Shown piece after piece: positions 1 through 44,723 of a stretch of 44,723 nucleotides of DNA. How positions within the stretch are numbered: position 1 is the stretch's first letter; the number at the start of each line of letters is the position of its first letter. This DNA is from an uncultured Verrucomicrobia subdivision 3 bacterium. GTDB taxonomy: Bacteria > Verrucomicrobiota > Verrucomicrobiia > Limisphaerales > UBA11358. The position numbers were made by a program, and so were the translations under genes. The notes beneath the pieces are model-generated. The model was not told the origin of the DNA, made no database searches, and was given only the letters and a program-made list of their open reading frames with translations. The DNA is taken from NCBI GenBank assembly GCA_903888765.1, contig CAISVF010000251.1:1-44723 (forward strand), read 5' to 3'.

Positions 1-2734
1 AGACCAGAAGTTGGCCGGCACCGACCCGCGCCTCAAAGATGACGCCGAGTTTGTAATTCCGATTCCAGTCGTCAATTGCCGAAACGATGGGTTTCAGGTC
101 GTGCGGCAGGAGGTCGAGAGTCACCGCGCGCGCATTGCGAATGAGTTCCGACCATTGCCAATCGCAATGCGCAGCGGTGGGAAACTCCGCGAGGGCAGGG
201 GAATGGGTGTCGCACCACAGGCCCAGATGGCGCGCCCAGGTCGGTCCCATTAGCGCATTCCAGAACACAGGCACGCGGGCCAGTGGCGGGCTCCACCAAC
301 TCAAATCAGCGCGGCGCGGAGTGAGAAAAACTTTGCCACCCGCCGCCAGTTTTTTCTCCGCTTCCCGCCACGAATCCGTGGTATAAACTCCGGCCGGGCT
401 GGCGTCAGAAATGTGTTCAGGATAAAGCCAGAATTTCCACGTGTTGTGGAACACCGGGACGGCCAGGCTGGCTAGGGAATGGGGGGATTCCAAATGGGCT
501 CCGATAGCGAGGGTATATTGGCGAGGCGCGGGTAATTTTGAAAGATCCAGCGAGATGGTGCCCAGCGGGAAATTTTTTCCGATGGGAATGGTCCGGGCGG
601 GGAATTCGCCTTGCATGATGCAGTGACCTTGTGCATCCAGCACCGACCATTGGGCGGGGATATTCGTGAGAGGGCGGGCGCTGAAATTGGCAATTTCAAC
701 CGGAACATTAAAGGCATCGGCCGTAGTAAACACGCGCCGCGACAAGCGCGCCAAAGGGACCACCGGGCTGCAAAAATTCCGGAAGGCATCCGGTGTGACG
801 TAACCTTTGCTTTCCCAAAACGGGTCGAGCAAACCAATAAGGGCCGTTCCCTGGCCGGTATAATCGTGCAGGTCCAGCAATTGGAAACCTGCCAGTCCGG
901 GGGTGCGCAAGTTGGCCTCGATTTCTTCCTTATAGCACTGGAGCTGGAAACATCCCGAGGCATGCGCAAATTCATGGTTTTGTTCCAGCACACCGTGTGC
1001 GGTGGCGGAACTGCGGAAAATTTCAAAATTTCCCGGCTGCACGAAGCCGGTGAACTTTTTGATGACCGCAAAGTCAGGGTAGGCGCACCATTGACCGAGT
1101 TCATGTGCGATGACTGGCACGTCAATTCCTATGAGCGAATCGCCATAGTCGCTGCCGAACCAGCCGCCGACATTGCGCTGGCGGCGTTTGCCGATGCTGG
1201 AGCCAGCCAGATAATCCGCTCCGGTCACATGGCCGGCTACCTGGATCTGCGCCCAGCCGGTGTCCGGAGTGTAAAGCCGGCGGGGATCAGCGACCCGGAA
1301 ATGTTCCACCCAGGGCGGCAATACTTCCATCCAATGACCGTGCGCCTCGTTGCTGGCGGAGAGCAGCAGGAATGACGGATGATTCCCATAGGCTTTGAGG
1401 ATGCGCTCAGTTTCGGCATAGAGCATTTTTTCCATCGCGCCGCCGGGGCTGAATTCATTCCACATGCCACATTCGACCTGCAAGTAAAAACCCAGTTCGT
1501 CCGCTGCTTGAAACGCGGCTTCCGGCGGACACCAGGAATGAAAGCGCATGTGGTTCAGCCCGTAATCTTGGCACGTCAGGAAAATCTTCGTCCAAGCGGC
1601 GGTGTCTGTTGGCGGATAACCGGTCAGGGGAAAATCACCGCCAAAATGCGTGCCGCGAAAATAAAGCGGCTGCCCATTCAAGATAAATTGGGCGCCTTGG
1701 GCGTGGAAGTCGCGGAAGCCGTAGGTTACGGTCTTTTCATCACCAGTCACGTCGCCATCTGGCACGATCTTCGCGGTCAACTGTCGGAGATTCGGCGCAA
1801 ATTCACTCCAGGAAGGAATTATACCGGGATTGGTGGCACCTAAAGTGGTCTCAAATATTCTACCGGAGGTATCCCACGAGACAGCGATGGCCTCATCAAT
1901 GGAACCAGCCGTGCCGGAGGAAAACACATCGGTCTTTATGGTGACCTTGCCGCGCCCGCTTTGTCCCGTGGCGTTTCCAATTTTGCCTTTCACGGTGAGG
2001 GTATTGGAAGCAAGATGGGGAAAAAGTTGCAAATCTTCAAGCCACACCGGTGCCGTCGCGCGTAATTCCATTTTACCGGCGATGCCGTTCCAGGCCTGGT
2101 CAAGAGAATCAGAAATACTATGCGCGTCTGGTCGATACGGCAGAATCATTCGGTTATCCACGCGCACGGTGAGGCGATGTTTGCCCGGCGCAATTGATCG
2201 GGAGTGGAGCGCCCGGTCTGGCGCTGCCACCACGCCCAGTTCAAATTCATGCGGTGTGCAGAGACTGATTTCGGAGCCGATTTCCTGGTCGTCCAGCCAG
2301 GCCGTGGATTTCCAGTGCGGCCGCTCCAGAAACAATACGACGCGCCGGCCAAGCCAGTGCGGCGGTATTTCAATATCGCGCTGATACCACGCCGCGCCGA
2401 GATAATGCCGCATGGGCTGGCTGATGAAAGGCGTTTTTACCCTGCCGGCATTGGTGAAGGCAGCATAGTCCGCACGCAGGAACCAGAAATGGTCATAGAG
2501 CGATAGCACCCAGGGAGTGGTGGTGCTGATCTCGTCACCGTAGCCTTGCGCTTCGAGAATGCCGGGCAGTTTGATTTTATCCGGCAGGTTAATCGCAAAC
2601 CAGTGCTCGTTCGTGCCGGTGTCTGCACGGTCCAGGGCAAACCTCCATTCCCCGGCCAGCGGCAGAGTTTCGCCAGCCCGCAAAAGGAAGGAAGCGCAAC
2701 CAAGCATTACCCAAACGGATAGAAGGCGTTTCAT
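1..2734 (-). CDS. Secreted glycoside hydrolase family 2 protein (C-terminus beyond left edge)
   Basis: This open frame reads without a stop from ATG at 2734 to the left edge, giving at least 911 codons, so the 3' end is missing. The N-terminus MKRLLSVWVMLGCASFLLRA is a probable signal peptide, pointing to a periplasmic or surface enzyme. A GH2 sugar-binding jelly roll follows (AAWYQRDIEIPPHWLGRRVV, about residues 120-140), then an Ig-like domain, then a TIM barrel. In the barrel, SASNEAHG carries the probable acid/base Glu463 and IAHELGQW the probable nucleophile Glu545. These two Glu and the segment LLDLHDYTGQGTALIGLLDP are typical of GH2-like proteins common in Verrucomicrobia and Bacteroidetes. 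The substrate cannot be told from sequence; a beta-galactosidase or beta-glucuronidase type is possible. It lies 146 bp downstream of the ABC ATPase gene on the same strand. Confidence 0.88.
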   Translation of the reverse strand, partial: MKRLLSVWVMLGCASFLLRAGETLPLAGEWRFALDRADTGTNEHWFAINLPDKIKLPGILEAQGYGDEISTTTPWVLSLYDHFWFLRADYAAFTNAGRVKTPFISQPMRHYLGAAWYQRDIEIPPHWLGRRVVLFLERPHWKSTAWLDDQEIGSEISLCTPHEFELGVVAAPDRALHSRSIAPGKHRLTVRVDNRMILPYRPDAHSISDSLDQAWNGIAGKMELRATAPVWLEDLQLFPHLASNTLTVKGKIGNATGQSGRGKVTIKTDVFSSGTAGSIDEAIAVSWDTSGRIFETTLGATNPGIIPSWSEFAPNLRQLTAKIVPDGDVTGDEKTVTYGFRDFHAQGAQFILNGQPLYFRGTHFGGDFPLTGYPPTDTAAWTKIFLTCQDYGLNHMRFHSWCPPEAAFQAADELGFYLQVECGMWNEFSPGGAMEKMLYAETERILKAYGNHPSFLLLSASNEAHGHWMEVLPPWVEHFRVADPRRLYTPDTGWAQIQVAGHVTGADYLAGSSIGKRRQRNVGGWFGSDYGDSLIGIDVPVIAHELGQWCAYPDFAVIKKFTGFVQPGNFEIFRSSATAHGVLEQNHEFAHASGCFQLQCYKEEIEANLRTPGLAGFQLLDLHDYTGQGTALIGLLDPFWESKGYVTPDAFRNFCSPVVPLARLSRRVFTTADAFNVPVEIANFSARPLTNIPAQWSVLDAQGHCIMQGEFPARTIPIGKNFPLGTISLDLSKLPAPRQYTLAIGAHLESPHSLASLAVPVFHNTWKFWLYPEHISDASPAGVYTTDSWREAEKKLAAGGKVFLTPRRADLSWWSPPLARVPVFWNALMGPTWARHLGLWCDTHSPALAEFPTAAHCDWQWSELIRNARAVTLDLLPHDLKPIVSAIDDWNRNYKLGVIFEARVGAGQLLV

Positions 2735-2880
2735 GATGCCGGCAGATTACCCGCGAAACTCCGGCGATTAAATCAACAAAAATGGGGATGCGGGCAAAAC
2801 AGACGGGAATCGTACCGGGCAAGGTGCCAGGCGAGGTTGGCTGAGGTCTGCCCGGAGCCCAACTCCCATCCGCTGTTTGA

Positions 2881-3690
2881 TCAAAGCAGGATGCGGGGTT
2901 TTGACTGGACTTGCATCGTGTAGCGTCCGGCCTGGCAACCTAGTTTTAGTTTGGTTGAAAAAGCCGATGTTAGGATGGGCGCGGTCAGCACGGCACCTTT
3001 TTTGCCGGCTGCCAGCACGGCACCCTGTTGCAGCACCAGGGCATGCGAGAATACGGGCATGATTTCCTCCACGTGGTGAGTGACGAGGACCAGCGTAGAT
3101 GACTGGTGGTGCTGGCCGAGGCGCTGGAGAAATTGCAGGAAATGTTCCCGCGCGGCGGGGTCCAGACCGGCGCACGGTTCGTCCAGAATCAATAAAGGCG
3201 GCCTGGCCATTAACGCCCGGGCAATCAGGACGCGCTGGCGTTCGCCCTGGGAGAGCACGCGCCATGGACGCGCTGCAAGCTGGGCGCATTCGACCTGCTG
3301 GAGCAGTTGCATGGCCCGCTGTTTTTCAGCGCGGCTGAGCTGCCCCCAGAAATCAATCATGGCATATTTGCCGCTGGCGACGGTTTCCAAAGCCGGTTCA
3401 TCATCCGCCATCATTTGCCGCACCGAGGAACTGACCAGACCAACTTTCTTGCGCAATTCCCGCCAATCGGATTGCCCGTAGGTTTTCCCGAGCAGATAGA
3501 TTTCCCCGGCCGTGGGCATCAGGTATCCCATCAGGGCACTTAATAGCGAGGTTTTTCCCGAGCCGTTCGCGCCGAGAATGACCCAGTGTTGGCGGTGTTC
3601 CACCCGCCAGCTCATATCCTTTAAAATCACGGTGCCACCGCGTTCGATGCGGAGCTTGGAGATTTCCAGAATGGGGGGGACCGATTTCAC
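2881..3690 (-). CDS. ABC transporter ATP-binding protein
   Basis: An ATPase subunit of about 269 aa. Counting from the chosen start, Walker A is GANGSGKT (about residues 40-47). The signature is LSQGERQRVLIARAL, Walker B is LLILDEPCAGLD, and the switch histidine is in VTHHVEE. It resembles the single-domain ATPases of the ModF/YlmA type, which often occur without an adjacent permease; none is seen here. The open frame extends upstream to 3966, but that part would overlap the 3' end of the oxidoreductase gene by about 190 bp and is not ABC-like. I therefore place the start at GTG 3690, just before the conserved beta strand PPILEISKLRIERG. No clear Shine-Dalgarno sequence precedes it, so the start is uncertain. 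What it transports or regulates is unknown. Confidence 0.85.
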   Translation of the reverse strand: MKSVPPILEISKLRIERGGTVILKDMSWRVEHRQHWVILGANGSGKTSLLSALMGYLMPTAGEIYLLGKTYGQSDWRELRKKVGLVSSSVRQMMADDEPALETVASGKYAMIDFWGQLSRAEKQRAMQLLQQVECAQLAARPWRVLSQGERQRVLIARALMARPPLLILDEPCAGLDPAAREHFLQFLQRLGQHHQSSTLVLVTHHVEEIMPVFSHALVLQQGAVLAAGKKGAVLTAPILTSAFSTKLKLGCQAGRYTMQVQSKPRILL

Positions 3691-3773
3691 GGCCGATTTT
3701 TTATCACAAAGCAGCGAAGCCGCCAAGTTTTGGTCGTTATTTTGGTGGGTATCATCGTCGAATGCTGTTTGGG

Positions 3774-4835
3774 TTAGAGTGCCACGGATTTGCCACTTTT
3801 CCCCGCTTGGAGACAGGCGTCTAATACTATTTGGGTTTTTAAAGACCAGAACGGCCAGTCGCGGTTTAGTGTGCCGGAGAATATCTGGTTGGCAAAATTC
3901 CGGAACATGCGAGTGTCTTGGGCGGTTGAATGCCCCGGTATTGCCGGGTCTGAGCCGGGTGGACATGGGGCACCGCTGTCCGCGCGCACCACCTGTTCAT
4001 TCAGTTCAAATGCCGGTTCGTACCCGTTACGCGGATGGACAAAATCAGGCATCCACAAGCTGCCGTTGCGTCCGCTGATGAACGCCCAGTTTTGTTTGGC
4101 GGTGAGAAAAGAACAGTAAAAACCGGACGAAACCCCGTCGGCAAAAAACAATTCAGCGGAAAACTCGGTTGGAGTGCCGTCAGCGGACCGCGCCAGAATG
4201 GTGGCGCTGACGGAATGCGGCAATTGCCAGTTTAGCGTCCATAAGGTGATCCGGAGGGAATACCAGCCAAGATCCCCGAGGCAACCGGCGGGCTCCAACT
4301 CGCGCTTCACGCGGATGTTGTTGCTGAGAAACTCCTCTCCTCCGGGAAAGCAAAATGCGCTGGAAATGCGCTGGAGCTTGCCGAGGCTGCGGCCGTCATC
4401 CAGGGCCGCACGGATTAGCGGCAGCCGTGGATTGTGCATGAACATCACGCCGTCCATGAACTGCACGGAATGTCTCTGGCAGGCGGCCATCATTTCCTCC
4501 AGTTCCAAGCGGCTGGTGGCGCAGGGTTTCTCGCAGAGAATGTGTTTGCCGGCTTGCGCAGCCCGAATCACAAAATCTCTTCGCAGGGCGGTGGGCATCG
4601 GTACATAGACAGCATCCACCTCCGGCGACGCCAGCAATTCCTGATAGCTGCCCAAAGCGCACGGAGTTTCCGGAAAGCTGAATTCGCGCTGTAATTCCTC
4701 AATGAATTGGCGACTCCTGCCGACTTCGCGGCTGGCCACGGCCGACACCACGCAATTGCCGGAATGGAAAACGGCTTTCCAGTTTTTGCGGCCAATGCCA
4801 GCAGTGCTGGCAAATCCGATTCGTAGTTTTTTCAT
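3774..4835 (-). CDS. Gfo/Idh/MocA family NAD(P)-dependent oxidoreductase
   Basis: A 353-aa protein, normal length for the family. The Rossmann fold begins at KKLRIGFASTAGIGRKNW, a somewhat degenerate G-x-G-x-x-G region. It is followed by VDAVYVPMPTALRRDFVIRA and the family hallmark GKHILCEKPCA, whose Lys is the conserved catalytic/cofactor residue. The C-terminal half is the beta-sheet substrate domain (GCLGDLGWYSLRITLWTL). Enzymes of this family oxidise or reduce sugar-like substrates; the specific one is not readable. It starts with ATG at 4835, 45 bp after the CbiX-like gene and in the same direction, and is followed after 83 bp by the ABC ATPase, so the three may be co-transcribed. There is no signal peptide, so it is probably cytoplasmic. 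Confidence 0.9.
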   Translation of the reverse strand: MKKLRIGFASTAGIGRKNWKAVFHSGNCVVSAVASREVGRSRQFIEELQREFSFPETPCALGSYQELLASPEVDAVYVPMPTALRRDFVIRAAQAGKHILCEKPCATSRLELEEMMAACQRHSVQFMDGVMFMHNPRLPLIRAALDDGRSLGKLQRISSAFCFPGGEEFLSNNIRVKRELEPAGCLGDLGWYSLRITLWTLNWQLPHSVSATILARSADGTPTEFSAELFFADGVSSGFYCSFLTAKQNWAFISGRNGSLWMPDFVHPRNGYEPAFELNEQVVRADSGAPCPPGSDPAIPGHSTAQDTRMFRNFANQIFSGTLNRDWPFWSLKTQIVLDACLQAGKSGKSVAL

Positions 4836-4880
4836 AAAAAATCCCGGTGGCGGTGGTTTGTTGGCGACGAGGAGATTCGG

Positions 4881-5729
4881 TTACAGCCCTGAACTGGATT
4901 GGTGGGTGGCTTCGTGTACCCGTGCCAAAATCACCTCTGCCAGCAGCGGCGCGGTGCCGACGGAAGGCGTGTACCAGACCAATTTGCCGTGTTTTTCGGT
5001 GGGGTTGCGCCAGGTCGGTTGGCCGGCGGCAAGGCGCTCTTTTACGAGCGTTGCGGGCTCGCCTAGCAGCACGGGAATGTCTTCGACTGCGTGGAGACCG
5101 TCGCTGATGAAAAAAGGGACCACGATTATGTGTTTGGTTTGGGCCAGTGAATAACAATCCCCGATCCGCGGTTCTTCTTCCATGAAAATGTGGTGCACTC
5201 CGGCATAAATTTTTCGGGCGCGAATCAATTCTGCTTGTCGCTCTATTGCCTGGCGGGAAACGCGGTTTCTGCCGGTGCCATGGCCGGCGATGAAGAGTGT
5301 CAGATCGGCCGGTCGGGGAGGGCGCGGGAAGGGGAATTTTTGGATCACCTCGGTGGCGCGGGCCAGAATGACGCCGGTCATGGCATCGTGCGTGCCGACG
5401 GGGCGGCAGTAATGCAAAACCATCTCGTTGGCAGTTAATTTTAAACAAGTGGGATAGGTGAAACCCAGCTCCTGGGGTATGATTTCCGTGCTGAAATAGC
5501 CTTCGCTGATGAAAAGTGGGGCGATGAAAATGCAGGGCGCGGAAATATTGGCCAGGACACTTTTAAGCTGAGGTTCCTGTTTCCAATAGGCTTCGTGGAC
5601 GTCGCGGAATAGTCTGCGACGGCGCAGTTCCGCTGCGTGCAACTTGGCCGGCAAACCGGAGTTGGGGTTCAACTCCGTGCCGTGGCCCAGCACGATCAGC
5701 GCGGATGTGGAAAAATTTTCGCCTTGCAC
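4881..5729 (-). CDS. CbiX-like sirohydrochlorin chelatase family protein (two-lobed)
   Basis: A 282-aa protein made of two tandem CbiX/class II chelatase lobes. The first has IVLGHGTELNPNSG (His16) followed by IFIAPLFISEGYFSTEIIP. The second has FIAGHGTGRNRVSRQ (His150) followed by IIVVPFFISDGLHAVEDIP. These repeated His-Gly plus hydrophobic-Pro-hydrophobic-Phe patterns are typical of enzymes inserting Co or Fe into sirohydrochlorin on the way to cobalamin or siroheme. No other tetrapyrrole gene is nearby, so the metal and pathway are inferred from family only. The start is GTG at 5729. The gene is divergent from the cytochrome gene across about 117 bp and is the first of three leftward genes. 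Confidence 0.82.
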   Translation of the reverse strand: MQGENFSTSALIVLGHGTELNPNSGLPAKLHAAELRRRRLFRDVHEAYWKQEPQLKSVLANISAPCIFIAPLFISEGYFSTEIIPQELGFTYPTCLKLTANEMVLHYCRPVGTHDAMTGVILARATEVIQKFPFPRPPRPADLTLFIAGHGTGRNRVSRQAIERQAELIRARKIYAGVHHIFMEEEPRIGDCYSLAQTKHIIVVPFFISDGLHAVEDIPVLLGEPATLVKERLAAGQPTWRNPTEKHGKLVWYTPSVGTAPLLAEVILARVHEATHQSSSGL

Positions 5730-5846
5730 GACTGAGATTCTGCCGGAAGACTTGCTGGCGGCAAGTCACCTAATGCAAAATTTTAGTGAAACCTTTTGAC
5801 GTCACTGGTGTCTAAACCACAAATTATGGCCGATACAAATATTCAT

Positions 5847-6254
5847 ATGAAAAACAGCAAACTAATCCTCCTGACCTTGGCTGCGACGGTCGTCGCCGCT
5901 ACCAATAACTTCGCCCAAGGCACCTTGCCGCCGGCAGCCGACAAGAAAGACGTGACTTATGCCACGGACATCAAGCCGATTTTTGACGTCTCCTGTGTGA
6001 AATGCCACAGTGGGGCCAAACCCAAGGCCCGTCTTACGATGGACACGCTTGCCGGGGTGCTCAAAGGCACCAAAATGGGCCCCATCATCAAAGCCGGCGA
6101 TAGTGCGAACAGTTTTATTATTAAATCGGTAGCCCATCTGACTTCCGAACGCGACGAGTGGATGCCGCCGGTTCCCAACAAGGCTGGTATCAAGCCGCTC
6201 ACCCCGGCGGAAATTGGTTTGCTGCGGGCCTGGATTGATCAGGGAGCTAAATAA
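5847..6254 (+). CDS. Small secreted c-type cytochrome (single CxxCH)
   Basis: About 135 aa. The N-terminus MKNSKLILLTLAATVVAATN, ending near NNFAQG, is a probable signal peptide, which is why ATG 5847 is preferred over in-frame ATG 5826 or the far upstream codon at 5796. The mature part starts VTYATDIKPIFDVSC and carries one haem-binding motif C50-V-K-C53-H54. Met in EWMPPVPNK is the likely distal ligand. The DIKPIFDxxCVKCH pattern is that of the cytochrome domains (PSCyt1-like) abundant in Planctomycetes and Verrucomicrobia, where they are usually fused to large proteins; here the domain stands alone. It probably acts as a periplasmic electron carrier; its partner is unknown. It is monocistronic and ends at the terminator at 6270. 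Confidence 0.85.
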   Translation: MKNSKLILLTLAATVVAATNNFAQGTLPPAADKKDVTYATDIKPIFDVSCVKCHSGAKPKARLTMDTLAGVLKGTKMGPIIKAGDSANSFIIKSVAHLTSERDEWMPPVPNKAGIKPLTPAEIGLLRAWIDQGAK

Positions 6255-6269
6255 TCTAACCGGAATTTT

Positions 6270-6308
6270 ACCAGGTGTCTTGCGAAAGCAGGGTGCCTGG
6301 TTATTTTT
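6270..6308 (+). terminator. Intrinsic terminator of the cytochrome gene
   Basis: A 14-bp stem (6270-6283 with 6288-6301) closed by a GAAA tetraloop and followed by TTATTTTT. Four of the pairs are G·U wobbles when read on the plus strand and would be A·C mismatches on the minus strand, so the hairpin is built for rightward transcription. Its right arm and T-tract overlap the last codon of the convergent dnaG gene. Confidence 0.8.
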
Positions 6309-8112
6309 GCAGGGCGGCGAGTGGCGAGCGTTTTTCTTGTTTCAATTTAATCTGCTCGCGCAGCAGGTCAACCCGTGCCTCCTCGGCTAGCTCGGGTTGG
6401 GAGGCTTGCTGGGTGAGCAGTCCAATCTGGCGATCGAGATGCTGATTGCGCAGTTTAAGCATAATATCCCTAAGCTGGGTCTCGGGATTGGGAATGGGTC
6501 GTGCCTCCATGACCGCTTCCGTGATCAATTGGTGCAGCGGGGCGGATTCGCAATTTTCAAGGAATTCTGCGAGACTCTGCCAGACGCCCTGTTCGTGAAT
6601 GGCGAGGCGCTGCGCCACAATTTGTCGCACTTGCGGATGCTGGATCCAATCCGCCTCCAGATGCTGACTGGTTGTTTCCGCCAGTTCATCGTGAAGCAGC
6701 AACAGTTTCAATAAATGCAATTCGATGGGCGAGGGGCGGATGAATTCCACCGCCGGTTCGGTGTTTTCCAGTGGCTCTTCTTCGCTCGTCCGGGCGGCAA
6801 TTGGTGGGGCGTGGCTTTTTTTAAACTCGGCTCGCACCGCTTCGGCGGCAACCCCCAGCCGCAGGGCGGTTTTTTGGGCGTAGGCGTCAATTAAAACACG
6901 GTTTTCGGTCTTGTGTACTGCGGTGGCCATGGCCTGCAAAATTGCCAGCCGGCCTTTATCACTGGCGATTTCGTGGGTCGCGCAAAGCCGGTTTAAATAG
7001 TAGTCAAAAAATCCCTCGGCCTGGCGAATCACCTCGCTGAAAGCTACGCCGCCGTTGGCTTTGATGAAACTATCCGGGTCATGCGGCGCCGGCACGATGG
7101 CCACGCGCACGGCCAGGTCGGCGGCGAGCAGGTGGTCGAGGGCGCGGACGGCGGCATTTTGGCCGGCGTTGTCCGAATCAAAACAGAGCACCACCTCATT
7201 GGCGTAACGTTTGAGGATGCGTGCATGCTGTTCGGTGAAGGCGGTGCCTTGCGGCGCGACGATGTTTTGCACGCCATTCATGAAGCAGGCGATCAAATCC
7301 AACTGACCTTCGCAGATAATGGCACAGTTGGCTTCCAGAATCGCTCGTTTGGACTTGTCGAGGCCAAAGAAAATCCTGCTTTTGGTAAAGATCGGGGTTT
7401 CCGGCGAGTTGACGTATTTGGCGGTCTTTTCATCGCCGGACAGAATCCGCCCGCTAAACCCGATCACGCGGCCTTGTTCGTTGGCAATCGGAAACATCAG
7501 CCGGCCACGGAAGCGATCGTAGTAATTTCCCGTTTCTTCTTTCCGAATAATCAGCCCGGCTTTTTCCACGGTGGCGAGATCAAATTTTTTACTCCGCGCC
7601 CAGTTCACGGTGTCGTCCCAAACTTCGGGGGCGGCTCCGATGCGGAAGAGTTTAATCGCTTCATCGCTGACGCCGCGCTGCTCCAAATATTGGCGGGCGA
7701 GTTGGCCGGCGGCTTCGCTGGCAAGGCAGTTTTGCCAGCGCTGGGCGAGTTGGTCGTGGATTTCCAGGAGTTGCTCTTTCAGGTGGCGGGATTCCTGCGC
7801 GCCGGGCGTGTTTTCAAATTCGAGGGGAATTTTCGCGCGCTCCGCCAGCCGGCGAACGGCGTCCATGAAACCGATTTTTTCGTATTCTTTGACGAAAGTG
7901 AAGACATCGCCGCCCTTGTGGCAGCCAAAACAATGGAAAATTTGCTTCTGAGGGTTGACATTAAAGCTGGGGGATTTTTCCTGGTGAAAGGGACACAGAG
8001 CGGTGAAATTGGCTCCGGCACGTTTGAGTGGCAGATAGGAACCAACAATGTCCACAATGTCGCTGGCGGCGCGGATTTGTTCGCGCGTGGCGGGAGTGAG
8101 AAAGCCGGCCAT
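6301..8112 (-). CDS. dnaG: DNA primase DnaG
   Basis: A 603-aa protein, full length for bacterial DnaG, which makes RNA primers on the lagging strand and docks on DnaB helicase. The N-terminal CHC2 zinc-binding domain has Cys40, His43, Cys61 and Cys64 (ALCPFHQEKSPSF and HCFGCHKGGDVF). The central RNA polymerase/Toprim core has Glu268 in AIICEGQLDLIACF and Asp312/Asp314 in VVLCFDSDNAGQ, the metal-binding acidic set. The C-terminal 150 residues are the more variable helicase-binding region. ATG at 8112 is preceded by TAGGA, a plausible ribosome-binding site. It is divergent from asd. The macromolecular-synthesis operon partners rpsU and rpoD are not next to it. Confidence 0.97.
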   Translation of the reverse strand: MAGFLTPATREQIRAASDIVDIVGSYLPLKRAGANFTALCPFHQEKSPSFNVNPQKQIFHCFGCHKGGDVFTFVKEYEKIGFMDAVRRLAERAKIPLEFENTPGAQESRHLKEQLLEIHDQLAQRWQNCLASEAAGQLARQYLEQRGVSDEAIKLFRIGAAPEVWDDTVNWARSKKFDLATVEKAGLIIRKEETGNYYDRFRGRLMFPIANEQGRVIGFSGRILSGDEKTAKYVNSPETPIFTKSRIFFGLDKSKRAILEANCAIICEGQLDLIACFMNGVQNIVAPQGTAFTEQHARILKRYANEVVLCFDSDNAGQNAAVRALDHLLAADLAVRVAIVPAPHDPDSFIKANGGVAFSEVIRQAEGFFDYYLNRLCATHEIASDKGRLAILQAMATAVHKTENRVLIDAYAQKTALRLGVAAEAVRAEFKKSHAPPIAARTSEEEPLENTEPAVEFIRPSPIELHLLKLLLLHDELAETTSQHLEADWIQHPQVRQIVAQRLAIHEQGVWQSLAEFLENCESAPLHQLITEAVMEARPIPNPETQLRDIMLKLRNQHLDRQIGLLTQQASQPELAEEARVDLLREQIKLKQEKRSPLAALQK

Positions 8113-8272
8113 GAGATTTCCTAGGATTGCCCGCCTTCAGATGTTAAAATTTGTGGCTCCCGCGCCGTCGCTGGCGGGGGTGAAGTTTTCCGTTTGGAAG
8201 TAAATTGATTCGGGGTAACCACGGTCATGGGGAAATCATTTATTCCCGAGTGCCGAAAGGCGAGAGAAATTT

Positions 8273-8284
8273 GGCGGGCCCGCC
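8273..8284. promoter_or_regulatory. GC-rich palindrome in the dnaG-asd divergent region
   Basis: A perfect 12-bp palindrome GGCGGGCCCGCC flanked by AATTT on the left and GAAATT on the right, which extends the dyad with one bulged base. It lies about 25 bp upstream of the -35 element of asd and could be an operator or a hairpin. No regulator can be assigned. Confidence 0.3.
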
Positions 8285-8309
8285 GAAATTGGCAAGTGGA
8301 ACAGGGAAA

Positions 8310-8337
8310 TTGACGCTTGCGCATTTTTTGGTATGAT
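8310..8337 (+). promoter_or_regulatory. Sigma70-like promoter of asd
   Basis: TTGACG (8310-8315), a 16-bp spacer, then TATGAT (8332-8337): both hexamers are one base from consensus. The ATG of asd is at 8350, so a start point about 7 bases past the -10 would leave a leader of only about 6 nt. This fits the lack of a Shine-Dalgarno sequence before asd. Confidence 0.7.
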
Positions 8338-8349
8338 GGACGACCATTT

Positions 8350-9354
8350 ATGAATTCTAATCCACATGTAGCCGTGGTTGGCGCGACGGGCGCAGTTGGC
8401 ATTGAAATGATCAAGACGCTGGAGAAAAGAAACTTTCCAGTCGGCAAATTGACGTTGCTTGCGTCGGCCCGTTCGGTTGGAAAGAAGTTGAAGTTTCGCG
8501 GGGCCGATATTGCGGTCACAGAACTTACCAAAGACTCATTTGCCGGCATAGACATTGCGCTGTTTAGTGCGGGCGGAAGTATTTCCAAGGAGTTCGCCCC
8601 GATCGCCGCCCGGGCTGGCTGCGTCGTGGTGGATAATTCCAGCGCGTTCCGGCAGGATCCGGATGTGCCGCTCGTGGTGCCGGAGATCAACGCCGCGGAT
8701 GTGAAATGGCACAAAGGCATTCTCGCCAATCCGAACTGCACCACGGCGATCACGCTGATGGCGCTGTACCCGCTGCATCAGGCATTTGGCGTAAAACGGA
8801 TTTTTGCGTCCAGTTATCAGGCCGTGAGCGGCACGGGAGCAAAAGCGATAGAAGAATTGGAGCGGCAAGTGGGGCAGATTGTTCGCCATGAGCCCGTGAC
8901 AAAAGAAGTTTATCCGCACCAGATCGCGTTTAATGTGCTGCCGCAGGTGGACTCCTTTTTACCGACGGGTTATACCAAGGAAGAAATGAAGATGGAGAAT
9001 GAGGGGCGCAAAATCATGCACCATGCCTCCTTCCGGGCCAGCGTTACCTGCGTGCGCGTGCCGGTGTACCGCTCGCATTCCATAGCCGTGAGTGCGGAAT
9101 TTGAAAAGCCAGTGTCGCTCGAGGCCGCCCGTGCGGTTTTGAAGCAGGCCCCCGGGCTGGATGTGGTGGATGAGCCGGAGAACAAGAAGTATCCCATGCC
9201 GCTATTCACTTCGGAAAAATACAATTGTGAAGTGGGCCGGCTTCGCCTGGATTGCGCTCTGGAAAATGGTTTGTGCTTCTGGGTGAGCGGGGATCAACTG
9301 CTCAAAGGCGCGGCCCTCAATGCCGTACAGATTGCCGAAGAATTAATCAAATAG
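8350..9354 (+). CDS. asd: Aspartate-semialdehyde dehydrogenase
   Basis: A 334-aa enzyme, usual length, that reduces aspartyl phosphate to aspartate semialdehyde with NADPH in lysine/diaminopimelate, threonine and methionine synthesis. The nucleotide-binding loop is VVGATGAVGIEM. The catalytic Cys130 is in ANPNCTTAI, the loop SSYQAVSGTGAKA follows, and RVPVYRSHS carries the conserved His. ATG 8350 gives the standard N-terminus NSNPHVAVVGATG; the in-frame codon at 8317 lies between the -35 and -10 of the predicted promoter and is rejected. It has its own promoter and terminator, so it is probably monocistronic. Confidence 0.97.
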   Translation: MNSNPHVAVVGATGAVGIEMIKTLEKRNFPVGKLTLLASARSVGKKLKFRGADIAVTELTKDSFAGIDIALFSAGGSISKEFAPIAARAGCVVVDNSSAFRQDPDVPLVVPEINAADVKWHKGILANPNCTTAITLMALYPLHQAFGVKRIFASSYQAVSGTGAKAIEELERQVGQIVRHEPVTKEVYPHQIAFNVLPQVDSFLPTGYTKEEMKMENEGRKIMHHASFRASVTCVRVPVYRSHSIAVSAEFEKPVSLEAARAVLKQAPGLDVVDEPENKKYPMPLFTSEKYNCEVGRLRLDCALENGLCFWVSGDQLLKGAALNAVQIAEELIK

Positions 9355-9389
9355 CCGGCTCGGGTCAGGCAAACAGAAGTTTACGTCAG

Positions 9390-9431
9390 CAGCCGAAAGC
9401 GGGGAGTTCCCGGTTTTCGGCTGTTTTCTTT
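9390..9431 (+). terminator. Intrinsic terminator of asd
   Basis: A 15-bp stem with one mismatch and one G·U pair (9390-9404 with 9409-9423), a 4-nt loop, then TTTTCTTT. It lies 36 bp after the asd stop codon. Confidence 0.8.
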
Positions 9432-9519
9432 CACCCTGCGATTTTTTGACCATCGGTCGGACTTTCAAGAGGTTTAGTTACAAATAATTTGTGGCTGCCG
9501 GGTTTTTACTATCAGGGCA

Positions 9520-9589
9520 CCTCTTTTTGAAAGCGCCGCCTCTTTTTGAAAGCGCCGCCTCTTTTTGAAAGCGCCGCCTCTTTTTGACG
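9520..9589. repeat. 19-bp tandem repeat, about 3.7 copies
   Basis: The unit CCTCTTTTTGAAAGCGCCG is repeated exactly at 9520-9538, 9539-9557 and 9558-9576. A partial fourth copy matches for 12 bases from 9577. The array is intergenic, 13 bp beyond the 3' end of rnhC and about 90 bp after the asd terminator. Perfect copy identity suggests recent slippage, so copy number probably varies between strains. Confidence 0.92.
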
Positions 9590-9601
9590 TTACTCTGGCA
9601 G

Positions 9602-10570
9602 TTATGAGGACTTTTTTCGCCACTCCATTTTTGGCGGCTCGGGCAGTCCTTGAGCCCGCAACGCGGTGCGGAAATGGGTTTTGGCAACCAGCCCGAGCTG
9701 ATCTGCCCCGCGTTGCGCGACCAGTTCTTTCGCCGCAGTATCTACTGTGCCGCCGGCACCTTTCGGGAATTTCATCTGAAACTGGTGCTCCAGTTTTGCC
9801 AGGCCTTGCACAAAGCCGTCGCGAGCCAGAATGGAGGCGGCGGCCACGGCGATGTCGGTTTCGGCCTTGTGGCGTTGGACCAACTGGATCTCCCGGCCCG
9901 CGGTCATCAGGGCTTTTTCGATCACACTCTTACTTGCGGCGAATTGATCGCTGATGGCTTTCACGGGGGGAGGATTCATTTGATAGCGCTTGCCCATGAG
10001 GTTTTCAATTACGCGCGCATGACCCCAGGCGAGCAGGGTATTGACGCTTTTCATCTTGTGATAAAGACGGTTGTAGGCTTCATTGCCGACCACCACGAGA
10101 TCCGTCACGCAACCGGGCGTGTGACGGATGAGTTCCGCCAGGTCGGAAATCTTCTTGTCGCTGGAAATGTTTTTGGAATCCCGGATGCCGGCATCTTTCC
10201 ATGCGGCCAACACGCGCTCGTTTACATAGACGCCGGCGATGCAGAGCGGGCCGAAAAAATCGCCCTTGCCGCTTTCATCCACCCCGATGCGTGGGAGCAG
10301 CAATTCCGGATTCAGGACGGTTTCGTATCCCAGTTTGGCCTCCTGCAAAATTTCCGGCTCCAGGAGAAATTCCACAAATTCGCCGGTTCCCTTGCCTTGG
10401 ACCACCAGTTTGCCGCTCTGGTAAAAGACAAGGTTCGTCTTGGCGGATTCGTAAGCGAAGCGCGCATGTGGCACCGTGCGCGGCTGCCAATGGCGCGCTT
10501 GGAGTGCGGCGTCAAGTTTGGCAGCTTGCGCCTCGGTGAGCTTGCAGGTATGCAGGGACAGCGGTTTCAC
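9602..10570 (-). CDS. rnhC: Ribonuclease HIII
   Basis: A 322-aa nuclease that cuts the RNA strand of RNA-DNA hybrids during replication and repair. The first 80 residues form the TBP-like substrate-binding domain that separates HIII from HII. The catalytic domain starts RIGVDESGKGDFFGPL, with Asp98 and Glu99; the D-E pair is the HIII hallmark. IRDSKNISS (Asp131) and HKAETDIAVAAASILAR complete the active site. The start is GTG at 10570. The ATG slightly upstream is out of frame and runs into a stop. It is divergent from the exchanger gene and converges with asd across the 19-bp repeat array. Confidence 0.95.
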   Translation of the reverse strand: MKPLSLHTCKLTEAQAAKLDAALQARHWQPRTVPHARFAYESAKTNLVFYQSGKLVVQGKGTGEFVEFLLEPEILQEAKLGYETVLNPELLLPRIGVDESGKGDFFGPLCIAGVYVNERVLAAWKDAGIRDSKNISSDKKISDLAELIRHTPGCVTDLVVVGNEAYNRLYHKMKSVNTLLAWGHARVIENLMGKRYQMNPPPVKAISDQFAASKSVIEKALMTAGREIQLVQRHKAETDIAVAAASILARDGFVQGLAKLEHQFQMKFPKGAGGTVDTAAKELVAQRGADQLGLVAKTHFRTALRAQGLPEPPKMEWRKKSS

Positions 10571-10706
10571 GGAAAAAGCATATCCATAAAACCAGCCAAG
10601 GGCACAAAGTTTTTCTTGCCGTCATTCCGGGACGAGTCAGTGCGGAAAAGGCTTTTGGTGGCAAGGTTTTTGTCGCGTGGAAAAACTTTTGGCTTAAACT
10701 GGCTGG

Positions 10707-11720
10707 GTGTTGAATCCGTTCATTCATTGGATCGAAGCCAAAGGGCATTGGGCTCCCTGGCTGTTCGTGGCGCTGTTTCTCGCCGCGTCCCTGGTGATGA
10801 TCTGGCGGCTGGAAGCGATGAGTGCCCGCGGATTTGAGGGGACGATACTAGGGACGCTGGTGATGCCGTACTGTTCGGGCATGGGCAACCTGATCTTTGC
10901 TTTCATTCTGGCCCAAGCGGGTGGCTCTGGCGCCGAGGTGATGACGAATTCTCTCGTCAACAATGTGACCAACATGACCCTGGTGCTTGGGCTGCCGGCC
11001 ATCATCTGGGGGATGAACGTGATTCCCGGAAAGAAACCGGAGGTCCGACCAAAGAAAAACCGGCCGGGTGACAGTGCTCCGGAGTTGAACCGGCTGACTT
11101 TACTGTTGACGCTGTTGGCGGTGGTATTTTTCACCGGTGCCGTCTGGGCACTGGGGCGCAAAGGTCACTTGGATTTTAACGATGGTCTCGTCCTGGTGGG
11201 GCTGTTTCTGTTCTGGCAATGTTTCCATGTATTTGAAGTGCTAAAGTCCAATGTGCGGTTGGGCAAATCGGTTTTTGGTTGGATGCTGCCGGTGGACCTG
11301 GCCTTGCTGGCGGCAGGCGCATACGCGATTTACGCTAGCACCGGCTGGCTGGTGGAATGGCTAATGCACCGGCACGCCGGATGGATTAGTGTGAAATATC
11401 TGGGCTGGTTGAGTGGTTGGTTGATGGTGCTGCCCAATGCGGTTCTGGCTTTTTATTACGGCTGGCGTCGGCAGCCGGAGGTGGTTTACACGTCACAAGT
11501 GGGTGACGCTCATGTGTCCATTCCCCTTTGCCTGGGTATTTTTGCATTGTATCACCCCATGGCCATGCCGCCCTGTTTTCATGCCGGCATGATCATTTTG
11601 CTGGGAGCGACGCTCGTGCATTTTTTGTTTGTGGCGATTTTTGGCCGCTTGCCCCGGCTGGCGGGTCTTATGCTCGTGGCCGGCTATGCCTATTTTATTT
11701 GGAAAGGATTGGTGGGCTGA
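10707..11720 (+). CDS. CaCA-like sodium/calcium exchanger family membrane protein
   Basis: A 337-aa protein with about ten hydrophobic segments and two regions that align with the alpha repeats of cation/Ca2+ exchangers. Repeat 1 is near SGMGNLIFAF...TNSLVNNVTNMTLVLG. Repeat 2 is near MVLPNAVLAFYYGW...TSQVGDAHVSIPLCLG. The usual ion-binding Glu of both repeats (in S-x-P-E-L) is replaced by Asn, so the transported ion or coupling may differ from the classical family. A loop rich in Lys/Arg/Pro (PGKKPEVRPKKNRPGD) separates the halves. The start is GTG 10707 or TTG 10710. The downstream carotenoid-type gene follows after 84 bp in the same direction. Family assignment is by pattern only. Confidence 0.65.
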   Translation: MLNPFIHWIEAKGHWAPWLFVALFLAASLVMIWRLEAMSARGFEGTILGTLVMPYCSGMGNLIFAFILAQAGGSGAEVMTNSLVNNVTNMTLVLGLPAIIWGMNVIPGKKPEVRPKKNRPGDSAPELNRLTLLLTLLAVVFFTGAVWALGRKGHLDFNDGLVLVGLFLFWQCFHVFEVLKSNVRLGKSVFGWMLPVDLALLAAGAYAIYASTGWLVEWLMHRHAGWISVKYLGWLSGWLMVLPNAVLAFYYGWRRQPEVVYTSQVGDAHVSIPLCLGIFALYHPMAMPPCFHAGMIILLGATLVHFLFVAIFGRLPRLAGLMLVAGYAYFIWKGLVG

Positions 11721-11804
11721 AGCCCTGCCGGCGACCAATCCAGGTAAATATTAAAATTTCGGGTTTGCCCGCCGCCCGGTTTTTCGCCAATTTTCATACT
11801 GCCC

Positions 11805-12593
11805 ATGGCCCCTCCAATTTCAAAAATTACTAATACCTTGCACTGGACCCTGACGGGTGGGTTGACAGCCGCCGTCATCTGCTCGGTCGCCCTGCCGAGC
11901 TTGGCCGACAAACTGGATCCGCTGATTCTGGTGCTCGCCGCCCTGGCAAGTATTACCGCCCTGACCCGGCAGTTGCCGGTGGAAAGTGTGGCGTTTGCTG
12001 CCCTGGTAACCGCCCTGATTGGCGGGGCGGCGCATGGATTGACTGCCCGGACCGGACTCCCGTTCGGACCGGTGATTTTCAACGACACGGCCGGGCCGAA
12101 ATTATTTAATAGCGTTCCCTGGACTCTGCCGCTGTTATGGGTGGTGGTGGTTTTCAATTCGCGCGGTGTTGCGCGGCTGGTATTACGCCCGTGGCGCAAG
12201 GTGAAAAATTACGGTTTCTGGTTGATTGGCTTCACCGCGTTTCTGGTGGGCCTCTTTGATTTGGCACTGGAGCCTTTTGCCGGACCGGCAAAGCACTTCT
12301 GGCGCTGGCAGCCGACGAAACTATTGGTCGCCTGGCACGGGGCGTCGCCGATGGTGCCGGTGGGCTGGCTGTTTATTTCCCTGGTTATCCTTGGTTTTGT
12401 CACGCCCTACCTGATAAAAAAGCAGCCGGGCCGATCCAGCGTACCTGATTTCGCTCCGCTGTTATTGTGGCTCGGGGCGCTGGTCTATTTTGCCCTGGCA
12501 GCGGGGCGGCTGGAATTGTGGACGGCGGTGGCGCTGGATCTTGGCCTAGCCGTTTGTGTGGCCATTGGTGCGTATCGCGGTGCGAGGTGGTAA
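11805..12593 (+). CDS. CruF/DUF422-like carotenoid biosynthesis membrane protein
   Basis: A 262-aa protein with about seven to eight membrane segments. The central part GLTARTGLPFGPVIFNDTAG followed by LFNSVPWTLPLLWVVVVFNS fits the pattern of the carotenoid 1,2-hydratase family (CruF, bacterioruberin hydratase; COG2324). There the G-x-P-F-G-P loop precedes a V-P-W-x-x-P-x-x-W helix, and LFDLALEPFAG matches the later D-x-x-x-D/E-P element. Known members add water to psi ends of acyclic carotenoids. No other carotenoid gene is in view, so the actual substrate is unknown. The stop codon directly abuts that of the convergent CNNM gene with no base between them. Confidence 0.6.
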   Translation: MAPPISKITNTLHWTLTGGLTAAVICSVALPSLADKLDPLILVLAALASITALTRQLPVESVAFAALVTALIGGAAHGLTARTGLPFGPVIFNDTAGPKLFNSVPWTLPLLWVVVVFNSRGVARLVLRPWRKVKNYGFWLIGFTAFLVGLFDLALEPFAGPAKHFWRWQPTKLLVAWHGASPMVPVGWLFISLVILGFVTPYLIKKQPGRSSVPDFAPLLLWLGALVYFALAAGRLELWTAVALDLGLAVCVAIGAYRGARW

Positions 12594-13895
12594 TCAACCT
12601 CTTCGCGATAGCTTTAGTTTCGCCACGCGGGTTTCATCCATGGCTTCCACTCGCAGGTCAAACTGATTCACGCTCAGGAGATCGCCGGCCTTGGGAAAAC
12701 CTCCCAGGGTTTCGGTGACCCAGCCGCTGGCGGTCGTGGTGTTTTCGCCATGGGGGACCGGGCCGATGATTTTTTCCAGCTCATGCAGTGCCAGCGTCCC
12801 GGCTGCCTCCCATGCATTTTCGTCCAGTCGTACCAGTTCGGAAGTCTCGGAGTCAAATTCGTCTTGAATTTGGCCGACCAGCGCCTCGATCGTGTTTTCC
12901 AGGGTTACCACCCCGACGGTGCCGCCGAATTCGTCCACGACCACGGCAAAGTGCAATTTGCGGTCGAGGAAGCGCCGCAGCAGCCGGTCGAGCGGCGCGG
13001 TTTCCGGAACATAAAATAATTTTCGCGCCACCGGCAGCAGGTCGGCGGCCACCTTCGCCCGGCGGCGCCAGGCATATAAATCCTTGATATGAACCACGCC
13101 CAGAGTCTTATCCAGATTGCCATCGGCGCAGACTGGAAAACGCGAATAACGGGTTTTTTCCGCCAGCGCGAGGCATTCTGCCATGGTCGCGGTGGTGGCG
13201 AAGGCGGTTATTTCGTTGCGCGGGCGCATGACTTCCCGCGCGGTCCGGTGGCGGAGGTCCAGCGCGTTGAGCATCAAATCGCGCCGGTCAGCCGAGCCCT
13301 GCGCGGAAGCCAGTACGAGACGAAGTTCCTCCTCGGAATGATTATCGTGCTGTTCCGCATGGCTCAACCCAAGCCGGTGCAGGATAAATTGCGATGAGCG
13401 GTGCAGCACCCAGATGAACGGATAGGAGATACGATAAAACCAGTCCAGCGGACCGGCTGTCCACAGAGCGGTGGGCAGGGTGCGCCGCAGGGCGATGGCT
13501 TTTGGCACCAGCTCGCCGGCAATGATCAGCAGGTAGCAATTCACCAAAAAACCCACGATGATGGCTATGGTGCTTTGGGTGCTCGCATCCGCAATGCGCA
13601 ACAACGAAAACAGCGGCTCCAGCAGGGCGCGGAACACGGGTTCAACCAGCACCCCCATGGCCATGCTCGCCAGGGTGATGCCGAACTGCGTAGCGCCGAT
13701 GTAGGCGTCAATATGGGCGACAATATGCCGGGCTTTAGCCGCCCGCCGGTGACCGCGCGTCGCGAGGGATGCCAGCTGGGTGTCACGAATGCGCACGAAG
13801 GCCAGCTCGGCGGCGACAAAAAATGCATTCAGCATCACCAGCAGTATGACTGCCAGTAGTTTGAACGCATCATCCAGGAGGGCGGAATAGTTCAC
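12594..13895 (-). CDS. CNNM/CorC (HlyC) family transporter, third of three
   Basis: A 433-aa protein with the full domain order of the family. The CNNM/DUF21 membrane domain has about four helices (LLAVILLVMLNAFFVAAELA, QFGITLASMAMGVL). A CBS pair follows, introduced by REVMRPRNEI and containing VVVDEFGGTVGVVTLENTIE, and the C-terminal CorC_HlyC domain ends the protein. Family members move or sense Mg2+ or other divalent cations; older annotations as haemolysins are misleading. The start is GTG 13895, overlapping the previous stop as GTGA, so translation is probably coupled to the upstream gene. It is the last gene of a three-paralogue operon. Confidence 0.9.
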   Translation of the reverse strand: MNYSALLDDAFKLLAVILLVMLNAFFVAAELAFVRIRDTQLASLATRGHRRAAKARHIVAHIDAYIGATQFGITLASMAMGVLVEPVFRALLEPLFSLLRIADASTQSTIAIIVGFLVNCYLLIIAGELVPKAIALRRTLPTALWTAGPLDWFYRISYPFIWVLHRSSQFILHRLGLSHAEQHDNHSEEELRLVLASAQGSADRRDLMLNALDLRHRTAREVMRPRNEITAFATTATMAECLALAEKTRYSRFPVCADGNLDKTLGVVHIKDLYAWRRRAKVAADLLPVARKLFYVPETAPLDRLLRRFLDRKLHFAVVVDEFGGTVGVVTLENTIEALVGQIQDEFDSETSELVRLDENAWEAAGTLALHELEKIIGPVPHGENTTTASGWVTETLGGFPKAGDLLSVNQFDLRVEAMDETRVAKLKLSRRG

Positions 13896-14881
13896 AATTG
13901 TACCTCCCCGAACATCAGCTTTAAAATGTCTTCCAGCGCCACCACCCCGGCTTCGCTTCGATCACGTGCCAGCACGATGGCCAGCCTCTGTCCGGCGCGT
14001 TGCAGTTGCCGCAGGGCGATTTCCAGGCGCGTGTCTTCATCCAGGAACAGGGCGGGCGACAGAAATTCAGCTGCTGGCCGACTTTCGTCCAGGGTTTCGC
14101 GGAATAAAAGCTGGTTTACCTCCAGCATCCCGGCGATGCGGCGTTGGCCGTCGCGCCATTCCCAGACCGGCAGCCTTGACAGGTTTTTCTGGCGTGCCAG
14201 CGCCAGCGCCTCGCGCAACGGAGCATCGGCGGCCACGGAAAAAGCTTTGGCCAGCGGCACGGTAATCTGCGTTACGGTGAAATGCTGCAAATCCAGCACG
14301 CGATTGATCATCGCATGCTCCTCGGTTGTGAGGGCTTGGGCTGCCTCGGCCATTACGGCCCGCATTTCCTCACGGTTGCCGAATAGCCGGCCGGTGAAGA
14401 CCCGCGTCCCGGTCCACCGCAGCATGATCTGTGACACTCCTTCCATCAGGAAAACCACCGGACTGAGCCCTATGCTCACTAGTCGGAAAATTTTTGCTGC
14501 CTTCAGGCATAGCCGGTTCGGATAGGAGCGGAACAGCATTTTGGGCAGCAGGTCGAAAAATGCATAAAATACAAAGACGGACAGGGCCAGCAGGAAGATG
14601 ATCAGGTATAAGCGGCCTTCAAAGTGTTCGTGGAGCTGTTCAATCGCCCAGCCGAGTATGAGAAAATTCACCAGCGTGTTGCCCACGAGGATCGTCCAAA
14701 GAAATTTTTCCGGTTGTTCCAGAAAGCCATGAAGGATTTGTGCCTGGCGGTTGCCCAGCCGCGCCAGCCGCCGCACGCGCAGCCGGTTCAAGGCAAACAC
14801 CCCCGCTTCCATGCCGGAAAGCAGGAACGACAGCAGCAGGCAGCACAGCAATGCGAACAGGGATGTCAGTAGGCCGCTCAT
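13892..14881 (-). CDS. CNNM family protein lacking the CorC_HlyC domain, second of three
   Basis: About 329 aa from ATG 14881, which overlaps the upstream stop as ATGA; an ATG two codons earlier (14887) is also possible. The membrane domain is clear (LTSLFALLCCLLLSFLLSGMEAGVFALN, LLGNTLVNFLI-like region). The CBS pair follows but its entry motif is changed: VTQITVPLAKAFSV replaces the usual R-D-V-M-x-P-R. The protein stops right after the second CBS (VVALEDILKLMFGEVQL), so the C-terminal domain present in both neighbours is missing. The frame is intact and the overlaps are tight, so this looks like a functional shortened subunit rather than decay. A hetero-oligomer with its neighbours is an inference. 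Confidence 0.85.
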   Translation of the reverse strand: MSGLLTSLFALLCCLLLSFLLSGMEAGVFALNRLRVRRLARLGNRQAQILHGFLEQPEKFLWTILVGNTLVNFLILGWAIEQLHEHFEGRLYLIIFLLALSVFVFYAFFDLLPKMLFRSYPNRLCLKAAKIFRLVSIGLSPVVFLMEGVSQIMLRWTGTRVFTGRLFGNREEMRAVMAEAAQALTTEEHAMINRVLDLQHFTVTQITVPLAKAFSVAADAPLREALALARQKNLSRLPVWEWRDGQRRIAGMLEVNQLLFRETLDESRPAAEFLSPALFLDEDTRLEIALRQLQRAGQRLAIVLARDRSEAGVVALEDILKLMFGEVQL

Positions 14882-16098
14882 TTCCATTGTTGCACCAGCA
14901 GTTCGCGCACCCGTCGTTCATCGGTGACTTGCGCGGTGAGTTTCAACCCGGCAAACAGGGCGGTTTCACCCGTATCCGGCACCACGCCAAGGAGGTGGGT
15001 GAGCAGACCGCCCATGGTTTCTACCTCGGCAATTTCCGGCAGGGCGGGGTATTCGCGGCGGAAATCATCCAGCCGCATGGTACCGTTCACCCGCCAACGG
15101 CCCGGCGCCAGTTTTTCCAGGACAAATCGCTGCGGTCCGGAGGTGGCCCGAATCCGGCCTACGATGCCACCGAGGATGTCTTCCATGGTTACCAACCCGG
15201 CGGCGCAGCCAAATTCATCCAGCACGATGGCCAGGCCGCGCTGTTGTTTCTGCAGGGCGCGGAACAGTTGCAGCAGATTCATGGATTCCGGTACGAACGA
15301 GGGAAATTCGATCACTTCCGCCAGATCGGCCTGCGGATCCAGGAGCAGCGCTCGCGTATTCAGGATGCCGACTATGGTATCCGGCGTTTCATCATAGATC
15401 GGTATCCGGCGATGCTTGAATGCCCGTGCGGCCGCGAGCATTTCCGCCACGCTAGCTTCGTCGGAGATACACGTCATGTTGGCGCGTGGGCGCATTACGT
15501 CGCGGGCGGTGCGGCGGTCGAGGTGGATGATTTGCAGGATGATTTCACGTTCCGCTTCCTCCAGAGTGCCCTGTTGCCAGGCGAGTTCGAGCAGTTCTTG
15601 ATATTCTGCCTCGGTTACGGCAGCGGGGGGGGCCGCTTTAGCCGCCGCTTTTTTTAAAATGGCGGCATTCGTCCACTGGGCGGCCCGGTAAAATGGTTTG
15701 GTGATTTTTCGGAAAGCCAGCAGCGGCCACGCCACGCGGAGCGCCCAGTACACCGGTTGCCTTACGGCCAGGGTTTTGGGCAGCACCTCACAGCCTAGCA
15801 ACACCAGCGCAGCCACGGCCAGCATCGTGATGGCGAGTGCCCAGTGCGCGTCAAAGACCATGCGCAGCGCGGCGGCCAGGATAACGGCATTCGCGAAGGT
15901 GTTGCCGAGCGCCAGAGTGGCCAGCAAATCCTGCGGCCGCTCCAGCAATTCGGTGACGATTTTTCCGGCGCGGGTGTTTTTTTCGGCGAGGGGAGCGAGC
16001 TGCCATTTACTCAGTGAAAACAGGGCGGTCTCCGCCAGCGCGAAGAAGAAACTCGCGCCCGCGAAGATCAGCATCGCCAAAACCATCGCTGTTTCCAC
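14878..16098 (-). CDS. CNNM/CorC (HlyC) family transporter, first of three
   Basis: A 406-aa protein with the CNNM membrane domain (MLIFAGASFFFALAETALFS, LLATLALGNTFANAVILAAA). The CBS pair is entered by ARDVMRPRANMTC and contains IVLDEFGCAAGLVTMEDIL, followed by a C-terminal CorC_HlyC domain. A linker KKAAAKAAPPAA separates membrane and CBS parts. It is a probable divalent-cation (Mg2+) efflux or homeostasis protein of the inner membrane. It is the promoter-proximal gene of the three-gene operon; its stop overlaps the start of the next gene by 4 bp. The 165 bp upstream, after the EamA gene, hold no clear terminator. Confidence 0.9.
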   Translation of the reverse strand: METAMVLAMLIFAGASFFFALAETALFSLSKWQLAPLAEKNTRAGKIVTELLERPQDLLATLALGNTFANAVILAAALRMVFDAHWALAITMLAVAALVLLGCEVLPKTLAVRQPVYWALRVAWPLLAFRKITKPFYRAAQWTNAAILKKAAAKAAPPAAVTEAEYQELLELAWQQGTLEEAEREIILQIIHLDRRTARDVMRPRANMTCISDEASVAEMLAAARAFKHRRIPIYDETPDTIVGILNTRALLLDPQADLAEVIEFPSFVPESMNLLQLFRALQKQQRGLAIVLDEFGCAAGLVTMEDILGGIVGRIRATSGPQRFVLEKLAPGRWRVNGTMRLDDFRREYPALPEIAEVETMGGLLTHLLGVVPDTGETALFAGLKLTAQVTDERRVRELLVQQWK

Positions 16099-16263
16099 AC
16101 GGCCAGCTTATACTCAAACGGTTCGCCAGAAAAGGGCAATTCCGCCGCTCGTTCGTTTGGACCGGGCAGGGGGCGCCTTCAGCCTCTGAGTGCCATAATC
16201 AGGGCTGCTGGTTGTTCTTTACTGATTCCGAGCGCAGTCCGAATTCCCCGGAAGATGAAAGCC

Positions 16264-17181
16264 CTATCGAGACAGGGTCAATCCGATGACCCCGCCGACG
16301 GCGGTGAGCGCGCCTACCAGCGCGCGCAGGCCGATTTTTTCGCCGTCCACAATCCGGGTGACCGGCAACAGAATCAGCGGGGTCATGGCGATGACCGCGC
16401 TGACGACCGCCGCATTGGTGGATGCCAGCGCCCATTGCATGCAGGTAACGCCGAGGGTTTGTCCCGCCAGGGCATTGGCCAGCACCCATGGCCAGATCCG
16501 CCCCCATTTTTCACGGGTGATCTGCAGGGTTTGCCTTTCCAGTAAGGGGCCTTGGGCGTGCGCGGAACGCCATTTGACGGCGAGCAGGATGATTGCTGGA
16601 GCGAGGATGCCGCCAAACATGCGCTGGTATCCGGTGGTGCCGGCATCCGGATGCACGCCGGCGAGGGTGAGGGCGGCGTAACCTTTGCGGATGATAACCG
16701 CTCCGAACGCTCCGCCGAGGGCGGCAAAGAGAGTGGCCACAATGCCGATTTTCCAATCGCGCTTCGCAATTGGCAAATGATCGTCCGGGGCCAGGGCAAT
16801 GGCGACGCCAATGAGGATGATGCCGATGCAGAGGATTTCCGGCAGGTTTAATTTATTGCCCAGCCAAACCCATTCAATCAGGGCGGCAAAGGGGGCCGTA
16901 AAACACTGGCAGAGCAGGACGGTGCGGCGGCTGCCCAGCCTTGGCAGCGCCTGAAAATATGCGGAGTCGCCCAAACCGATTCCGAAGAGCCCGCTGAGCA
17001 TGAACCATCCCGGAGCGCCGGCCATGCCGGTGCCGCAGGTGTTGGCCCAGACGGCGAGAAAAAAAGTGGCCAAGGTGATGCGCCAGAAATTGGCTTCCAC
17101 GCCACCGATTTGGCGGGCAGTCCGGTGGCCGCATACGGCAGAGGCGGCAAAGAGCAGGGCGGTGAGCAGGGCGGGAATCAT
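16264..17181 (-). CDS. EamA/DMT-superfamily transporter
   Basis: A 305-aa inner-membrane protein with ten hydrophobic segments in two five-helix halves, the normal layout of drug/metabolite transporters. Recognisable pieces are LLTALLFAASAVCGHRTARQ at the start, GLFGIGLGDSAYFQAL and FTAPFAALIEWVWLGNKLN in the first half. In the second half these are MQWALASTNAAVVSAVIAM and TPLILLPVTRIVDGEKIGL with the family's final glycine-rich helix. The substrate is unknown; relatives export amino acids or metabolites. The start is ATG 17181 and the gene reads leftward towards the CNNM operon. Confidence 0.85.
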   Translation of the reverse strand: MIPALLTALLFAASAVCGHRTARQIGGVEANFWRITLATFFLAVWANTCGTGMAGAPGWFMLSGLFGIGLGDSAYFQALPRLGSRRTVLLCQCFTAPFAALIEWVWLGNKLNLPEILCIGIILIGVAIALAPDDHLPIAKRDWKIGIVATLFAALGGAFGAVIIRKGYAALTLAGVHPDAGTTGYQRMFGGILAPAIILLAVKWRSAHAQGPLLERQTLQITREKWGRIWPWVLANALAGQTLGVTCMQWALASTNAAVVSAVIAMTPLILLPVTRIVDGEKIGLRALVGALTAVGGVIGLTLSR

Positions 17182-17699
17182 GAATTCCTATGGGGTATTC
17201 CCCGCACCCATCAGGATTTCAATTGGCATGAGAAAAACGTTGCGCAGACCATAAATCATACCGGCAAACTGCCGCAAAAACCCGGAGGCGTCGAGTTATA
17301 AGCAGGACTTCGGATGGGAGAGCGGCTGGCTGGGCAGAGACTGTCATAAATCATGTGTCAAAACGTGACAGAAAATTTGTGATTGAATACTGCAGCAAAA
17401 TATTTATGAGTGCCAGCGTTGGGCGGTGCTGGAAAAATATTTTGTGGGTATTGTTTGTGGCGGCAGTTGGACGCCAAGAGAGCCGCCGCCGTTGCCACCC
17501 AGAACGAAGACGATGACTACAACACGCTCATCGCCGCCCTCCTCGTGATCCAGAAAGCCGCCGGCAACACCTGGCTACGCTGCCTATCTAATCCGCCAGA
17601 AAAATTTTGGCAAAACCGCAGCGAGTGGTCGGCCAGGGGTGCTGTTTTGTGTCAAAGGGTTGCTGGCGAGGTGCGACCGCCAGTTGGGGGCCGAATTCA
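17182..17699. other. 518-bp intergenic region between EamA and YVTN genes
   Basis: It holds no intact gene. Visible are GGGGTATTCCCC at about 17191-17202, a short dyad TGTCA-aaacg-TGACA near 17358, and a coding-like stretch described separately. I see no tRNA-like T-loop or other RNA gene here. Confidence 0.5.
17406..17600 (+). pseudogene. Possible frameshifted remnant of a secreted protein gene
   Basis: From ATG 17406 the frame reads MSASVGRCWKNILWVLFVAA, which looks like a signal peptide, and then stops after about 37 codons. In the next frame, from about 17468, the sequence reads LDAKRAAAVATQNEDDDYNT and LIAALLVIQKAAGNTW with GC-rich third positions, as in real coding sequence. The open frame beginning at 17410 continues to 17751, but its last part overlaps the YVTN gene and looks random. 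A one-base frameshift around 17465-17475 would join the two. I do not recognise the protein, and chance is a real alternative. Confidence 0.28.
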
Positions 17700-18746
17700 T
17701 CATTCCGGCCGGTTAGCCCAGGCGAGGCCATCGGTTCCCGGGCCGGTGTGAATCTCTTTGCAAATCTTCCAGGTGTTCAGGTCAATCACCTCTACTTGCC
17801 GGCTGGCATCACACGAGACATAGGCAAAAGCTCCATCGGGCTGAACCAGGATTTCCTGCGGCGATTTAGGAACCTCCCAAGTTCGTTGCAGCATCCGGGA
17901 TTTAAGATCAATCAGCCCCACCTGATTTACTTTATTCAAAGCCACCAACAGCCAGCGCCCATCGGGCGTTGGCACCGTGCCGTATCCCGTTGACGGCAGT
18001 TCAATCCAGGAACAGACACCGTTGGTGGCAGTATCAATCACCGCCAGCCGCGGCCGGGTCTGATCGGCCGTGAATACGCAGCGATCATCAACCGAAAGGG
18101 AAATCCGCTGAATTTTTGGAGATACCGAAATGATGGTGACCAGTTTTTTGGCCTTCAGATCGAGCACCGAAACCGTGCCGGGGCCGACATTCGCCGTATA
18201 GCCGCGTTCGCCATCGCGCGTGATCGCCAGCATATGGGACTCCGCCTGGCCGGTGGGAATATTGCCCAGGATTTCCAAGGTATCGGGATTGATCACGGCC
18301 ACGGAATTATCCAGTTCCGTGGTCACATAGAGCAGTCCGTTTTTCGGTTCCATGACGGCGCAATGCGGGCGCACGCCCTTGCCGAAATCCACCCGTCCGG
18401 ACACCAGGCCCTTCTTCAAATCTATGACCTGCAGCAAGGTGCCATCCGTGCCCTTGCCGCCGACGCCCGAGTTGCCGTAAATGGGCACAAAGGCGCGCTG
18501 ACCATCCAATGACGCCGCCACTTCGTGCCCGGTCACTCCGGCTTCGAACACATTGGTCAAAACCATGCCGGAGACTGGATCCACCACCGAGAGGTTTTGA
18601 TCGCCTTTATTGGCCACCAGCAAATAGCCGCGAGAAATTTCGGCCGATAACTGATGCGCAAACGCCATTAGGCCAAGCAAGCCGTAAAGCATTCTAGGAA
18701 AGCTGGCCGCCAATGCCATGGTCAGGGTTCGCAATGGATTCATCAA
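17700..18746 (-). CDS. Secreted YVTN-type beta-propeller repeat protein
   Basis: A 348-aa protein with an N-terminal hydrophobic segment (FPRMLYGLLGLMAFAHQLSA), probably a signal peptide, followed by a seven-bladed propeller of the YVTN/YncE type. Typical repeats are GYLLVANKGDQNLSVVDPVS, LLYVTTELDNSVAVINPDTL, RGYTANVGPGTVSVLDLKAK and AFAYVSCDASRQVEVIDLNT. Such proteins are periplasmic or extracellular scaffolds or sometimes bind metals or redox partners; no catalytic residues are apparent. It is transcribed leftward, downstream of the ftsH terminator, so it needs its own promoter in 18747-18790. Confidence 0.85.
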   Translation of the reverse strand: MMNPLRTLTMALAASFPRMLYGLLGLMAFAHQLSAEISRGYLLVANKGDQNLSVVDPVSGMVLTNVFEAGVTGHEVAASLDGQRAFVPIYGNSGVGGKGTDGTLLQVIDLKKGLVSGRVDFGKGVRPHCAVMEPKNGLLYVTTELDNSVAVINPDTLEILGNIPTGQAESHMLAITRDGERGYTANVGPGTVSVLDLKAKKLVTIISVSPKIQRISLSVDDRCVFTADQTRPRLAVIDTATNGVCSWIELPSTGYGTVPTPDGRWLLVALNKVNQVGLIDLKSRMLQRTWEVPKSPQEILVQPDGAFAYVSCDASRQVEVIDLNTWKICKEIHTGPGTDGLAWANRPE

Positions 18747-18790
18747 CGAAAAGTGCCTTACGGCCGGGAAACTTCAAGCCCCAATCCTAA

Positions 18791-18822
18791 AAAAGGCGAC
18801 GGTAATAACCGTCGCCCTTTTT
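18791..18822 (-). terminator. Intrinsic terminator of ftsH
   Basis: GGCGACGGT (18795-18803), loop AATA, ACCGTCGCC (18808-18816): a perfect 9-bp stem. Read leftward it is followed by TTTTTT. It lies 20 bp past the ftsH stop codon. The other strand also has a CTTTTT tract, so it may work in both directions. Confidence 0.88.
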
Positions 18823-18836
18823 GCAATCGATTTCGC

Positions 18837-20894
18837 TTAAGCCGCTGGTGCCGGTGCCGCATTGCCCAATCCCGGCAGTTTGGGCGGGGTGGGCTTGTTG
18901 GAAACATTTTCCGGCAGCGGCGTGCCGGCCGGCGCACCCATCATCGGGGTGGTGTCCACCGGCGGCTTCGGCGGTGGGGTGAAAGTGCCCTTGTGGATGA
19001 TGTCTTCCACCTGCTGCCCGTCGAGCGTTTCATACTCGAGCAGTGAATTGGCAATCATCTCCAGCTTATCGCGGTTGGCGGCAATCATTTCTTTGGCCGT
19101 GTTGAAGGCCCCGTCCACAATCCGTTTCACTTCGGAATCAATTTCCTGAGCCGTGGCCTCGCTGTAATCCTTGGTCCGCATCATGTCGCGGCCGAGAAAC
19201 ACGTATTCCTGAGCCTCGCCATAGAGTACATTCCCGAGCTTGTCGCTCATGCCCCAGTGCATCACCATGGCCTTGGCGAGCGCCGTGGCCTGCTGAATAT
19301 CACTGGCTGCGCCACTGGAAATATCGTCGGTGACGTATTCCTCCGCGATGCGGCCGGCCATGGTCATGATGATGGTATCAATGGCCTGCTTCTTGCGCAT
19401 GTTGAGCACATCTTCCTTGGGCAATGACATCGTAACGCCGAGGGCGCGCCCCCGTGGAATGATAGTGACCTTGTGCAAGGGGTGCGTGTGCTTGAGGAGC
19501 ACGCTGACGAGCGCATGGCCTGCTTCGTGCCACGCGGTGCCGCGCTTTTCCTCGTCGCTCATGGCCATACTGCGACGTTCCCGCCCCCAGCGGACTTTGT
19601 CGCGCGCCTCTTCCAACTCTTTCATCTCGATGGATTTTTTTCCGGTGCGGGCGGCCAGCAAGGCGGCTTCGTTTAACAAATTCGCTAATTCCGCCCCGGA
19701 ATAACCGGGCGTGCCGCGCGCAATGACTGATAAATCCGTGTTCGGCGACAGCTTCACATTTTTCGCATGCACCTTCAAAATGGCCTCCCGGCCGCGCACG
19801 TCCGGCAAATTGACGGTCACCTGACGATCAAACCGGCCCGGTCGCAATAGCGCCGGATCTAAAACATCCGGGCGATTGGTGGCCGCGATAATAATGATGC
19901 CCTCCTGGGTATCGAAACCATCCATCTCCACGAGCAAGGCATTCAAGGTCTGCTCCCGCTCATCGTTGCCGCCCCCAAGTCCATGGCCGCGCGAACGGCC
20001 CACGGCGTCAATTTCATCAATAAAAATCAGGCACGGCGTGCTCTTGCGCGCCTGCTCAAACATATCGCGCACGCGGCTGGCACCGACACCGACAAACATT
20101 TCCACAAAATCCGAACCGCTGATGCTGAAAAAGCTCGCATCGGCCTCGCCGGCAATGGCCTTGGCGAGCAGCGTTTTGCCCGTGCCGGGCGGCCCCACCA
20201 TCAAGACTCCCTTGGGAATGCGTCCGCCCAGCCGTTGAAATTTTTTGGGATCTTTCAGAAACTCAACCAGCTCGGAAACTTCTTCAATGGCTTCATCCAC
20301 GCCGGCCACCTCTTTGAACGTGGTTTTGTTGCGATCCTTGGCCAGCATACGGGCCTTGCTTTTGCCAAAACTCAAAGCGCCCTTGCCCGCCATTTTGATC
20401 TGCCGGATAAAGAAAAACCAAAACAGCACGCCGAGAATTAAAAAGGGCGCTATGCCCCAAATCACACTCATCAAGGCCGCGTTGGGCGCTCCCACCTCTA
20501 CTTTGGTCGGCGGCGACAAAAGTTGATCCAGCATCTTCTGGGTAAAATAAGCATTGGGCGCGTTAAAAATGACTTCGGAAGTTTTGCCGTCCTTGTCCAC
20601 TTGGAAAAATGTTCCCGTGACCGGCGTCAGCATGGAGGACTGACCGCCGAGGTTGATGGTGGCGTGCGCGATCTGGTTGGACTGAAATTTCTGGAAAAAC
20701 TCCGCCTGGGTCAAGGTCACCACCGGAGCCGCGTAACGATTCTTGATCATGAACAACCCCACGGTTGCCGCTATGATGGCGGCCCACGCAATGAGCGTAA
20801 ACGTCGGGATTTTATTAAACCCGTTGCCCCCGTTACCTGGTGTTTTCTTGGGTCCGTTGCCGCTGCCCTTAGAACTGGAATCGTCGTCAAACAT
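18837..20894 (-). CDS. ftsH: ATP-dependent zinc metalloprotease FtsH
   Basis: A membrane-anchored AAA+ protease of about 685 aa from ATG 20894 ([12 protein letters not shown]); an in-frame codon at 20936 is further upstream and less likely. A Gly/Asn-rich cytoplasmic start precedes the first membrane helix ([19 protein letters not shown]), a periplasmic domain, and the second helix ([21 protein letters not shown]). The AAA module has Walker A GPPGTGKT, Walker [12 protein letters not shown] and a second region of homology with RPGRFDR. The zinc site is His456-Glu-Ala-Gly-His460. A proline-rich tail follows the protease domain. FtsH removes damaged membrane proteins and regulatory proteins. It is monocistronic: divergent from dus and ended by a clear terminator. 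Confidence 0.97.
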
Positions 20895-20907
20895 TTTAAT
20901 TCCCCGT

Positions 20908-20936
20908 ACTTTATCATGCGGAACTGGCTTTCGCAA
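20908..20936 (-). promoter_or_regulatory. Candidate sigma70-like promoter of ftsH
   Basis: Read leftward: TTGCGA (20936-20931), a 17-bp spacer, TAAAGT (20913-20908); each hexamer matches consensus at four of six positions. GGGGA lies about 8 nt before ATG 20894 and may serve as ribosome-binding site. Confidence 0.45.
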
Positions 20937-20963
20937 CGAACGAATTTTGTTATCCTCGCCGGG

Positions 20964-22067
20964 ATGCGTATCGGTTCGCTGAACTTGGAATCCAATTTAT
21001 TTCTCTCGCCGCTGGCGGGTTATACCAACCTGCCCTTTCGCCTCATCGTGCGGGAAATCGGCGGAGTCGGCTTATGCACCACGGACCTCGTGAATGCCCG
21101 CTCGCTCCTCGAAAAACGGGCCAAGGCTTTCAAGCTGATCGAGACCAGCCCGGCGGATTCACCGCTGGCAATTCAACTCTTCGGCTCGGTGCCTGAGGAA
21201 ATGCGCGATGCCGCCGTGGTGGCAGCGGCGCAGGGGGCCGTTTCCGTGGATATCAACATGGGATGCCCCGTCCGCAAGGTCTGCAATGTCGGCGGCGGTT
21301 CAGCCATGATGACCGAGCTTACCAAGACGGTCGCTTTGGTACAGGGGATGGTCAACGCCGTTAAAATACCCGTCACCGCCAAAATGCGACTCGGCTGGGA
21401 CGAAGATAATTTAACCGCCCCCGATCTGGCCCGGGCGCTGGCCGACGTCGGCGTGGCCGCCATCTTTGTCCACGGCCGGACGCGCGCCCAGGGTTTTGGG
21501 GGCACCGTGGATCTGGCTGGCATTCGCAAAGTGGTGGAGGCCGTCCCAACCGTGCCCGTCATCGGGAACGGCGACATCGTGACTCCCGCCGCCGCCCGGA
21601 AGATGTTGGATGAAACCGGTTGCGCCGGCGTAAGCATCGGGCGCGGGGCCTTTTACGACCCTTGGATTTTCCGGCGCATTCGTCATTTATTGCAAACCGG
21701 GGAACTCCTGCCGGAAGAAAAATTTGCGGAGCGCCTCCGGGTGCTGAGCCGGCACCTCGATTTGATGATCGAAGTATTCGGCGAAGAATTGGGCTGCCGG
21801 ATGTTCCGCAAAATCGCGCCGTGGTACGCCAAACGGTTTGGCCCCTGTCACGAGTTCAACAAAGCCATCGTCCACTTATCCAGCCGCAAAATGTTTCTGG
21901 AAGTGGTGGACGATTACCTCCGCTGGCGACAACAATTTCTAGATGACGCTGGCGAATTGTTGCCCCGCTTTCAACCGGCGCCGCTGGTGGCATCGTTCAT
22001 GACCTCCGCGGACCCGCTTGCCCCGGGGAAAATCCCCGTGCCCGGCGGCCCGGTGGAGCGCTGGTAG
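20964..22067 (+). CDS. dus: tRNA-dihydrouridine synthase
   Basis: A 367-aa flavoenzyme that reduces uridines in the tRNA D-loop, using FMN and NADPH. The TIM barrel begins [20 protein letters not shown]. The catalytic Cys101 is in [42 protein letters not shown] and [13 protein letters not shown] mark the FMN/substrate side, and [13 protein letters not shown] the phosphate site. The motif set is closest to the DusB type. The start at ATG 20964 ([11 protein letters not shown]) is chosen because the upstream extension of the frame is antisense to ftsH. A 45-residue C-terminal extension follows the usual end. The intergenic gap to ftsH is only 69 bp. Confidence 0.93.
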
Positions 22068-22092
22068 GCGGCCGCCGCCAGCTAGGTGTTTC

Positions 22093-22108
22093 CCTTATGT
22101 ATATAAGG
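22093..22108. promoter_or_regulatory. Inverted repeat upstream of the AraC-type regulator
   Basis: CCTTAT-GTAT-ATAAGG, a perfect 6-bp dyad with a 4-bp centre, 26 bp after the dus stop and about 50 bp upstream of the predicted -35 of the regulator gene. It could be an operator, or a weak hairpin without a T-tract. Confidence 0.35.
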
Positions 22109-22142
22109 TGTATTACCAGCCACGAATCAGGTGTTCTACCAA

Positions 22143-22171
22143 TTGTGACCCCCGCCGATTTAGCGTAAATT
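22143..22171 (+). promoter_or_regulatory. Candidate promoter of the PocR-AraC regulator
   Basis: TTGTGA (22143-22148), a 17-bp spacer, TAAATT (22166-22171). The start ATG is at 22178, about where transcription should begin, so the mRNA would be leaderless or nearly so. Each hexamer matches consensus at four of six positions, so support is moderate. Confidence 0.4.
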
Positions 22172-22177
22172 GTCTTC

Positions 22178-23155
22178 ATGCGAACAATTTTTGCTAAATC
22201 AGAGAGTCCGGCAAAAGGTGCCCCTGGGGCGTTTCGTTCCGATTCCTTCAACCCGGCCACGGTCACCGAAAACAGCCTCAACAACCGCACGCTCGTGGAA
22301 GCGCTGGCCAATTCGCGCATTTACCGGGATTACGAGCGAGCCTTCAGCGACATGACTGGCCTTCCGATGGCGCTCCAGCCGGTGGAAACCTGGCAACTGC
22401 CGCATCACGGGAAACGCAACGAAAACGCATTCTGCGCCATGATTTCCAAGAAAAGCCGCGCTTGTGCCGCCTGCCTGCAAGTGCAGGAGCGCCTGTGTGA
22501 GCGGGCGGCCGAAGGAGCGGAGACCGTGGTTTGCCCGGTGGGGTTGAGCGATAGCGCCGTGCCGGTGCGGATGAGCGACCGGCTGGTTGGTTATCTGCAG
22601 ATTGGCCAGGTATTCCGCAAAGCCCCCACGGAGGAGCAATTTGTCAAAGTGCTGGAATTGTGCAAAAAATGGGAGCTTGACATGAATCCGGAGTCGCTGC
22701 GCAAGGCTTTTTTCTCTGGCAAGGTCATTTCCCAAAAGGAGCACGATTCCGCCATCAAGCTGCTCTCCATTTTTGCGCAGCACCTTGCCATGCTGAGCAA
22801 TCAAGTGTTCATTCAGCAGGAAAACGCCGAGCCGCCGGTCATCAGCAAGGCGCGCGCGTACATCCACGACCATCAAACCGAGGAAATCTCCTTAAGCCAG
22901 GTGGCCAAGGCGGTAAACATGAGCAGCTATTATTTTTGCAAGACTTTTAAAAAGGTCATCGGCATCAATTTCACCGATTATGTGGCGCGGGTGCGAATTG
23001 AAAAATCCAAAAACCTGCTGCTGAATCCCAACCTGCGCATCAGCGAAATCGCGTTCGAAGTCGGCTTCCAATCACTCACCCACTTCAACCGTGTTTTCAA
23101 GAAAATCCTCGGGCAATCCCCCACGGAATATCGGTCGCAATTGCTCGCACACTGA
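22178..23155 (+). CDS. PocR-domain AraC-family transcriptional regulator
   Basis: A 325-aa regulator. Residues about 50-210 form a PocR sensory domain with its cysteine pattern (NAFCAMISKKSRACAACLQ, ERLCERAAEG, TVVCPVGLSD). PocR domains bind small ligands; 1,2-propanediol is the known one in Salmonella PocR. The last 100 residues are the paired AraC helix-turn-helix: ISLSQVAKAVNMSSYYFCKT, then RISEIAFEVGFQSLTHFNRV. There is no membrane segment, so it is cytoplasmic. The histidine kinase gene starts 8 bp after its stop, so it heads a likely regulatory operon with the kinase and response regulator, all upstream of the acyl-CoA synthetase gene. Confidence 0.88.
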   Translation: MRTIFAKSESPAKGAPGAFRSDSFNPATVTENSLNNRTLVEALANSRIYRDYERAFSDMTGLPMALQPVETWQLPHHGKRNENAFCAMISKKSRACAACLQVQERLCERAAEGAETVVCPVGLSDSAVPVRMSDRLVGYLQIGQVFRKAPTEEQFVKVLELCKKWELDMNPESLRKAFFSGKVISQKEHDSAIKLLSIFAQHLAMLSNQVFIQQENAEPPVISKARAYIHDHQTEEISLSQVAKAVNMSSYYFCKTFKKVIGINFTDYVARVRIEKSKNLLLNPNLRISEIAFEVGFQSLTHFNRVFKKILGQSPTEYRSQLLAH

Positions 23156-23163
23156 CCGGGCCG

Positions 23164-24321
23164 ATGACTTCGTATCTCCCGCCGGCGCTGGCGCGAGTGC
23201 TTTATGACTCCGCATTTGGCATTGGCTTTGGCCGGCAAATTTCCGATATTCCCGCCCACGACGGGATGAGAAAACATGATAAGCCAACGCGGGCCACGCT
23301 ATTAGCCCGGTCCGAATCTGCCGTGCGCGACCGCGAAGAACGGCTGCGCGCCATTCTGGAAACCGCAGTCGAGGGAATCGTAACCATTGACGAGCGCGGC
23401 ATCATTGAATCCTTCAATCCAGCGGCGGAAAAAATCTTTGGCTATCACCCCGCTGAAGTAATCGGCCACAATGTGAGCCAACTCATGCCGCCTCCTCACC
23501 GGGAGCAGCATGACGGCTACCTCCGGGATTACCAGCAAACCGGGCACGCCCGCATCATTGGAATCGGGCGTGAAACCCTGGGCCGCAGAAAAGATGGTTC
23601 CCTGTTTCCCATGGATTTATCGGTCAGCGAAGTGCGGCTGAGCGACCGGAAGATTTACACCGGCTTCGTGCGCGACATCACGGAGCGCAAGCGGCTGGAA
23701 AAGGAAAATCTGGAAATCAGCGAACGCGAACAGCGGCGAATCGGCCAGGATTTGCACGACGGCCTGTGCCAGCATCTGGCCGGCATTGAGATGCTCAGCC
23801 AGGTGCTCGCCAAAAAACTTTCGTCGCGGTCAAAGGATGCTTCCGCCCGGGCGGCGGAAATCGCTGCTGCGGTGCGGGATGCCATCAGTCAAACCCGCTT
23901 GCTGGCCCGCGGGCTTTCTCCAGTCACGCTGGAATCGGAGGGCCTCATGTCCGCGCTGGCGGAACTCGCGTTAAACACCGAAAAAATTTTCAACCTCCGC
24001 TGCCGGTTTGACTGCCCCCAGATGATCCAATACCCAGATCACGCTGCCGCCACTCATTTATTTCGCATCGCCCAGGAAGCCGTTTCCAATGCCATCAAGC
24101 ACGGCCACGCCAGGCACATTACCCTCCAATTACGCGAGACCGCCAGTGGCATTTCCCTCCTGATCAGGGATGACGGAAGCGGCTTCCCGCCTAATTACTC
24201 CGCCACCAATGGAATGGGCCTGCGTATCATGCAAGTGCGCATCGGCATGGTGGGAGGCACCTTGCGGGTCGAACAAAACCCGACCGGTGGGGTGACCGTC
24301 TTTTGCCACGCCCCCAAATAA
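23164..24321 (+). CDS. Soluble PAS-domain histidine kinase (HisKA_3 type)
   Basis: Up to 385 aa from ATG 23164; ATG 23266 (MRKHDKPTRATLL) is a good alternative because the first 34 residues carry no domain. A FixL-like PAS domain follows (RLRAILETAVEGIVTIDERG, FNPAAEKIFGYHPAEVIGHN, FVRDITERKRLE). Then comes a short coiled linker and the NarL-partner dimerisation domain with phospho-acceptor His198 in IGQDLHDGLCQHLAGIEML. The HATPase is shown by EAVSNAIKHGHA and IRDDGSGF. No transmembrane helix is present, so the signal is sensed in the cytoplasm; redox, oxygen or a ligand are possible, but no haem His is assigned. The partner is surely the next gene, which starts 11 bp after the stop. Confidence 0.9.
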   Translation: MTSYLPPALARVLYDSAFGIGFGRQISDIPAHDGMRKHDKPTRATLLARSESAVRDREERLRAILETAVEGIVTIDERGIIESFNPAAEKIFGYHPAEVIGHNVSQLMPPPHREQHDGYLRDYQQTGHARIIGIGRETLGRRKDGSLFPMDLSVSEVRLSDRKIYTGFVRDITERKRLEKENLEISEREQRRIGQDLHDGLCQHLAGIEMLSQVLAKKLSSRSKDASARAAEIAAAVRDAISQTRLLARGLSPVTLESEGLMSALAELALNTEKIFNLRCRFDCPQMIQYPDHAAATHLFRIAQEAVSNAIKHGHARHITLQLRETASGISLLIRDDGSGFPPNYSATNGMGLRIMQVRIGMVGGTLRVEQNPTGGVTVFCHAPK

Positions 24322-24332
24322 TTGCAGAGATC

Positions 24333-25007
24333 ATGCCCGCCAAAACTAAAACCACCGCTCGCCGAGTCTTGATCGTGGATGATCACCCCATGATGCGGAC
24401 GGGTCTGGCGCAATTAATCAACCACGAGCCCGACTTGACCATCGGGGCGGAGGCGGGCACGGCAAGTCAGGCCATGGAAACCCTGGCCAAACAGTGCTTT
24501 GACCTCCTGCTCCTGGATATTTCCTTGCCGGACAAAAATGGTTTGGAACTCATCAAGGACATCCGCGCTCTGAAACCACGCCTCCCCATACTGGTGGTGT
24601 CCATGCACGATGAGATGATTTACGCCGAACGGGTGCTGCGAGCGGGCGGACGGGGCTATATTATGAAGCAGGAAGGCGGCCAAAAATTTCTGGCGGCCAT
24701 TCGTCAGGTGTTATCTGGTAAAGTGTATGTAAGTGAAAAAATGGCCTCCCGTATTCTGGAAAATTTTTCCGGCGGTCCGCCGGACCGTTCTGAATCACCC
24801 GTCCAGCGATTGACGGACCGGGAGTTTGAAGTATTTCAACTGCTGGGCCAGGGCAACGGCACCCGTGCCGTCGCGGAGCAACTCCATCTCAGCGTTAAAA
24901 CCGTCGAGGTTTACCGGGCAAAAATCAAGGAGAAGCTCGAGCTCAAAACCGCCACGGAGCTTATCCGTTACACGGTCCGCTGGGTGGATGCCCAGGGTCA
25001 GCGTTAA
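24333..25007 (+). CDS. NarL/LuxR-type response regulator
   Basis: 224 aa from ATG 24333 (MPAKTKTT), which avoids overlap with the kinase gene; an earlier in-frame codon at 24303 would overlap it. The receiver domain starts RVLIVDDHPMMRTGLAQLIN with phosphorylation site Asp62 in LLLLDISLPDKNGLEL; the switch Lys is in GYIMKQEGG. The C-terminal LuxR helix-turn-helix reads LTDREFEVFQLLGQGNGTRA and LHLSVKTVEVYRAKIKEKLE. It is a DNA-binding activator or repressor phosphorylated by the upstream kinase. The next gene, the synthetase-acetyltransferase, lies 182 bp downstream and is a candidate target. Confidence 0.93.
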   Translation: MPAKTKTTARRVLIVDDHPMMRTGLAQLINHEPDLTIGAEAGTASQAMETLAKQCFDLLLLDISLPDKNGLELIKDIRALKPRLPILVVSMHDEMIYAERVLRAGGRGYIMKQEGGQKFLAAIRQVLSGKVYVSEKMASRILENFSGGPPDRSESPVQRLTDREFEVFQLLGQGNGTRAVAEQLHLSVKTVEVYRAKIKEKLELKTATELIRYTVRWVDAQGQR

Positions 25008-25077
25008 CGACTTTCTCTCGTATCTGGTAAGCACGCTGTCTTCAGAAAAAGCGCTATGTTAAACACGCGGTAGCCGC

Positions 25078-25092
25078 AAAATTGTCAATTTT
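25078..25092. promoter_or_regulatory. AT-rich dyad upstream of the acyl-CoA synthetase gene
   Basis: AAAATTG-T-CAATTTT, a perfect 15-bp odd palindrome 98 bp before the ATG at 25190. It could be an operator for the neighbouring AraC- or LuxR-type regulator. I found no convincing -35/-10 pair in this region. Confidence 0.35.
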
Positions 25093-25189
25093 TGGTGATG
25101 ATTTGCCAAAATGAGAGAAGTATCCCGACTTTTTCACTGTCATTTTCCTTGTGGTAACGAAACGAATCGATTTTGCATCAAACTAAATT

Positions 25190-27949
25190 ATGACAACGCC
25201 ATCCGCTGCCGCCGCTAATCCCACGATTGAATCTGCTCATGATATTCTGCACCAGACCAGTCGCCGTCCCCTGTCTTCGATTTTCTCGCCGCAATCCGTC
25301 GCCGTGATCGGAGCCACCGAAAATCCCGGCAGTGTGGGACGGACAATCCTGGAGAACCTCATCAAGGGCGGTTTTGCCGGTGCGATCTATCCGGTGAACC
25401 CCAAACGCGATACCATCCTCGGCCTCAAAGCCTACCCAAGTATTAGTGCCGTGCCAACGGTGCCGGACCTTGCCGTGGTGATCACGCCGCCGCCAACCGT
25501 GCCGGGGATCATCCGCGACTGCGGCCTGCGGGGCGTCAAGGGAGCTATCATCATATCCGCCGGCTTTAAAGAAATCGGCCCGACGGGAGTGGAACTAGAA
25601 CGTCAGGTCTTGGTAGAAGCCGATAAAGCCGGCATCCGCATCGTTGGCCCCAATTGCCTAGGCGTGATGGTTCCCGGACATAAGTTTAACGCGACCTTTG
25701 CCGCCGATATGGCCCGGCCGGGCAGCGTTGGATTCATCAGCCAGAGCGGCGCGCTCTGCACGGCGATTCTGGATTGGAGCCTAAAGGAAAATGTCGGCTT
25801 CAGCGCCTTCGTATCTCTGGGATCCATGCTGGATGTAAGCTGGGGCGACCTGATCCAGCATCTGGGCGATGATCCGCAGACCAAGAGCATCGTGATGTAC
25901 ATGGAAAGCATCGGCGATGCGCGGGCATTCTTGTCGGCCGCCCGCGAAGTTGCCCTCACCAAGCCGATCATCGTTATCAAACCCGGTCGCACTGAGGCCG
26001 CCGCCAAAGCGGCCGCCTCGCACACCGGCTCTCTCACGGGCAGCGATGAGGTTTTGCAGGCCGCTTTTCAGCGGGTCGGCGTATTGCGGGTGGAAGCCAT
26101 CTCCGAATTGTTTGACATGGCCGAAGTGCTCGCCAAGCAGCCGCGCCCCAAAGGCCCGCGCCTCACTATCGTCACCAATGCCGGCGGTCCCGGAGTGCTC
26201 GCCACGGATATGCTCATCGGCAGCGGTGCGCAGCTTGCCGAACTTTCGGCGGCCACCATGGGGGAATTCAACCGCATTTTGCCGCCCACCTGGAGCCACA
26301 ATAATCCGGTGGACATCATTGGCGACGCCAAGCCGGAACTTTATGCGAAGGCCGTGGAAATTGCCGCGAAAGATCCCCACACCGATGGCTTGCTCGTCAT
26401 TCTCACCCCGCAGGCAATGACGGATCCCACGGCAACCGCGGAATGCCTCAAGCCCTTTGCGCAGATCCCCAACAAACCGATCATCGCCAGTTGGATGGGG
26501 GCAGGACAGGTGGAAAAAGGCGAGGATATTTTGAACGCCGCCCAGATTCCAACCTTCAAGTATCCCGACCGCGCTGCCAAATCATTTTATTACATGTGGC
26601 ATTACAGCGAGAACTTGCGCCAGCTGTATGAAACGCCCGCCATGGAACCGGATGACGCGCACGGAGAAATTGACCGTGAGAAGGCAACGACCATTATCAA
26701 TGAAGTCCGCAAATCCGGCCGCTCCATCCTGACGGAATTCGAATCCAAAAAAATGCTGGCCGCTTACGGTATTCCCACCGTTGAGACCCACATCGCCTTG
26801 ACCGAAAGCGATGCGGTAAAACAGGCCGCGCGCCTCGGCTTTCCCGTGGTGCTGAAATTGTATTCGGAAACCATCACCCACAAGACGGATGTGGGCGGGG
26901 TTCAGTTGAATCTGCGCACTGCGTCCGCCGTGCGGCAGGCCTGGAAGGTTATTGAAGCCTCCTGCATCAAAAAGGCCGGCAAGGAACACTTCCTCGGCGT
27001 CACCGTGCAGCCGATGATCAAGCTCGAAGGTTACGAGGTCATTATCGGCAGCAGCATGGACTCGCAATTCGGGCCCGTCCTGCTCTTCGGCACGGGCGGT
27101 CAACTGGTCGAAGTATTCAAGGACCGGGCCCTCGGCCTACCGCCGCTGAATGCCACCCTGGCACGGCGCATGATGGAGCGGACCAAAATTTACACGGCCC
27201 TCAAGGGCGTGCGCGGCCGCAAAGCCACCAACCTCGCCGCTCTGGAACAATTGCTGGTGCGCTTCAGTCAGCTCGTTGTCGAGCAGCCTTGGATTTCTGA
27301 AATCGACATCAATCCCCTGCTGGTTTCCGCTGAACGCATTTATGCGCTCGACGCCCGCGTGGTGCTGCACGATCCGAAGACCCCAGAGAGTCAATTGCCC
27401 AAGCCCTCCATCCGGCCTTATCCCATTCAGTATGTTTCCCCCTGGAAATTGAAGAACAAAGCGCCCAGCATCATTCGGCCCATCCGGCCGGAGGACGAGC
27501 CGCTGATGGTCAAATTCCACGAAACCCTGTCGGAGGAAAGCGTTTACAACCGCTATTTCTCCGCGCTCAAACTGTCGCAGCGCGTCGCCCACGAACGCAT
27601 GACCCGCATCTGCTTCAACGACTACGACCGCGAAATCGCGCTCGTGGCCGAACTCAAAGTGCCACGCGGGGAGGAAAAGAAAATTCTGGGCGTGGGCCGC
27701 TTGAGCAAACAGCACTCTCCCGGACAGGCGGAATTTGCGGTGCTCGTCAGCGACGACTGGCAGCGCCAAGGCCTTGGCTGCGAACTGCTCCGCCGGCTCA
27801 TCGAGATTGGCCGCCATGAAAAGCTGGTCCGCTTGAGCGGTCAGATCCTGGCGGAAAACCACCCCATGCAGCATATCTGCCGCAAGGTGGGCTTTAAAGT
27901 GGTGCACGATTCCGAAAGCAACATTTTCAACGCCAGCTACATATACTAA
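25190..27949 (+). CDS. ADP-forming acyl-CoA synthetase fused to GNAT acetyltransferase
   Basis: A 919-aa protein with the architecture of the Pat/PatZ (YfiQ) protein acetyltransferases. Order: CoA-binding domain (about 28-150, [20 protein letters not shown]), succinyl-CoA-ligase-like domains (about 170-500), ATP-grasp (about 508-740, [35 protein letters not shown]) and GNAT (about 755-905, [20 protein letters not shown]). The phosphorylatable His of active ADP-forming synthetases is present at His278 ([13 protein letters not shown]), whereas E. coli-type PatZ has lost it, so both acyl-CoA synthesis and protein acetylation may be active (inference). The E. coli protein is 886 aa. There is no Shine-Dalgarno sequence before ATG 25190. 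It is preceded by three regulatory genes and ended by a strong terminator. Confidence 0.92.
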
Positions 27950-27982
27950 AGAGCGGTCAATCCCGCCTCAGACTCGCAGGAC

Positions 27983-28023
27983 GCGATAAATCGTTTGACC
28001 GCAAACGATTTATCGCTGTTTTT
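27983..28023 (+). terminator. Strong intrinsic terminator after the acyl-CoA synthetase gene
   Basis: A perfect 15-bp stem, GCGATAAATCGTTTG (27983-27997) with its complement at 28002-28016, a 4-nt ACCG loop, then TGTTTTT. It begins 33 bp after the stop codon at 27949. Confidence 0.92.
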
Positions 28024-28046
28024 CGGCGATAGGCTAACTCATCGGA

Positions 28047-28089
28047 GCAAACCGCCGCTGACGCCGGCAGTTCCGTTATCGCGGTTTGC
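28047..28089. repeat. Inverted repeat in the convergent intergenic region
   Basis: GCAAACCGC (28047-28055) and GCGGTTTGC (28081-28089) are perfect 9-bp arms around 25 bp. The element lies between the acyl-CoA synthetase terminator and the 3' end of the GH30 gene. There is no T-tract on either side, so it is not a clear terminator. Confidence 0.45.
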
Positions 28090-28148
28090 GTCGCAAGTCG
28101 GAGGTGGCTGGTTTTACGTTAGCGCAAGGCATCCTCCAGTGATGATTT

Positions 28149-29681
28149 TCATGGCGTGGACGCTTTGCCTACCAAGGTGACTACGCTGAAGGAGGGAACA
28201 GAAAAATCACCACTGAGTTCAACTTCATCCCCGGCTTCGAGGTTTTTTAACGCGGAGGTGGTGTAAGGTATAAAATATTTTTTCATACCTTCGAACAGCG
28301 ATCCGGCTGCGGAGGCAATGCGGACGCTGTGAGATTTGGCGGCCAGATTGACAAAAACAAAAACCAACCGACCGGATTGTGGGTCACAATATGCCGAAGC
28401 CAGCAGGCTGTTGATGTTCTGTGGACCACGCAGTTCGACACGCTGCATTCCCGGGCGGATAAAGCGGCTATAATTGCCAAGCACCCACAGCAGTTTGGAT
28501 TCGTGAATGGTTTCAGCGTCACCCTGGTGCTTGTAATCCGTGTAAATCAATCCGCTTTTGTAATCCTCGTTGGCCACCGCGTTCCACCATTGCCAGGAGG
28601 AGGCGTTAACGAGCGTAAGGTCGTAATGTATAATCCGGGCCATGCGCAGAGCTGTATCCATGCCGAGGTCGCGGCCGGGTTCCATAATGCAATATTCGCT
28701 TTGCCAGATTTTCCAACCGGGATAATTGGCAAAAGCACGCCCTAAATGTTGCCGATGCGGGATTAACTTTGCGACCACATCATCCGACCAGTAACTATGA
28801 TAGGTAATGATACCGCCGAAGCAGGCAGAGAGCGCGGGGTTGTCACAAATAAAATGCAAGTAATCTCCGTAGTCGGCCTTCCACTTATCGTGCGCTGGCA
28901 GATCGAGAGAGTACATGTCCGGAAGGCAACCCGATTCCGGACCGAGGATCAGGGTTGACAACCCCGCCTGCTTCAGCCGGGTTTTGAGCGCCATAAACAC
29001 CTGCTTTAAATCTTCATTCGAGGCGCGACAGCCCTCTTGAGAATGTTGCCAGTCCCATTGCGGTTCGTTGATGGGGAAAATGTAATTAAATTCAATCCGC
29101 TCCGCAGGGTCGGGATTGTCGCGAAAGTGTTGCAAAATATCGGTCAGATATTTAGCAAAATCCTGCTCTGCCCCCGGTTTCAGATTGGTGGTCGATATGG
29201 TATCCTTACCGAGATTGCTCAAGCCATTGCGCGTCAGCCGCAGCGGCGGACTGTAAACCGTGGCGGCAAACTGCCGGACACCAGCGGCTTTGGCGGCGCG
29301 TAAAAACCAGCGGGCACCCGGTTGCCGCGTCCAGTCGTATTGCCCCGCACAGGTTTCAAAGGACTCGACGGTGCGCCAGTCGTCACGAATATTCACGTGA
29401 TTGAGACCGGCCCCCAGATTAAATCTCCAGCAAGAAAGCCCAATGCCCGAGTTAGTGGAAAACAACAGGTTGGCAAGCCTGGTTTTGCCCGCCTCCGACC
29501 ACAATCCGACCTTCTGAATAGACCACGCATCGTTAGCTCCAAAATTGTCCATCACCTGGTGCCGCGTGGATAAATCCAAGGCATATTGCTGCAATCCGCT
29601 GTCCGCTGATGCGGTGGAAATGACCACCGCAACAAGCAGGACCGTCAAACATTTTAGAATATAATTCAAAAATAGAATCAA
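28149..29681 (-). CDS. GH30-family endo-beta-galactanase-like glycosidase
   Basis: A 510-aa secreted enzyme. The start is TTG 29681, overlapping the GH2 stop as TTGA; no ATG gives the signal peptide LNYILKCLTVLLVAVVISTA, so coupled translation from TTG is preferred. The mature start HQVMDNFGANDAWS matches the GH30 fold's first strand. NYIFPINEPQWDW carries the acid/base Glu206 and KIWQSEYCIMEPG the nucleophile Glu329. A C-terminal beta-sandwich ends the protein. The whole is closest in pattern to GH30 endo-beta-1,6-galactanases (subfamily 5-like), which attack arabinogalactan side chains; this specificity is inferred. It is the last gene of the leftward carbohydrate locus, directly after the beta-galactosidase. 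Confidence 0.85.
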   Translation of the reverse strand: MILFLNYILKCLTVLLVAVVISTASADSGLQQYALDLSTRHQVMDNFGANDAWSIQKVGLWSEAGKTRLANLLFSTNSGIGLSCWRFNLGAGLNHVNIRDDWRTVESFETCAGQYDWTRQPGARWFLRAAKAAGVRQFAATVYSPPLRLTRNGLSNLGKDTISTTNLKPGAEQDFAKYLTDILQHFRDNPDPAERIEFNYIFPINEPQWDWQHSQEGCRASNEDLKQVFMALKTRLKQAGLSTLILGPESGCLPDMYSLDLPAHDKWKADYGDYLHFICDNPALSACFGGIITYHSYWSDDVVAKLIPHRQHLGRAFANYPGWKIWQSEYCIMEPGRDLGMDTALRMARIIHYDLTLVNASSWQWWNAVANEDYKSGLIYTDYKHQGDAETIHESKLLWVLGNYSRFIRPGMQRVELRGPQNINSLLASAYCDPQSGRLVFVFVNLAAKSHSVRIASAAGSLFEGMKKYFIPYTTSALKNLEAGDEVELSGDFSVPSFSVVTLVGKASTP

Positions 29682-32377
29682 TGCGTTTTGATTTGCACCT
29701 TCGAAGGCAGAAGCCCATCAGCGGTGGCCGTAAGCTGGATAGATCCGGTGATTCCCGGCTTGCCGCGGACAATCACCAGGGCAAGCCCGTTAAAAGCATT
29801 GCGCTCCGGTGCCTGAAAAGATTCAAAGCTTGTCGGGTCGCCATTATCCGTGGCCACAATTTCACCCGGCCCCTCAATGGCGAAGTGAAGGTGATTTTTT
29901 GATCGTGGAACTTGTCGGCCCCGCTCATCCGCGATGGTAACCGTGACAAACGCCAGATCCTTTCCGTCCGCAGCAATCCGGCTGCGATCAGCCGAGCTTA
30001 ATATTTTGGCCGGCGAGCCGGTGGTTTGCACGCAGTCAGTCGCCCATTTCCGGCCATTTTTGTAAGCGACCACTTTGAGTTCCCCCGGCTGGTAGGTAAC
30101 ATCATCCCAGCGAAGGCGGTATTCGTTTTCTCCTTTCAATTTTTTCCCGAGAGATTTACCGTTTAGAAATAATTCGGCAGCATCTCCTGAAGTGTACACA
30201 AACACCGGGGTTACCAGGCCGACACGCTCCGGCCAATTCCAGTGAGGCAAGATGTGCGCCATCGGCAATTCGGGCCGCCAATGTGCCTGATATAGATAGA
30301 AACGGTCTTTTTTGAACCCCGCCAAGTCCACCACGCCGAAATAGGAACTACGGGAAGGCACACGAATTTTGCCGAGTTCGTCCAACTCCTTCTTAGCCTT
30401 CGCCTTGTCCTCGGGATTGGAGTAATTCAACAAATTGCTCACGTCAGCGTTGTAAGGAGTTGGTTCCCCCAGATAATCAAAACCGGTCCAGACAAATTCG
30501 CCCGCCACGAAAGGATTGCGCTGCTCGCCACGAAACTCCGCATCCGGCAGCGTTGCCCAGCTAGGAACAAAGAAGTCATAAGAACTAACCTGGAAATCCG
30601 CCAGCGCAATCTTGTTGTTTTTGCCCGCGAAGGAATTCGGAACCGGAAAGAAATATTCACCCCGCGAACTGACCGTAGAGGAGGTTTCACTCCCGAAAAG
30701 CGGTATGGCGGCGTTGGTCGCACGAAACTGCCAATAATTGTCCGGGTGATAATTCCAGCCAAACACATCAAAATGTTTGGCAAAATCCTTAAAACCCGCC
30801 TTGTAGGAACTAACCGCCGTCGTACAGGCACGCGTCGGGTCTTCAGAGTGAATGATGGAGCGATGTTGCTCGGCAAGCAGCGGACCGGCATCGCGGTCCT
30901 GATCGGGCACTTCGTTACCACTGCTCCACAGAATGACGCACGGATGATTCCGATCGCGGCGAACCAGAGCGCGCAAGTCCTGTTCATGCCACTCGGAATA
31001 CAAAACATGGTAGTCATTTTTATTTTTACCCGCCGCCCAGCAATCGAAGGCCTCGTCCATAACCACAAAACCCATACGGTCGCACAAATCCAAGAGCTCG
31101 GGTGCCGGCGGATTATGGCTGGTGCGAATCGCATTGACGCCAAACTCGCGCAAAATTTCCAGCTGGCGCTCGAGCGCGCGAAGATTCAAGGCAGCCCCCA
31201 GTGCGCCAAGATCGTGATGGTCGCAGACGCCATTGAGTTTGACATGCTGGCCGTTGAGAAAAAAGCCTTTGTCCACAGTGAATTCAATCGAGCGGATGCC
31301 AAACGGGGTTTCGTAAACGTCAACCGTTTGCCCGCCTTGCTCCACCGTAGTGACCAAGACATAACGCTGCGGTTTTTCCAGACCCCAAATTTTCGGTGAT
31401 TTAACGATGGTCTGGCTTTCACAGGCAGAGCTTTTCTGTGCCTGAATTTTAACGTCACAAACCGTTGTCCGGGCTACACATTTGCCCTTGCGGCCATCCG
31501 ACTTGAGTTCAAAAATCTCGTTTTTTACCGCTACTACAGCATCGCTGGCGTTGGCATTGTCCACATTGACTTGAATTTTTACCGTTGCTGAATTTTTACT
31601 GACCTCTGGGGTCGTGACCGCCGTGCCCCAATGAGCCACACGCAGCGCTGCGGTTTTAACCAGCCAAACATTGCGGTAAATACCGCCTCCTGGATACCAG
31701 CGCGACGATTGCTGCGGATTATCCAACCGAATGGCGATGACGTTGTCGCCGCCAATTTTTATGAACGGAGTCAATTCCACACGCCACGACGCGTAGCCGT
31801 AAGGCCAGCCACCGGCTAAATGACCGTTAACCCATACGCTGGCATAGGACATCGCGCCATCCACATCGAGGAAAATTTTGCGGCCGACATCAGCCGCGGA
31901 TAAATCGAGATGCTTGCGATACCAGGCTACGCCCCACCATGGCAGCTTGGCGGTTTCACCGGGATATTCCTGCTTGAACGGCCCTTCAATCCCCCAGTCG
32001 TGCGGCAGGTTCAGCATTCGCCACTGGCTGTCGTTAAAATCCGGTTGGGCGAAGGATAAGTCGCCCAACGGATTTTCAGGCGGGAGCGACTTCGCGAGCA
32101 AATTGGCGTTAGTCGTGAGTTCCGCCCCGGTTGCTAGCAGCCAATTTTTAATATTGGGATAATTCAGAGCATCGCCCGTGCCGAGGGCATCTCCCCGCGA
32201 AAAACGCCACCCGTCGTTGAGGGAAATCCGTTCGCGCGGTGAATAACCGGCAGCTAGAGCATCTACACTGGCGGTGTTAACAATGGCAGCTAAAGCCAGC
32301 CAAGGCCCACCGAAATCAGCAAATCTGATATTCAGTTTGCAGAATTGAATTATCGAAATAATTTTTGACATATGCAT
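29678..32377 (-). CDS. GH2 beta-galactosidase
   Basis: An 899-aa protein from ATG 32377 (a second ATG lies at 32371), with a probable signal segment within the first 45 residues (PWLALAAIVNTASVDALAAG). The GH2 sugar-binding domain has LPHDWGIEGPFKQEYPGET and WYRKHLDLSAADVGRKIFLD. The TIM barrel has AIRTSHNPPAPELLDLCDRM, acid/base Glu489 in WSSGNEVPDQ and nucleophile Glu564 in LFGSETSSTVSSRGEY. After the barrel come a DUF4982-like domain (ELFLNGKSLGKKLKGENEY) and a C-terminal Ig-like domain found in this beta-galactosidase type. It probably removes terminal galactose from oligosaccharides made by the neighbouring GH30 enzymes. The downstream GH30 gene overlaps by 4 bp and the upstream PATR-GH30 gene is 41 bp away. 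Confidence 0.93.
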   Translation of the reverse strand: MHMSKIISIIQFCKLNIRFADFGGPWLALAAIVNTASVDALAAGYSPRERISLNDGWRFSRGDALGTGDALNYPNIKNWLLATGAELTTNANLLAKSLPPENPLGDLSFAQPDFNDSQWRMLNLPHDWGIEGPFKQEYPGETAKLPWWGVAWYRKHLDLSAADVGRKIFLDVDGAMSYASVWVNGHLAGGWPYGYASWRVELTPFIKIGGDNVIAIRLDNPQQSSRWYPGGGIYRNVWLVKTAALRVAHWGTAVTTPEVSKNSATVKIQVNVDNANASDAVVAVKNEIFELKSDGRKGKCVARTTVCDVKIQAQKSSACESQTIVKSPKIWGLEKPQRYVLVTTVEQGGQTVDVYETPFGIRSIEFTVDKGFFLNGQHVKLNGVCDHHDLGALGAALNLRALERQLEILREFGVNAIRTSHNPPAPELLDLCDRMGFVVMDEAFDCWAAGKNKNDYHVLYSEWHEQDLRALVRRDRNHPCVILWSSGNEVPDQDRDAGPLLAEQHRSIIHSEDPTRACTTAVSSYKAGFKDFAKHFDVFGWNYHPDNYWQFRATNAAIPLFGSETSSTVSSRGEYFFPVPNSFAGKNNKIALADFQVSSYDFFVPSWATLPDAEFRGEQRNPFVAGEFVWTGFDYLGEPTPYNADVSNLLNYSNPEDKAKAKKELDELGKIRVPSRSSYFGVVDLAGFKKDRFYLYQAHWRPELPMAHILPHWNWPERVGLVTPVFVYTSGDAAELFLNGKSLGKKLKGENEYRLRWDDVTYQPGELKVVAYKNGRKWATDCVQTTGSPAKILSSADRSRIAADGKDLAFVTVTIADERGRQVPRSKNHLHFAIEGPGEIVATDNGDPTSFESFQAPERNAFNGLALVIVRGKPGITGSIQLTATADGLLPSKVQIKTH

Positions 32378-32418
32378 AATAGAGATTGTTCGTTTAGCAA
32401 ATTTGGGGGAGATTTTAA

Positions 32419-35400
32419 TTAAGGTCCAATCAAAACACGATAGAATTGACGAGGCGCGTTGATTGCATTGCTGTCAGACCACTGAAACGATAATGCTGCA
32501 GGGTTGGTGGTGAACAAGTTTGTCCAAACCAGCAGATTCGTCGAAGCCATAACCGTATAGTCTGGACCGATGCTTCCATTAACATTGAAGCGAAAGGTTC
32601 TGTTGATCATGCCCGCAGACGACAAGGTGGGAGGCGTCACGGAACGAACAGTGACATTGAAATATTGCGTGGCGCTCAAGCTGGGTGTGCCGTTGTCCGC
32701 AACGACAATCGTAAAAGGATTGATCGTGTGCCCCTGCGAAATCAACGGCCGCCAGTTCAGGATGCCGTTGGAGGCATTCATCACCGCATTGCTGGGTGCA
32801 ACCGGCATAGAATAGGTAAGCATTTGGCCCGGTTGGTTAGCATCGGTGGCCAGGTTCGTGATCAACAAGGTTTGTCCGGGGTTGATAAACCGGTCCGAGG
32901 CCGGATAGGTGAACTTGGGCGGCGAGTTCGAGTAAACGCCGGTGTTAATCAAAACCGTGGTGAGGGAATAAGGAGCCAGCGTGAGAGTGCGATCGCCCGA
33001 CAGGCTCGCTCCCGCCAGATTTTCCGTGAGCGTGAGGCGCTGTTGCGCCGCGCCGTCGTTCGCAGTTTTGTAAACCTGCCAGGCGCGTTGTTGCGGATCA
33101 TCGGCCCAGTAGTTGGCGGCTGGGATCACGGAATAACTGTAATTGCTGCGCGTATTGATGATCACCAGAATCAACTTGTCACTGACCTGAGGAATGCTGT
33201 TGGTGTGACGGTAAAGGGAGACAAGAACATCCGGATCGCTGCTGGTCACCTGCGCCCGGCAGTCGCCGGGGTTTATGAACTTGCTGTAGTGCCCCAAGGA
33301 GCAGAAGGAGTCGCTTGTCGTCGTCAGGGAGAGACCCCACATGATGTAGCTATTGGCCTGTTCGAGCGTGAGGACATTGTGTATGGGAAGACACTGCATC
33401 ATCCAGCCGGGAATATTTGTTCCGTAGCTGTCGTCGCCAAAAAACTCGGTCATGTAAATCGTGTTCGTCGGATACGCCGCGCGCAGGCCGGACAAACTGC
33501 CGGTAACGTGACCGACATCGTTGACCGAGCCTTGATAGGGATGATGCGCGATGGCCGTGAGGCTGCCGGCGGGAAGATTGTTCAGATAGCTCGAAATTGT
33601 GCTTGGATTGCCGGTCGTGGTGTCGGGGCCGATGAATTTCACAAAGCCAAAGCCGTTGGTCTGGAAAGTATTTTTGACCGCCGCGAGCGCCTGCGGATAG
33701 CCGGCCTTGGTGCTCGACTCGGTGCCGGACAGATAACATCCAGCCTGCCAAGCGGCGTAAAACGTCCCGCTGGGGGTGAAGTCGCACTCGTTTTGAATCG
33801 AGATAAAATCAGGAATGGCCTGCGTGACCGTGAGCGTCGAGTTATCGCGCAAATACTGGAGCGAACGCAGCCACCAGGCGGCGTAATCCGCATACCGGTA
33901 GCCCGAGTTCGTTTTCGCAAGCGTTCCGCCCTGAGCGCTGCCGGCGCTCTTGTAGCGCCCCGGCGGCGACCAGGATGCCATGGTGATCAAGCCATTGGGT
34001 TGAATCGCCCGATACAGTTTAATGAACTGGACGTTGTCCGAATCCCACCCCGACCAGAAAATACTCGGCTCATCCAACGCGCACTCGAAGGAGTTCGCCA
34101 GCCTGACAAACGAGAGGTTCAGATTCGTCGGGGCGAAGGCGAGGTTGAATTGCGAGCCGTTCCAGGCGATGTTCTGCGGACCCAGGCAGAAATTCGCCCC
34201 GATGCCGTGGATTTGCTGGTAGGTGGTGACGGGATTCAGCGTGATGGTGCTGATGGTAGATCCTTCCGGCGCACTTAGATCGCGGACTTGGATGGCATTC
34301 AGCTGCGCGGAATTCCCCCCGACCGGCAGCACGCCGGCCAAGGTGAAGGTCTGATTGGTGGCATTGGCCGTGAAGGTGCCGATGGTATATTGGCCAACGC
34401 CACCGTTGGTGCCGGTGCTGTTGTAGTCGAGCGTGACCGTGTTGCCTCCGCTGCTGGTCACGGTCTCGGTGCGGTTGGACGCCAGCGAACGATTGTCGTT
34501 GACCCAGATTTGAACCAGATACGGGTGGCCGGCCATGAGATTTTTCAAAGTCACCGTCTGGGTTCCGTTGTTCGCGGTGTAAGCACCGCCTTTGAGCGCA
34601 GTCTGATAGGTGGAACTCAAGCCGCTCCAAGGACTGCCTGTGCCGCTGCCAAATGCCGTCGCACTAAAGGAAGTATTTCCGCTCATGCCCACATTGGAGC
34701 CAAAAGCACTTTGGCTATTGCCGGCGGCGAAAGACACCCCATTGACCGACGTGGCAGTGTTCGCGTCATTGAAGGCGTATAACAGGCCGCCATTGGTAAT
34801 CACGTCGCTTTCGTCAGCAATCGTGGCCGGCGCCCCCCAGAGAATGTTGGAACTGGCAATGCCCGCCTGAACTGAAATCGAGCCGTTCGTCAGCAATTGG
34901 GTAGTGTTCCAAACCAGGCCGACATTCAGCGGCGGCAGGATCGTATAGGTGAAAGCTCCATTATAGTTGGAGGCATTGAAGAGAGTGAACGCATCCCCCG
35001 CCTGCAAAGTTGGCCCCTCGTTGATCACTGACATTCCCCCGCCATAAGTCAGCGTCGTCACGCCCGTCACACGGCTGGCTTTTTGGGCATTGGTTCGATT
35101 CAGAGTCATCACAGTGGTGCCGGCGAGCGTCAACGCATTGCTGAAAGACAAAGTCGAAATATCTGCGCCGCCGAGTCCGGGCTGAAGGGATCCTCCATAC
35201 AAAACCGTGACGGCTCCAGCAATGGCGCCATTCCCGGCAAGCGTCTGGCCGGTGGAAACCAGCCAACCACCAGAAACCGCAGAGACATCCAGAGTTGCTC
35301 CCGCCAAAATATTGATGGATGAGCTGTTGGCAATGGATCCATTGGCACTCAAGGTTACCGTGCCATTGCTGATCGTGGTGACCCCTGTGTAGGTATTGGT

Positions 35401-36705
35401 GCCGGCAAGCGTCAGCGCGCCCATGCCGAGTTTGGTCAAGCCGCCGCCGGTGGACGTGGCATCCTCAACCAACGGCGGTGTAATGGTGATGGCATAACCG
35501 CCGACATCAATCACCGCGTCGCCCGCAAGCACTTTCAAGCTGGAGGCATTCGTCAGGAAAGTCGGATTACTCGCGCCGGCCCTGAGCGTGCCACCGTTGA
35601 AGTTCACATTGAATGTCACGCTGCCCTTCGCAAAGTTGGTTACGGTGAGCGTGCCGCCATTAAGAGTCAATGTGCCGCTCGCGCTGCCGCCGCCCGTGCC
35701 GAACTGCGTGAAGCCGGAGCAGTTCACCGCGCCGCCGTTGAGCATGAGCCCGGAACCAACGCTGTTGCCGCTGCCAACGTTGATGCTCGTGACATTGAGC
35801 ATGGAGCCGTAATCCACGACCAGCGTGCCGCGGTTGGCTTGAAAGGCGCCGAGCGTAACCGTGCCGCTATTGGTAAGCTCGAGGTTGTTGACGCCGTCCT
35901 TGATGAAATTATAGCCGCCGCCAGAGATCGCCCCAGTAAGCAGGATGAAGCCTGCGCCGACTCGCGTCTGCCGACCGAGAGTGATGGGGCCGGTGTAAAC
36001 CGAAGTTGAGGAGGCGGAATTGTAGAACGCACCCACATCGAAGCCGTTCGCCGTGCTGTTCAATGTTAGCGAAGGATTGGCAGTTGGCGAAATGCCACCG
36101 AGATCGAGAATGCCAGAACCGCTTACAACGAGGCTGGAGGCGTTGTTCACGCCATCGCCCAGAACACTTGTCGAACCCAATTTCAAAATTCCGGCGCTAA
36201 CGGTGAGCGCGCCGGTGTTGATGCTCGCGCCGGAGACGACAAGCGTGCCGGAGCCGGCTTTGGTGATGCCGGCTGAACCGGCCAGCGCCGCGCTGATGGT
36301 TCCGACCTTGCCGCTGCCGAGTGCATTGACCGTGATGGTCGGCGTGCCGCCGGCCAGTGTCAGAACGTTGGCGCTGGAGCCGTTGTTATCGAGTAGCCAA
36401 CCGGCGGCGGAGGTGGTGTTGGTGTCGCCGAAAATCAGGTTGCCGATGGTCCGCGCAGAGTCGAGATGCACCACGGTCGGGTCGGTGGCGATGTTGACGG
36501 AATTGAAATCCGCCGTGAAGCCGAAGCTGTCGGCGACGATGCTGTTGCTCCAGTTGGCCGCCGCGCCCCAGTTGCCGCCGCTGGTCGTGTTTGTCCAGAT
36601 GCCGCTGGCGGCATGCAAAATCGGCGCGACCAGCATCGCAGCAACTCCGAGGCAGCGAACAATTCGTCGTACGATATTATTAGTTGGATACTTTTGAAAA
36701 TCCAT
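32419..36705 (-). CDS. PATR beta-helix protein fused to a GH30 glycosidase
   Basis: A 1428-aa secreted protein with signal peptide (RIVRCLGVAAMLVAPILHAA). Residues about 35-615 are an autotransporter-associated beta-strand repeat passenger, predicted beta-helix, with units such as KLGMGALTLAGTNTYTGVTT. A beta-sandwich of unknown type follows (about 617-815, ILWGAPATIADESDVITNGG). A GH30 domain (about 820-1255) has acid/base Glu973 in SIQNECDFTPSG, HHPYQG, and nucleophile Glu1087 in IYMTEFFGDD. Then come a putative Ig domain (PPKFTYPASDRFINPGQTLL) and a C-terminal module ending QFYRVLIGP, a tail I associate with verrucomicrobial secreted proteins. No outer-membrane beta-barrel is present, so despite the family name it is not a type V autotransporter. 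It is likely surface-bound or secreted; substrate inferred as galactan or xylan-like polymer. Confidence 0.88.
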   Translation of the reverse strand: MDFQKYPTNNIVRRIVRCLGVAAMLVAPILHAASGIWTNTTSGGNWGAAANWSNSIVADSFGFTADFNSVNIATDPTVVHLDSARTIGNLIFGDTNTTSAAGWLLDNNGSSANVLTLAGGTPTITVNALGSGKVGTISAALAGSAGITKAGSGTLVVSGASINTGALTVSAGILKLGSTSVLGDGVNNASSLVVSGSGILDLGGISPTANPSLTLNSTANGFDVGAFYNSASSTSVYTGPITLGRQTRVGAGFILLTGAISGGGYNFIKDGVNNLELTNSGTVTLGAFQANRGTLVVDYGSMLNVTSINVGSGNSVGSGLMLNGGAVNCSGFTQFGTGGGSASGTLTLNGGTLTVTNFAKGSVTFNVNFNGGTLRAGASNPTFLTNASSLKVLAGDAVIDVGGYAITITPPLVEDATSTGGGLTKLGMGALTLAGTNTYTGVTTISNGTVTLSANGSIANSSSINILAGATLDVSAVSGGWLVSTGQTLAGNGAIAGAVTVLYGGSLQPGLGGADISTLSFSNALTLAGTTVMTLNRTNAQKASRVTGVTTLTYGGGMSVINEGPTLQAGDAFTLFNASNYNGAFTYTILPPLNVGLVWNTTQLLTNGSISVQAGIASSNILWGAPATIADESDVITNGGLLYAFNDANTATSVNGVSFAAGNSQSAFGSNVGMSGNTSFSATAFGSGTGSPWSGLSSTYQTALKGGAYTANNGTQTVTLKNLMAGHPYLVQIWVNDNRSLASNRTETVTSSGGNTVTLDYNSTGTNGGVGQYTIGTFTANATNQTFTLAGVLPVGGNSAQLNAIQVRDLSAPEGSTISTITLNPVTTYQQIHGIGANFCLGPQNIAWNGSQFNLAFAPTNLNLSFVRLANSFECALDEPSIFWSGWDSDNVQFIKLYRAIQPNGLITMASWSPPGRYKSAGSAQGGTLAKTNSGYRYADYAAWWLRSLQYLRDNSTLTVTQAIPDFISIQNECDFTPSGTFYAAWQAGCYLSGTESSTKAGYPQALAAVKNTFQTNGFGFVKFIGPDTTTGNPSTISSYLNNLPAGSLTAIAHHPYQGSVNDVGHVTGSLSGLRAAYPTNTIYMTEFFGDDSYGTNIPGWMMQCLPIHNVLTLEQANSYIMWGLSLTTTSDSFCSLGHYSKFINPGDCRAQVTSSDPDVLVSLYRHTNSIPQVSDKLILVIINTRSNYSYSVIPAANYWADDPQQRAWQVYKTANDGAAQQRLTLTENLAGASLSGDRTLTLAPYSLTTVLINTGVYSNSPPKFTYPASDRFINPGQTLLITNLATDANQPGQMLTYSMPVAPSNAVMNASNGILNWRPLISQGHTINPFTIVVADNGTPSLSATQYFNVTVRSVTPPTLSSAGMINRTFRFNVNGSIGPDYTVMASTNLLVWTNLFTTNPAALSFQWSDSNAINAPRQFYRVLIGP

Positions 36706-36749
36706 TCGTTAAATGAACTATCGCGCATCAAACAGTCGCTGGCAAAGGC

Positions 36750-37529
36750 TCACCAGTAACCGGGAATGGACTTGCGCGTGGTGGTGTGCCCGTCCAGAAA
36801 AAGATAATTTCGCACATTGCCGTGAAGGACCTTGGGCGGAAGCTGATTATACCAGCCCGGTTGGTTCGGTGAATTTGCATAAGCCCGTTGATCCGTGTCC
36901 GCCAAGGCAAAGACATCGGTCAACGGACGGACAGCAGAAATCTCGTTCAGTTTTCTCGGTCGAAGCCGCGTTCCGTAGCTGGGTTGATAACCAAAAATCG
37001 GCCACGTCATTGGCGGCACACCCAGTCCCCAGACATCCGAGCCGCCCTTGCCATCGGAAGTTCCCGCACCAGGCACCGTGTATAAAATCTGCGTGGCGAC
37101 AACATTCAAACTTGCATTGGGAGTCCAGTTGGCAAATCCGGGGCAGATAAAAACCTTTGAGTAACGCAAGGTGTTGTCCGGTGACTGGCCGAGATAGCCC
37201 GCAAGATAATAAATCAGCATCGAGTTGTAACTCCCACCAGACGAGCCGGGGGCGCAATATTGAAACTGCGCTTGCTGACCCGTCCACAAACCGTATTCAC
37301 CACCGCTGTCGGTGCCTCCACAGAGTTTGTCGCCGTTGTCGTTGAGATACATGTTCAACCCGACGCTGGCCTGGTGAAAGTTGGAAAGGTAGCCAATTTT
37401 GTATGCCTTTTGCTTGGCGGACGACAGCGCCGGCAGGAGCATGGCCGCGAGAATGGCGATGATGGCGATGACGACCAATAGTTCAATCAAAGTGAAACCG
37501 GTTCTGTTTGATCGTTGAATAATTTTCAC
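36750..37529 (-). CDS. Type II secretion-like pseudopilin (verrucomicrobial H-x9-DG type)
   Basis: A 259-aa protein from GTG 37529. The N-terminus has the prepilin-peptidase site and hydrophobic stalk [20 protein letters not shown], with cleavage expected between Gly and Phe and the conserved Glu at +5. After the stalk comes [20 protein letters not shown], as in GspG/H-like pseudopilins, then a globular domain with Cys and Gly-rich loops. The end carries [20 protein letters not shown], the H-x9-DG motif of a large family in Planctomycetes, Verrucomicrobia and Lentisphaerae. No secretion-machinery genes are in this window. Its place between the two PATR genes suggests it serves their export or forms a fibre with them (inference). 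A hairpin precedes it. Confidence 0.93.
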
Positions 37530-37548
37530 AGTTCAATAATTGAAAGGA

Positions 37549-37573
37549 GAGCCGGTCAACCCATAACCGGCTC
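37549..37573 (-). other. Intercistronic stem-loop before the pseudopilin gene
   Basis: GAGCCGGT (37549-37556) pairs perfectly with ACCGGCTC (37566-37573) around a 9-nt loop. Read leftward it follows the upstream PATR stop by 40 bp and is followed by TCTCCTTTC and the GTG start about 20 nt later. There are too few T residues for a strong terminator; an mRNA-processing, stability or partial-termination element is more likely. Confidence 0.55.
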
Positions 37574-37613
37574 CCCCCAAACGTCATCCAATCCCATTGG
37601 TGACAAATTCAAA

Positions 37614-40600
37614 TCAAGGCTTCTGCAAACGGTAAAACACATTCGTCTGCGCCGGATTCATGTTGATGACCAGGCTGGTGCCGTTCTGTGAGCCGGGAAT
37701 GTTGAACCAGAAGTTCGCATCCGCCAGATTCACCGAATTGGACTGCGCATACCAACCCAGGTGCGTGCCCGGCCAGGTCAGCGTTAGCGTGCTGCCGCTG
37801 ACACTGGCAGTGATGTTAGTCGGATAATTTGCAATGGTGGAAACCACCAGCAGGCTGCCTGAACCGGTAATGAATGGCGCGGCGGTGGTGCTGTCATACA
37901 AGCCGGGAGCCTGATTTATGCCGCCCAGAACAAGGCTGCCAACTTGGTTCGTAACGGCTGAGTCCAGTTGCAGGAACGCGCCGCTTGCCACAGACACGGT
38001 CGAATTTGTCGCGAGGGTGGGCAGAGCGATCTGCAACGTGCCGCCGTTGACGGTGGTGTTGCCGGTGTAGTTGTTGGTGCCGGATAGAACCTGGGTGCCG
38101 CTGCCATTTAAGGTCAATGACAGGTTGCCTCCTACCGCTCCCGCAAACGTGGTGGTGCTGGTCAGATTCAACGTCAAGGTGCTCTGCGTCATCGCGCTGT
38201 TCGTCAGCGTGGCATTTGGACCCGTTCCGGACAATCCGGTAAACTCCTGGTTGAAACCATTCAAATCGAACGCGGTTGGAGACGCGGTGCCAACCGTAAG
38301 TGCGGCGGCAGGGCAAGCGCCGTTGTTGGCACCAATGGAAGTCCTGCCTTCAGCAACCGACAAGATTGCGTAGTCGCCACCACCGGAGAATCGCACCCGC
38401 CCGTTGCGAGCGCTGACCGAGCCGCCGATGTTCGTCACCGCGCCATTGATGTTCAGCCAGTTGGTGCCGCCAATCGGGCCAGTAAACAGGCCACCGCGCT
38501 GAATCGTCCTGGGCGAAAGCGTGACCGGTCCGGAAACCGTCGCCCCGTTCGTATCCGTCCCACCTCCGGAACCGCTCGTGCCGCCGTAGCCGTAAGCGCC
38601 CGCATCCGTTTCAATCAATCCCTGGAAGAATGAAGCCCCAGCGACCACCGTGATGGAGTTCGAAATGTTCACGCCGTTTTTCAGAAACAACTGTGAGTAA
38701 GCCCCGCCTCCGATCGCCAAGTTGTCAATCACCACCGGCCCGGTACCGAGCGCGTTGTTGTTTCCGACATAGACCGCACCGAGGTTGATGATCAGTCCGC
38801 CGCTGAAACTGTTCGAGCCGGTCAAGGTGACCGCGTTCACATTGGTCTTCACCAACGCGCCGCCGCCTGTAAATGTTCCCGCCGGTGTATGGACCGTTGC
38901 AATGTCATAAATCAGCGATGCACCCGTGCCGATGTTGGCAGCGACCGACGCCGGAGCGCCCAACGCGCTGACCGATGCCACACGCACAGCCCCCGTGTTG
39001 ATGAGTGTTCCGCCCGCGAACGAATTTCCGCCACTGATATTCAGCGTGCCCGCTCCGCTCTTCACGAGTTGACCTGAACCACTGATGCCATTGACCAGAT
39101 CAAGATCCCACGGGTTGGCAACCGCCAGTGTCGCGTTGTTGGTGATGTCGCCGGAAATCTGGCCGTTGTTCACGACACCGTCGCCGAGTTGCAACTTGCC
39201 CGCGCTGACCAACGTGCCGCCGGAATAATTGTTCGTCTCGGTGAAGGTTAATGAGCCGGAACCGTTTTTAATCAACGCGGTCGGGCCTGTGATGAATCCA
39301 CCGCTGCCGCTGGCGAACACATAGTCGTTGGTGCTATTGACCACAATGCTGGCGGGCGAAACGGTTTGCGCCAGGTTCACCGAAGCGTTGGTGGCAGGCA
39401 CATTCGAGAACAACACGCTGTCCGACTGATAGAAAGTGTCACTGCTCATACCCTTCAGCCAGTTAGCCGTGGTCTGCACATCCCAAGCGTTGACGTTTTG
39501 CCCGCCTTGCCACGCGAGAGTTGCGGCGGTTCCCGGCAGAGTGGAAACTACGAGTAGCAATTGGTTCGGCGACGCGCTCGTATCGTAAACCAGCGACATG
39601 GATTGCCGACCGGGTTGATGGCTCAACACAAAATTTCCCGCGCTGCCCGCGAGTGAATTAGTCGCCTGCAGCAACACATAAGTGCCGATCGGAAACCCAT
39701 TCGTGAGCGGCCAGTTGGCCAGATTGATAGTGGTGACACCGCTGGGATTCACTGTGCCTGCCACGAGGATTAGGTCGTTGCTGCCGCCGTTGCTGAAATC
39801 AAAACTCAACGTGTCGTTACCGACAAGGGTGAGGTCGTTGGCAAAATTCAGCGTGCCGATGCTGCCGCTGCCGCCGGGCGAAATCTGCGCGTTGGCCACG
39901 TCCGTGGCATTGCCTATCACCGTGCCGTAGCCGGACAAAACTTGATTCGCGGCGATGGCGAATGTGGAACTCAAGCCCGTTACATCCAGAGTGGTGCCTG
40001 CCGCCAATGAGATGTTGCCGGAGTTGGCGATTGAACCGGTTCCGCTCAAGGCAAGCGTGCCGTTGGTCACGACCGAGGCACCAGTGAAGGTATTTGCACC
40101 CGTCAGCGTCAACGTGCCGACACCGCGCTTGATAAGACCGCCGCCCGGCGATGCACCATCCGCCACGAGCGAAGTGCCGATGGTGATGGCGTTGCCGCCG
40201 TCATCAATGATGGCGTTGCCGGCCTGAACTTTCGCCGAAGTCGCGGTCGGCAAAAATGCCGTCTGGCTCGCGGCAGCGATGAGCGTAGCTCCGTTGAAGT
40301 TGATGTTAAAAGTGACCCCGCCCTTCGCGAGATTAGTCACGGTGAGCGAGCCGCTGTTGAGCGTGAGCGAGCCGCTGGCCGTGCCACCGCCCGTGCCAAA
40401 CCGTGTATTGCCCAAGTTCGTCACGGAACCGCCGGCCAGCGTCAATCCCGCACCAACACTGGTGCCAGAGCCGATGTTCATATTGGTCACAGTGACGAAT
40501 GTGCCGGCTTCCACCTGCAACGTGCCACGGTTTCCGGTCAAGGTTCCCAGCGCCACCGCGCCGTTGTTTCTGAATTGTAAAGTGCCGGTGCTGTCCTTGA

Positions 40601-42050
40601 TCACATTGTTCGTGTTGCCGTTGATGGTGTTGGTGAAAAGCATAACTCCCACACCGCCAAAGCGAGTTTGCCGCAGCAGGGTCACCGTCCCGCCAATAAT
40701 GTTGGTTGTCGAGGCCGTGTTGTTTTCGATGGCACCGACGTCAAATCCGTTGGCGGTGCTGTCCATGGTCAGCGGCACATTCACCAAGGGAGTGATCGCC
40801 GCAAAGTCGAGAATGCCAGAACCAGCGATGATCAATCCCGCCGTGTTGTTGACGCCATCGCCAAGTGCGCGAGCGTTGCCGAGCTTGAGCGTGCCAGCCA
40901 GGTTCGTCGTGTAGCCGGTGTAAGTATTCGTTCCAGAGAGCGTCAAGGTTGACGCACCGACCTTGACTAAATTCTGTGCGCCGCCAATCTGACCGATGGG
41001 GCCGGTGGTGTTACCGCCGCCCGAAACAGAACCGACATTGCCATCACCCGTTCCGGTGACCGGGCCAGCTAAAGTGATCGGGCCAGCCCAGGTAGCGCCG
41101 GAATCCAGACGAAGCTGTCCATTTGCCTCGCCGGTGTCACCGCCGTAGAGCGTGACTGCCCCTCGATTGGTGACGATGCCGCTGACGTAAAGCGCGGCAT
41201 TGGGAAGAATGTTAACCGTAGTTCCACTTCCCAACGGACTGAAGATCGCCGCCTTACCGGCTGCGGCTGCGGCCACCTCGCCAGTCAATCCGTTGGTGCC
41301 AATATTGATTGTCCCATTAAAGCCGGAGAAGTTGGCGTTGGTGATGGTGGTAATGATGGTGGAGCCGGAGCCAGTGCCCAGCGCAACATTGATTATCCCG
41401 CTGCCGTTGAGCGTGTTATTCGTAAGACCGTTGTAAGTCACCGGGCCAGCGTTGAGGTTGAGCGTGCCGCCGATTGTATTGGTCGCCGTCACGCCGAACG
41501 CACCGAGTGCGCCAGCATTCGTCGCCGTCAGCGTGCCTGCGCTCAAGTTGAAGCCCGCAATGAAAGAATTGGCGTTGGTGAGAATCAAACTTCCGGTTCC
41601 GGCCTTAACCCAACGCGTGGAACCGGCCATGACCGGCCCCACAATGACGTTTGCTCCGGCGCCGAGCGCGTTGATCGCGATGGTCGGAGCGCCGCCCGCG
41701 AGCGTGAGGATGTTCGCGGCGGTGTTGTTGTTGTCGAGAATCCAGCCCGCAGCCGAGGAAGTCGTCGTGTCACCAAAAGTCAGGTTGCCAATGGTGCGCG
41801 CGGAATCCAGATGCACCACAGTCGGATCGGTGGTGATGTTGATGGAATTAAAATCGGCGGTGAAACCGGACGCGTCGGCAATCGCGCCGCCGCTCCAGTT
41901 TGCCGGCGCGCTCCAAAGGCCGCCGGTGAGAAGGTTTGTCCAGGTGCCGTTGGCAGCCGAAGCGGCAAATGGGGCCAGCACTGACATTGCCGCAATGACC
42001 GCGTTCAACAAATGAATTCGTATGCAGCGGTCTGATGAGGATATTTTCAT
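37614..42050 (-). CDS. Giant PATR (autotransporter-associated beta-strand repeat) protein
   Basis: A 1478-aa secreted protein with signal peptide (LNAVIAAMSVLAPFAASAAN). Nearly the whole mature part is repeat-rich beta structure. At least six PATR units fit the G-x-G-x-L-x-x-x-G-x-N-x-Y/F-x-G pattern, for example VGASTLTLSGTNTYTGYTT, RGVGTLTLTGANTFTGASV, NGSGSLTFTETNNYSGGTL, SGAGTLNISGGNSFAGGTL and NGSGTQVLSGTNNYTGNTT. The end is a C-terminal module (TLTWPGTHLGWYAQSNSVNL) finishing NVFYRLQKP. There is no beta-barrel translocator and no catalytic domain. The first 600 residues are collinear with the passenger of the PATR-GH30 fusion, so the two are paralogues. It is probably a surface or extracellular adhesin or scaffold. 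It is the first gene of the leftward locus. Confidence 0.88.
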   Translation of the reverse strand: MKISSSDRCIRIHLLNAVIAAMSVLAPFAASAANGTWTNLLTGGLWSAPANWSGGAIADASGFTADFNSINITTDPTVVHLDSARTIGNLTFGDTTTSSAAGWILDNNNTAANILTLAGGAPTIAINALGAGANVIVGPVMAGSTRWVKAGTGSLILTNANSFIAGFNLSAGTLTATNAGALGAFGVTATNTIGGTLNLNAGPVTYNGLTNNTLNGSGIINVALGTGSGSTIITTITNANFSGFNGTINIGTNGLTGEVAAAAAGKAAIFSPLGSGTTVNILPNAALYVSGIVTNRGAVTLYGGDTGEANGQLRLDSGATWAGPITLAGPVTGTGDGNVGSVSGGGNTTGPIGQIGGAQNLVKVGASTLTLSGTNTYTGYTTNLAGTLKLGNARALGDGVNNTAGLIIAGSGILDFAAITPLVNVPLTMDSTANGFDVGAIENNTASTTNIIGGTVTLLRQTRFGGVGVMLFTNTINGNTNNVIKDSTGTLQFRNNGAVALGTLTGNRGTLQVEAGTFVTVTNMNIGSGTSVGAGLTLAGGSVTNLGNTRFGTGGGTASGSLTLNSGSLTVTNLAKGGVTFNINFNGATLIAAASQTAFLPTATSAKVQAGNAIIDDGGNAITIGTSLVADGASPGGGLIKRGVGTLTLTGANTFTGASVVTNGTLALSGTGSIANSGNISLAAGTTLDVTGLSSTFAIAANQVLSGYGTVIGNATDVANAQISPGGSGSIGTLNFANDLTLVGNDTLSFDFSNGGSNDLILVAGTVNPSGVTTINLANWPLTNGFPIGTYVLLQATNSLAGSAGNFVLSHQPGRQSMSLVYDTSASPNQLLLVVSTLPGTAATLAWQGGQNVNAWDVQTTANWLKGMSSDTFYQSDSVLFSNVPATNASVNLAQTVSPASIVVNSTNDYVFASGSGGFITGPTALIKNGSGSLTFTETNNYSGGTLVSAGKLQLGDGVVNNGQISGDITNNATLAVANPWDLDLVNGISGSGQLVKSGAGTLNISGGNSFAGGTLINTGAVRVASVSALGAPASVAANIGTGASLIYDIATVHTPAGTFTGGGALVKTNVNAVTLTGSNSFSGGLIINLGAVYVGNNNALGTGPVVIDNLAIGGGAYSQLFLKNGVNISNSITVVAGASFFQGLIETDAGAYGYGGTSGSGGGTDTNGATVSGPVTLSPRTIQRGGLFTGPIGGTNWLNINGAVTNIGGSVSARNGRVRFSGGGDYAILSVAEGRTSIGANNGACPAAALTVGTASPTAFDLNGFNQEFTGLSGTGPNATLTNSAMTQSTLTLNLTSTTTFAGAVGGNLSLTLNGSGTQVLSGTNNYTGNTTVNGGTLQIALPTLATNSTVSVASGAFLQLDSAVTNQVGSLVLGGINQAPGLYDSTTAAPFITGSGSLLVVSTIANYPTNITASVSGSTLTLTWPGTHLGWYAQSNSVNLADANFWFNIPGSQNGTSLVINMNPAQTNVFYRLQKP

Positions 42051-42137
42051 GATTTATGTAGTTAACTGATTTGCAGGATTTTATCGGGCATTTGTTTCAT
42101 TAGATCACCCGTTAAAATGGCATTGCCGTTTCAATCG

Positions 42138-42160
42138 GTGATTTACGATCACGTTATCAC
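42138..42160. promoter_or_regulatory. GTGAT/ATCAC dyad in the divergent control region
   Basis: GTGAT (42138-42142) and ATCAC (42148-42152) form a 5-bp dyad with 5-bp spacer, and a further ATCAC follows at 42156-42160. It sits between the divergent PATR and PA14 genes and may be a transcription-factor site. Confidence 0.35.
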
Positions 42161-42176
42161 TTTATTGCCCACTGGC

Positions 42177-42198
42177 CATACATAGAAACGTATGTATG
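42177..42198. promoter_or_regulatory. Inverted repeat CATACATA-n6-TATGTATG
   Basis: Perfect 8-bp arms (42177-42184 and 42191-42198) separated by GAAACG. This is a typical dimer-binding operator layout, in the middle of the 212-bp region between two divergent genes. Confidence 0.5.
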
Positions 42199-42246
42199 CC
42201 GCCTCCCGAATAATGACAAATCGCGCTTTGCGACCAGTCGTCGAAG

Positions 42247-42260
42247 CGTTAAATTTAACG
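42247..42260. promoter_or_regulatory. 14-bp perfect palindrome next to the PA14 gene start
   Basis: CGTTAAATTTAACG ends 2 bp before the ATG at 42263, in the place where a ribosome-binding site would be. It may be an operator overlapping the transcription start. A related half, CGTTAAAAT, occurs near 42109, closer to the PATR gene. Confidence 0.5.
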
Positions 42261-42262
42261 AA

Positions 42263-44668
42263 ATGGCTCTGACAATGACCGGCAACACTTCCCCGATTTT
42301 GATGGGATACCAAAGCCGCATAGTTCCATGGGCCATCTGCCTGGGTCTGCTGCTTGCCAGTTTGGGCGGATTTGGAGCCTCACCAGAAATAATTAAGGAT
42401 TCAGGGGCGGGTTCTCAACCACCGGCAATCGTCCATAATCTGGCCCAAGTGCGACAACTTTCGACGGTGTTAGGCGAGACCAACCTGATGGTTGACCTTA
42501 CCGGAGTAGTTGGAGGTATATTTCCCGAACTGTCACTGGTGGTCTTGCACGATGACACCGGCAACGCCGGAATCAAAATGGATTTGCAACGTTTTCCGTT
42601 TCTAAAAAAACAGCAACTCATTCGCATTGAGGGACAGGGGCATTTTGGAAACGGGGAAGCTTCCTTGCTGCCATTGGAAATAATTGACAATGACGGAGCG
42701 CATAATGCCCAAGAAGTTACCGGACATTTGTATTTAACGAAAGGGTTGCATCCGCTCTGCCTGAGCTATTTTCAAGCTGTACGACAACAAGCACTGCTAG
42801 TGGAATATGAGGGACCAGACACCATCCTGATGCCGCTGCCCGAGGCGAAGCTTTTTCATGTGGCCAATCCCACTGAGGCTGAACCACACTATGAGCAAGG
42901 GCTGGATTGTGATTATTATGAGGGATTTTGGGATGGCGTGCCGGATTTCAGGCAACTGGAACCAGTCAAATCAGGGATCACACGGAATATCAGCCTGGAA
43001 ACACGGCAGCGGGACGAATACTACGCCCTTTCCTTCACGGGACTGCTGGAAATTCAAAAATCAGGAACCTACGTCTTTCATGTGACCTCCGATGACGGCA
43101 GCCGCCTGTTCGTGCAGGAAACTCCGACTTCGGTGAAAATTTTATCCGAAAACCAGGGAATTCAAAGTGACCCGCCCAAACAACTCCATCCCGGCCAAGC
43201 ATTCCCTTTGAGTGATGATTATTCTTGGGGGGTCTGCGAAGGTAAGCTCGGTTTTGTAGGGAGCACTGGCAAAGGGTGGAATTTGGAAATCAATTCCGAT
43301 GGCAACCAAATAAAGGTACTCCTCAATAATGCAGCAAGCCTGCCGCCCGGGATGGTTAATAATTGCCTGATCCGCGCCACGGGTTTTTGCAAGGCAGTCC
43401 TTGCGGAACATGACCAACGGATTCCGGGCGTAATCATGGTAAGCAGCACCAACGACCTCTCCCTGCTAAAGGCTAAGCCAGACGCAAAAGATTTCCAAGC
43501 CGGCACCACCATCATGCTGCCACTTCTGACTTCTGCCGAACAAATCCGGCAATTGAAACCGGAAGAGGCGGCTCGGGCTTATCCGGTAGTTCTGCGCGGG
43601 ATCATTACCGCCCGCGAAACGCTGCCGGAAGGCATTATTCAAGACCTTACCTCCGCCGTTTATGTGCAATTTGATTTTCCGAAAGGCCGGCAAATATCCG
43701 CTGGAAATTATTGTGAACTGACCGGGGTGACCGCCCCCGGAGGCTACGCCACCATGGTAATCGCCAGTCAGGTTGCCATTCTGGGACCAGGACAATTCCC
43801 CACGCCTTTGCATCCCGACTTTGCACAAATGCTCGGTGGCAGCATGGATTGTCAATGGGTTGAGTTGCAGGGCATGCTTAGCCATTTTGATGGCAGTTTG
43901 CGAGAAGCTCAGCTGGTCGTCAAAGGGGGAACAGTCAGAACTTTCTTTCTGATCAACTCTGACCTGAATTTTATGGCGACCTTGCCCGGCGCTTTTGTGC
44001 GCATTCGAGGTTGTGTGGTGCCTGCACGAAGCGCATCCGGCAACCCCGCCCGCGAGGCTTGTCTGTGGGTCCCCTCCGTCTCCTGTATCGCCATGGATCA
44101 ACCTCCTCCCGCCGCTCCCTTTAATGTGCCTTTACAACAAATCTCCGAATTTTCGAAGTTTGATCCGAACCCAAACTATTACCAAACCACCAAAGTGCGC
44201 GGTCAGATCCTCCACTTGGCGGATAAATTGGTTTATTTCACTGATGGTAAGGACGTAATGCGTATATTGCCTAAAAACCTTCCCAAACTTGCCGTGGGAG
44301 ACTTAGTTGAGGCCGTTGGCCTGCCGGAAGTGGGGTTTCCCACGCCCACGCTGATCGAAGCCTCGTTGAGAAAAGTCGGACAGACCAACCTGCTCTCCCC
44401 TCCGTTGGTCGATTTTGAACAGGTTCTGCAAGCCAAATACGACGCGCATCGGGTGCGAATTGAAGGTAGGCTGATCGAAATCCGGACCACGGTCAATCAA
44501 ATGGAATTGTTTCTTCAATCCGGCTTGCGGAACCTCCGGGCAGTGGCCTCCGCACATTTCCAGGAAAGCGATATCCCTTTGTTGAACCCAGCCGCTGCGC
44601 GGCGGACCTGGCGGCGGGGTGGCGTTCCTTTTGCGTGCACCGGTTCGGGTGGTGATTCAGTTTTTTAA
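42263..44668 (+). CDS. PA14/OB-fold secreted sensor-like protein, probably truncated
   Basis: An 801-aa protein with a signal or anchor segment (RIVPWAICLGLLLASLGGFG); ATG 42302 is an alternative start. A first OB-fold-like region (about 50-150) is followed by a PA14 domain (about 205-300, LEIQKSGTYVFHVTSDDGSR), then several OB-fold-like modules, as in EEAARAYPVVLRGIITARE with YVQFDF and CQWVELQGMLSHFDG. This order matches the N-terminal half of large verrucomicrobial hybrid sensor kinases, which continue with a membrane helix, HisKA and HATPase. Here the frame stops at 44668 with no kinase after AARRTWRRGGVPFACTGSGG, and the end is unlike the family. A frameshift or insertion is likely. It is divergent from the PATR locus and may once have sensed its polysaccharide (inference). 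Confidence 0.7.
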   Translation: MALTMTGNTSPILMGYQSRIVPWAICLGLLLASLGGFGASPEIIKDSGAGSQPPAIVHNLAQVRQLSTVLGETNLMVDLTGVVGGIFPELSLVVLHDDTGNAGIKMDLQRFPFLKKQQLIRIEGQGHFGNGEASLLPLEIIDNDGAHNAQEVTGHLYLTKGLHPLCLSYFQAVRQQALLVEYEGPDTILMPLPEAKLFHVANPTEAEPHYEQGLDCDYYEGFWDGVPDFRQLEPVKSGITRNISLETRQRDEYYALSFTGLLEIQKSGTYVFHVTSDDGSRLFVQETPTSVKILSENQGIQSDPPKQLHPGQAFPLSDDYSWGVCEGKLGFVGSTGKGWNLEINSDGNQIKVLLNNAASLPPGMVNNCLIRATGFCKAVLAEHDQRIPGVIMVSSTNDLSLLKAKPDAKDFQAGTTIMLPLLTSAEQIRQLKPEEAARAYPVVLRGIITARETLPEGIIQDLTSAVYVQFDFPKGRQISAGNYCELTGVTAPGGYATMVIASQVAILGPGQFPTPLHPDFAQMLGGSMDCQWVELQGMLSHFDGSLREAQLVVKGGTVRTFFLINSDLNFMATLPGAFVRIRGCVVPARSASGNPAREACLWVPSVSCIAMDQPPPAAPFNVPLQQISEFSKFDPNPNYYQTTKVRGQILHLADKLVYFTDGKDVMRILPKNLPKLAVGDLVEAVGLPEVGFPTPTLIEASLRKVGQTNLLSPPLVDFEQVLQAKYDAHRVRIEGRLIEIRTTVNQMELFLQSGLRNLRAVASAHFQESDIPLLNPAAARRTWRRGGVPFACTGSGGDSVF

Positions 44669-44671
44669 ATT

Positions 44672-44713
44672 GGCGGCGGGTGTGTTTCCGCACTCACGGG
44701 CACACTCGCCGCC
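44672..44713. repeat. 13-bp inverted repeat at the right edge
   Basis: GGCGGCGGGTGTG (44672-44684) pairs with CACACTCGCCGCC (44701-44713) with a single G·T pair, around a 16-bp loop. It begins 3 bp after the stop of the truncated PA14 gene. There is no T-tract. It could be an insertion-element end, a REP-like element or an extragenic hairpin. Confidence 0.55.
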
Positions 44714-44723
44714 TATGATTGAT

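What the first reader, a model, noticed from the sequence alone, without database searches (positions are those of the whole stretch)
28149..42050. Five-gene polysaccharide locus combining giant PATR proteins, a pseudopilin and GH30/GH2 enzymes without SusC/SusD
Sequence: five same-strand genes with gaps of 84, 44 and 41 bp and one 4-bp overlap. They encode a 1478-aa PATR protein, a pseudopilin, a PATR-GH30 fusion, a GH2 beta-galactosidase and a GH30 enzyme. Family knowledge: GH30 endo-galactanases and GH2 beta-galactosidases act together on beta-galactans. Inference: this is a polysaccharide-use locus in which capture is done by beta-helix scaffolds and a pilin-like fibre instead of a SusCD complex.
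Basis: partly seen in the sequence, partly recalled or inferred. Interest (0 to 1): 0.75.

Follow-up and report, generated by a model that had tools for sequence, protein, structure and literature searches.

The report
Giant surface proteins with private pseudopilin
A predicted sugar-polymer-digesting gene cluster in an uncultured Verrucomicrobiota bacterium pairs very large secreted proteins with a small pilus-like protein, a pairing seen again elsewhere in the genome and in relatives, which hints at how such giant proteins may reach the cell surface.

Summary
The five same-strand genes, their sizes, gaps and 4-bp overlap are real. The same kinds of genes (PATR giant, pseudopilin, GH30 giant) lie together in three same-genus genomes; PATR giant then pseudopilin is kept in two, while in the third the pseudopilin comes first. 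Enzymes are swapped (GH2 here; GH78 or GH29 there). "Without SusC/SusD" is not specific: no TonB plug is detected in this genome or in 21 of 35 same-genus genomes. No autotransporter barrel was found; a type II secretion (T2SS) operon is present.

CTD genes are followed by a same-strand pseudopilin far more often than chance (17 vs 0.6 expected here, partly circular; 18 vs 0.7 in two related genomes).

Best reading: an export-plus-digestion cassette, CTD giants exported probably by T2SS with a dedicated pseudopilin. A capture fibre replacing SusCD is not excluded but has no direct support; a galactan substrate is unproven. Against: phylum-wide, pseudopilins mostly occur without this CTD, CTD and pilin heads do not co-diverge within the genome, and other pairs sit beside mixed, often non-sugar genes.

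The parts
37614..42050 (-). PATR giant, 1478 aa, Sec-type N-terminus (by eye), 6 PATR stretches, ends in the CTD
   Evidence: relatives 51% identical over 805 columns in G012 and 47% over 750 in G014
37617..37856 (-). C-terminal domain (CTD) of the PATR giant, last ~80 aa, ends FYRLQKP; FN3-like model
   Evidence: no NCBIfam match for the isolated tail at E 1; no Pfam match but PATR in the whole protein at E 0.01
36750..37529 (-). H-X9-DG-type pseudopilin, 259 aa, GTG start; N-methyl helix plus ~200-aa head
   Evidence: H236, D246, H248 invariant in 89 rows; pLDDT 94.9
32419..36705 (-). PATR-GH30 fusion, 1428 aa: PATR region 1-613, ~200-aa module 614-812, GH30 ~815-1245, C-terminal region with CTD
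   Evidence: domain limits read from match boundaries
32422..32661 (-). CTD of the PATR-GH30 protein, ends FYRVLIGP
29678..32377 (-). GH2 enzyme, 899 aa, GalB-type beta-galactosidase, no CTD seen
28149..29681 (-). GH30 enzyme, 510 aa (PF14587), TTG start overlapping the GH2 stop, no CTD seen
   Evidence: 65% identical over 495 columns to the GH30 of the G014 locus
27983..28016 (.). 15-pair hairpin between the convergent genes, possible terminator closing the operon
   Evidence: consensus match only
42263..44668 (+). Divergent 801-aa protein with PA14 domain; resembles the N-terminal part of a putative histidine kinase of a relative; reaches the contig end, likely truncated

Best explanation
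The locus is an operon-like export-and-digestion cassette for a complex plant or algal glycan. The two PATR giants enter the periplasm by Sec, fold as beta-helix rods, and are exported and kept at the surface by way of their FN3-like CTD, most likely through the genome's T2SS. The co-encoded pseudopilin is built into the pseudopilus while the cassette is on and adapts the shared machine to these bulky cargoes. The PATR-GH30 then cuts polymer at the surface; GH2 and the second GH30, which lack the CTD, trim oligosaccharides in the periplasm or outside. Shown: gene order, domains, recurrence of CTD-gene/pseudopilin pairs, presence of T2SS genes, no TonB plug or autotransporter barrel detected. 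Inferred: T2SS export, pseudopilin adaptor role, surface display, substrate.
Confidence: 0.42

Rival explanations
1. One reading: beta-helix giants plus a pilin-like fibre capture the polysaccharide at the surface and replace a SusCD complex.
Against: No glycan-binding domain was recognised in the window's pilin or PATR giant; the plug is missing in much of the genus anyway; other pairs lie beside mixed, often non-sugar genes; T2SS genes are available.
Confidence: 0.2
2. Ordinary CAZyme cluster: the pseudopilin belongs to a heavily duplicated phylum-wide family that often sits in sugar-regulated operons, with no specific tie to its neighbours; PATR giants are general surface or biofilm proteins.
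For: 83 PF07963 matches at E 0.01 and at least 58 PATR frames in this genome; phylum-wide neighbours of pseudopilins are very mixed, the commonest upstream family being Peripla_BP_3 regulators in 6 of 42; CTD upstream of only 5 of 94 pilins there, the window's own included; neighbours of own pairs are mixed; no within-genome co-divergence.
Against: Same-strand adjacency in three genomes far exceeds chance; 10 of 33 pairs have the same nearest neighbour by CTD and by pilin head, 9 of these across species.
Confidence: 0.28
3. The pseudopilin is a signalling or tip subunit that senses the cargo or the glycan and feeds the regulator next door, rather than moving cargo.
For: A putative sensor gene lies beside the locus here (42263-44668), a histidine kinase near it in G033 (HisKA_3/HATPase_c), and an ECF sigma factor plus protein kinase in G014; GntR-type (5 of 42) and LacI-type (2 of 42) regulators beside other pseudopilins.
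Against: Regulators of different kinds at each locus fit simple substrate sensing; no signalling domain was recognised in the pilin.
Confidence: 0.1

Closest known systems
Alginate cluster of Verruconatronum alginivorum with PulG-like pseudopilin (PMC13274419, passages seen)
   Same: A pseudopilin gene (pgaptmp_000050, 67 homologues in that genome) inside a cluster of polysaccharide-degrading enzymes reported as up-regulated on alginate; T2SS export suggested
   Different: The passages seen mention no PATR giants, no CTD and no pairing rule; that organism has TonB-type transporters
Bacteroidota SusCD polysaccharide utilization loci
   Same: Co-directional CAZyme genes with a nearby putative sensor gene
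   Different: No SusC-type TonB plug detected in the genome; giants and pseudopilin instead
Type V autotransporters with PATR repeats
   Same: PATR/TIGR02601 beta-strand repeats and Sec-type N-terminus (by eye)
   Different: No C-terminal barrel detected in the proteins or the genome; FN3-like CTD instead
T2SS cargo with Fn3 secretion domain (PelI/Pel3, PMC7949064)
   Same: Fn3 fold beside a beta-helix glycan-active protein, with T2SS available
   Different: There the Fn3 domain is N-terminal on a small lyase (a private pseudopilin is not mentioned in what I read); likeness here is by predicted fold only
H-X9-DG / DUF1559-type pseudopilins of the Planctomycetes-Verrucomicrobia group (family naming recalled; some hit names say H-X9-DG)
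   Same: N-methyl helix, H-X9-DG C-terminal motif
   Different: Here part of a repeated giant-pseudopilin pair

Membership tests
SusCD-type polysaccharide utilization locus | SusC-like TonB-dependent transporter | tested here: not met
   0 PF07715 matches in own genome at E 0.001; genome 92.86% complete
SusCD-type polysaccharide utilization locus | SusD-like glycan-binding lipoprotein | not tested
   none of the five proteins matched one in Pfam; no genome search made
SusCD-type polysaccharide utilization locus | Co-directional CAZyme genes | tested here: met
Type V autotransporter | PATR / autotransporter beta-strand repeats | tested here: met
Type V autotransporter | C-terminal Autotransporter barrel PF03797 | tested here: not met
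T2SS/T4P pseudopilin, H-X9-DG type | Prepilin N-methylation motif | tested here: met
   PF07963 36.6 bits over cut-off 21.2
T2SS/T4P pseudopilin, H-X9-DG type | C-terminal H-X9-DG motif | tested here: met
   [12 protein letters not shown] read from the sequence; H236 and D246 invariant in 89 rows; the NCBIfam scans did not list an H-X9-DG model
T2SS/T4P pseudopilin, H-X9-DG type | T2SS core genes in the genome | tested here: met
   GspD N0/Secretin_N, T2SSE, T2SSF, T2SSG on C393
T2SS/T4P pseudopilin, H-X9-DG type | Assembles into a pseudopilus or moves cargo | not testable with these tools
   needs experiment
T2SS cargo with Fn3 secretion domain | Fn3 fold of the domain | tested here: inconclusive
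GH2 beta-galactosidase GalB | Curated model score over cut-off | tested here: met
   NF041463 1184.8 vs 900 bits
GH30 (PF14587) for 28149-29681 | Pfam gathering score | tested here: met
   255.2 vs 27 bits
GH30 for the domain of 32419-36705 | Pfam or NCBIfam cut-off | tested here: not met
   only sub-cut-off NF052681 33 bits; 9ywn xylanase E 4e-29 by phmmer, with both candidate catalytic Glu aligned as read by eye

The most novel reading that the evidence does not exclude
A plug-in secretion scheme: many giant surface protein genes carry an FN3-like C-terminal export or anchoring domain and bring their own pseudopilin, which is swapped into a shared T2SS machine so that locus-specific cargo is exported when the locus is induced. 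This would explain why this lineage keeps dozens of pseudopilins and how barrel-less PATR giants reach the surface.
Probability: 0.28. Interest if true: 0.85.

Novelty: new variant of a known kind. Interest (0 to 1): 0.6.

Why it matters
Verrucomicrobiota genomes hold many polysaccharide-degrading genes (recalled, and seen in the loci here), and this lineage has few or no TonB plugs but dozens of pseudopilins of unknown purpose. A repeatable genetic unit (CTD gene followed by pseudopilin) gives a direct, testable handle on both puzzles, and points to a C-terminal domain that the Pfam and NCBIfam scans made here did not recognise.

Tried and rejected

Led nowhere: the Akkermansia paper PMC10540074 (passages) mentions autotransporters only in general; PMC6388578 has none of the searched terms. 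Terminator-like sites in the region are not above chance in number (14 found, shuffle mean 19.0). Ten literature searches of the open library listed no paper whose title or abstract start describes the CTD or the PATR-pseudopilin pair; most subscription papers are not held there.

Biases to keep in mind: A1 (the CTD model, 38 rows) holds 23 rows from loci chosen around pseudopilins and 2 from the window, so the own-genome count and its score ranking (12 of the top 25 paired) are partly circular. G012/G033 supply three of its rows, none of them among the 18 pairs. Expected values assume uniform placement, which understates clustering in operons; the opposite-strand count of 0 is a second control. 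The binomial P of 1.5e-15 assumes 4500 genes. In one search the regex found 59 non-core pilin ORFs in the fetched loci, where one search leaves 71 after I set aside 12 in three secretion-type clusters. For G012/G033 only the 150 listed CTD matches of 209 were used. PATR frames (58) come from the 150 scored of 316 candidates.
Full report
OBSERVATION. The five ORFs are present as described: PATR giant 37614-42050, pseudopilin 36750-37529, PATR-GH30 32419-36705, GH2 29678-32377, GH30 28149-29681, all on the minus strand, with gaps of 84, 44 and 41 bp and a TTGA start-stop overlap. A 15-pair hairpin lies between the convergent genes at 27983-28016. Upstream and divergent is an 801-aa PA14 protein that resembles, at 31% identity over 361 columns, part of a 1136-aa protein of a relative, and at 27% over 341 columns a protein with HisKA_3 and HATPase_c domains in the G033 locus. 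It reaches the contig end and is probably cut. The window is a whole contig of a 5.4-Mb draft genome in 621 contigs, 92.86% complete.

DOMAINS. The GH2 is a GalB-type beta-galactosidase by a curated cut-off. The 510-aa GH30 passes Pfam PF14587; its best solved relative is a conserved exported protein, 3clw, followed by GH30 enzymes named mostly as xylanases. The GH30 part of the 1428-aa protein is under all family cut-offs seen, but matches a glucuronoarabinoxylan xylanase, 9ywn, at E 4e-29. The two PATR proteins are related to each other (49% identity over 446 columns) and sit on either side of the pseudopilin; by the boundaries of matches the second looks like a PATR scaffold joined to a ~200-aa module, a GH30 and a C-terminal region.

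CONSERVATION. A search of 59 genomes (own plus 58 relatives) with the PATR-GH30 protein and inspection of loci gave three same-genus counterparts. G014: ECF sigma factor and protein kinase on the other strand, then a PATR giant of 2250 aa with CTD, two pseudopilins, an 829-aa CTD protein 53% identical to residues 615-1428 of the PATR-GH30, a DUF6055/laminin-G protein, a PATR protein with the GH30 part, a GH30 of 525 aa (65% identical to the window's) and a GH78-type rhamnosidase. G012: a PATR protein cut by the stretch, pseudopilin, a PATR giant of 1651 aa (51% identical to the window's PATR giant), a CTD protein with the GH30 part, and further downstream a GH29-type fucosidase; the stretch between holds two plus-strand ORFs that I did not identify. 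G033: the pseudopilin comes first, followed by a PATR-type giant (relatedness to the window's is only 39% over 380 columns for the part fetched), a PATR-GH30, two GH29 and a histidine kinase gene. So the members are kept together in all three, the order giant then pseudopilin in G014 and G012 only, and the accessory enzymes change.

SUSCD AND SECRETION CONTEXT. No TonB plug was found in this genome. Among own plus 35 same-genus genomes, 22 of 36 have none and the others one to four; SusD was not searched. No autotransporter barrel was found in the genome. A T2SS operon with D-, E-, F- and G-type genes lies on contig C393; C507 carries a further secretin-type and E-type gene and C168 further E- and F-type genes.

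THE RECURRENT PAIR. Both PATR proteins end in the same kind of ~75-residue tail with an invariant R and near-invariant N, W and F (38 rows). A profile of it finds 127 matches in the genome at E 0.01 or better (150 of 227 candidates scored). Of 58 distinct PATR frames among the 150 listed PATR matches, 37 carry the tail. Of 83 N-methyl matches I set aside 12 in three secretion-type clusters. Among the remaining 71, there are 17 cases of a pilin beginning within 700 bp downstream of a CTD on the same strand, against 0.58 expected for uniform placement. In fetched sequence, 17 of 44 non-core pilins with a close same-strand upstream neighbour have a CTD gene there, and 8 of 44 with a downstream neighbour have one downstream. 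Because 23 of 38 rows of the CTD profile came from loci chosen around pilins, the fairer test is in G012 and G033: 18 pairs among 150 listed CTD matches (of 209) and 141 pilins, 0.71 expected, none on the opposite strand. Not all paired proteins are PATR giants: 9 of 16 other own paired CTD proteins match PATR, and their listed sizes, some cut by contig ends, run from 327 to 2034 aa.

LIMITS OF THE PAIR. The 32 co-directional neighbours of those 16 pairs are mixed: sulfatase in 3, alpha-L-fucosidase and alpha-amylase in 1 each, but also argininosuccinate synthase, thymidylate synthase, dehydroquinase and other housekeeping families (25 of 42 families shown). The pair is thus a surface-protein unit not tied to sugar loci alone. 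In 79 phylum-wide loci around related pseudopilins plus the window, the CTD is upstream of 5 of 94 pilins, one being the window's own, against 3 of 723 other genes. Neighbours there are mixed too, with Peripla_BP_3 regulators in 6 of 42 upstream genes. In a sample of 145 genomes of the phylum, own included, the CTD is found in 28 and N-methyl proteins in 139. So pseudopilins occur mostly without this CTD, and the CTD cannot be their general signal. Distances of CTDs and pilin heads correlate weakly over 33 pairs (r 0.19, p 0.0014) and not within the genome (14 pairs, r 0.06, p 0.29); 10 of 33 pairs share the same nearest neighbour on both sides, 9 of them across species. Some pairs thus persist across species, but co-divergence inside the genome is not seen.

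INTERPRETATION. I think it most likely that the operon makes surface-displayed, T2SS-exported giants with a dedicated pseudopilin, plus enzymes that finish the products. Precedent: in V. alginivorum two clusters appear up-regulated as operons on alginate; the PulG-like pseudopilin pgaptmp_000050 (67 homologues) falls in the first, 14 of 17 over-expressed genes are in the clusters (whether 000050 is one of the 14 is not said in the passages), one of the other three encodes a pseudopilin, and the authors suggest T2SS export of the alginases (PMC13274419, passages). What I did not find in print is the repeated pairing of CTD genes with pseudopilins, and the CTD itself (searches listed under Tried and rejected). 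A capture fibre, an ordinary cluster with a promiscuous pseudopilin, or a sensing role remain open.

VERDICT. Real locus with conserved membership; capture-instead-of-SusCD partly supported at best; the wider pattern is the interesting part. New variant of a known kind, interest 0.6.

Noticed in passing
window 42263-44668: PA14-containing putative sensor protein whose 3' part seems lost at the contig end; by eye its last ~20 residues look out of frame or chimeric.
   Followed up: partly
window 25190-27949: ADP-forming acyl-CoA synthetase-type domains fused to a GNAT acetyltransferase (ATP-grasp_5, Succ_CoA_lig, Acetyltransf_3), the layout recalled for Pat-type protein acetyltransferases.
   Followed up: no
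window 5-2734: A second protein with a GH2-type sugar-binding domain (only PF02837, 42.8 bits) running off the other end of the contig.
   Followed up: no
own genome, contigs C168 (L038) and C507 (L041): Two further secretion-type clusters with their own ATPase genes; C168 carries at least three pilin genes in a row with similar N-termini.
   Followed up: partly
phylum sample, handles G067, G069, G083, G147 (families f38, f43): Genomes with 208 to 300 first-look N-methyl candidates (52 scored each) and no CTD match at E 0.001: extreme pseudopilin expansion by another route.
   Followed up: no
L124, L138, L149 (Lentisphaeria-type or untitled records, one Victivallis vadensis): Repeated order of a ~340-460-aa gene, pseudopilin, then an ~830-1350-aa gene, with GntR/LacI-type regulators among upstream neighbours in this set.
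   Followed up: partly
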